This document shows, piece after piece, positions 1 to 35,708 of a stretch of DNA of 35,708 nt; within the stretch, counting starts at the first letter, position 1, and each line of letters opens with the position of its first letter. The notes beneath the pieces were generated by a model that was not told the origin of the DNA, searched no databases, and saw only the letters and a list, made by a program, of their open reading frames with translations. Position numbers and translations under genes: made by a program. Source of the stretch: a virus; the IMG/VR virus record IMGVR_UViG_3300032334_001164, positions 1 through 35,708 of that record. One strand, given 5' to 3'.

Positions 1-993
1 AAGCATCTCTGTAATAAACATTGTTTGTTTTACAATATGTTTTACCTCTAAAACAGTCCAATGACCATTGTAATCATTACCAAGACCGTCTAAAAGTACT
101 GGCATGTCTGGCCTTATACGGGCGTCACCTAAAACTTGAACATACCCCCTATACGGGTACTGAGACCGAGCGTCAGCAGCTTTAGACTCAAAACCAGCAG
201 CCGTGGAGTTTGGAATAACCCTGTCTGATTCAAAACGGTCAACAAACTCACTTTGTGACTTTGCTCTGGTAGTTGTGGCCCTTTTTTGATTTGTTTGAAC
301 AAGTGAGTCGTTTGTTACAAGGTCAATACCAGCAACCGCACTTGCTGCTTTAATTGCGTTGTCGTAATCAATTGTTTCACCAATAACTGGGGTAAAACTG
401 TATAAATTAAAACCATCTGGGTCATTAGCTTCTCGCATAATAAAATATGGCGCCGAGTCTTTTAAAGTTTTAAAGTCTTTACCAATAGGGTCAAAATATA
501 AAGCAGCACCATCAGCCCTTAACGTGTAACCAATATTATGAGCAAAAGTTTTTAAAAACTCCCAATCAGTCTTCCCTGCTTGAGCAACGTGGTCATACAC
601 TCTTGCGTGCGGTGTTGCGTGAAAAGAAAATTGATGTTTCTTACATATTTCCGTAAATACTTGGTCCGCTGTTACTTGGGACCATATTTTTTGAGATGCT
701 TGTTTCATGGTAACCGTTGCACCAATTGCAGTAATCTCAACAAAATTCTTACCTGGGCTGATATCACCGCTTACTTTATGGATATATCCAATAAATTCTT
801 TTTTTCCGTATAAAGACTTTAAAGTAACTTTAACTGGTGAGCCAGATTTAATTTGTGAGTAGTCAAGTTCCCAATGCTCTAAATACATAGTTAAATGCTC
901 ATGTGCGTACTGAGACATTGTTAAAACGGTTCTGTAAGCAAACACATTTTTAATTTCTGACTCGGGCAACTCAATGTCTATAAAATCAAACAT
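1..993 (-). CDS. gpD-like baseplate hub protein, C-terminus beyond left edge
   Basis: An open frame of 331 codons with no stop begins at the ATG complementary to 991-993 and runs off the left edge, so the gene is partial. My translation starts MFDFIDIELPESEIKN and contains KVTLKSLYGKKEFIGYIHKV followed by a stretch on ITAIGATVTMKQASQKIWSQ and QVFTEICKKH. This order (beta-rich domain, 'G.v..i' strand, then a 'W...tadqv...i' helix, then a second beta domain with GYTLRADGAALYFDP) is typical of the phage late-control gpD / VgrG / T4 gp27 hub family, the trimeric ring at the end of the tail tube that carries the spike. It overlaps the preceding LysM gene by 8 bp, as expected for a translationally coupled hub module. 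Family assignment is by pattern and synteny; the C-terminus is not visible. Confidence 0.72.
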   Translation of the reverse strand, partial: MFDFIDIELPESEIKNVFAYRTVLTMSQYAHEHLTMYLEHWELDYSQIKSGSPVKVTLKSLYGKKEFIGYIHKVSGDISPGKNFVEITAIGATVTMKQASQKIWSQVTADQVFTEICKKHQFSFHATPHARVYDHVAQAGKTDWEFLKTFAHNIGYTLRADGAALYFDPIGKDFKTLKDSAPYFIMREANDPDGFNLYSFTPVIGETIDYDNAIKAASAVAGIDLVTNDSLVQTNQKRATTTRAKSQSEFVDRFESDRVIPNSTAAGFESKAADARSQYPYRGYVQVLGDARIRPDMPVLLDGLGNDYNGHWTVLEVKHIVKQTMFITEML

Positions 994-1267
994 TTGGAAT
1001 AACCAACTCTGTGCCAGGTCGAAGGTTTTGAAAGTCCTGAATAGATGGGTTTGCTTCAAGGATGTACCACCACAAAGTTGGTTTATTGTAGTATTGGTTA
1101 GCAAGTTGGTCTAAACGCTCACCTTGAACGTATATGTGTTTTTTAAATGCAAGAGTTCCAATATCACCAAACTCGTAAAAAACAATTGGTTTGTTATCAC
1201 CCTCAGCCTCTAATTGAATATATTCAATATCTGAGTAATAGTAACGAGAATTTGCTGTAATAGTCAT
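986..1267 (-). CDS. LysM-domain tail/hub protein (gp53/gpX-like)
   Basis: A 93-aa protein if translation starts at the ATG complementary to 1265-1267, one base after the stop of the upstream gene; an in-frame TTG at 1288 would give 100 aa but is a less likely start. The C-terminal half shows a LysM-like pattern: HIYVQGERLDQLANQYYNKP, then TLWWYILEANP, ending in LRPGTELVIPN. Short LysM proteins of this type (T4 gp53, phage tail protein X, the LysM part of Afp7/PVC7) sit between tube and hub in contractile tails. Its place between a CIS-tube-like gene and a gpD-like gene supports a hub connector role rather than peptidoglycan binding as a free enzyme. It overlaps the next gene by 8 bp. Confidence 0.72.
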   Translation of the reverse strand: MTITANSRYYYSDIEYIQLEAEGDNKPIVFYEFGDIGTLAFKKHIYVQGERLDQLANQYYNKPTLWWYILEANPSIQDFQNLRPGTELVIPNV

Positions 1268-1268
1268 T

Positions 1269-2912
1269 TTATGCTTTCTTTGCGGCAACTCGAGCGGACG
1301 CCATCAAAACAAACTGCAATGAAACATTTGTTCTAAGGGGAACCATGTTTTCTGTAAAAAATGTGTGTTCAATACCCAAGCTGTTAAGGTATCCTAAATA
1401 ACGATTAGGTCCCAGTTCAATCTCAACTAAAGTCATCATTAAAAAACCAATATCAGATGTGTTCTGGTCTAGCCTTGTCCACCCGTCTCCGTTACACACT
1501 TTATAAATATATTCAATGTCAGCCAAAGTCCCACGCTTCATTAAATCGTCAATTTTTGCTTGTGGGTTAATTATGTTGCTACCCTTGTAAAACTCCGCAA
1601 AATTAATCATTGTTTGTTCTCTTTGAGTTTCCAAGGCAATACGAGCTGCGTTAGCAGAATCAAGAAACGATGTTGGTGACCACTGTTGGGTTGGTTTTAT
1701 GGTTTGAGGTCCAAAACACGCAAAATCATTAACTCTGTCAACCACAATATTGAATGACATATTCTGTCCACTAGGAAATACGGGAAGTGAGGTAGCCCAA
1801 TACTGCGGGCTATTGGGGGTTACGTCTGGGTTAATTTGTACGCTACTTGACCATGTTTCTGGGTTCCACAAAAATTGAAAACCGTATTTTGTTGGCCTAC
1901 GAGTTTTTCCAACAGCATCAACTTTATCAGCGCCCTCAGATGTAAACTTATGTTCGCTTGCTCGCCAAGTCCAAAAACGACCCCTTCGGTCATCTTCAGA
2001 TTGGTCGGACTTATTAACAGACTCGCCGTTTAAAACATTTATTGGAGGTGTTGGAAGACTCCACTTATGGGGTGGTAAGTTAAATTCACAATCTTTTCCA
2101 AGGGTGTATGAGGGCGTTGCCTCTGGTGACGTTGTATTTGGCGGTGGTTTAACAGGAGCAGCAGCAGCTGCAGTTGTTGAGGTTCCCACACCAGTTTTAT
2201 AGATAAGGTTACGTAATTTTGATTCATAATCAGCATTTTCTGCAGCAATATCAGTTTTTGCTTTATCTAAAGCTGTTTTTTGTTGCGCAAATAGTTTTGT
2301 AACTTCTTTAGCTCTTGCTTGATACTTTGTAATATATTCTTGTAAAGTAGCTTCAGTTCCAGCTGGCTCACCAGATTGAGTACCAGCTAAATAGATTAAA
2401 TGGTTAAAGTATTTAACAATTGCTGGGTTTGTGTAAAAAGAGTTAGCCCAAGCAAGGTAAACCAAAACATACCGACCCGTAGTAGAAAGTTGCGATAGTT
2501 CGACTATTGAATTTGATGTTTGTGGCCATCCATATCCCGAAGCTCCAGTGTAATATTTTTGAGCATAAAAGTTGTTAAGAGTGTACAAAGTTCCGCTACC
2601 AGTTGGAAGTGGCTCATTAAAAAACTCAAAGTTGGTGTAGGGCTTATTTGGTGGGTATACTGGAGGAAACGTTTCAACAGCAGGAAAAACTTGGACACGG
2701 GTTGTTTTACTTGCTGGCTTTGAACCAGCTTTAATATTAGCGTTAGATGTAGCCCAGCCGTTAACCTCATTATTAGCATCGTTGTACTTTTTGTTTAAAG
2801 TAACAAGTTGTGAATCATGCGTGGTTTTAAAAGTTTCATACTTACTTTTTTCAGTCTTAGAGGCTTTTGCATACCACGCATCAATAGCATCTTGAGTAAT
2901 CTTTACACTCAT
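1269..2912 (-). CDS. CIS-tube-like hub adaptor with long N-terminal extension
   Basis: 547 aa, starting with an ATG that overlaps the tape-measure stop (ATGA). The C-terminal ~270 residues look like the contractile-injection-system tube/adaptor family: GFQFLWNPETWSSSVQINPD, then LPVFPSGQNMSFNIVVDRVN, ending with LGYLNSLGIEHTFFTENMVP and LRTNVSLQFVLM. In that family the final strand pair reads roughly 'G.....t.f..dg.P.Ra.v.l.f'. The N-terminal ~270 residues are Lys/Asn/Thr-rich, partly coiled-coil-like (two helical stretches at ~1-55 and ~190-240), and I do not recognise them. In Afp/PVC systems the CIS-tube and LysM parts are one protein (Afp7); here they are two adjacent genes. Probable role: last tube-like ring linking tail tube to hub. 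Confidence 0.55.
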   Translation of the reverse strand: MSVKITQDAIDAWYAKASKTEKSKYETFKTTHDSQLVTLNKKYNDANNEVNGWATSNANIKAGSKPASKTTRVQVFPAVETFPPVYPPNKPYTNFEFFNEPLPTGSGTLYTLNNFYAQKYYTGASGYGWPQTSNSIVELSQLSTTGRYVLVYLAWANSFYTNPAIVKYFNHLIYLAGTQSGEPAGTEATLQEYITKYQARAKEVTKLFAQQKTALDKAKTDIAAENADYESKLRNLIYKTGVGTSTTAAAAAPVKPPPNTTSPEATPSYTLGKDCEFNLPPHKWSLPTPPINVLNGESVNKSDQSEDDRRGRFWTWRASEHKFTSEGADKVDAVGKTRRPTKYGFQFLWNPETWSSSVQINPDVTPNSPQYWATSLPVFPSGQNMSFNIVVDRVNDFACFGPQTIKPTQQWSPTSFLDSANAARIALETQREQTMINFAEFYKGSNIINPQAKIDDLMKRGTLADIEYIYKVCNGDGWTRLDQNTSDIGFLMMTLVEIELGPNRYLGYLNSLGIEHTFFTENMVPLRTNVSLQFVLMASARVAAKKA

Positions 2913-5161
2913 CTGTTAGCCTCCGATTTTGCACTCATTGCCTTTGTAACAGCCCCGCTAACTATTTTAGCTGTGTCAGCAGCAGAGTTTGGGCTGGTAG
3001 TAGGTGGAACGCTGACATTAATAATTATATTGCCGTTAGATGATGACATAGACATGCCAGTACCAGCCGAGCCACCCCTGTCGCCACCAATTGCATTAGC
3101 CGTAACCCCAGAACCTACGGTTGTTCCAACAGCATTTGAAGATAAAATTGTTCCTGGGGCACCAGAAATACCAGTACTTGTTGCACCGCCAGCACCACCA
3201 CCTGCAAAACCACCAAAGTTAATTGCGCTACCTTTGCCGTCCTGTAGTACACGGCGGCATGCCATAACATCTCCAAGGTTTACACCGCGGATTCTTACAG
3301 CAGCTCCTGTGTGAGGAGACTCAATCATTTTTCCATTACCCATATAGATACCTACGTGATGTGGCGTTCCTTGGGTACCAAAGAAAAGCAAATCACCAGG
3401 TTGTGCTTGAAGTGGTGGGATTCCACGGCCTTGTTTAATTTGAACGTAGGTTGTTCCCCCAAGAGGAATTCCTTGTTTAGCAAATACATATTGAACAAAC
3501 CCAGAGCAGTCAAACCCCACAGTGTCTGACCCTTGGTTAATTCCAACAGATGGGCCATTAGTTCCACCGCCACCCCAAGAGTAGGGAACTCCAATTTGAG
3601 ACGCAGCCGTCATAAGAGCATAGCCAGCTTGTGGAGTTGCTCCTTGAAGAGAAATTTGTTGAGCAGCAGTGCCTCTACCAGCACCACTGCCATTTTGGCT
3701 TTTGTTATCCGTTGGGTTTTTTGAAAAACCACCGCCAGCTGCGTAACCACCAGTATAAACAACACCCCCTCCAACCGCTCCCGCCAGGGCACCCCACGGC
3801 CCAGCAATCATTGCGCCAGAAACAGCTCCACCAATTATTGAAGATGCAAAATTACCCCAGCTCCAATGTTTGTCTTTTCCACCCTTGTATCCAGAGATGC
3901 CAGCAAAAGCCGCGGTAGCAACAGCACCAAATCCACCAATTACTTTAGTAAGAGTTGTTGCTAAAGCTGGCGATACTTTAGACATAATCCCAGTGGCAAG
4001 GTGACCAATTACTGGGCCCATAACACTTCCAAGGAATGAACCAACGAGAGAGCCAACAGCCCCATTCATGCCACCAAGCATTGTGCTTGTATATCCGTAA
4101 GCTTTAAGAAGTCCATGCATTTGTCCAACAACTTCCGAAAACTTATTTGTAGCAGTTGTTAGGTGCTGAAGGGCAGTAGCAGTACCAGCATTAATATCTG
4201 CTTGCGTATTTTGCGTTAAGCCAAGTTGGGCTGTGTTGTAATTGCTTGTTTTGTTAACAACATCAGTAGTAATACCAGCATTTTTAAGCTGTTGTTTGCT
4301 TGGGTTTTTAGGCAGCCCTTTTGCTTTAGCAAAGAGTTTAGTAATAACAATTTGACGAAGGTTTGCATCAGGGACATATGTATTAAGAATTAAGTAAAGT
4401 TGATTGCCTGGTTGTAAAGAGCCCTGAAGGTACATATACGCTTCGTTGCCACCTGCTTGTAGGGGAGGCGTTGATTGCCAAATTTTGTCTACAAGTTCAT
4501 TAGCTACATCGTTTGGATTTCGAGCCAAACCGTCCGCGCCACGAACTTGAACGCCAATTTGGTTCATGAAGTTTACAGATTTTGCTTGGTTCATTGACGC
4601 CGACGCAGTGGCGGTTCCTTCTAAACCTAATCCTGGAGCGTAATTTGAAAGACCAGCAACGCCTTTGCCATATGTTCCAACGTTATAAATGCCTTGTGAT
4701 TGAAGGGCTGAGATAGCACCCACAGCATCAGTTTTGCTAATAGCAGTTCCACCAGCAGATATAGATTTTTGCAGGGCCCCCATATTGCCAAAGCCCATTC
4801 GGCTAAAGAATCCTTGACGAGCAGTACTTAGTTGATAAGCAGCAGCTTCAGCTGGACTGGGTAATGCTTGAGCAACTATTCCTGGAAGTGAGAGACCAAA
4901 GTTTCCCATTCCTCGCAGGAATGTTCCACCAAGACCAGCAAATGCGCTTCCACCACCATCTTTAAGTGTGGTGTCTTCTTTCTTTGGCGCAGCGGTAGTA
5001 GACCCTTGACCACCACCAGGATTTGAGAGACTACCGCCAGCTTTAGATGCTGCGGTTAAGTTCTCACTAAGTTTTTTGGCGTAGTCAGAGGAGTCTTTAA
5101 GATTGGTTTTAAGCTTGTCACTTAACAGAACTAGGTCTGTTAAGTCTTGCTTTTTAGCCAT
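2909..5161 (-). CDS. Tape measure protein with internal NlpC/P60 peptidase domain
   Basis: 750 aa. It begins with a helical N-terminus (~1-40), then a Gly/Ala-rich low-complexity stretch. A long central part has hydrophobic glycine-rich segments at about 365-425 and 437-475, typical of tape measure proteins that thread into the membrane. Residues ~510-638 form an NlpC/P60 cysteine endopeptidase: SQIGVPYSWGG, catalytic Cys552 in DCSGFVQYVF, PGDLLFFG, His602 in HHVGIYMGNG and a third polar residue at His617. A Gly-rich linker and a short C-terminal helix end the protein. It would cleave peptide stems of peptidoglycan during DNA injection. SD GAGGG lies five bases before the ATG. Position between the assembly chaperone and hub genes supports the tape-measure role; 750 aa is modest for one and would predict a tail of roughly 100 nm by the usual length rule. 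Confidence 0.8.
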   Translation of the reverse strand: MAKKQDLTDLVLLSDKLKTNLKDSSDYAKKLSENLTAASKAGGSLSNPGGGQGSTTAAPKKEDTTLKDGGGSAFAGLGGTFLRGMGNFGLSLPGIVAQALPSPAEAAAYQLSTARQGFFSRMGFGNMGALQKSISAGGTAISKTDAVGAISALQSQGIYNVGTYGKGVAGLSNYAPGLGLEGTATASASMNQAKSVNFMNQIGVQVRGADGLARNPNDVANELVDKIWQSTPPLQAGGNEAYMYLQGSLQPGNQLYLILNTYVPDANLRQIVITKLFAKAKGLPKNPSKQQLKNAGITTDVVNKTSNYNTAQLGLTQNTQADINAGTATALQHLTTATNKFSEVVGQMHGLLKAYGYTSTMLGGMNGAVGSLVGSFLGSVMGPVIGHLATGIMSKVSPALATTLTKVIGGFGAVATAAFAGISGYKGGKDKHWSWGNFASSIIGGAVSGAMIAGPWGALAGAVGGGVVYTGGYAAGGGFSKNPTDNKSQNGSGAGRGTAAQQISLQGATPQAGYALMTAASQIGVPYSWGGGGTNGPSVGINQGSDTVGFDCSGFVQYVFAKQGIPLGGTTYVQIKQGRGIPPLQAQPGDLLFFGTQGTPHHVGIYMGNGKMIESPHTGAAVRIRGVNLGDVMACRRVLQDGKGSAINFGGFAGGGAGGATSTGISGAPGTILSSNAVGTTVGSGVTANAIGGDRGGSAGTGMSMSSSNGNIIINVSVPPTTSPNSAADTAKIVSGAVTKAMSAKSEANR

Positions 5162-5163
5162 CG

Positions 5164-5367
5164 TTACCCTCTAAATCTCTTAGTTCTTTCTAACCAATTT
5201 TTACGTTCTCTAAAAGAAAGACTTCTTAAGTCAGCTAATGTGAAACCAGTAAACTCTCTTGCGATAGCTTCGTACTGGTCCATCAAATACTCGTAGTCTG
5301 TATCTTTATAGTCGAAACAAAGCAGCGAGGCTAAGTGGAACATCAGTTTCTGTTCCGCATACCTCAC
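5164..5367 (-). CDS. Downstream part of tail assembly chaperone (overlapping frame)
   Basis: A 67-codon frame that starts at GTG 5367 and overlaps the end of the preceding gene by 62 bp in the +1 frame. The part beyond the overlap is DYKDTDYEYLMDQYEAIARE followed by FTGFTLADLRSLSFRERKNW and a basic tail. Helical, basic short C-termini of this kind are the second (T) part of tail assembly chaperones, placed as here just before the tape measure. Either it is fused to the upstream protein by +1 frameshifting at UUU-CGA (5317-5312), giving about 308 aa, or it is initiated on its own: a sequence matching the 16S tail (GGAGGTGA) lies nine bases before the GTG. An in-frame ATG also exists at codon 9. 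Which route is used cannot be settled from sequence. Confidence 0.65.
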   Translation of the reverse strand: MRYAEQKLMFHLASLLCFDYKDTDYEYLMDQYEAIAREFTGFTLADLRSLSFRERKNWLERTKRFRG

Positions 5368-6091
5368 AGGCCTTGGTCACCTCCCCGAGGCGTGGACCTG
5401 GGTTACGGTTAACAATCTCTGTGATTAGAGTTTCTCGGTCTGCTATTCCAAGTTCAAGAACGGTGGAGGGCGATGTAGGTGATTCGTTTAGTGATAACAA
5501 GCACCCAGAAAGAATCATTGTGTTTAACTCGGCAAGTGTCTTGTCCGCGTTTTCCATAATCTTCTTTTGAGTAATTCCATTAGGTAGTGCAACTACTGCA
5601 ATACCAGCTTTAATTTTTACTTTCCAACGGCGGTCGTTAACAGTGTCTTCCAACTCTGTTACCTTCACGTCTTCGGTTAAGTTAATATTAAACAGTTGTG
5701 TTTTATCGCAAACTGAGCAATATTGGTTGAACTCACTTTCGTTACCAAAAGTTACTTTTCTAATACCTAAAAGAATTGCATCCCTATCTCCAGAAAGCAT
5801 TTCATCAAAGTCTTCTTTTGTTGGCTTTTTGTCGCCAATTTTTTCCAACCCCCTGTTAAGGATTGTCAAAAGAGCTTTTGCTGTGCTTCCAGATTTAGCA
5901 ATTGCTTCCTCATCTAGGCCATTAAGTTCTCTTACCTCAGCGGTTTTAATAACGCCCATTGGGGTTATAAATCCACCTGGCAAGCTAACCAAATTGTCAG
6001 CTGGTGCCTCAGTAGTTACTACTGCCTGAGGCCCAGCCGTCAATTCTTCAGCAAGCTTATTAATCTGATTAGGGTCCGTAATTTGTGGCAC
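5306..6091 (-). CDS. Tail assembly chaperone, first part (gp26-like, two CxxC pairs)
   Basis: 261 aa from a GTG start at 6091 with SD AAGGAG eight bases upstream. After an Ala/Pro/Thr-rich N-terminus (~1-40) come FITPMGVIKTAEVRELNGLD, a helical part, and GDRDAILLGIRKVTFGNESE followed by QYCSVCDKTQLFNINL and a C-terminal ACEVCGTETDVPLS. The 'gDr..il..iR..tfG.....C..C' pattern is that of the T4 gp26-like baseplate/tail assembly family found in many phages at the chaperone position; the two CxxC pairs could bind one zinc. It lies between the tail tube gene and the tape measure, the canonical place for chaperones that coat the tape measure during tail assembly. Its last codons hold the possible frameshift site UUU-CGA just before the stop. 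Confidence 0.62.
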   Translation of the reverse strand: MPQITDPNQINKLAEELTAGPQAVVTTEAPADNLVSLPGGFITPMGVIKTAEVRELNGLDEEAIAKSGSTAKALLTILNRGLEKIGDKKPTKEDFDEMLSGDRDAILLGIRKVTFGNESEFNQYCSVCDKTQLFNINLTEDVKVTELEDTVNDRRWKVKIKAGIAVVALPNGITQKKIMENADKTLAELNTMILSGCLLSLNESPTSPSTVLELGIADRETLITEIVNRNPGPRLGEVTKACEVCGTETDVPLSLAALFRL

Positions 6092-6114
6092 GTTTTGTTC
6101 TCCTTAGTTCATTA

Positions 6115-6720
6115 TTAGGTAAGAGTTGGTTTAGCTTCGCCTGTTGATGTATCTGTAAAGAATACAGATAGTCCTTCGTGAACAAAAGTCATTTGTTCAA
6201 AGAGGATGTTGTTATCGGTTGCATTCAAGTCCGTAAAAGACAAGTTTGACAACCAGGCGTTGTGAATGTGGAACTGGACCTGTGGAACAGCAATTCCAGC
6301 ATCTGCGTTGGAGGTGTTGGTTACTGGATGGTCATTGACATAGATTTTCATGTCTAAACGGAAGTCTTTACCAGCAGTTGATAGGCCTTGGCCTGCAGCT
6401 GCTGCAAAAAGTCCACGCATCCATGTAATTGCTTGGTCCTGCCCGTAAACCATACCGCGGCTTAGCACGATAGGTGTAAAGGTAGTCATTCCAGGAATCT
6501 GGTGAACGGTGGTGTTGTATCCACCCTCACGGTATGCAATAGATTGTGTATTGATATTCAATCCCTGCACCTGTGAAAATCCACCACTAAAAGTTTTGAT
6601 GCGGTCATCAAATGGGGTTCCTGAGTTAGATGATGCAACAAATTCTACATAGAATTTAAAATTGCGAAGTGGGTCAGTAGCGTGAGTACCCCACCGTACC
6701 AAAGATGTTCTAGCTGCCAT
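6115..6720 (-). CDS. Tail tube protein (T4 gp19 / CIS tube family)
   Basis: 201 aa. The N-terminus DPLRNFKFYVEFVASSNSG and then GFSQVQGLNINTQSIAYREG, GGYNTTVHQIPGMTTFTPIV and LSRGMVYGQDQAITWMRGLF follow the order of the phage tail region / gp19 family: 'P...f.F.V...g...g.F..vsGl......i.yreGg.......lpG...y..i.l.rG......l..W'. It forms the hexameric rings of the inner tube through which DNA passes. It directly follows the sheath gene (12 bp gap), the standard sheath-tube pair of contractile tails. SD AAGGAG is eight bases before the ATG. Assignment is firm at family level. Confidence 0.92.
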   Translation of the reverse strand: MAARTSLVRWGTHATDPLRNFKFYVEFVASSNSGTPFDDRIKTFSGGFSQVQGLNINTQSIAYREGGYNTTVHQIPGMTTFTPIVLSRGMVYGQDQAITWMRGLFAAAAGQGLSTAGKDFRLDMKIYVNDHPVTNTSNADAGIAVPQVQFHIHNAWLSNLSFTDLNATDNNILFEQMTFVHEGLSVFFTDTSTGEAKPTLT

Positions 6721-6732
6721 TTATTTTTCTCC

Positions 6733-8253
6733 TTATGCGGTGGTGATGGTTACGCCGCCGTCATACTGGCTAATCTTAATGACGACGAACTCTGCTGGAC
6801 GTTGTAGAGCAACTCCAATATCAAGGTGGACTTCCCCAGCGTCTACCGTATTTAATGGGTTGTTTGAAGCATTACATTGTACATAGTATGCCTGTTGTGG
6901 GGTATCTCCACGAAGGCCTCCTTGACGCCAAAAATCGTTAAGGAAATTTTGTGCTGTAGCTGTTAGTTGACGCCAAAGCTTTGCATCGTTTGGCTCAAAG
7001 ACTGCATAACGTGTTAGGTTAGAGAGAGTCTTTTCCAAGTAAATAAGGCTACGACGAACTGGTACGTACTTGTCAACATATCCCTGCTTTAGGGTACGAG
7101 CGCCCATAACAACAATGCCAGAGCCAGAAACAAAACGAATTGCATTAACTGGGGCTCCCGCTACGTTCATGGAATCAAGTTCTGTGTTAGTTAGCGCTGT
7201 AACACTTACAGCCCCACCAATGCGAACATTTAAACCAGCTGGTGCCTTAAAGACTCCACGCTGACGGTCTGTTGAAAAGTACTGTCCCGCAACCGCTGAA
7301 GCAACATCAATTGTGCGAGTAACTCCTGGCGCTGTTGTTGTTGGGTCAGCAATAAGAATGTTTGGGTAGTACACCGCTGCGTATGAGCTAGATGAGTAGC
7401 TAGCTGCAAGTGTAATCTGGTCAGCAACAGTTGCTGCACCAGCACCAACAACAACAAAGCAATCTGTTCGAGCTGCTGCATAAGCAATCAATGTATTAAC
7501 AGGGGACGCGGTTGTAACTCCAGGAGCAACTAAAACAAGACTCTGTGGAATTACATCAAAGGCGGTAACAGCATTAGCAATGTCTGCTGCAGTCTGTCCA
7601 CCAGTAGCGTTAACACCGCTAGCAAGCTGTGCGCCAGTAATAGCAACAGGCGCATCCGCATATCCAGTTGTTGGGTCAGCAAGGTCTGTTAGATATACAA
7701 AAGTAGATAGTGCGTTAACAACCGTTGGGGCATAACGAGAGTTTGTGCTATCCATTGATAGGTCTGTGTAACGTTCTACAATGCTTCCGCTTGTAGAGTC
7801 ACCATAGTAGACAACTAGTGTAAAAGTAGCTGCAGTAGCAGTTGCTTTAATGATGTCAAAGTAAATATTGTTTCCCCATGCTCCAGCGCTAGCTGCTTGG
7901 ATTTGAAGGGTGTTAACAGAACCAGCAGCGCCACCGCCACCAGAGCTATCAAAAATAGAACGAGTAGCAACTGCGTTGCCAGTTCCTTGAACACGCTTAA
8001 CGTAGCAAGCTCCGCCGTTATTGTCGACAAGGAAAGAGCGAACGCCAAGACGAAGCGTGTCACCTATCCCTGAATCAAAGTTTCCGTAAAGCTTTACGAA
8101 CTGTGGCCAAGATGTAACTAGGGTTGGTGCAACAGGACCTTGGTTAATAGCGCCAAGAAAAGCGCCGTATTGCAGGGTCTCGTTTCCAGCTGATGGTGGT
8201 GTTGCGTTCAGGTTCTCTGTAACGTACACACCAGGGCGTTGGTAAACTGCCAT
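6733..8253 (-). CDS. Contractile tail sheath protein
   Basis: 506 aa. Opens MAVYQRPGVYVTENLNATPP, the sheath N-terminal strand ('y..PGVYv.E'), followed by the GAFLGAINQGP... and SWPQFVKLYGNF motif. The C-terminus has VPVRRSLIYLEKTLSNLTRY, FEPNDAKLWRQLTATAQNFL, FWRQGGLRGDTPQQAYYVQC and ends DIGVALQRPAEFVVIKISQY, matching sheath C-terminal domains that donate strands to neighbouring subunits. The middle ~150-330 is an Ala/Thr/Val-rich insertion domain. This gene alone shows the tail is contractile. SD AAGGAG precedes the ATG by about 11 bases. Confidence 0.96.
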   Translation of the reverse strand: MAVYQRPGVYVTENLNATPPSAGNETLQYGAFLGAINQGPVAPTLVTSWPQFVKLYGNFDSGIGDTLRLGVRSFLVDNNGGACYVKRVQGTGNAVATRSIFDSSGGGGAAGSVNTLQIQAASAGAWGNNIYFDIIKATATAATFTLVVYYGDSTSGSIVERYTDLSMDSTNSRYAPTVVNALSTFVYLTDLADPTTGYADAPVAITGAQLASGVNATGGQTAADIANAVTAFDVIPQSLVLVAPGVTTASPVNTLIAYAAARTDCFVVVGAGAATVADQITLAASYSSSSYAAVYYPNILIADPTTTAPGVTRTIDVASAVAGQYFSTDRQRGVFKAPAGLNVRIGGAVSVTALTNTELDSMNVAGAPVNAIRFVSGSGIVVMGARTLKQGYVDKYVPVRRSLIYLEKTLSNLTRYAVFEPNDAKLWRQLTATAQNFLNDFWRQGGLRGDTPQQAYYVQCNASNNPLNTVDAGEVHLDIGVALQRPAEFVVIKISQYDGGVTITTA

Positions 8254-8277
8254 GTGATTTTGTCTCCTTAGTGGGTT

Positions 8278-8913
8278 TTAGTCGGGGTTGTACGAATTAT
8301 GCAACTGAGTGAAGGCCGTTGGTACATTGCTCGGATTAGTAGTAATTTGAACGTCATCTACAATGTAGAGAGCGTTGTCAGCCTCATCTTGAGTCATTTC
8401 TGTCAAGATGCGGACAGTTATAGTATTGCGAAAAAGGCGACGCCCATCGTCAATGGTGTCGCGTTTTGCAAAGTTTTCTACGAACATATGTCTATTTTCG
8501 TAAAGTGTATTGTCTGCGTTGGGTATGGATAAGTATCCATAAGTGCCAGGTGTTTTAAATTTTAAAAGGGCAGCAAGAATAGCTCGGTCGTGACGCGGAT
8601 GACGGGCATAAGTTGTTATCTGGTAGTAGAGGTCCCAACGAACTGGTTCCTGGTAGCTATAGATGTCCTCTGCAGCAGCACTAAACGTTCCCGCTTTATC
8701 TAAGTCATAGACGGTTCCGTATACCTGGCGGTCTTTTGATTGCGCAATATCAATCAAGTCAATTGTGATAAATGGGTAAGACTGGGTACGTACTTCAATA
8801 TCTGGCATTGTAAACCAGACCTGTACGGGACGATGTGGGTTTTTACCATCAGATACTTGAATACCCTGGAGCAGTGCTTTAAGTGCTTCGTCTTCACGAA
8901 ATATCATTGTCAT
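8278..8913 (-). CDS. Head-tail joining / tail completion protein (unassigned)
   Basis: 211 aa. Starts at ATG 8913, overlapping the previous stop by four bases (ATGA). Sequence contains VQVWFTMPDIEVRTQSYPFI and TIDLIDIAQSKDRQVYG, then a conserved-looking RWDLYYQITTYARHPRHDRA followed by ILAALLKFKTPGTYGYLSIP. 'P.i.idl' strands followed by 'y.l.y.i.t.aR.......l...l...' are seen in phage neck proteins of the tail-terminator type, where they cap the sheath and tube. Position immediately before the sheath gene supports this role, but I cannot name a precise family. Confidence 0.5.
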   Translation of the reverse strand: MTMIFREDEALKALLQGIQVSDGKNPHRPVQVWFTMPDIEVRTQSYPFITIDLIDIAQSKDRQVYGTVYDLDKAGTFSAAAEDIYSYQEPVRWDLYYQITTYARHPRHDRAILAALLKFKTPGTYGYLSIPNADNTLYENRHMFVENFAKRDTIDDGRRLFRNTITVRILTEMTQDEADNALYIVDDVQITTNPSNVPTAFTQLHNSYNPD

Positions 8914-9236
8914 GCAAATACCTCGTTATCAAACAAGAAATCGCAAATGGCATCTTGGAAAGCGTTGTAAGCGGCTTCATCTACCCCAGTTTGAAGGGGT
9001 CTAATAACCGCCATAGCTGGGTGGTCAAAGTTACCGTACTCAAGTTTGTCAATTGTTTCTTCTAACTCATCTGGATAATCAACACGGATGAGTCTGCCCT
9101 CATATACAACAGAAAGCTCTTTAACAATATCTTTTGGCCAGCCTGAAGTTGAAGCCTTTGATTTAAGTGTTTGTGTAAATGCCGATGCTAGCTTTTCAGC
9201 TGCGCGGTCTTCGTAGCTACGGAAATCACTTGCCAC
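8910..9236 (-). CDS. Small head-tail module protein, unknown
   Basis: 108 aa from a GTG start at 9236. The first 30 residues are helical and charged (SYEDRAAEKLASAFTQTLKS), followed by KELSVVYEGRLIRVDYPDEL and a C-terminal helical part EAAYNAFQDAICDFLFDNEV. I do not recognise the family. It overlaps the upstream 49-aa gene by 11 bp and the downstream gene by 4 bp, so it is translationally coupled between the head-completion and sheath genes. A neck or tail completion function is inferred only from position. Confidence 0.55.
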   Translation of the reverse strand: MASDFRSYEDRAAEKLASAFTQTLKSKASTSGWPKDIVKELSVVYEGRLIRVDYPDELEETIDKLEYGNFDHPAMAVIRPLQTGVDEAAYNAFQDAICDFLFDNEVFA

Positions 9237-9375
9237 GCTTACTACCCATATGCTTCCCTAGCAATACTGCTGCTGTCACCATTAGCCAGTTGTTACGGTT
9301 TTCCCTTGCGTCGGGCAGATTCTGAAAGATGCTGTTTTCAAAGTCATCTTTATCTGGACTAGATATATTAGTCAT
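9226..9375 (-). CDS. 49-aa hypothetical protein
   Basis: A short gene read directly from the sequence: it starts MTNISSPDKDDFENSIFQNL, continues with NNWLMVTAAVLLG and ends KHMGSKRGK. It has an excellent ribosome binding site (AGGAG five bases before the ATG at 9375) and overlaps the next start by 11 bp, which are the reasons to call it despite its size. The central hydrophobic stretch is only ~10 residues, too short to be a sure membrane helix; the C-terminus is basic. Function unknown. Confidence 0.6.
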   Translation of the reverse strand: MTNISSPDKDDFENSIFQNLPDARENRNNWLMVTAAVLLGKHMGSKRGK

Positions 9376-9418
9376 CGTAACTCCTATGGAGAGCAGGGTA
9401 TTCGCAAGGGTAAGGCTT

Positions 9419-9437
9419 TAGTTCCCGCATGGAACTA
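9419..9437. repeat. Inverted repeat, possible operator or mRNA hairpin
   Basis: A 7-bp perfect inverted repeat TAGTTCC / GGAACTA with a 5-base loop lies downstream (in minus direction) of the 9446-9475 terminator and 44 bases ahead of the 49-aa gene. It has no T-tract, so it is not a terminator. A regulatory site or a 5' stabilising hairpin are both possible. Confidence 0.4.
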
Positions 9438-9445
9438 CTTATAGG

Positions 9446-9475
9446 ATAAAGCAAAAGGCCCCCTTGCGGGGGCCT
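9446..9475 (-). terminator. Rho-independent terminator
   Basis: On the minus strand a 7-bp G/C stem (GGCCCCC / GGGGGCC, loop GCAA) is followed by TTTTGCTTT. It lies six bases after the stop of the 38-aa Lys-rich gene and would separate the head-completion genes from the tail genes, or attenuate read-through between them. Confidence 0.8.
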
Positions 9476-9480
9476 AAGCT

Positions 9481-9597
9481 TTACTTCTTTTTAATCTTCT
9501 TAGCTAATTTAGCGTCGTTCTTTTCATCTTTTTTCTCAAACTTTTTCTTCTGAGCGGGGGTCATGCCTTTGGTCCACTTTTTGTCGTCGTGGGCCAT
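9481..9597 (-). CDS. 38-aa lysine-rich small protein
   Basis: The frame reads MAHDDKKWTKGMTPAQKKKF and ends in a tail with KLAKKIKKK. About 40% of residues are Lys. SD AAAGG is six bases before the ATG, and the ATG overlaps the stop of the upstream 46-aa gene (TAATG), so the two are coupled. A terminator follows six bases after its stop. Very basic short proteins in head genes may bind packaged DNA or be plain small hypotheticals; nothing in the sequence decides this. Confidence 0.6.
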   Translation of the reverse strand: MAHDDKKWTKGMTPAQKKKFEKKDEKNDAKLAKKIKKK

Positions 9598-9737
9598 TAC
9601 ATGCCTTTCTTTTTTACCATTGAAGATTTCTTCTTCATAGGTGGGACATTTTTCTTTGGCTTAGCTACAGATGACTTTCCTTTACCAAACCCAGGGTCTT
9701 TCTTATCTTTCTTACCACATCCGCATGTTGCGCACAT
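9597..9737 (-). CDS. 46-aa Cys/Lys-rich small protein
   Basis: The frame opens MCATCGCGKKDKKDPGFGKG and ends KKKSSMVKKKGM. Three Cys in the first seven residues (CxxCxC) resemble a minimal metal-binding knuckle, followed by a Lys-rich Pro-containing tail. SD AAAGG lies seven bases before the ATG. The stop overlaps the start of the 38-aa Lys-rich gene (TAATG). Function unknown; the pair of tiny basic proteins sits between two head-completion genes. Confidence 0.58.
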   Translation of the reverse strand: MCATCGCGKKDKKDPGFGKGKSSVAKPKKNVPPMKKKSSMVKKKGM

Positions 9738-9753
9738 TTACTTGCCTTTCGAG

Positions 9754-10263
9754 TTAGTTTGCGTATGCTGAGAACTGAGGGTCATTAACCATTTCTTCTG
9801 GCATAACCTGCATGCACTCAACAGTAATTAAAGTGTATCGCTCAGCAACAATTCCTCGTTGCTGTACTCCAAATGGACGATAGACCTGGTTCTTCCAGAC
9901 TATACGGCCACGGTTCTGTAAGTCAGGGTTGTTAATAATCCCTGGGTGAATCTTTTCAACCTCTTCTGCATCCAAAGTAAGGTGCAAAGTATCTGCGTTG
10001 TAGTAACCCTGGATAGACTGTTGGACGTCACCCTGCTTTATGACAGCACGAATAACTGGCACAGTAAATGGGCCAGTCCATCGTCTTCCATTACCTTCGT
10101 AGCCAACATCGTAGACTGGGTCCACAATTGTTTGGGTTGGGTCATAGACCCACCAGGAGGCTGTTGTGCCAACTGGACGTTGTAAGTCTGTTGCTATACC
10201 AGCAAGAATCTCGTTGGTTTCAAAGTCTGCATCAAACCTACCGCCAGGCGTATAGGCTTTCAT
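9754..10263 (-). CDS. Probable head closure / head-tail connector protein
   Basis: 169 aa with a strong SD (AAGGAG, four bases before the ATG). The sequence is beta-rich: TASWWVYDPTQTIVDPVYDV, GRRWTGPFTVPVIRAVIKQG, YNADTLHLTLDAEEVEKIHP, then GRIVWKNQVYRPFGVQQRGI and ERYTLITVECMQVMPEEMVN. The layout (small beta barrel with 'V.w.gk.yrp..v...g......i.v...q') is that of head completion/stopper proteins in actinophages and other tailed phages. Location just before the tail completion and sheath genes agrees. I give the role with moderate confidence only. Confidence 0.5.
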   Translation of the reverse strand: MKAYTPGGRFDADFETNEILAGIATDLQRPVGTTASWWVYDPTQTIVDPVYDVGYEGNGRRWTGPFTVPVIRAVIKQGDVQQSIQGYYNADTLHLTLDAEEVEKIHPGIINNPDLQNRGRIVWKNQVYRPFGVQQRGIVAERYTLITVECMQVMPEEMVNDPQFSAYAN

Positions 10264-10271
10264 GCGTCTCC

Positions 10272-10394
10272 TTAGGAGTTAGCTTTTTGGCACTTGTGGC
10301 AAAGGAAGCTCTGTTCAAGCTCTTCGTCAACAAGAATTTCTGCTACTACGATGTCGTTAGCGCACATAGCGCAGTTAGTCTTCAAATCAGCCAT
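10272..10394 (-). CDS. 40-aa zinc-ribbon-like protein
   Basis: The frame reads MADLKTNCAMCANDIVVAEI and ends SFLCHKCQKANS. Two CxxC pairs about 20 residues apart predict a single zinc ribbon. SD AAAGGA lies about seven bases upstream of the ATG at 10394. It lies eight bases before the SD-start region of the head-closure gene. Similar tiny zinc ribbons occur elsewhere in this window (33853-34038), suggesting a phage-typical family of small Cys proteins; function unknown. Confidence 0.65.
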   Translation of the reverse strand: MADLKTNCAMCANDIVVAEILVDEELEQSFLCHKCQKANS

Positions 10395-10443
10395 TATATT
10401 TCCTTTCAAAGAAACACGGTATTAGTTAGTATGACATATCCTA

Positions 10444-11010
10444 CTAGATGATATTGCTCAAATTGGATTCAACAGAGGCGCGATATTTAGGCTCTAACTC
10501 CATTAAATCAAGCTCTTTAAACAATTCTTGAGACTCTTCACGGCGGCCTATCCACCATGACGATACGGCCTTTTCAAACTTAAGCACGTAAGCTCCGTAG
10601 TACTCCACATCCCCTGGCAGCGGAGTCATAGCGGCCTCATCAAATGCCCACTCCTCGCCAACGGATGCCATTGTGTAGCACTCCTGCCAAGCGCCTAACT
10701 GCTCGTAGTAACGTGCCAAAAAGAAATATGCCTCTGGTCTGGTTGGTACATGAGCTATGGCTTGGAGGATGTTGTTAAGGACGGTCTTGTTCCTATCCCT
10801 CTGGTCATCAAAGCATATAGACATTTTAAGCAAAGAGGTATACACAATTAGTGGGTCAGTCTTTGCCCCGTACTCTGCAGCCCTTAAGTAGAAAGAAACA
10901 GCTGAGGCGGTCTGGTTAAGCTCGTTGTATTTCTCTGCTATCTCAAAGTTCAACACAGGATTAAACATGTCATGGGAAGCGTCTTCAATAAGTTCTTCAA
11001 TTGATTTCAT
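10444..11010 (-). CDS. TPR-like repeat protein
   Basis: 188 aa, all helical. Repeating pairs of helices are visible: NFEIAEKYNELNQTASAVSF followed by YLRAAEYG, then TRPEAYFFLARYYEQLGAWQ followed by ECYTMASVGEE, and a third pair AVSSWWIGRREESQELFKEL. These fit tetratricopeptide-type repeats ('A..yy..g....A...y..A'). The gene overlaps the beta-propeller gene by 14 bp and so is made with it. TPR units next to carbohydrate-active proteins are common in glycosyltransferase systems, but here the pair sits in a virion gene cluster. A scaffold or binding partner of the propeller protein is inferred. Confidence 0.65.
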   Translation of the reverse strand: MKSIEELIEDASHDMFNPVLNFEIAEKYNELNQTASAVSFYLRAAEYGAKTDPLIVYTSLLKMSICFDDQRDRNKTVLNNILQAIAHVPTRPEAYFFLARYYEQLGAWQECYTMASVGEEWAFDEAAMTPLPGDVEYYGAYVLKFEKAVSSWWIGRREESQELFKELDLMELEPKYRASVESNLSNII

Positions 11011-12001
11011 TAGTTAGTGCCTCCTCAATCATTTCTTCTACAACCGCGCCTGGAACTTGTAAGACAAACGCTGCGTTATCTTGGAACCCAAAGCTTAATA
11101 GTAAATCGGAGCCAAGTTGAGCTGCACCTACGCAGAACTCAATACGGGCATCCAAGAAGGTCCATTTTTCTGGGGAGATGCCGAGCAGATTAAATTCTTT
11201 ATCCCAGACCAGCAAACGGTGGTGGTAGAAACCATCTTTCTGTTGAAGATAGTTTTTAAACAGCTGTACCTCGTGCGCCACGGAGATGTAGAAGTTTCCC
11301 CAGGTAATCATCTGAGAGCCACCACGTTGGTCATTGGGAGCTGGGAATGTATCTCGTACGAACATCTGTTCGGTTCCTTCTGTGTCAGGCGCTGAATAGA
11401 CAAGCTCTGTAGGCATGGTCCATTTAATAAAGTGATAGGGCTTATCAACCACTGGATACCAGTTTTTCTCACAATATGATGTATTGCTGCCTGGTGCTGG
11501 GATGCGCTTCCTGTGTATTTCTTTAGCAGTCCAGGCATCCTTATCAATTTCAATTTGAGTATATTCCATACGACCTTGGCCATTGGTAGTTGTATCTCGA
11601 CGTACGCCAATCAAATAGTAAGCGCCTTCCCATTGGACTAGGCGGGCATCCTCTAGACCTACAAACTCCCAGATAGGGTCGTGAAGCGTTTTCATCTCTA
11701 CTTTAGTGTGGTTAATAACTTTAAGGTCTTTATCAAGGCGCATCAAGTAGTTCTCGGTAACTAAGCGCATATCTTTTTCTGGGTGCAGATAGGACAATGG
11801 TCCCCAGTGTGACGGAAACTTTTGAGTACCTTCAGAGTGGTAGAGCGTGTAGTTAACGTGGCGCAAGTTAACAAGGATGTCCCCATCATCATCTATATAG
11901 ATAGATGGGTTCATAAGCCCTGTGCCACTTGTTAAACCTTTAGCTATTACAAGCGGGGCTAGTCTTCCGCCTTGAGCTACGGAGCGTTGTACCAGATTCA
12001 T
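10997..12001 (-). CDS. Five-bladed beta-propeller, glycosidase-like (GH130/GH43-type fold)
   Basis: 334 aa. Features of the GH130/GH43/GH32 propeller superfamily are visible: MNPSIYIDDDGDILVNLRHV near residue 30-49, FVGLEDARLVQWEGAYYLIG at ~113-132 with the acidic pair Glu117-Asp118, KNWYPVVDKPYHFIKWTMP at ~180, GGSQMITWGNFYISVAHEVQ at ~227, and DARIEFCVGAAQLGSDLLLS near the end. 'G.EDaR......yY..g' resembles the 'EDPR' signature of mannoside phosphorylases/hydrolases. It may trim host surface glycans or bind them as a propeller lectin; catalytic identity cannot be settled by eye. The ATG at 12001 has no clear SD; TATACT lies 14 bases upstream, so a short or near-leaderless transcript is possible. 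The TPR gene follows with overlap. Confidence 0.6.
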   Translation of the reverse strand: MNLVQRSVAQGGRLAPLVIAKGLTSGTGLMNPSIYIDDDGDILVNLRHVNYTLYHSEGTQKFPSHWGPLSYLHPEKDMRLVTENYLMRLDKDLKVINHTKVEMKTLHDPIWEFVGLEDARLVQWEGAYYLIGVRRDTTTNGQGRMEYTQIEIDKDAWTAKEIHRKRIPAPGSNTSYCEKNWYPVVDKPYHFIKWTMPTELVYSAPDTEGTEQMFVRDTFPAPNDQRGGSQMITWGNFYISVAHEVQLFKNYLQQKDGFYHHRLLVWDKEFNLLGISPEKWTFLDARIEFCVGAAQLGSDLLLSFGFQDNAAFVLQVPGAVVEEMIEEALTNEIN

Positions 12002-12005
12002 TGTG

Positions 12006-12040
12006 GCAAAAGTATACCCCCGCCAGATAACTGACGGGGG
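12006..12040 (-). terminator. Hairpin terminator after the 1376-aa structural gene
   Basis: On the minus strand a GC stem CCCCCG..CAG / CTG..CGGGGG (one internal mismatch) closes a TTAT loop and is followed by TATACTTTTG. It lies 21 bases after the stop of the 1376-aa gene and directly ahead of the propeller gene. The T-tract is interrupted, so it may be leaky; the TATACT could also be a -10 element for the propeller gene. Confidence 0.62.
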
Positions 12041-12061
12041 CAGACTTGCCGAACTTAGAGA

Positions 12062-15000
12062 TTATGCTGCAGCTTCAGACCATGATAGACGAGCCTGAAC
12101 TGTCTGAGCAGTTGTACCAACGTTAGATACAACGATTGTTAGTACGTCTGGACCATCTGGGTAAACCATGACGTTACCAGCTGATTGTCCACCACCAAGG
12201 ATTGAGTTACCAAGGTCGCGTACGTTAGACAAGTCTACTTGACCAGTTGAGTTGGTAAAGAATCCACCAGTTGCTTCTCCGCCTTGGATAATATAGTTAC
12301 CACCAGCGTAGTCAACAATCTGAGAGAGTGAAGAGTTAGGAACTAGAGTTGCGTTACCAACTGCAGACCTCCACACTGCATTAGTCAGAGCGGTTGGGTT
12401 AAACACACGACCGTTGAGGTAGCAAAGCACGAGCACGTTACCTGTTGTTGTACCTGTAAGGGTAAGGTCAAGTGCCTTTAGGATTAACTGCATGCGGTTA
12501 ATAACTTCCTTAGTACCAAAGTTACCAATGGTTCCTGAGTCAACAGCTGGTGCTACACGAATTGACATAAGGGCCTTAGTTGAAGCGCCCCAGAAAGTCA
12601 AGGTTGCAGAAGAGATAGTGACTGTGTTATTGATTGTGATAGAGGTTGCGCTGTTAATAGCTGTTACGTAAGAGTTACGTGGAATAGCTGTACCAGAGAA
12701 GTCTGCTACATACATACCAACAACAATGTTTGTGTTGGATGCACCTAGAGTAATGACGTTAGTAGATGACGCTGTTCCAACCGCAGTAAATTCTAGCGCT
12801 GGAGCAAGAGTTGTACCAAGTGTCTGACCGTATGTGAAGAGAAGTGACTTATCATCATCAAAACGACCATCCATCATTACTGATGAACCCCAGTGAGCAA
12901 TTGTTGGAGCATCTGTAGGCATTGCCTGTAAGACTTCAACTGGCGCAGTTGCGCTGTATGTGAAGGCTTGTCCAGATGTTGCTCCACCAGCTACGCAAAC
13001 CACTGTTGGGTTAGCAGTCATTGGTGAGTTAGAGAAGATAACTGTTGTTCCTTGGATGTACGCAATGAAGGTACCTTCTGGAACTGTTGGGTGGATAACG
13101 CGCTGACCAACTTGGAGACCTGAAGCAGAACCAACAACAGCTGTGTTAGAACCAACAGCCCATGTAGTTGATACTGAGGTTGAGCCAGCACCAGCACGTG
13201 TAACACCTGTAAGTGTGTTAGATGTCTTACCTGAGTAAGTAATAAGTTCCTGCTTTGTACCGTCCTTGATTATAGCCATACCCTGAATGCTGAAGAAGGT
13301 GATAGCACCTGAGACAGCGCCAGCATTGTTAGTTGAGAGGGTTACGGTTGTACCTGAGACAGCGATGACCTGTGTACCAGCGGTAATGTTAGACGCGTTA
13401 GCGTAAAGGCCATTTGTAATACCTGCAGCGTTACCTACAGTAATTGTGTTAACACCTGTGTTACCAGTTGCTGTTGTAACAATTGCCTTAGGTGTCATAA
13501 ATGCAGATGTGTCTTCTACGTTGATTGTAGTATCACTAGAACCTACAGAAGCTGTAATTTTTGTTGTTGCAGCGTATGTAGATGCTTCGTAACGAGCAGG
13601 CAAGTTACCTGAGCGCATGTAAGCCATTGGGTTCTGGTTGTTATTAGCAAGCTTGTGTGCGTAGATGATTTCGCCCTTAGGACCACGGAAGCCCCAACGA
13701 ACGCCACCAGCGCCGTACCATGTGTAGTCGATGTAGTACATCTGCATCTTTGATAGGTCAAGTGTGTATCCTGATGGGCCAGTTCCGTCCATCTTGTCGA
13801 TGTTCCAGAGTGAGCGTGGGATACGAAGGTCTGATGTCTTTGAGACAGTTACGTTAGAACCTGATGGTCCACGGTATGCCTGTGTGAGAGTCAAAGATGT
13901 ATCAGATGCAATTGTGTCAACGCGGTAAGATTGACCGCGAATAACAATCCAGTCTCCTGGGTTCAATTGCTTGTTGAATGATGTTGCGAAGTTAGTTGCA
14001 CCAGTTACAGTTGCTGAACCTGTTGTTACAGATACGCGGCCTGCAATCTGGAAGATTGAAGAACGGCGAACTGCATATAGGTTCTGACCATCGTGCTCAA
14101 AGAAGAGACCGTTTTGCTGGTCAAACATACCAATTCGGTTCTGTGCGCCATCCCATGCCAAGATTGACAAGTAGTACTGTCCAGATGCTGTTGCAATTGT
14201 TGGAGCAGTAGTTGGAATGTATGTGAATGTGTTCTGGTCAACGACAGTTACAGCAGCGTAATCTCCGCTGTATCCAGATTCGTTAGCACCAAAGATACGG
14301 ATAGCAAAACCTGGCTGTAGACCATGGCGCTCTTTTGTAACAACTGTTACAGAAGGTGAGCTATAAGTCATACGGTCAATTGTGTATGTTGGCTGCAGAA
14401 TTGTTCCTGTAGATAGCTGAAGTCCCTTACCTGACTGGTAGCGGAAGTAACGGCGTGTCTGACGAACAAGTGAGATGTTGTTTGATGTACCGTTTGAAGA
14501 GAACATAACTCCACCGTCAAATGCGCGGTGAACTGACTGAGCCTGTGAACGAGCATAAACAGCTACTGCAACAGTACATGCTGTTGAAGACATTGTTGCA
14601 AGAAGGTTCTGTGAAAGCTCAACTGATGTTCCAGTAAAGCCCTTGATATAGGTATCAGTAGGGATAAAGTTAGCTGAGATAATTGTTCCGCCAACAGTCA
14701 AACCAGTCGCTGAAGCAACCTGAATGATGTTCTGACCCGCTGCACCTGAAGCAGTTGTTGAAGTCTGTGGTCCAAGCAATGTACCTGAGATTGTTCCACC
14801 ACGGTTATCGTAGTAGTTAAATACTGTAGGTGACTGGACACGGCTAACAATGAAGTTACCGTTTGGAGGAGTACCGCCTGATGTTGAACCAACAACAGCA
14901 ATTTCGTTACCTACGCTAAGACCGTGGTTTGTACCAGTTGTTACTGTTACATCCTGTCCTGTGTAAGCAAGAACTGTAGCTGTATCGTTACCAACGATTG

Positions 15001-16192
15001 CATCGCGGTAGTAATCACCAGTAAGAATAAGTGTCTTAGCGGTATCAAGAATTGAAGTTGAGGCCCAAGCTGTTGGTGTTGGAGCCTTTGAGGTGAATGT
15101 AAATGAAGTTTCACCAGGACGTGTCTCAACTACATAGTTACCAGAAACTCCTGGGAAAAACGCATCTGTAATAGAAATTGGTGAGCCAATTGGAGGAGCA
15201 ACGTTAGTTGTTACTACACCAGCAACTGTTGACTGCGCTGTTGATGTGTTGTTAGCAAGGAGACGGAATGAGGTAGTTGATGGAACTTCAAGAACCTGTA
15301 GAGGAATACCTGAGTTAGTGTTGTAAGAAGCTGGTGTTACACCAGTGATTGTTACATACTGTCCAACTGTCAAACCGTGAGCTGTTGCTGTCTTGTACAT
15401 AGCAGTTGTACCGTTACCTTGAACACCAGTAGCAAGAAGGTTAACTGTTGTGTTTGTAAGGGTAGTTGTGATTGTACGAGTACCCGCAGCGCCTGTAGAT
15501 AAACCAGAGACTGTTAGTGCGTTAAATAGGAGCTGGGATGCAAATGGACGATTGTTTGTAAGTGTCTGTGTTTCCCACTTAGTATCTTGCTTGCCGTATT
15601 CAAAGTCTGTATCCATCATTGACTGAGGAGTAGAGACGCGCATCTTGTTTACTGGGTCTGCGTATGTCTCATCTGGCTTAATGCGCTCTGCAAACTCATC
15701 AATAGTTACCTGAAGTGAGTCAGTTGATGCCATACCAGCTGTAGCTGGGTTAAATAGAAGTGTAATAACTGTTGACTCACTAGCTGCTACAAGACCACCT
15801 GATACATAAGTACCATTTACAGTTGATGCAATAGTAAATGTTGTTGTTGTAGGGGTAGTGGCAACTGTGCCAACAATGTTATATGACGCTGGGGTAACAC
15901 CTGAAAGTGTTACTAGCATTCCAGGAACAAGGTTGTGTGCAGTTAATGTTGTAGCACTTACTATTGAACCCGTTCCTGAGAGGGATGTAATCGCTGTTGA
16001 AAGCTGATTGTCACCGTATGTTGCGTAAGCTGATGATAGAAGTGAGGTATCTGAGAAGTTGTAGATAACCTTGTTCTGCGTTACGTTAGTGATAAGTACA
16101 AGACGTTCCTTAGGAACGATGCGTCGTAGAACTACCTGCTTTGTTGATGGGTTAAACGCATAACCACCATCTAATAGAATCTTTCTTGCCAT
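12062..16192 (-). CDS. Giant repeat-rich virion structural protein (tail fibre/appendage type)
   Basis: 1376 aa, beta-rich, Thr/Val/Gly/Ala-rich. Two repeat families can be seen. The first is an 'AHGL.vG..v.i.G....Y.g' unit, in four copies: TAHNLVPGMLVTLSGVTPAS, TAHGLTVGQYVTITGVTPAS, GTNHGLSVGNEIAVVGS and KERHGLQPGFAIRIFG. The second is an 'a.gl.vG..v....ip..t.I..i.gt.v.ls' unit, in at least four copies in the middle and C-terminal parts. Between them lies a distinctive central region (RRYFRYQSGKGLQLSTGT, LWNIDKMDGTGPSGYTLDLS, QMYYIDYTWYGAGGVRWGFR, AYMRSGNLPARYEAS) that I recall from large structural proteins of T4-like cyanophages. A virion appendage or neck/fibre role is inferred. It lies four bases after the stop of the short fibre gene and is followed by a hairpin. 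Confidence 0.7.
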   Translation of the reverse strand: MARKILLDGGYAFNPSTKQVVLRRIVPKERLVLITNVTQNKVIYNFSDTSLLSSAYATYGDNQLSTAITSLSGTGSIVSATTLTAHNLVPGMLVTLSGVTPASYNIVGTVATTPTTTTFTIASTVNGTYVSGGLVAASESTVITLLFNPATAGMASTDSLQVTIDEFAERIKPDETYADPVNKMRVSTPQSMMDTDFEYGKQDTKWETQTLTNNRPFASQLLFNALTVSGLSTGAAGTRTITTTLTNTTVNLLATGVQGNGTTAMYKTATAHGLTVGQYVTITGVTPASYNTNSGIPLQVLEVPSTTSFRLLANNTSTAQSTVAGVVTTNVAPPIGSPISITDAFFPGVSGNYVVETRPGETSFTFTSKAPTPTAWASTSILDTAKTLILTGDYYRDAIVGNDTATVLAYTGQDVTVTTGTNHGLSVGNEIAVVGSTSGGTPPNGNFIVSRVQSPTVFNYYDNRGGTISGTLLGPQTSTTASGAAGQNIIQVASATGLTVGGTIISANFIPTDTYIKGFTGTSVELSQNLLATMSSTACTVAVAVYARSQAQSVHRAFDGGVMFSSNGTSNNISLVRQTRRYFRYQSGKGLQLSTGTILQPTYTIDRMTYSSPSVTVVTKERHGLQPGFAIRIFGANESGYSGDYAAVTVVDQNTFTYIPTTAPTIATASGQYYLSILAWDGAQNRIGMFDQQNGLFFEHDGQNLYAVRRSSIFQIAGRVSVTTGSATVTGATNFATSFNKQLNPGDWIVIRGQSYRVDTIASDTSLTLTQAYRGPSGSNVTVSKTSDLRIPRSLWNIDKMDGTGPSGYTLDLSKMQMYYIDYTWYGAGGVRWGFRGPKGEIIYAHKLANNNQNPMAYMRSGNLPARYEASTYAATTKITASVGSSDTTINVEDTSAFMTPKAIVTTATGNTGVNTITVGNAAGITNGLYANASNITAGTQVIAVSGTTVTLSTNNAGAVSGAITFFSIQGMAIIKDGTKQELITYSGKTSNTLTGVTRAGAGSTSVSTTWAVGSNTAVVGSASGLQVGQRVIHPTVPEGTFIAYIQGTTVIFSNSPMTANPTVVCVAGGATSGQAFTYSATAPVEVLQAMPTDAPTIAHWGSSVMMDGRFDDDKSLLFTYGQTLGTTLAPALEFTAVGTASSTNVITLGASNTNIVVGMYVADFSGTAIPRNSYVTAINSATSITINNTVTISSATLTFWGASTKALMSIRVAPAVDSGTIGNFGTKEVINRMQLILKALDLTLTGTTTGNVLVLCYLNGRVFNPTALTNAVWRSAVGNATLVPNSSLSQIVDYAGGNYIIQGGEATGGFFTNSTGQVDLSNVRDLGNSILGGGQSAGNVMVYPDGPDVLTIVVSNVGTTAQTVQARLSWSEAAA

Positions 16193-16195
16193 GGA

Positions 16196-16702
16196 TTAAA
16201 ACGCTCCTATTAATAAGTCCGCTGCTGCAAACGGATAAGTTGTTGTTAGTGCTGTTGTGTCAGGTCCACCCATGACACGCCCATCAAAAGTAGTTCCCGC
16301 GGCTGGTGGTTGTGAAAACACAATGAAGCCATCGTTATCTACTCGTAACCAATTGTAGCGGCTTGCTGGGTTGTCCCAAACCACATACGAGTTGTTTACT
16401 CTTTGAACTATACCATTCAGCGCGACGAGCAGTCTTTGTGAATTGGTAATGTTCACCGCCGTACCATTAAATCGTGGGCGGAATCTATAAGTTACGCCAT
16501 CAAACTGAGGCGCTAGGTCGTCAATTAAGACAATATCTGTGTTGAAGCCTGAAGGACCTTGGAGACCTTGCAATCCTTGGATACCCTGAGGGCCAGTTGT
16601 GGTAGTTGTTGCCTGCCACGCATATCCTGTCCAAGTCCAAGTACGTGAACCGAATGTATAAACTTGCCCGTTAGTGGGCGAGCCAGGAAAATCAATTGGC
16701 AT
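16196..16702 (-). CDS. Short fibre protein with collagen-like segment
   Basis: 168 aa. N-terminus FPGSPTNGQVYTFGSRTWTW then TGYAWQ resembles small carbohydrate-binding-like modules common at the head of phage fibre proteins ('P..G..y......w.wdG..W'). Residues ~38-52 are a short Gly-X-Y run (GPQGIQGLQGLQGPSG). The remaining ~115 residues are beta-rich: VTYRFRPRFNGTAVNITNSQ, LLVALNGIVQRVNNSYVVWD, DGFIVFSQPPAAGTTFDGRV, a module found widely in phage fibres. It sits between the fibrinogen-like gene and the giant structural gene. Probably a minor fibre or fibre-tip component that can join the collagen stalk. A purine-rich region (AGAGAGAG) precedes the ATG. Confidence 0.68.
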   Translation of the reverse strand: MPIDFPGSPTNGQVYTFGSRTWTWTGYAWQATTTTTGPQGIQGLQGLQGPSGFNTDIVLIDDLAPQFDGVTYRFRPRFNGTAVNITNSQRLLVALNGIVQRVNNSYVVWDNPASRYNWLRVDNDGFIVFSQPPAAGTTFDGRVMGGPDTTALTTTYPFAAADLLIGAF

Positions 16703-16727
16703 AGTTTGTCTCTCTCTGGGATGTCTT

Positions 16728-16756
16728 GGTTAAAAGTATACGAGGCTTTTGGCCTC
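16728..16756 (-). terminator. Weak hairpin after the fibrinogen-like gene
   Basis: Minus-strand GAGGC / GCCTC stem (5 bp) with a CAAAA loop, followed by GTATACTTTTAACC. Short stem and broken T-tract make it a weak terminator at best. The same TATACTTTT string follows the hairpin at 12006-12040, so both may combine an attenuator with a -10-like element. Confidence 0.35.
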
Positions 16757-16780
16757 CTGTGTGGTATATAGTCAAAAACT

Positions 16781-17641
16781 TCAACGTACGTACATTTCAA
16801 AGCGGGCTGAGCGATTCATGCCAGAAGTGCTTTGGCAACACGCTATATAGTCACCAGCGGAGTAGTTACCGTAAGTAGAGTCCATACCTATACCTCCCGA
16901 AACGTCGTTTGAACCAATTGCTCCCACAGTATTTGATGGATATACACCCTCAGAGTTTTCATTCCATGCAAAACCCCAACGCACCCTTGCCTGTAGACCA
17001 TAGCCCTGGTTGTTCTCATAATTAAATCCATAGAAGTTAATGTCTGTTTGAGTTGACCAGTAGGCGGTAGAGTTTCCATTAAACGAGGTTGCTGTAGAGA
17101 TAAATACTCCACGACCGCCTGGATTCATGGATTGGCTCTTATATCCAACGGTACTAAAGAAAGATAGCGGAGTAATTCTAGTGCCACCGTTATAGTTAGG
17201 TTGTCTCCATATCCACGGATATCCAGAAGCACTTATTGAACCGCCTTGAGGAATGTCTGGCCATAGCGCCAAGAAGTCTTTCCCTGGAAAATAGTTATAC
17301 ACATTAAACTTAGCATCACCATCATTTCGGTTTGTCTGGTCAGCCGCAAGAACGTTGTTGGTTTCCCAGTAGGATGAAAAGAAGTTAAAAGTTGTTCCTC
17401 TGGTTCCTTTCATGGCCATCATCCAACCGCCACCATCTATTGCACTATTCATAATGCAATAAACTGGAGTAGATGAGCCATTAATATTTATATAGTAAAT
17501 GCCATCGCTGTTATGTCCATTATCTAGTTTTAGCTGTGCCGCTGACTCTCCAGGGTCACTTAAAGATAAACCAGTTGGAAAAGCACCAGGTCTTTTGTAC
17601 CCTCTAGAGCTTCCCACGCTTAAACTACCAAGCAGAGGCAT
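16781..17641 (-). CDS. Fibrinogen-like (YC...GGGW) domain protein, candidate receptor-binding tip
   Basis: 286 aa. Residues ~46-80 carry the signature of the fibrinogen-like bacterial/phage domain: SDGIYYININGSSTPVYCIM then DGGGWMMAMKG, with Tyr61-Cys62 and GGGW at 70-73. The rest keeps the family's look (FNFFSSYWETNNVLAADQT, DAKFNVYNYFPGKDFLALWP, many Trp/Tyr/Asn/Gly) and ends DYIACCQSTSGMNRSARFEM and YVR, with a CC pair. Such domains in ficolins and intelectins bind sugars or acetylated groups. The ATG overlaps the collagen-fibre stop (TAATG), so it is translated straight after the 2333-aa stalk protein; the N-terminal ~35 residues may be the attachment segment. No canonical endolysin or protease motif. 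Receptor binding is inferred from fold and context. Confidence 0.68.
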   Translation of the reverse strand: MPLLGSLSVGSSRGYKRPGAFPTGLSLSDPGESAAQLKLDNGHNSDGIYYININGSSTPVYCIMNSAIDGGGWMMAMKGTRGTTFNFFSSYWETNNVLAADQTNRNDGDAKFNVYNYFPGKDFLALWPDIPQGGSISASGYPWIWRQPNYNGGTRITPLSFFSTVGYKSQSMNPGGRGVFISTATSFNGNSTAYWSTQTDINFYGFNYENNQGYGLQARVRWGFAWNENSEGVYPSNTVGAIGSNDVSGGIGMDSTYGNYSAGDYIACCQSTSGMNRSARFEMYVR

Positions 17642-20600
17642 TATGCGTACCTTGTTCTACTTGCTATAACAGTCCAAGTTGCAGTTGCCGTTTTAAGAAT
17701 TGTATAAGTATAAATATCAAGAGAGTTAGCATTACCTGAGCTAGGTGCGCTTCCATTTTGCCATTTAGGAGTTACTGGAACACCATCAACTTGAAAAGCT
17801 GTTTGATAGTAAGCAGTAGCGCCTTGAGTAGTAATCATAGTAACTGTTACAGATTGACCCACCGCTAAATAGTTATCTAAGAGCTGAGCGCCATCTGCTG
17901 ATACGTTAAAAGTAAAGTTTCCAGTAGTAGTAGCCGCAAACAAAGTAACAGCAGTGAATGATTTAATGTAATAGTTAAGAACACCGTTGAGCGCAACCTG
18001 ATTAATAGAGGCAGACTCAATAAGCTGGGCAACTGTAGTGGTTCCAGTAAAGTTTGTGTTGGAGAAGGTTACATTTCCCGTGGTTGGATAGCTGCCTTGT
18101 AGACCTTGAACACCCTGTGGTCCGTTACTGCCTTGCAAACCGTATGGGCCATATGGACCTTGAATACCATCTAAGCCTTGGATACCTGTTGGTCCTGCAA
18201 AACCTTGTAGGCCTTGGGTACCTTGCGCTTGGTTAAATCCACCGCCTTGCAAGCCTTGCAATCCTTGTGTACCAACTGGGCCAATAACTCCAGTGTCACC
18301 AATAGTTCCTTGAACTCCTTGAAGACCAATGAGACCTTGTGTGCCAGTTAGGCCTTGAGTACCAACAGCGCTTACGCCTTGAATACCTTGTGGCCCTTGC
18401 ACACCAGCAAAACCAGAAGCTGATAGCTCTACCCACGCATAGTTGTTTCCATCATATGTCCATGTATAACCAACACCAGTATTTGAATCAGTCCAACGGT
18501 CGCCAAGTAGCGGTGCAATTGGAGGAATATCACTAAATGTTATTGCTGCGTTTGGTCCTTGAAGTCCTTGCGTTCCTTGAGCGCCAGCACCAGTTGAACC
18601 TTGAATAGATTCACCTTGAATACCTTGCGTACCTTGAGCACCAACATTTCCAGTTGTTCCCTGTAAACCTTGTGTGCCTAAGAAGCCTTGTAAACCAAAT
18701 GCACCTTGTGCACCAACAGTTCCTTGCGCACCGCCTGTACCTTGTGTTCCAGAACCAATTGCACCTTGTATACCTTGTACGCCAGAGAATCCTGATGCAG
18801 ATACCTCTACCCATGCATAATTATTACCGTCGTAGATATAGGTATATTCAATACCGCTATTGCTATCAACCCAACGGTCACCTAGTAACGGTGAGACTGG
18901 AGGTGTTGCATCAAATATTAAAGCTGCGTTAGGTCCTTGTAATCCTTGTAGTCCTTGAAGACCAGCGCCAGTTGTTCCTTGAATAGACTCGCCTTGTAAG
19001 CCCTGAGTTCCTTGTGCACCAACGCCAGTTAAACCTTGAATACCCTGAGTTCCAAGGAAACCTTGAATACCACTAGTACCTTGAGCACCGTTGTTACCAG
19101 TTGCTCCTTGAGTACCCGCACCAGCAGTACCTTGGGTACCTTGCGCTCCCGCAAGACCTGCGTAACCTGACGCAGATAATTCAATCCATTGATAAGTGTT
19201 GCCGTCGTATACCCAGGTAAATTCAGAACCAGAGTTGCTATCTACCCAGCGGTCATTAACGCTTGGTGATGCAGGAGGAAGTGCTGCAAATGTAACTGGT
19301 ACTGAAGGCCCTTGCGTACCTTGTGCACCTTGAATTGAAATGCCTTGGGTACCTTGAATCGCAGCACCTTGAACACCTTGAGTTCCTTGCGCCCCATCAA
19401 AACCGTAACCTTGTAGACCTTGTAGACCTTGTGTACCTAAGAACCCTTGTAAGCCCTGTAAGCCTGCAAAACCTTGAGCAGCAGCAGAGCCTGCTAATCC
19501 CTGTGCACCAGGAGAACCAGCGGGTCCTTGTAAACCAAGAGAGCCAGCAAAACCTGATGCGCTTACTTCAATCCATGCATAGTTGTTTCCATCGTATATC
19601 CAAGTAAATTCACTACCACTGTTTGCATCTACCCATCTATCTCCAAGTAGAGGAGATGCGGGAGGAGTAACATCAAAAATAATTCCAACATTAGGTCCTT
19701 GCAAACCTTGCGTTCCTTGAGCGCCAGCACCTGTTGCACCTTGTACACCAAGGCCTTGAATACCCTGTGTTCCTTGTGTACCAACCCCATCAGTACCTTG
19801 TAAACCCTGTGTACCAATAAATCCTTGTAATCCTGTTGTTCCTTGAGTTCCGCCAGAACCAGATGTTCCTTGTGTACCAGCGCCACCTGCAGCGCCTTGA
19901 ATACCCTGTGCACCCGCAACACCAGAGAAACCTGAAGCAGAAACTTCAACCCACGCATTATTATTACCATCATTAATCCATGTGTACTCAACACCGCTGT
20001 TAGCGTCAACCCAGCGGTCTCCAATAAGCGGAGAAACTGGCGGCGTAACATCAAATGTAATAGCAGCGTTAGGGCCTTGTAATCCTTGGTTACCTTGCAG
20101 ACCTTGTGCACCTAAGTTACCTTGCAGACCAAGTAAACCCTGTACACCTTGAATACCGTCAAGACCCTGAGCTCCAATTAAACCTTGCGTTCCAATGAAA
20201 CCTTGCGCACCGCTTGTTCCTTGGAAACCTTGAGCCGCAGCAGCACCAGCAATACCTTGAGAACCTGGCGCACCAGCTGCTCCTTGAACGCCATACCCAG
20301 CAAAACCAGATGCGGACAATTCAATCCACGCAAAGTTATTACCGTCGTAAGTCCAAGTAAATTCTGAACCAGTGTTTGAGTCAACCCAGCGGTCGCCAAG
20401 CACAGGTGATACTGGCGGAGTGACATCAAAAGTAATTCCAACCGTTGGTCCTTGCAAACCTTGGTTACCTTGTAACCCTTGGAAACCAATTGAACCTTGT
20501 GTACCAAGCAAACCTTGCAGACCTTGAACACCGTCAAGTCCCTGCGCACCAACTAAACCTTGTGTACCAAGGAATCCTTGAATACCTTGTGAGCCAGCAA

Positions 20601-23600
20601 AACCTTGAGCGGCCGCTTCTCCTGCAAGACCTTGTAAACCTTGAGAACCTAATGGCCCAGACGGACCTTGAACACCACTAAAACCTGATGCACTAACCTC
20701 AACCCAAACAGTATTGTTACCATCATTAATCCAAATGTATTCGCTACCGCTATTAGCATCTACCCATCTGTCACCAATGTTTGGTGTGCTTGGTGGAATA
20801 ACATCAAAAACAATTCCAGAGTTAGCTCCTTGAATACCTTGAACAGATGTTCCTTGCAGACCTTGAGCTCCAACAATTCCTTGTGTACCAACAGAACCTT
20901 GTGTACCAGTTAAACCTTGAACACCGTCAACACCTATAGTTCCAGCCGTACCTTGTGCACCTAAAGCTCCTTGCACACCTTGTGTACCACCAACAATAAG
21001 TTGAACCCATTGATTGCCATCAGTATCAGCAATGTATGTGTACTCAATACCGTTAGCTGTATCCCACCAACGGTCGCCCAATACTGGAGATACTGGAGGA
21101 ACAACATCTGAATAGAATCCTCCGCCACTTCCGCCACTACCTGCTGGTCCTTGCAAACCTTGAGTTCCAGTTCCAGTTAATCCTTGTGCACCAACTAAAC
21201 CTTGTAAGCCTTGTGTGCCAACACCAGCAGCACCTTGTACACCTGCGCCAGTGGTTCCCTGAATACCTTGAGTACCAGAGAAACCTGAAGCAGATAGCTC
21301 TACCCATTGAGAAGTGTTGCCATCTGTTATCCAGGTATATTCAACACCTGAATTACTATCTACCCAACGGTCATTTAGACTTGGAGATAGTGGCGGAACA
21401 GAATCAAATGTGACTGGAATAGATGGGCCTTGTAAACCCTGTCCACCTTGAATACCTTGGAAACCAAGTAAACCTTGTAAACCAGTTAAGCCTTGTGAAC
21501 CTGCTACTCCATCATTACCAGTTAAACCTTGAGTTCCTTGTGTGCCAATAAATCCTTGAACACCTTGGAAGCCTTGAGCAGCGGCAGCTCCAGCAATACC
21601 CTGTGTACCCTGTGTACCAATTCCTTGCGCACCCGCAGGCCCCTGAATACCACTAAAGCCTGACGCAGATAGTTCAACCCATTGAGACGTGTTGCCATCA
21701 GATATGTATGTGTATTCAGAACCTGAATTTGAATCAACCCAGATGTCATTGCTATTAGGACTAAGTGGAGGAGTTGCAGAGAATGTAACTGGAATACTTG
21801 GGCCTTGAAGACCTTGTGTTCCTTGAGTTCCGACACCAACTAAACCTTGAAGACCTTGAGAACCAACAGCTCCCTGCGCTCCAACGTCACCAACTAAACC
21901 TTGCGTTCCTTGCGTTCCAAGAAAACCTTGTAGACCTTGAATACCTTGTGCAGCAACTTCACCAGCAATACCTTGAATACCCTGAGAACCAGGAGCACCT
22001 GCAATACCTTGAGCACCCGCAGAACCTGAGTAACCAGATGCTGAAAGTTCTACCCACGCATAAGTATTGCCATCATAAATATATGTAAACTCAGAACCTG
22101 AATTACTGTCGACCCAACGGTCGTTAACGCTAGGTGATACTGGTGGAACTGCTCCAAAAGTAACTGGGATTGAAGGGCCTTGTATACCTTGAGTACCCTG
22201 TGAACCAAATACGCCTTGTAAACCATCAAGACCTTGCGCACCTATTGTTCCTTGAGCACCAACGTTACCAACTAAACCTTGAGTTCCTTGAGTACCTAAA
22301 AATCCTTGTACTCCTTGAAAACCTTGAGCAGCGGCTGCGCCCGCAATACCTTGTACACCTTGAGTACCAATACCTTGCGCACCAGCGGGACCTTGTACAC
22401 CTGAGTAACCAGATGCAGAAAGTTCAATCCATTGATATGTATTGCCATCAAATGTCCATGTGTATTCAGAACCAGAATTAGAATCAATCCATCTGTCACC
22501 AATTGCAGGTGATGCTGGTGGCGTAGAACCAAAAGTTACAAACGCTTGTCCACCTTGGATACCTTGAATAGATTGTCCAGTTAAACCCTGTGGACCTAGT
22601 AAACCTTGAAGACCTTGAAAACCTAACCCACCTTGTAAACCTTGAACACCCTGTTCACCAGCACCAACTGGTCCTTGTGTACCAAGAAATCCTTGAATAC
22701 CCATAGGTCCTTCTGGGCCTAGCCCGCCTTGAAGACCTTGTGAACCTTGTTGACCAGAAAAACCAGATGCAGAAACTTCTACCCAATAATAATTATCACC
22801 ATCATTGATGTAGGTATATTCGGAACCAGAATTAGAGTCAACCCAACGGTCACCAAGTAATGGGTATTGAGGTGGTGTTAGACCAAATGAAATTGCAGCG
22901 TTAGGTCCTTGGTTACCTTGAATACCTTGCAGGCCAAGACCAGTTGCGCCTTGTAATCCAAAGAAACCTTGAATACCTAAAGTACCTTGGTTACCCTGAA
23001 CACCTTGGTTACCAAGAAGTCCTTGTAGACCTTGGTTACCTTGAGTGCCCTGTAATCCTTGTGCACCAACAAAACCTTGTAAACCAAGAGTTCCTTGAAC
23101 TCCTTGTAAACCTTGCGTTCCTTGTGAACCAGTTTGACCTTGGAGACCTAAAGCACCTTGCGCACCAGTCTGTCCCTGTACAGAACCAGCCATACCTTGA
23201 AGACCCTGAATTGCTTGGCCTTGTAAGCCTTGAGTTCCTTGTAAACCAGTTAAACCTTGATTACCTAAAGTTCCTTGTAAACCCTGACCAGTTAAACCCT
23301 GTAGACCAAGAAGTCCTTGTACGCCTTGAACTCCTTGAGACCCAATTAAACCCTGAGTACCCTGAACACCCTGCGCACCCGCAGGTCCAACACCATCTGT
23401 AATAACAAAATAAATAAGGTCGGTGCCAATAATAATACTGTCGTTTGTTCCAGTACCATCTTGGTTTTGCAAAAACGCATTTCCAGATAAAGTTCCATGG
23501 GTTACGTATAAGTAATCACCATTTCGAATTTCTGCAGCAGTACTGTTGTCATAATCAGTAGCGCGAGTAAGTCTCCATGGAGCAATACTTGAACCAGTGT

Positions 23601-24642
23601 TAGTAACAACATAGACACCGTTGTGTAAAGGATTTGCTTGGTTCTTAACAAGAACACGAGAGTTGGTTGGTGGGTTAACTCCACCAACAGTTAGGACTCC
23701 ATTGATTGATGCGTAAAGTTGTGCTCCAACTCCGTACCCGCCATCAGCACCAAGTGTTCCAACCGCATAAGTTGGTGAATTAGATAGTACTGCGGTAGTA
23801 GCTGTGTAAACAGAATCTTTTGCGTTGTATGAACCAGTCTCACCTTTAAGGCCTTGAATACCTTGTATACCAAGCGAACCTTGTACGCCAACGCCTTGAA
23901 TACCCTGCGTACCCTGCGTACCAGCATTGCCTTGTAAACCAAGAGTTCCTTGCATACCAACAGGGCCCAAGAAACCTTGTAAACCCTGATTGCCTTGTAT
24001 ACCAAAATTACCTTGTAAGCCTTGTACGCCTTGTGAACCCACAGGTCCATATAAACCTTGCAGACCTTGGAACCCTTGAAGACCAAGTGTTCCTTGTACT
24101 CCTTGAACACCAATTGAACCAGTGTTACCTTGTAATCCTTGATTACCTACTTCGCCTTGGATACCACGAGTGCCTTGAATACCAGCACCTTGCACACCAG
24201 AAATACCTTGAGGGCCAAAGTTACCTTGAAGACCAACAGAGCCTTGAATACCAATGTCGCCTTTAAAACCTTGGGTTCCAAAGAAACCTTGTAAACCAAT
24301 TGCACCTTGAGTTCCGTTTGAGCCGCTTGTTCCAGCTTGGCCTTGAATGCTTTGACCAGATACACCCTGCACGCCTTGACGGCCTTGTAATCCTTGAGCA
24401 CCAAGTAAACCTTGAACGCCACTAGGTCCTTGTAGTCCCTGACCAGGAACACCTTGAGTTCCCTGAGCACCTTGGAAACCAGATGTTCCTTGAGCGCCAG
24501 GATTTACTGTTAGATTATTTGAAGTAGGCGTAACTGGCGTCGGGACATTAACACTGACGACAATAGGTGCACGAGGGACTACATTGATTCCCTGTGTTGA
24601 ACAGGTACAGCTAGGCTGACCACAAATGACGCAATTAGTCAC
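17641..24642 (-). CDS. 2333-aa collagen-like tail fibre with 13 interspersed beta modules
   Basis: Starts at GTG 24642 with AGGTGA three bases upstream; overlaps the adaptor gene by 8 bp. Residues 1-50 form a Cys-rich head (MTNCVICGQPSCTCSTQG, Cys4/7/12/14) and a Pro/Val linker. Gly-X-Y repeats follow (~51-266), with Gln dominating position Y (GLQGIQG, GTQGLQG), few prolines. Residues ~267-418 form a beta module (RVLVKNQANPLHNGVYVVTN...) known from other phage fibres. From ~583 to ~2080 collagen stretches alternate with 13 copies of a ~48-aa module (PP.SP..GDRWVDSNSGSEYTW..DGN...WVE.SASGFSG), period near 125 aa. A last collagen run is followed by a C-terminal globular domain (~2185-2333: VTFSNTNFTGTTTVAQLIES...). 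Such a protein should form a trimeric, very long, segmented stalk. No frameshift is seen over 7 kb. Next gene is the fibrinogen-like protein. Confidence 0.9.
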   Translation of the reverse strand: MTNCVICGQPSCTCSTQGINVVPRAPIVVSVNVPTPVTPTSNNLTVNPGAQGTSGFQGAQGTQGVPGQGLQGPSGVQGLLGAQGLQGRQGVQGVSGQSIQGQAGTSGSNGTQGAIGLQGFFGTQGFKGDIGIQGSVGLQGNFGPQGISGVQGAGIQGTRGIQGEVGNQGLQGNTGSIGVQGVQGTLGLQGFQGLQGLYGPVGSQGVQGLQGNFGIQGNQGLQGFLGPVGMQGTLGLQGNAGTQGTQGIQGVGVQGSLGIQGIQGLKGETGSYNAKDSVYTATTAVLSNSPTYAVGTLGADGGYGVGAQLYASINGVLTVGGVNPPTNSRVLVKNQANPLHNGVYVVTNTGSSIAPWRLTRATDYDNSTAAEIRNGDYLYVTHGTLSGNAFLQNQDGTGTNDSIIIGTDLIYFVITDGVGPAGAQGVQGTQGLIGSQGVQGVQGLLGLQGLTGQGLQGTLGNQGLTGLQGTQGLQGQAIQGLQGMAGSVQGQTGAQGALGLQGQTGSQGTQGLQGVQGTLGLQGFVGAQGLQGTQGNQGLQGLLGNQGVQGNQGTLGIQGFFGLQGATGLGLQGIQGNQGPNAAISFGLTPPQYPLLGDRWVDSNSGSEYTYINDGDNYYWVEVSASGFSGQQGSQGLQGGLGPEGPMGIQGFLGTQGPVGAGEQGVQGLQGGLGFQGLQGLLGPQGLTGQSIQGIQGGQAFVTFGSTPPASPAIGDRWIDSNSGSEYTWTFDGNTYQWIELSASGYSGVQGPAGAQGIGTQGVQGIAGAAAAQGFQGVQGFLGTQGTQGLVGNVGAQGTIGAQGLDGLQGVFGSQGTQGIQGPSIPVTFGAVPPVSPSVNDRWVDSNSGSEFTYIYDGNTYAWVELSASGYSGSAGAQGIAGAPGSQGIQGIAGEVAAQGIQGLQGFLGTQGTQGLVGDVGAQGAVGSQGLQGLVGVGTQGTQGLQGPSIPVTFSATPPLSPNSNDIWVDSNSGSEYTYISDGNTSQWVELSASGFSGIQGPAGAQGIGTQGTQGIAGAAAAQGFQGVQGFIGTQGTQGLTGNDGVAGSQGLTGLQGLLGFQGIQGGQGLQGPSIPVTFDSVPPLSPSLNDRWVDSNSGVEYTWITDGNTSQWVELSASGFSGTQGIQGTTGAGVQGAAGVGTQGLQGLVGAQGLTGTGTQGLQGPAGSGGSGGGFYSDVVPPVSPVLGDRWWDTANGIEYTYIADTDGNQWVQLIVGGTQGVQGALGAQGTAGTIGVDGVQGLTGTQGSVGTQGIVGAQGLQGTSVQGIQGANSGIVFDVIPPSTPNIGDRWVDANSGSEYIWINDGNNTVWVEVSASGFSGVQGPSGPLGSQGLQGLAGEAAAQGFAGSQGIQGFLGTQGLVGAQGLDGVQGLQGLLGTQGSIGFQGLQGNQGLQGPTVGITFDVTPPVSPVLGDRWVDSNTGSEFTWTYDGNNFAWIELSASGFAGYGVQGAAGAPGSQGIAGAAAAQGFQGTSGAQGFIGTQGLIGAQGLDGIQGVQGLLGLQGNLGAQGLQGNQGLQGPNAAITFDVTPPVSPLIGDRWVDANSGVEYTWINDGNNNAWVEVSASGFSGVAGAQGIQGAAGGAGTQGTSGSGGTQGTTGLQGFIGTQGLQGTDGVGTQGTQGIQGLGVQGATGAGAQGTQGLQGPNVGIIFDVTPPASPLLGDRWVDANSGSEFTWIYDGNNYAWIEVSASGFAGSLGLQGPAGSPGAQGLAGSAAAQGFAGLQGLQGFLGTQGLQGLQGYGFDGAQGTQGVQGAAIQGTQGISIQGAQGTQGPSVPVTFAALPPASPSVNDRWVDSNSGSEFTWVYDGNTYQWIELSASGYAGLAGAQGTQGTAGAGTQGATGNNGAQGTSGIQGFLGTQGIQGLTGVGAQGTQGLQGESIQGTTGAGLQGLQGLQGPNAALIFDATPPVSPLLGDRWVDSNSGIEYTYIYDGNNYAWVEVSASGFSGVQGIQGAIGSGTQGTGGAQGTVGAQGAFGLQGFLGTQGLQGTTGNVGAQGTQGIQGESIQGSTGAGAQGTQGLQGPNAAITFSDIPPIAPLLGDRWTDSNTGVGYTWTYDGNNYAWVELSASGFAGVQGPQGIQGVSAVGTQGLTGTQGLIGLQGVQGTIGDTGVIGPVGTQGLQGLQGGGFNQAQGTQGLQGFAGPTGIQGLDGIQGPYGPYGLQGSNGPQGVQGLQGSYPTTGNVTFSNTNFTGTTTVAQLIESASINQVALNGVLNYYIKSFTAVTLFAATTTGNFTFNVSADGAQLLDNYLAVGQSVTVTMITTQGATAYYQTAFQVDGVPVTPKWQNGSAPSSGNANSLDIYTYTILKTATATWTVIASRTRYA
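18402..22893 (-). repeat. 13 degenerate tandem units (~375 bp) inside the collagen fibre gene
   Basis: Each unit is a ~147-bp module coding for the GDRWVDSNSG-type fold plus ~225 bp coding for Gly-X-Gln triplets. The module's 'R/W' codons recur near 18490, 18874, 19250, 19637, 20012, 20388, 20764, 21070, 21368, 21740, 22118, 22491 and 22845. Spacing is about 354-390 bp, except for two shorter intervals near 300 bp around the divergent sixth copy. The DNA between modules is a dense CCTTG-rich low-complexity repeat (plus strand). Confidence 0.85.
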
Positions 24643-25699
24643 TTGTCACCTGCTGTGTGGTGAACACCTGACCTTTGATGTATGTCATTTGATAGTCAGG
24701 GTCAGACGCAGCAGTCGCTTGCAAATCCCAGAACGCCCGTACAGGCATATATTTTGTTGCGCTATTTGTAAGCGATAGCTTAATCTTACTCAAGGTAGAT
24801 GAGGTAGAGATTGTTGTTATTGTAAATGAGGCGTACAGAGATGGGGCGTTAGGGTATGTGCGAATTTGCGCTGCAAAAGTAAGGCCAGTTGTATTAAATG
24901 GGAAATCAAATTCTACTTCGTATGAGTCTCCTTGGTATAACGCTATATCGTAATTTTGAACAGTAGTAGGCATAGGTGAGCGCCCATTAAGATTGTTTTC
25001 AATGTAGACGCGTTCTGGCCTGCGGGAATCATCAATTTCTTGTGGCATATAAACAGGAACAAGCTTGTTAGTAGTACGGCTAACGCGGCGTAGGGTACCT
25101 ATCTCTAGGCGCCACAGTCCAATATTTAAAGCAGAGCAAAGCTGACGATACTGTTCCCAACGTTGTTGGATTGTATTAGTAAGTTGCTGATAACGCGCAG
25201 ACCGTGGGATAACAACACCATCGGGCGCGGTAATATTAATATCAAAAGATGCATCAGTTGCTAAAGCCCATAGTCCCTCAATGGTTGCAAGGATGGCAAT
25301 TGGGTACTCTTCAACTGGTGGAATAGATGCAATAGTCATCATGCTACCCATGTTATCCGCACGGTTATGAAGGTGCTGAGTAACGGCAGTATTAACAAAA
25401 TTGCAAATGTCTGCATCGACAAAGTAACGATTGGCTGTACCAGTAACGGCAATAACAGCGTTTAAAGCTGGGGCGGTAGCAAAGGTAATAACCCCAGTAA
25501 GTTCTTCTAGAGTGTATTGAGCTGGGTATGTTTTTGCCACGCCACCAACAGTTACATAGAGACCTGTAGTCTCAACATGCTTAGCATTAAGGGTAAAGCT
25601 TTTGCTCGCGCCATCGCCTTTGCCTGAGTATGTAAATTGTTTGGGTTGGTCACCCAACTCTAAACGGACTCTAGATACTAGGTCTGCAAGTAGAGCCAC
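24635..25699 (-). CDS. Connector/adaptor protein with BppU-like C-terminal domain
   Basis: 354 aa from a GTG at 25699 (SD AGGAG six bases upstream). Residues 1-15 (MALLADLVSRVRLELGD) are a helix as in head-tail adaptor proteins. Residues ~25-95 are a beta insert (KSFTLNAKHVETTGLYVTVG, YTLEELTGVITFATAPALNA) of the kind used in fibres and adaptors. Then comes a helical part (ICNFVNTAVTQHLHNRADNM, YQQLTNTIQQRWEQYRQLCS). The C-terminal ~105 residues (YDIALYQGDSYEVEFDFPFN, TGLTFAAQIRTYPNAPSLYA, YMPVRAFWDLQATAASDPDY, YIKGQVFTTQQVT) resemble the Ig-like N-terminal domain of baseplate upper protein BppU and its relatives, which hold receptor-binding proteins. Overlap with the fibre gene suggests that it anchors the collagen fibre. 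Whether it sits in the neck or baseplate is unknown. Confidence 0.55.
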   Translation of the reverse strand: MALLADLVSRVRLELGDQPKQFTYSGKGDGASKSFTLNAKHVETTGLYVTVGGVAKTYPAQYTLEELTGVITFATAPALNAVIAVTGTANRYFVDADICNFVNTAVTQHLHNRADNMGSMMTIASIPPVEEYPIAILATIEGLWALATDASFDINITAPDGVVIPRSARYQQLTNTIQQRWEQYRQLCSALNIGLWRLEIGTLRRVSRTTNKLVPVYMPQEIDDSRRPERVYIENNLNGRSPMPTTVQNYDIALYQGDSYEVEFDFPFNTTGLTFAAQIRTYPNAPSLYASFTITTISTSSTLSKIKLSLTNSATKYMPVRAFWDLQATAASDPDYQMTYIKGQVFTTQQVTSD

Positions 25700-25756
25700 T
25701 TCATACTCCTAACGCTACGACTAAATGATGACAGTTATTAAGTAATAAATCCCCGT

Positions 25757-25787
25757 AAAACGAAACAGGCGCCCCATAGAGGCGCCC
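25757..25787 (-). terminator. Rho-independent terminator
   Basis: On the minus strand GGCGCC / GGCGCC (6-bp stem, loop TCTATGG) is followed by TGTTTCGTTTT. It lies 21 bases beyond the stop of the 121-aa gene and separates the head module from the fibre cassette, where promoters for the cassette might also lie (25700-25756, AT-rich). Confidence 0.75.
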
Positions 25788-25807
25788 ACTCCGCTTAATA
25801 ATCGCGT

Positions 25808-26173
25808 TTAGATAACGCCAGCTAAGTATCCCTTTTCTTCTAAGTGTTTAGCAACGTCACGAGCTACCTCGTACTTTTGCCCTGCCTTAAATGAGAAAGT
25901 ATTTCCTGCGCCTAATGTCATGTGCTCGATATCTGCAATTACTCGAATTACAACTGTATCTTCTGACTCACCAATTTTAGTTGGGTTGTCAACAATCACT
26001 GTTTGACGGTTTGGCTTTGTAGCGTCAATAACGCCGTCTAGTTCTTCTGCTTTCTTAGCAGTTGCTAGCGACATCTCTGCAGCTCGTGCATTTTGTTCTT
26101 CCGCGAATTCTTTAGCGGCGGCTGCTCGTGAGCGGCCAGTTACATCTGTAGGCTTAACCTGGTTTGTTGCCAT
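25808..26173 (-). CDS. Small head-module protein, unknown
   Basis: 121 aa. N-terminal half is an Ala/Glu/Lys-rich helix (RSRAAAAKEFAEEQNARAAE through ~46). The C-terminal half is NRQTVIVDNPTKIGESEDTV then FSFKAGQKYEVARDVAKHLE and EKGYLAGVI; the 'f..G..Y.v...va..L...gy' ending is often seen in short capsid-associated or head-completion proteins in phages, right after the capsid gene. SD GGAG five bases before ATG. Flanked by a hairpin on each side, it may be expressed as its own unit. Minor capsid or decoration role is a guess from position. Confidence 0.55.
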   Translation of the reverse strand: MATNQVKPTDVTGRSRAAAAKEFAEEQNARAAEMSLATAKKAEELDGVIDATKPNRQTVIVDNPTKIGESEDTVVIRVIADIEHMTLGAGNTFSFKAGQKYEVARDVAKHLEEKGYLAGVI

Positions 26174-26207
26174 TTTTTCTCCAATTTAATGTCTCGGTTT
26201 AATTAGA

Positions 26208-26227
26208 GTGGGGCCTTTCGGCCCCAC
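26208..26227 (-). terminator. Hairpin after the capsid gene, probably a leaky terminator
   Basis: Perfect 8-bp stem GTGGGGCC / GGCCCCAC with a GAAA tetraloop on the minus strand, 20 bases beyond the capsid stop. The following bases are TCTAATTAAACC, a poor T-tract. A stem with a GNRA loop at this place may stop only part of transcription or protect the capsid mRNA 3' end, giving high capsid and lower downstream expression. Confidence 0.6.
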
Positions 26228-26246
26228 CCCATCTGCTATTAAGTTT

Positions 26247-27317
26247 TTAGTTGGTTTCTGCAATGATTACAGACTGGTCAGTAATTAGACCAAGACCGAA
26301 GATTGAGTACCAAGCAAGAGCGTGCTCACGACCGAAGTCCAAGATTCCGCCATCGCGTAGTTCAACTGGAAGTGAGATTGCGTGACCGAATGCGTTATCT
26401 CCAATGAAGATAGCTGAATAGCGGTCTGAACCACCGTTACCTGTGTAGGTAGCAGGAGTTGTGTAACCTCCACCAGCAGCTACTGTTGGGTTAGCAACAG
26501 CTGTGTCTGCTGAGTATGAAGCACCAGCACCACCAGCGACCTTGAGGACCTGTGTGGTTTCGATGAATACTACGTCGTATAGACGACCGATTTCACCAAG
26601 CATGAAGTTACCTGGAGCTGCGTACTTTGTGACTTCAATAAATTCTGGATTGTCACGTAGCTTACGGCTCTGGTGTGGGTGAACGAAAGCAACATATGTC
26701 TCACCAAGGCGAGGGATGTTCTTTGTTGCAAGTGTTTCTGCAGCGTCCTTGATTGTGTGAGGCGTCAAGAAGAAGTTACCTGTCATTGCAGCACGGTTAG
26801 CAGCGGTTGAACCCTGCGCATACCAATTGTTAACTGCTGTGAGGTTTGAACGGTCTTCACCATAAATGGTTGAAGTTGCTGCGTAAAGTGTATCGCGTGA
26901 TAGCTGGTCAAGATAGATAGCCATGTTACGACCAAGAAGACGTGAGGCTGAAGCCATTACGTCATCGAATGAAGCGTTAAGCAATAGCTCTGATACAGCA
27001 AGAGCATAACCATGCTCTGTTACTGTGATTGAGAACTGCTGTGCTGTTAGTGCGTTAGTCTGCATGCGGACACCTTCAACAAGTGAAGAAGCGAATCCGA
27101 GGTTGTTGTAACGCATGAAGTTGATTTGAAGACCAGGGGCAACACCGAGCTCAGTCTTCTTGACTGCGAACTGCTCAAAACGAAGGATTGGCATGGCCTG
27201 GAATAGAATTTCCTTTGACCAGATTTGCTGAATCGCTTGTGTGAGCTGTGTGTTGGTACCTGAGTACGCTGTAGGTGCGGCTGCGAGTGAGCCCGTTCCT
27301 GTGATACTTGATGCCAT
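26247..27317 (-). CDS. Major capsid protein (N4-gp56-type, HK97 fold)
   Basis: 356 aa. Motifs seen: IQQIWSKEILFQAMPILRFE, FAVKKTELGVAPGLQINFMR, VEGVRMQTNALTAQQFSITV followed by TEHGYALAVSELLLNASFDD, LLGRNMAIYLDQLSRDTLYA, then FLTPHTIKDAAETLATKNIP and VAFVHPHQSRKLRDNPEFIE, GEIGRLYDVVFIETT and FIGDNAFGHAI. This succession is that of the N4-gp56 major capsid family. It follows a scaffold-like gene and portal, as usual. SD AGGAG is ten bases before the ATG. The protein would be the main structural component of the head. Confidence 0.92.
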   Translation of the reverse strand: MASSITGTGSLAAAPTAYSGTNTQLTQAIQQIWSKEILFQAMPILRFEQFAVKKTELGVAPGLQINFMRYNNLGFASSLVEGVRMQTNALTAQQFSITVTEHGYALAVSELLLNASFDDVMASASRLLGRNMAIYLDQLSRDTLYAATSTIYGEDRSNLTAVNNWYAQGSTAANRAAMTGNFFLTPHTIKDAAETLATKNIPRLGETYVAFVHPHQSRKLRDNPEFIEVTKYAAPGNFMLGEIGRLYDVVFIETTQVLKVAGGAGASYSADTAVANPTVAAGGGYTTPATYTGNGGSDRYSAIFIGDNAFGHAISLPVELRDGGILDFGREHALAWYSIFGLGLITDQSVIIAETN

Positions 27318-27361
27318 TTAGCTTTGACTCCTAATTAATTAGATTGATGGATGTTTAAGGG

Positions 27362-28141
27362 TTAACCGAACAGACCCGACGTCTTGCCTTGAGCTTGAGG
27401 GCTCAAAAGACGGCTTCGATATTTTGCGTATTCGTTTACCGACATTGACGCAATTTCTTGCGCCGTAAAGTTGCGTTGCTCCGTTTGAGTTTCCAATGGT
27501 CCAGCTGGGGGCGTAGTAACCCTAGTCCCCGTCATTTCGCGGCGAGCATTCTGCATTGCAGATTGTGCCGACTCTAAAATACGTGTTGAACGGTCTTTCA
27601 AGCTTTCAACGCTTGTCTGAAGTTCTTCACGAGTACTGCCACTAATCAAGTCAACAAGCTCAGGAATAATATTTTCCCGCTCTTGTTCAAGTAACTGTTG
27701 GCGGAAAGATTGAATATCCGCAAAAGTTTTTTCTTGTTCCAGAAGAGCAAAGGCTCGTTCGCGCTCTTGGCGCTCACGCTCCAGCTGTTCCTTCCACTCT
27801 GACTCTTTAAGCTTAAGCAAGTCCTTGGCAGAAAGTTCTTCTTCCTGTTGCAACTTTGTCTGTGCAGCTTTTTCAGCTGCCTCAGCATCTTGTCTTGCTG
27901 ACTGCTCTTGACGTTCGCGAGTCAAAACATCTACCTGTTCTTTGAGTTTTTCAATTGTTGGGTAGAGTTTGTCTTTTTCTTGTGTACGTACTTTGGCTAA
28001 ATCCTCTTCTGTATAGAACTTGGACTTAACTGCTTCCGTAGTAGTAACAGCAGGTGCGTCAACACCCTGCACGTTAACTACTGGAACTGTACCTGCCTCG
28101 GCTGCAAAGCCTTCGACAGCTGCTTCTGCGATTTCTGACAT
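27362..28141 (-). CDS. Capsid scaffolding-type coiled-coil protein
   Basis: 259 aa from the ATG at 28141, which has SD AGAGGA seven bases upstream; an upstream in-frame start (28186) lacks a good site and is rejected. After an Ala/Val-rich N-terminus, residues ~40-215 are an uninterrupted charged coiled coil (KVRTQEKDKLYPTIEKLKEQ, LERERQERERAFALLEQEKT). The C-terminus is TAQEIASMSVNEYAKYRSRL followed by LSPQAQGKTSGLFG. The 'ia.ms..eya.yR..L' ending is typical of actinophage scaffold proteins. Position between portal and capsid fits. It should direct procapsid assembly and be lost on maturation; no protease gene is visible in the window. Confidence 0.82.
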   Translation of the reverse strand: MSEIAEAAVEGFAAEAGTVPVVNVQGVDAPAVTTTEAVKSKFYTEEDLAKVRTQEKDKLYPTIEKLKEQVDVLTRERQEQSARQDAEAAEKAAQTKLQQEEELSAKDLLKLKESEWKEQLERERQERERAFALLEQEKTFADIQSFRQQLLEQERENIIPELVDLISGSTREELQTSVESLKDRSTRILESAQSAMQNARREMTGTRVTTPPAGPLETQTEQRNFTAQEIASMSVNEYAKYRSRLLSPQAQGKTSGLFG

Positions 28142-28256
28142 TCTTATATCCTCTATTCTCTGGGTCTTTATCCGATGTGTGAGCACGTATGACCAAACGA
28201 TGATTTCTTAGTATTTAATTTTGCCGTACATCACGCAAAGTTATGTGTTAAACCCA

Positions 28257-29975
28257 TTACTTTTCGTAATCCTGCGGAACCCTTCGCTGAGGAAGTTGTG
28301 TTCCGTAAGCTTCTGTTACCAATCGGTTTCGTACCCCTTGCTCGCCTTGGGCAAGCATCATTTGGGCGTCATCAAGGATTGGGGTTGCGCCGCCTGTAGG
28401 GGATGGGGCCATTTGCTGGCCTTCTGGGCCAGTTGGAAGTGGGGTAGCTGTTCCATCAGGGCCAGCCATCATTCCAGTAAGGCTCATAATTTCATTCTGG
28501 ATTTCTGTTTGAAGGAGCTTTAAAGCACCATCAGCTTTAGCATCATCCATAAGCTCTTGACGAATTTCTGTAAGTTTTTCTGCAGGGAACTCTTCGCCCA
28601 ATAGACGTAAGGCACCTTCTTTAGATTCAAGACCTAAGGACATTTTTGATTGAATTTCGTTAAGGATAATTAACTTATCCAAAGGTAGTGGAGGTGGGAA
28701 GTGCACATACGAGCGGTAAGTAATTGGGTCAGCTGGATTTAGCTGAGGTACTTGCCCTGGCTTTAAAGGAGTCTGGCTAGCGTTAGGGTCCCACACAAGA
28801 GCTTCTGGTTCTTTAACGGTAAGGTTAAGAAGAATTAATTCGTTAATTCTTTCAAGCCCATGTGCGTACTGAATAATTTTTTGGTGGTAGCGGTTCATTA
28901 AGGGTTGGAACTGAATTGATAGCGCTACACCAGAAGTATTTGAAATAGGTTGTGCTGTTCCTAGTGCTGTTTCTGGAACGCCAGTCATTTCGTGCATAGC
29001 CTTCTTTAGCATGGCTAAGAAGTCCATCGCCCCTTTAAGACCCTGGGCCCCGCCCTCCAGGTTCTCTACCCGAGCGTCTTTAGGTAATCCGCCCCAGACC
29101 TTGTTCGCTCCTTTTTCAAGTTGCGAAGCTTTGGCCCCAATTATCACTGTCACAGGAGCAGCGTGGTAATTCACGATGTCTGCAATGTCTGTAGAAACTT
29201 CATTGTATGTGCGGTTGATGCTAACAATTTGGTCGCAATCAGATAGTCCCCAGGGAGAACCTGAGACTCTGACATTTGGGATATGAACTACTGGAATAGT
29301 TCCTAGTGGGTTAGGGCGAGAATCAATCAACTCATCGTTGATATATTCCTCAATCATGTCGTCCGTAAGGATTTCAGTATAGGTAAACACTTGTCGCGTA
29401 CCCTCTAAAGATGTACCCCAGAAACGGTATTTAAGTTTAAATCTAACTAGACGTTCACGGTCGTGTGGGTGAAACTCTGGAAAAGCAAAAGATGAGTTAA
29501 GAGGTAGAACTCGTACGCGTCCTGGGTGAATGCGACCAGCTGGGTCTGTGTAAGCTTCTTCGTAAGCAATTTTTACAAAACAATCTCCAGAGACTGCTCC
29601 TTGCTGGCCAATTTCCCAAAGCACTGTAGCTTTGTTGTTATCTACTTCCCATACACGCTCTAGTAAGTCTGGGACAATAGCTTCCGTCTCTTTAGGGCTA
29701 CGAAATTGAACGCCTTTACCAAAGGTAAAATTATTAATAAAATCTGTAATAGCTCTGTAGTAATTAAGAACAATCTGTGATTCTCCAGCTTGGCGACGAT
29801 AGCTGTAGTGGTGACCTAGGTACATAGCCCAGTTCATTGAATAGCGATTTAAACGCGGGCCATGAACTTCAAACTCTTCATCTGCTAATTCAACAAGACC
29901 TAGTGGGGAGATGGAGATAGTTAGGTCGCTAGACGCCGCCCTATAGGAGGGAGGGGAAAAGTCAATTGAACTCAC
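28257..29975 (-). CDS. Portal protein
   Basis: 572 aa from a GTG at 29975 with SD AGAGGA five bases upstream. Evidence: N-terminal MNWAMYLGHHYSYRRQAGES then QIVLNYYRAITDFINNFTFG; LWEIGQQGAVSGDCFVKIAY; PNPLGTIPVVHIPNVRVSGS with GLSDCDQIVSINRTYNEVST; MHEMTGVPETALGTAQPISN followed by TSGVALSIQFQPLM; and a C-terminal Gly/Pro/Gln-rich tail. 'G.P....g......SG.al...~~Pl' and the 'siw G.sdi..i...~N' stem are portal hallmarks. It forms the dodecameric vertex for DNA packaging. A promoter-like motif (30002-30027) precedes it. Confidence 0.9.
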   Translation of the reverse strand: MSSIDFSPPSYRAASSDLTISISPLGLVELADEEFEVHGPRLNRYSMNWAMYLGHHYSYRRQAGESQIVLNYYRAITDFINNFTFGKGVQFRSPKETEAIVPDLLERVWEVDNNKATVLWEIGQQGAVSGDCFVKIAYEEAYTDPAGRIHPGRVRVLPLNSSFAFPEFHPHDRERLVRFKLKYRFWGTSLEGTRQVFTYTEILTDDMIEEYINDELIDSRPNPLGTIPVVHIPNVRVSGSPWGLSDCDQIVSINRTYNEVSTDIADIVNYHAAPVTVIIGAKASQLEKGANKVWGGLPKDARVENLEGGAQGLKGAMDFLAMLKKAMHEMTGVPETALGTAQPISNTSGVALSIQFQPLMNRYHQKIIQYAHGLERINELILLNLTVKEPEALVWDPNASQTPLKPGQVPQLNPADPITYRSYVHFPPPLPLDKLIILNEIQSKMSLGLESKEGALRLLGEEFPAEKLTEIRQELMDDAKADGALKLLQTEIQNEIMSLTGMMAGPDGTATPLPTGPEGQQMAPSPTGGATPILDDAQMMLAQGEQGVRNRLVTEAYGTQLPQRRVPQDYEK

Positions 29976-30001
29976 TTAAATCCTCTCCACGATACCTGTG
30001 T

Positions 30002-30036
30002 GGGTAACAATAGCACTAATGTCGATAAAACAATAA
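30002..30036 (-). promoter_or_regulatory. Promoter-like motif upstream of portal (copy B)
   Basis: On the minus strand, TATCGACATTAG is followed by TATTGTTACCC. The TATTGT (-10 like) lies about 32 bases before the portal start, and TTATTG is found 18 bases further upstream. It is 20/26 identical to the motif upstream of terminase (32583-32608). The shared sequence and the identical orientation towards a late gene are the evidence; activity is untested. Confidence 0.45.
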
Positions 30037-30044
30037 ATAGAAAA

Positions 30045-30341
30045 CTATCGGCGTTTTGGCAGTGTCTTTGTTACGTCCTTTTTAATTTTCTTTTTTTGGT
30101 CTTCTTCTTTTTTGTCAATAGCTTCTTGAGTGTAGTCGCGTAGTCGCGGGTCTACCTCTTTCTTTGAATCAACAAACCTTCCACCCATCTGCTGGTACTT
30201 GGCATGAATCCAGTGAGCAGATGCAGGGGAGTTTTTGGAAAAACGCGTTTTAGATTGTGCCTTAACCATGTTCCAAAGTTTTGGATTGGCAGGAACCTGT
30301 TGTGGGGTTTCCTTTACTTCACGACCTCTAATTAACGCCAT
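30045..30341 (-). CDS. 98-aa basic hypothetical protein
   Basis: Starts MALIRGREVKETPQQVPANP, then KLWNMVKAQSKTRFSKNSPA, ASAHWIHAKYQQMGGRFVDS and ends with a Lys/Arg-rich tail TQEAIDKKEEDQKKKIKKD... SD AAAGGA six bases before ATG. The 'P.....w..v..qa..~f......a..~~~~~Y...Gg.fv' pattern is seen in small conserved actinophage proteins next to the portal; no function is known to me. The basic tail suggests nucleic-acid or portal contact. Confidence 0.6.
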   Translation of the reverse strand: MALIRGREVKETPQQVPANPKLWNMVKAQSKTRFSKNSPASAHWIHAKYQQMGGRFVDSKKEVDPRLRDYTQEAIDKKEEDQKKKIKKDVTKTLPKRR

Positions 30342-30360
30342 TTGTCATCCTTTAATAGGC

Positions 30361-30404
30361 TCTCGCCCCCCGCAGCTGTCTATGCGCTGGACGGGGGGAC
30401 GAGA
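30361..30404. repeat. Strong long hairpin between two small head genes
   Basis: Left arm 30361-30372 (TCTCGCCCCCCG) pairs with right arm 30392-30404 through 12 base pairs with one bulged A (30399). An inner 4-bp stem CAGC/GCTG (30373-30376 and 30384-30387) can extend it. No T-tract follows in either direction, so it does not look like a simple terminator; an RNA processing or stability element is possible. Confidence 0.55.
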
Positions 30405-30415
30405 AACTTATTTAA

Positions 30416-30814
30416 TTAGTCGTTTACTACTGCTGGGTTTAAACGCTGCTGGTGAGCGCCATTGCGGAATACTTCTTCAAAAGTATTTGCGCCGTGGTCA
30501 GCAAATCCACCAGTTGAAAACTCTGAAAGAGTATTTGGTGCTTCTACCCATGAAGCAGAACCTACGTGAGCACGCTCACGCATTGTTTCTTCAGCTGTCT
30601 TTGTGTGAACTGCTGCATTGCGGTTTGGACGGCCAGCTGCAGGCTTGTAACCCTGTGAAGCTCCGTTTGTAAATTCCGCTGGAATATCTGTATCTGTTGC
30701 AAGACCTTCTTCGAAACGAAGTGGGCCACGTTGTCCAGGTGTAGCTGGGGAAAATTTACGGTCGTAAACTGTGCCAGGTACTTCTGGGAACTTTGGTGTT
30801 GGGGCAATTGCCAT
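30416..30814 (-). CDS. 132-aa hypothetical head-module protein
   Basis: Sequence MAIAPTPKFPEVPGTVYDRK, RGPLRFEEGLATDTDIPAEF, then RAHVGSASWVEAPNTLSEFS and EEVFRNGAHQQRLNPAVVND. It is polar, Pro/Gly/Asn-rich and without clear secondary-structure blocks, resembling small structural or head-associated phage proteins. SD AGGAG eight bases before the ATG. Lies between terminase and portal. I do not recognise a family. Confidence 0.6.
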   Translation of the reverse strand: MAIAPTPKFPEVPGTVYDRKFSPATPGQRGPLRFEEGLATDTDIPAEFTNGASQGYKPAAGRPNRNAAVHTKTAEETMRERAHVGSASWVEAPNTLSEFSTGGFADHGANTFEEVFRNGAHQQRLNPAVVND

Positions 30815-30891
30815 TGTTTTTACTCCTAATTGGTTTGAGGACCTCAGTAATAGTGTGCTCCAGAAAGAGCTTCAAATCTCGCTAAACGTAA

Positions 30892-32472
30892 CTATCTTGT
30901 AAAAAATAGGTTGTGGCTAACTTCTACTTGCGGCAAGGTTAAATCGGCAGTAAGGCTGATAGCGATGGCTAAAGAGTCTGCAAAATCATCATGTGCATGG
31001 GCTTCATCGGGAGCTTTTGCAAGAAAATTGGGACCAGTAAACTTAGTCTCTAGGTCAGTCATTTGTTGATAGAAGCGCTTCCAAGTACGTAACCTACGAG
31101 TTTTGGCATGAGCTGGCCATCCAATAAGGCGTCTGTCAATTAAAGCCTTTAAATGTTTCCAACGTTTTGATTGCTCTGGCTGACTACTTCCTAAAGCGTG
31201 AACCTCAGCTCTTGGTAGTAAAAGCTTTAAACGTTGAGCAACGGCATCACCAACACCATTTGCATCTACACCAACGGCAAGCACGTCGTAGTTAGATAAG
31301 AAGTTAATAATTTGAAAGTATTGGTCTTCCCAATCATCTCCTTGGATTTCAAGCCAATTAAGAATACGGTGGTCAAAGTAACCAAACTCATCTGGTCTAT
31401 CCCAGTCAACCCAAACAACTGTAACTACTGTAGAGTCCAGTTTACGGGCAGGGTCAATACCAACTACAACTGGTGAGCGGTGCCAAGCCTTAACTATCTC
31501 TTGAGATGTATCACCTAGTTCATCCATAACATTAGATGTAACAAACATTCCTCGTTCCAACATCCACTTATTACAGTAAGACATCTGAAACTCATCAGAG
31601 TCTTCTCCAATACGCAACATTTCTTTTTTAATAAACTTACTGTAGTTGGGGTTACACTTAGCTACATCTCGCCAGTCCCACTCAAAATGATTTTGCCTTG
31701 CTCGCGTGTTCGTCTGACGACGCTTATTCAATTGTATTGAACGATAGAAGTTGTTCTTGTGCGTAGTTGGTGTTCCAGTTTTAACCATGGTTCCTGAGTA
31801 ATACGCAAGCATAGGAGAAATTGATTTAGATACTACAAAGTCATCTGCTTCTTGACACTCATCAATAACAATAAGATGGAAAGATTTAGATTCAATCTTT
31901 GCGCGTGGGTTAGCGGTCATCATTGAAAGCGTTGAGCCAGAGTTTTTTAATTTAATTTGGCGGGTAACACCAGCTACTTTATTTAAGGAATCATCAATCT
32001 CTGGGTCGCCTAATATTTCAAGCGCACGCTCTGATGTAAGTCTGTTAACTGCTCTACCAAAAAGAGTTTCTACCTGACCTTCAACTGGGGCAAACATACC
32101 TACCCAGATTCCACCCTTATAGCGTCCAAGTAAATCTGGATACATCTTAGCTAGGCGGGGAAGAAGCACCATAAGAGTTACTACGGTGTTAGCAATAGTT
32201 TCAGACTTACCTGACTGGCGTGCTGCAAGAGCAGTTACTTCTTCACCGTCGTTAATAATTACGGATTCAATAATCCGTCGCGCCAAAGGCATTTGATATG
32301 GGTGAAGTTCGTGTCCAACAAGAGCTGTTTGAAACTCAATGCAGCGGTCCACAAGTTTTTTAACGAAGGCTTTAGAGAGCTCGTCTAGCTCCTCTTCCTC
32401 TTCTTGGGGAAGGGCATCCTCGTCTTCGTCGTCAAGGAACTCTTCCTCGTCGATAAAATCTTGTTCGCTCAT
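30892..32472 (-). CDS. terL: Terminase large subunit
   Basis: 526 aa. A very acidic N-terminus (~5-33) precedes the ATPase: Walker A AARQSGKSE at 83-91 (Lys89) and Walker B IVIDE at 201-205, followed by the coupling motif TGTPTTHKNNF (~232-242). The C-terminal nuclease shows the RNase H-like acid triad: Asp340 in VVGIDPARKLDSTVV, Asp403 in VGVDANGVGD, and Asp495/496 in AHAHDDFADS. It cuts concatemers and pumps DNA through the portal. No candidate small subunit can be named with confidence among the short upstream genes. A promoter-like motif lies 110 bp upstream, behind a terminator. Confidence 0.95.
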   Translation of the reverse strand: MSEQDFIDEEEFLDDEDEDALPQEEEEELDELSKAFVKKLVDRCIEFQTALVGHELHPYQMPLARRIIESVIINDGEEVTALAARQSGKSETIANTVVTLMVLLPRLAKMYPDLLGRYKGGIWVGMFAPVEGQVETLFGRAVNRLTSERALEILGDPEIDDSLNKVAGVTRQIKLKNSGSTLSMMTANPRAKIESKSFHLIVIDECQEADDFVVSKSISPMLAYYSGTMVKTGTPTTHKNNFYRSIQLNKRRQTNTRARQNHFEWDWRDVAKCNPNYSKFIKKEMLRIGEDSDEFQMSYCNKWMLERGMFVTSNVMDELGDTSQEIVKAWHRSPVVVGIDPARKLDSTVVTVVWVDWDRPDEFGYFDHRILNWLEIQGDDWEDQYFQIINFLSNYDVLAVGVDANGVGDAVAQRLKLLLPRAEVHALGSSQPEQSKRWKHLKALIDRRLIGWPAHAKTRRLRTWKRFYQQMTDLETKFTGPNFLAKAPDEAHAHDDFADSLAIAISLTADLTLPQVEVSHNLFFTR

Positions 32473-32509
32473 TTTGTCCGATTCAGTAGCTGTTACTTAC
32501 AGTGTATAG

Positions 32510-32542
32510 AAAGTCGAAAACCTGGGTGTTTTAAACCCAGGT
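32510..32542 (-). terminator. Rho-independent terminator upstream of terminase
   Basis: Minus-strand ACCTGGGT / ACCCAGGT (8-bp stem, loop TTAAAAC) followed by TTTCGACTTTC. Lies about 80 bases beyond the stop of the 84-aa gene but downstream of the promoter-like motif at 32583-32608. If that motif is a promoter, this hairpin is an attenuator within the terminase leader. Confidence 0.72.
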
Positions 32543-32582
32543 CCTCGTAAGCCACGACACGGGAGAGTAGAAACACGCGGCG

Positions 32583-32617
32583 GGATAACTATACTGCTAA
32601 TGTCGACAAATATACAA
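32583..32617 (-). promoter_or_regulatory. Promoter-like motif upstream of terminase (copy A)
   Basis: On the minus strand TGTCGACATTAG is followed by TATAGTTATCC; TTGTAT lies 18 bases before TATAGT. The 26-base core (32583-32608) matches the portal motif at 20 positions. It points to the terminase gene with a ~110-base leader that contains a hairpin. Confidence 0.45.
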
Positions 32618-32621
32618 TTAG

Positions 32622-32876
32622 TTACAAGCGTGTCGTTCTATTAAAAAGCTCATCAATTACGGCATGAACCGCTTCGGCACCAAGTAAAGCCTCTCTTAAC
32701 ATTTCCTCGCTGCGAGACTTTTCAAATGTGGATAGCGTTCTTCCTAACTCGCTGATGGCTTGCTCTGCCCATAAAGACAAATCTGCTGTGGGAATTTTTT
32801 TAACGCGTTTATACACTTTTTCGGAAAAGGGTTTTTCCCACTTTTCACTCTTTGAAAAAATCTTCATAGTCCCCAT
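32622..32876 (-). CDS. 84-aa hypothetical protein
   Basis: Overlaps the previous gene by 32 bp (or 23 bp if the second Met, at 32867, is used; neither start has a well-spaced SD). Sequence KIFSKSEKWEKPFSEKVYKR, IPTADLSLWAEQAISELGRT and MLREALLGAEAVHAVIDELF is helical and mixed-charge; 'l..wa..a....g......' is a pattern common in small actinophage proteins of unknown function. A DNA-binding or small-terminase-like role cannot be excluded from its place before terL, but no helix-turn-helix is obvious. Confidence 0.55.
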   Translation of the reverse strand: MGTMKIFSKSEKWEKPFSEKVYKRVKKIPTADLSLWAEQAISELGRTLSTFEKSRSEEMLREALLGAEAVHAVIDELFNRTTRL

Positions 32877-33141
32877 CCTGAGGAGTCCAAGCAGTTCGAC
32901 CCCGCATTGCGTTTTGTAGTATCTCGTCTATCTTGACGTCATCATCATGGTTAATAACGGGGCTGTGGTAAAACACGCCAAAGTAATAACCAGGATGGGT
33001 AAAGGGTACTCTAACAACCAAACATTTGCCAAGGCGATAAGGCATTTCTGTTTCCTGTGTTGTACCTATTTCAAGCACAGGCAAAGCTTTCTTATGCCAG
33101 TATCTCAATTTTCCGCCGTATAGTGGTCCAAGTGATTTCAT
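32845..33141 (-). CDS. 98-aa hypothetical protein
   Basis: Sequence MKSLGPLYGGKLRYWHKKAL, GKCLVVRVPFTHPGYYFGVF and DDVKIDEILQNAMRGRTAWT. The beta-rich middle with GYYFGVFY and a C-terminal helix are all that can be seen. The start is two bases after the preceding stop and has no clear SD, suggesting coupling with the KTSC-like gene. Function unknown. Confidence 0.55.
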   Translation of the reverse strand: MKSLGPLYGGKLRYWHKKALPVLEIGTTQETEMPYRLGKCLVVRVPFTHPGYYFGVFYHSPVINHDDDVKIDEILQNAMRGRTAWTPQDGDYEDFFKE

Positions 33142-33143
33142 AG

Positions 33144-33590
33144 TTAGGAGTTAAACAATACCCTAGTTGATGGAGGAAAGTCCTCTGGGTTGAAGTGGTA
33201 CCAATTACCACCTGCCCCTAAGCTGTTTTCTTTAATCCAATCATTTGTAGACTGAGCCGTTCTTAAAGATTGCCAAGTACTTTCGTCTATGTCGTCATAG
33301 CCAATCCAAGAGTTGTCACGCATTTTAATAACAAGTGTTTGTAACTTGGCACTATAGGCAAGTTTCTTAGCTCTGTTACGGCTTTTGTCCGAAGACTGTG
33401 GCGCTGTTTGAACCGTAAACTGTGGGTTCATCAATTCCCACTCTTTAGCTTTTTCTGCTTGCTCAGCAGCTTCTTCTTGATTAGATGGAAGACCTAAAGC
33501 TTTCCAGTACCTATCAACGCTGGCTTGGCGTAAACCGTCTCGGTCTCCAAAAAGTTCTTCAGCAGAAGGTAGCTTTGGTCGTTTTGCCAT
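33144..33590 (-). CDS. 148-aa protein with KTSC-like C-terminus
   Basis: The N-terminal ~70 residues are charged and helical (SAEELFGDRDGLRQASVDRY, EEAAEQAEKAKEWELMNP). The C-terminal part KKLAYSAKLQTLVIKMRDNS, WIGYDDIDESTWQSLRTAQS and NDWIKENSLG follows the KTSC layout ('aY......L.v.m.dg....Yd.vd...w..l..A.S...~i...'), a small domain of unclear function seen in phage and toxin-like proteins. Start context at 33590 is weak (no SD), two bases downstream of the preceding stop region. Could be linked to the packaging genes. Confidence 0.55.
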   Translation of the reverse strand: MAKRPKLPSAEELFGDRDGLRQASVDRYWKALGLPSNQEEAAEQAEKAKEWELMNPQFTVQTAPQSSDKSRNRAKKLAYSAKLQTLVIKMRDNSWIGYDDIDESTWQSLRTAQSTNDWIKENSLGAGGNWYHFNPEDFPPSTRVLFNS

Positions 33591-33592
33591 GA

Positions 33593-33853
33593 TTACTCGC
33601 AGACGTGGGTTTCGGTTTCAGTTTCTTTTACCCTAGCTAAGCACTCCCCACAACGAAGAAATTTAGCAGGTTTAAAATTATTTTGCACCGTAGCGCCTTT
33701 TTCAAAATTGTCCCCGCCCTCATCATAAGCAGATTCGTAATCAGAGATTATTGGGGACTCTCTAAAAAGCTCAGGGGGAAACGGGCCGCGTGGTTGCATG
33801 GCGTGTGAGGGGACTGGGTGCGCTTGGACAGCAGCAATCCTTTCAACCTTCAT
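33593..33853 (-). CDS. 86-aa protein with C-terminal zinc-knuckle-like end
   Basis: Begins MKVERIAAVQAHPVPSHAMQ and has a Pro-rich stretch (PRGPFPPELFRESPIISDYE). It ends AKFLRCGECLARVKETETET then HVCE. The CxxC plus HxC arrangement at the end could bind one zinc. Start overlaps the previous stop by one base (TAATG). No family recognised. Confidence 0.55.
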   Translation of the reverse strand: MKVERIAAVQAHPVPSHAMQPRGPFPPELFRESPIISDYESAYDEGGDNFEKGATVQNNFKPAKFLRCGECLARVKETETETHVCE

Positions 33854-34038
33854 TAAGCTTCTTCTTTAACTTCGGTTTTCTTAACTTCTTTTTCAACCTT
33901 GCGAAGCGGATAGTTACCAGCTGTTGCGTAGGTAAGTAAACGGGCAGGTAAACACCTAGTGCAGTAATCAAGGTCGTTTGTACCTGGGTTAGTTACGGTG
34001 TAGATGGCTTTGTTATCGCAGTTTACGCATGTAATCAT
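33853..34038 (-). CDS. 61-aa zinc-ribbon protein
   Basis: Starts MITCVNCDNKAIYTVTNPGT and continues LDYCTRCLPARLL; two CxxC pairs (Cys4/7 and about Cys26/29) predict a zinc ribbon. The last ~18 residues are Lys/Glu-rich (KVEKEVKKTEVKEEA). Strong SD AAAGGAG five bases before the ATG. Similar small zinc ribbons occur near the terminase in many actinophages. Function unknown; RNA or protein contact is the usual guess. Confidence 0.68.
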   Translation of the reverse strand: MITCVNCDNKAIYTVTNPGTNDLDYCTRCLPARLLTYATAGNYPLRKVEKEVKKTEVKEEA

Positions 34039-34065
34039 TTGTGCTCCTTTGTTTATATCTTACAG

Positions 34066-34100
34066 TAAAAACGACTTAGGGCGGGAGTTACCCCGCCCTA
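34066..34100 (-). terminator. Rho-independent terminator
   Basis: Minus-strand stem AGGGCGGG / CCCGCCCT (8 bp, loop GTAACT) followed by AAGTCGTTTTTAC. Placed 15 bases after the stop of the 61-aa holin-like gene, ending the lysis-membrane pair before the packaging genes. Confidence 0.8.
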
Positions 34101-34114
34101 AATCTATAAAGTTA

Positions 34115-34300
34115 TTACTTAATACCGTAGGACTTGTCCTTTGGGTTAACTGCCTTGGCGAGAGGTCCGACAAGACCCGCAATGAATGCATTAAGCAATG
34201 TCTTTGGGTCCGAAATACCGCTCATGTAAAGAGCCGCTACTGAAGCAGCTGAGGCACGAAGATATGTGCCCAAGATTGACTGTAGTACTTTTGTATCCAT
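34115..34300 (-). CDS. 61-aa small membrane protein, holin candidate
   Basis: Sequence MDTKVLQSILGTYLRASAAS, VAALYMSGISDPKTLLNAFI, AGLVGPLAKAVNPKDKSYGI. Two weakly hydrophobic helices (~14-28 and ~35-52) separated by a polar turn at ISDPK. Small proteins of this kind ('lRa.aas..aly..g..dpk.l..AfiaGl.gPl.ka.np.d') occur beside lysis genes in actinophages. SD AAAGGAG about five bases before the ATG. It follows the 88-aa membrane protein and ends at a terminator. Holin function is inferred from size, hydrophobicity and place. Confidence 0.55.
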   Translation of the reverse strand: MDTKVLQSILGTYLRASAASVAALYMSGISDPKTLLNAFIAGLVGPLAKAVNPKDKSYGIK

Positions 34301-34348
34301 GGTTCTCCTTTGTCCACTCGGGATGAGTGACTTAGAGCATACTACAGA

Positions 34349-34615
34349 TTAGTCGCCTTCTTCAACGTGTTGCTCAAAACGACCCTCAAGTTTTGCAACT
34401 TTTTCACCAATTTCAAGTTGAGATAGGCGCATTTCTTTAAGCATAGGGATAACTTCTAAATTAACTTTGTCATGAATTGATGAGCCGCCATTGGGTTTAA
34501 GCTCAACAAGAAAGCCCTTCATCCATGTGCGCATTGCCCACGTTCCTATAGCTCCAAGAAATGCTGCGGTTGCTGTAAATCCCGCTAACGTTGTTGCCCA
34601 GTCTGCTAATGACAT
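34349..34615 (-). CDS. 88-aa membrane protein with C-terminal coiled coil, holin/spanin-like
   Basis: One N-terminal membrane helix (~7-30: ATTLAGFTATAAFLGAIGTW) is followed by a short basic linker (MRTWMKGFLVELKPNGGSS) and a helical charged C-terminus (LEVIPMLKEMRLSQLEIGEK, VAKLEGRFEQHVEE) that can form a coiled coil. The ELKPNGGSS linker is common in actinophage holin-associated proteins. The gene begins the leftward operon next to the divergent lysin. SD is poor; the divergent region upstream holds TTGACA on this strand at 34638-34643. Confidence 0.6.
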   Translation of the reverse strand: MSLADWATTLAGFTATAAFLGAIGTWAMRTWMKGFLVELKPNGGSSIHDKVNLEVIPMLKEMRLSQLEIGEKVAKLEGRFEQHVEEGD

Positions 34616-34637
34616 GCGTATAACCTATTCTCTCAAG

Positions 34638-34661
34638 TGTCAAATTAAAGAATAGTTATCC
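34638..34661 (+). promoter_or_regulatory. Motif C in the divergent region, same family as copies A and B
   Basis: Plus-strand TGTCAAATTA then AAGAATAGTTATCC resembles the terminase and portal motifs (ATAGTTATCC is identical to copy A), with two bases missing in the first half. It points towards the lysin, ~165 bp away. The complementary strand gives TTGACA towards the 88-aa gene, so the site may serve both directions. Confidence 0.35.
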
Positions 34662-34742
34662 GTATATGTATCACTAAAACGATGTAATACGCTAGTTTTG
34701 CACATTTTGTAAAAAAAATCCTATTAAAAATCTTATTTGCGC

Positions 34743-34773
34743 TTGACTTACTTCGTAACGCCTATGCTACCGT
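34743..34773 (+). promoter_or_regulatory. Possible promoter for the lysin
   Basis: TTGACT at 34743-34748 is followed by TATGCT (34763, spacer 14) and TACCGT (34768, spacer 19). Neither spacer is ideal, but both hexamers fit the actinobacterial TANNNT. The hairpin at 34784-34808 would be in its leader. Confidence 0.35.
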
Positions 34774-34783
34774 TGAGTATGGA

Positions 34784-34808
34784 AGAGGCCAGTGATGGTC
34801 TCTTTTGT
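34784..34808 (+). terminator. Possible attenuator hairpin in lysin leader
   Basis: AGAGGCC / GGTCTCT stem (7 bp, one G-T pair, loop AGTGAT) followed by TTTTGT, placed just before the lysin SD (34813-34819 region). A terminator-like hairpin between a promoter and its gene suggests regulated read-through, delaying lysin expression. Confidence 0.45.
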
Positions 34809-34826
34809 ACTGAGAGGAGCAATCAA

Positions 34827-35366
34827 ATGCTTAATATCAGAATCAATTTATCTATTGATTTGAAGAAGTTTGGAGCAGCGCTTATGGCTGGAATGATTTT
34901 TGCTAGCCACTTAGTTGCACCAGCTTACGCGGTCACGGTTAAACCAACGGTTATTCAAGAGAAGCCCGTTACTGTATCGCTCACCTATCTAAAGGTAACG
35001 ACTACCAAGTCGGAAGCTAAGAAAGCCTTGGCAAGTGACAACGTCAAATACTTTGACGCTGAAGCGCTAGCATTTTTAACTGTATATACAAAAGACTGGT
35101 CTATGAAAGAGTGGACCTGTTTACGCAATATCTGGCAACATGAAAGTCATTTTAACCCTAAGGCTAAAAATAAGTCTTCTGGTGCCTACGGTATTGCACA
35201 ATTTATGCCTTCAACATGGGGTAACTACAAAGTAGAAAAAACCCCTGTTGCTTCCCTGCAAATAAAATATGGCCTTCGCTACATCGAAAAAAGATATGGG
35301 AGCACAAATGAGCCGTCGGGCGCATGTAACGCATGGAAGTTTTGGCAACGCAAGGGGTGGTACTAA
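34827..35366 (+). CDS. Secreted lytic transglycosylase-like lysin
   Basis: 179 aa from ATG 34827, which has a strong SD (AGAGGAG, seven bases upstream); a longer in-frame ORF from 34737 is rejected because its start lies inside the promoter-like region. Residues 1-35 form a signal peptide: MLNIRINLSIDLKKFGAALM then AGMIFASHLVAPAYA, cleavage likely after AYA. The C-terminal ~90 residues match the SLT-like lysozyme fold of actinobacterial transglycosylases/Rpf-like proteins: WTCLRNIWQHESHFNPKAKN with catalytic Glu in HES, SSGAYGIAQFMPSTWGNYK, YGLRYIEKRYG and the ending WKFWQRKGWY. It would cleave the glycan strand outside the membrane. Sec export could let it work without a holin pore for release. 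Overlaps the WhiB-like gene by 59 bp. Confidence 0.8.
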   Translation: MLNIRINLSIDLKKFGAALMAGMIFASHLVAPAYAVTVKPTVIQEKPVTVSLTYLKVTTTKSEAKKALASDNVKYFDAEALAFLTVYTKDWSMKEWTCLRNIWQHESHFNPKAKNKSSGAYGIAQFMPSTWGNYKVEKTPVASLQIKYGLRYIEKRYGSTNEPSGACNAWKFWQRKGWY

Positions 35367-35598
35367 TGCGCCTGGATTTGATGGCACTCAACCGTGTTCA
35401 CAAACAGACCCAGATATATTTTTTCCAGAGATAGGGACACCACGTTCGATAACTAAAGCAGCCCTTGCTATATGTAGGAGCTGTCAGTTTCAAACTCCGT
35501 GTCTTGAGTATGCCCTTCACGAGCCCGTAATGGGCATCTGGGGGGCCACAACAGATGTAGAGCGAAAGAAGTTAAAGAGAAGATTAAAACTAGCTTAA
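35308..35598 (+). CDS. WhiB-like iron-sulfur transcription factor
   Basis: 96 aa from the ATG at 35308 (SD GGGAG five bases upstream, inside the lysin gene); earlier in-frame starts at 35269 and 35296 lack good sites. Four Cys are arranged as in WhiB: PCSQTDPDIFFPEIG, then CRSCQFQTPCLEYAL, followed by the G-I-W-G turn EPVMGIWGATTDVERKKLKR and a basic C-terminus. WhiB proteins hold a 4Fe-4S cluster and bind host sigma factor; phage copies can redirect host transcription or block host WhiB2. WhiB proteins are essentially confined to Actinobacteria and their phages, the best host clue here. A strong terminator follows three bases beyond the stop. Confidence 0.9.
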   Translation: MSRRAHVTHGSFGNARGGTNAPGFDGTQPCSQTDPDIFFPEIGTPRSITKAALAICRSCQFQTPCLEYALHEPVMGIWGATTDVERKKLKRRLKLA

Positions 35599-35601
35599 AG
35601 C

Positions 35602-35634
35602 AAAAAGCCCCCAGTTATTAGCTGGGGGCTTTTT
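35602..35634. terminator. Bidirectional Rho-independent terminator
   Basis: AAAAAGCCCCCAG / CTGGGGGCTTTTT: 13-bp perfect stem including A/T flanks, loop TTATTAG. Runs of T on both strands make it work for the WhiB-like gene (plus) and for the gene that enters from the right edge (minus, stop at 35651). Confidence 0.92.
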
Positions 35635-35650
35635 GTTGGGCTCGAAAGGG

Positions 35651-35708
35651 TTATGCCCAAGATGTAATTGTAATTGTTGCTGACAGTGCGACAGAGGCTG
35701 TAGCAGCC
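35651..35708 (-). CDS. C-terminal end of a gene entering from the right edge
   Basis: The last 18 codons read ATASVALSATITITSWA then stop (TAA complementary to 35651-35653), cut by the right edge. The Ala/Thr/Val-rich ending resembles ends of beta-rich structural proteins in this phage (the 1376-aa protein ends SWSEAAA), so it may be another virion protein, but too little is visible to name it. The bidirectional terminator follows. Confidence 0.5.
   Translation of the reverse strand, partial: AATASVALSATITITSWA

Follow-up and report, generated by a model that had tools for sequence, protein, structure and literature searches.

Two families of one fold group provide the closest described systems. 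GT108 has the fold of GH130, and within GH130 the hydrolases are distinguished from the phosphorylases by active-site residues (PMC8950772, in the part of its text available). GH130 includes beta-1,2-mannosidases, and the accessible part of PMC4599007 is our source for the residue roles of the GH130 hydrolase BT3780, including lysine K199, a mark of beta-1,2 specificity. In giant viruses, the Mimivirus collagen hydroxylase-glucosyltransferase L230 glycosylates a viral collagen-like protein (PMC9614988, available sections). Neither the fold group nor the notion that phages carry glycosyltransferase cassettes is new. A phage glycan unit composed of a propeller and a TPR protein was not described in the literature we searched, mostly papers outside subscription, and the conserved propeller-TPR pair and its fusions were absent from the libraries searched.

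The gene pair and its surroundings

The window (the whole stretch of DNA analysed, 35,708 bases) is the virus record IMGVR_UViG_3300032334_001164, positions 1 to 35,708. It encodes a tail sheath domain, a portal, a terminase, an NlpC/P60 tape-measure-like protein, collagen repeats and WhiB, and on this gene content it looks like an actinobacterial myovirus, with WhiB the only pointer to the host. The original prediction had described a propeller gene with a GLEDAR motif overlapping a TPR gene downstream of the fibres. Both ORFs were found as placed (Table 1), with the motif at propeller residues 115-120, and upstream of them come the structural protein and then the collagen-repeat protein. The propeller and TPR genes make up the window's entire unit; neither an FkbM nor a GT2 match was found in the window. 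In a relative with 95% identity (L001), an FkbM match and, below threshold, a GT2 match occur elsewhere in the record.

Table 1. Positions of the gene pair, its candidate signals and the upstream virion genes in the window.
Feature	Position	Strand	Remarks
Propeller gene P0001	10997..12001	-	334 aa; GH130/GT108 fold group; putative catalytic Asp D118 in GLEDAR
TPR-like gene P0002	10444..11010	-	188 aa; conserved partner of propeller
Overlap of propeller and TPR genes	10997..11010	-	14 bp
Shine-Dalgarno-like GAGGAGG for TPR gene	11020..11026	-	inside propeller gene; read from sequence
Terminator-like hairpin	12015..12042	-	between upstream structural gene and propeller gene
Virion structural protein, upstream	12062..16192	-	1376 aa; phrog_5838; possible acceptor
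Collagen-repeat fibre-like protein	17641..24642	-	2333 aa; PF01391, E 1.1e-122; possible acceptor

The position of GAGGAGG ahead of the TPR start, within the propeller gene, fits translational coupling of the two proteins. On the 5' side of the propeller gene is a strong hairpin (z -7.1) that carries a short run of T. It folds in all four relatives checked, and in one of them (L109) the stem carries a compensating pair, A-T for G-C. The hairpin is likely a terminator or attenuator, and transcription of the pair may be separate or may rely on polymerases reading through from the structural genes. The placement of the pair in a virion operon, as originally predicted, is therefore doubtful, because the hairpin divides the structural gene from the propeller gene.

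Elsewhere in the window, a 286-aa protein encoded between the fibre genes (16781-17641, -) matched phrog_1325, of unknown function, and had no Pfam match. An SLT transglycosylase ORF (34737-35366, +) and the WhiB ORF (35269-35598, +) overlap by 98 bases in different frames, and the true start of the WhiB ORF may lie further in.

Fold and active site of the propeller

The model of the window propeller (pLDDT 86.1, pTM 0.89) found its best Foldseek match in a GH130 beta-1,2-mannobiose phosphorylase (E 1.7e-9). With VIA-align, GH130 chains reached Z 23.2 (5ay9; rmsd 3.4, 283 aligned), the GT108 fold was recovered with MPT-1/2/4 at Z 17.0 to 18.0, and the best GH43 row, at Z 17.3, lay below the GH130 rows. 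The GH130 five-bladed propeller fold was assigned from the top Foldseek and VIA-align rows rather than from a count of blades. Alignment by hhalign to eight GH130 proteins gave a probability of 94% (E 1.2e-7, 253 columns). The GH130-like propeller first proposed from the sequence thus has GH130 and GT108 as its best PDB folds.

No match above chance level to the window propeller was found in Pfam, NCBIfam or PHROG, and the GH130 gathering score of PF04041 was not reached. Among 36 relatives, five matched PF04041 at E values up to 0.01, the best at 4.3e-5, and L081 scored 21.4 bits against the cut-off of 26. The propeller probably functions like, and is distantly related to, the GH130/GT108 group; it is not filed as GH130 because it failed the PF04041 cut-off. 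Weak matches to PipA/GtgA-type models, some 30 residues long, were attributed to chance.

Conservation was assessed in 125 loci with propellers less than 80% identical, drawn from the best 80 loci of each scan; the set may include the window's own copy. Thirteen residues were invariant in all 125: N31, P32, R47, E117, D118, K179, N180, R226, H243, Y259, H261, E288 and D308. Of these, hhalign paired N31-P32, E117-D118, K179-N180, H243, Y259 and D308 with GH130 columns. By alignment, N31 corresponds to N74 of BT3780, E117 to E141, Y259 to Y302 and D308 to D363, and R47 corresponds to R89 by motif order, hhalign having left it unaligned. The invariant catalytic Asp of GH130 (D142 of BT3780) was found as D118 in 125/125. 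The mapping of catalytic residues onto GH130 that the original prediction had called for therefore identified a candidate acid, and the combination that it had named as fatal, a propeller lacking every catalytic acid and making no predicted contact with the TPR protein, was not what we found. H243 pairs with the His of the phosphorylase YHG motif, a position occupied by Asn in BT3780. Specificity for beta-1,2-mannose is suggested, because K179 corresponds to the K199 lysine.

The paired glutamates of the hydrolase, E227 and E268 of BT3780, are not preserved: neither aligned position carries an invariant acidic residue, as judged by sequence mapping rather than superposition. An ungapped reading put T195 (T/S/C/A/G/Y among the relatives) at the E227 position and the invariant R226-G227 at the E268 motif. 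Nearby E199 is acidic in most relatives (E in 115/125, Q in 6/125). The Arg of the phosphorylase hRP motif aligned with W194, with K193 beside it, in what is partly our interpretation of the alignments. R226 is close to the [KR][IV]G residue of phosphorylases, and the choice of the three phosphate-binding residues is also partly interpretive. Because one phosphate-contacting basic position appears as W194 with an adjacent Lys, the donor chemistry is uncertain.

Pairing with the TPR protein and company in relatives

In the 125 loci, the TPR gene overlapped the propeller gene or lay within 30 nt of it in 101, was fused to it in 4, and lay downstream at a distance of over 200 nt in 10; in 3 the contig ended too soon to tell. 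It was not found in the remaining seven: L197, L201, L214, L252 and the loci L083 (7451-8332, +), L143 and L144, which belong to a distant, DSL-LC01-like propeller subfamily with 21-24% identity. Before redundancy removal, with some contigs counted twice, a same-strand TPR gene was present in 293/304 loci and absent from 11. A reverse search starting from the TPR protein found a propeller no more than 1 kb upstream in 78 of 80 loci, and the other two lacked room for one. This test is not fully independent, because its 80 loci, the nearest relatives of the window TPR protein, share contigs with the propeller-found set. The propeller-TPR arrangement is not due to chance.

Propeller and TPR were joined in single ORFs in five distinct cases: L203 (528 aa), L249 (527 aa), and L239, L292 and L251 (740-742 aa). 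L226 is the L203 contig again, and the two were counted once. The natural L203 fusion, standing in for the window pair, was modelled by AlphaFold2 from 41 aligned rows that included four more fusions and TPR rows with 31-40% identity to the fusion. The model was confident (pLDDT 93.3, pTM 0.91), and this pTM over a 528-residue, two-domain chain indicates a predicted fixed arrangement of propeller and TPR. Residues 341-522 form helices that matched a consensus TPR (TMt 0.83, rmsd 2.7), which identifies the TPR fold in the model. The window TPR protein itself had only sub-threshold TPR matches in Pfam, and the protein of L081 was above the TPR_17 cut-off. The conserved pairing, the natural fusions and the two-domain model support the dedicated complex that had been postulated.

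The TPR ORF exceeded 230 aa in 88/224 loci, one being the L203 propeller-TPR fusion. Pfam domains fused to the TPR ORF in chosen cases were FkbM, Methyltransf_24, GT2, GT17, GT25, GT7C, DUF6445 and radical SAM/SPASM, and one 1478-aa protein (L199) combined GT2, GT7C and GT17 with a sub-threshold GT25. DUF6445 looks like a 2OG oxygenase. Propellers were likewise fused to radical SAM/SPASM (L202), to GT17 and MT24 (L200), to MT24/TylF (L207), to FkbM (L215, and L222, which also has a second, partial propeller) and to an N-terminal GT17 (L174). Six long propeller ORFs were scanned, and their additional domains were glycan- or methyl-transferring or radical SAM, with none structural.

Of 115 loci, 64 contributed the 124 cassette ORFs that were sampled at random; these contained FkbM (27), DUF6445 (16), GT2 (11), GT25 (8), Methyltransf_24 (7), radical SAM (6), GT17 (4), SPASM (4) and GT7C (2); the rest were unmatched or belonged to other families, phage structural genes included. 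A gene family represented by FkbM stood at position +2 in 79/142 loci. A cupin family of the mannose-6-phosphate isomerase type (PF01050) adjoined the propeller in 11/142 loci (E 1.2e-31 in L052), and the record of Synechococcus phage S-SCSM2R carries a PF01050 gene; a mannose-6-phosphate isomerase has been reported in cyanophage (PMC9602691, available text). The two PF01050 findings support the link to mannose, but the presence of GT17, GT25 and FkbM shows that the products of relatives go beyond a mannoside. Two loci with nearly identical propellers differ in the domains that accompany them (GT2-GT7C-GT25-GT17-TPR in L181:6998-11763 versus GT2-GT7C-TPR-FkbM in L191:2815-6803), which suggests that domain shuffling diversifies the glycan. 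This argument from company rests on relatives, because the window has neither FkbM nor GT2. In a count of collagen repeats, GXY runs of at least 10 occurred in 57/125 loci and in 51/125 of the reversed-sequence control; because that control keeps the 9-base period and is hence invalid, nothing was drawn from the count.

Relatives were numerous in IMG/VR. Scans with the propeller or its alignments gave 101 relatives among 121 matched stretches in one case, and at least 590 of 599 and at least 586 of 599 in others. Each scan contributed its 80 best loci, which biases the retained set towards close relatives. When one genome per species was scanned, four of the 62 matched stretches were relatives, and all four came from metagenome-type bins. 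Three of 50,697 annotated phage records matched: S-SCSM2R (47% identity to the window propeller), Synechococcus phage DSL-LC02 (45%) and Actinomycetia phage DSL-LC01 (22%). The propeller is labelled beta-mannosyltransferase in both DSL-LC records and MGP protein in S-SCSM2R, for which Synechococcus WH7803 is given as host. The TPR gene adjoins it in DSL-LC02 and S-SCSM2R, in ORFs of 717 and 621 aa with further fused domains, annotated FkbM or CcmH/NrfG. In DSL-LC01 a TPR gene was looked for and not found; the propeller there adjoins methyltransferase and TauD-like genes. A GDP-D-mannose 4,6-dehydratase and a GDP-L-fucose gene have been reported in DSL-LC02, and the word mannosyltransferase is absent from the main text of that report as available (PMC10611076).

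The best viral fold matches in BFVD were an uncultured tailed-phage protein and proteins of giant viruses (Pithovirus, Solivirus, Mimivirus, Satyrvirus and Indivirus), some labelled fucosyltransferase, WcaK-like or LicD-like. The known range of the GH130/GT108 fold thereby grows by a large phage family and, on the evidence of the fold matches, by giant viruses.

Two further observations were made in the relatives. One contig (L100) bears two divergent propeller-TPR cassettes, at 1331-2341 (-) and 8001-8999 (+). In many relatives, as at L036:1099-2571 (-), the upstream gene joins a Mu-F-like head protein (PF04233) to an ADP-ribosyltransferase domain (PF03496).

Function of the pair and comparison with known systems

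Since glycan-making enzymes adjoin or fuse with the pair in relatives, the most likely role of the pair is to build glycans, possibly on the virion itself, and not to digest host sugars. With moderate confidence, we propose a phage glycan-synthesis complex in which an inverting GH130/GT108-type transferase or synthetic phosphorylase sits on a TPR scaffold. The computed parts of this case are the fold similarity, the invariant pocket, the conserved pairing, the natural fusion and the company of glycan enzymes; the donor, the linkage, synthesis rather than breakdown, and the acceptor are what we infer. Against it count the absence of FkbM and GT2 matches from the window, a score below the GH130 Pfam cut-off, W194 and the hairpin.

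The pair would act inside the cell. The TPR protein would be translated by coupling from the propeller message and, packed onto the propeller, would serve as the scaffold on which the acceptor is held; in relatives, the scaffold may also hold glycosyltransferases, methyltransferases and further enzymes that modify sugars or proteins. The propeller would be a transferase or synthetic phosphorylase that inverts and is probably specific for mannose; its catalytic Asp would be D118, and its presumed donor is GDP-mannose or mannose-1-phosphate. As acceptor we consider a surface protein of the virion most likely, for example one of the neighbouring structural or collagen-like fibre proteins. A narrower version can be offered only tentatively: a GT108-like propeller mannosyltransferase on a TPR protein that grips virion proteins, perhaps collagen-like fibres, with relatives extending and methylating the glycan through fused and shuffled GT and methyltransferase domains, as a dedicated system for protein glycosylation in tailed phages.

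If the proposal is true, hundreds of phage contigs (at least 590 matching stretches) have in common an undescribed glycan-synthesis complex, and many genes now called hypothetical gain a function. Phage particles or infected cells would bear phage-made, often methylated, glycans, and the question of how these phages diversify their surface would become accessible to experiment. On the narrower version, the complex would be a bacterial-virus counterpart of giant-virus collagen and fibril glycosylation, giant viruses having such proteins of their own by fold match.

The same type of enzyme might instead modify a surface polysaccharide of the host, altered during infection to exclude other phages, a reading we consider rather unlikely. 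Clusters of cyanophage glycosyltransferases have been read as host-surface modification (PMC7824862, available part), and in 43/142 loci the gene before the cassette is portal-like and on the opposite strand, as expected for an auxiliary cassette and not for a structural module. Neither of the points on the other side is decisive: a TPR scaffold and fused DUF6445 suit protein better than a lipid-linked polysaccharide, and the pair follows a same-strand structural gene in 6/142 loci, all near relatives of the window.

A virion-borne enzyme that cleaves mannan-like host glycans, the first reading of the original prediction, is very improbable. Fibre genes are nearby, GH130 contains such mannosidases, and E117 and K179 match E141 and K199 of BT3780, but the reading is disfavoured because the hydrolytic glutamate pair is not preserved, and the neighbours and fused domains of relatives make or methylate glycans. 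We regard as just as improbable a catabolic mannoside phosphorylase that recovers mannose-1-phosphate from host glycans as auxiliary metabolism; phosphorylases are among the closest folds and H243 matches their His, but the TPR partner and the fused glycosyltransferases and methyltransferases would be left unexplained. The degenerate, non-catalytic lectin once considered is scarcely credible because D118 and other pocket positions are invariant, and the weak profile matches to Photorhabdus PLL lectins (E 2.8e-4) spanned about 40 residues, roughly one blade, and faded to E 0.31-0.79 with a broader alignment.

Compared with known systems, the proposed glycan-synthesis propeller has in common with the GH130 beta-1,2 mannoside phosphorylases Teth514_1788 and Lin0857 the propeller fold, the Asp of G-x-E-D, the sugar-binding positions, the lysine of the KN/KD motif and the YHG His. 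It differs from them in its low identity (about 12-14%, below the PF04041 cut-off), in the apparent Trp at the hRP Arg position, and in its conserved TPR partner and glycan-synthesis context. The hydrolases BT3780 and BACOVA_03624 are alike in fold, in the E141-D142 motif and in the K199-like Lys, whereas their Glu pair is not preserved in the phage propeller. The Leishmania GT108 MPT mannosyltransferase/phosphorylases are alike in fold, and a synthetic role with GDP-mannose is possible in the phage as well; we know of no TPR partner for these enzymes. O-GlcNAc transferase also couples a TPR scaffold to a glycosyltransferase. Its catalytic unit is GT-B, whereas that of the phage is a propeller, and the weak profile match (E 0.065-0.069) is not evidence of homology. 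Some phage cassettes resemble Mimivirus L230 in having GT25 and DUF6445 domains; L230 is not a propeller, and a collagen-like acceptor in the phages is putative. The nearest likeness among annotated phages is to DSL-LC02, DSL-LC01 and S-SCSM2R, whose propellers are related to that of the window and, in DSL-LC02 and S-SCSM2R, have the TPR protein next door.
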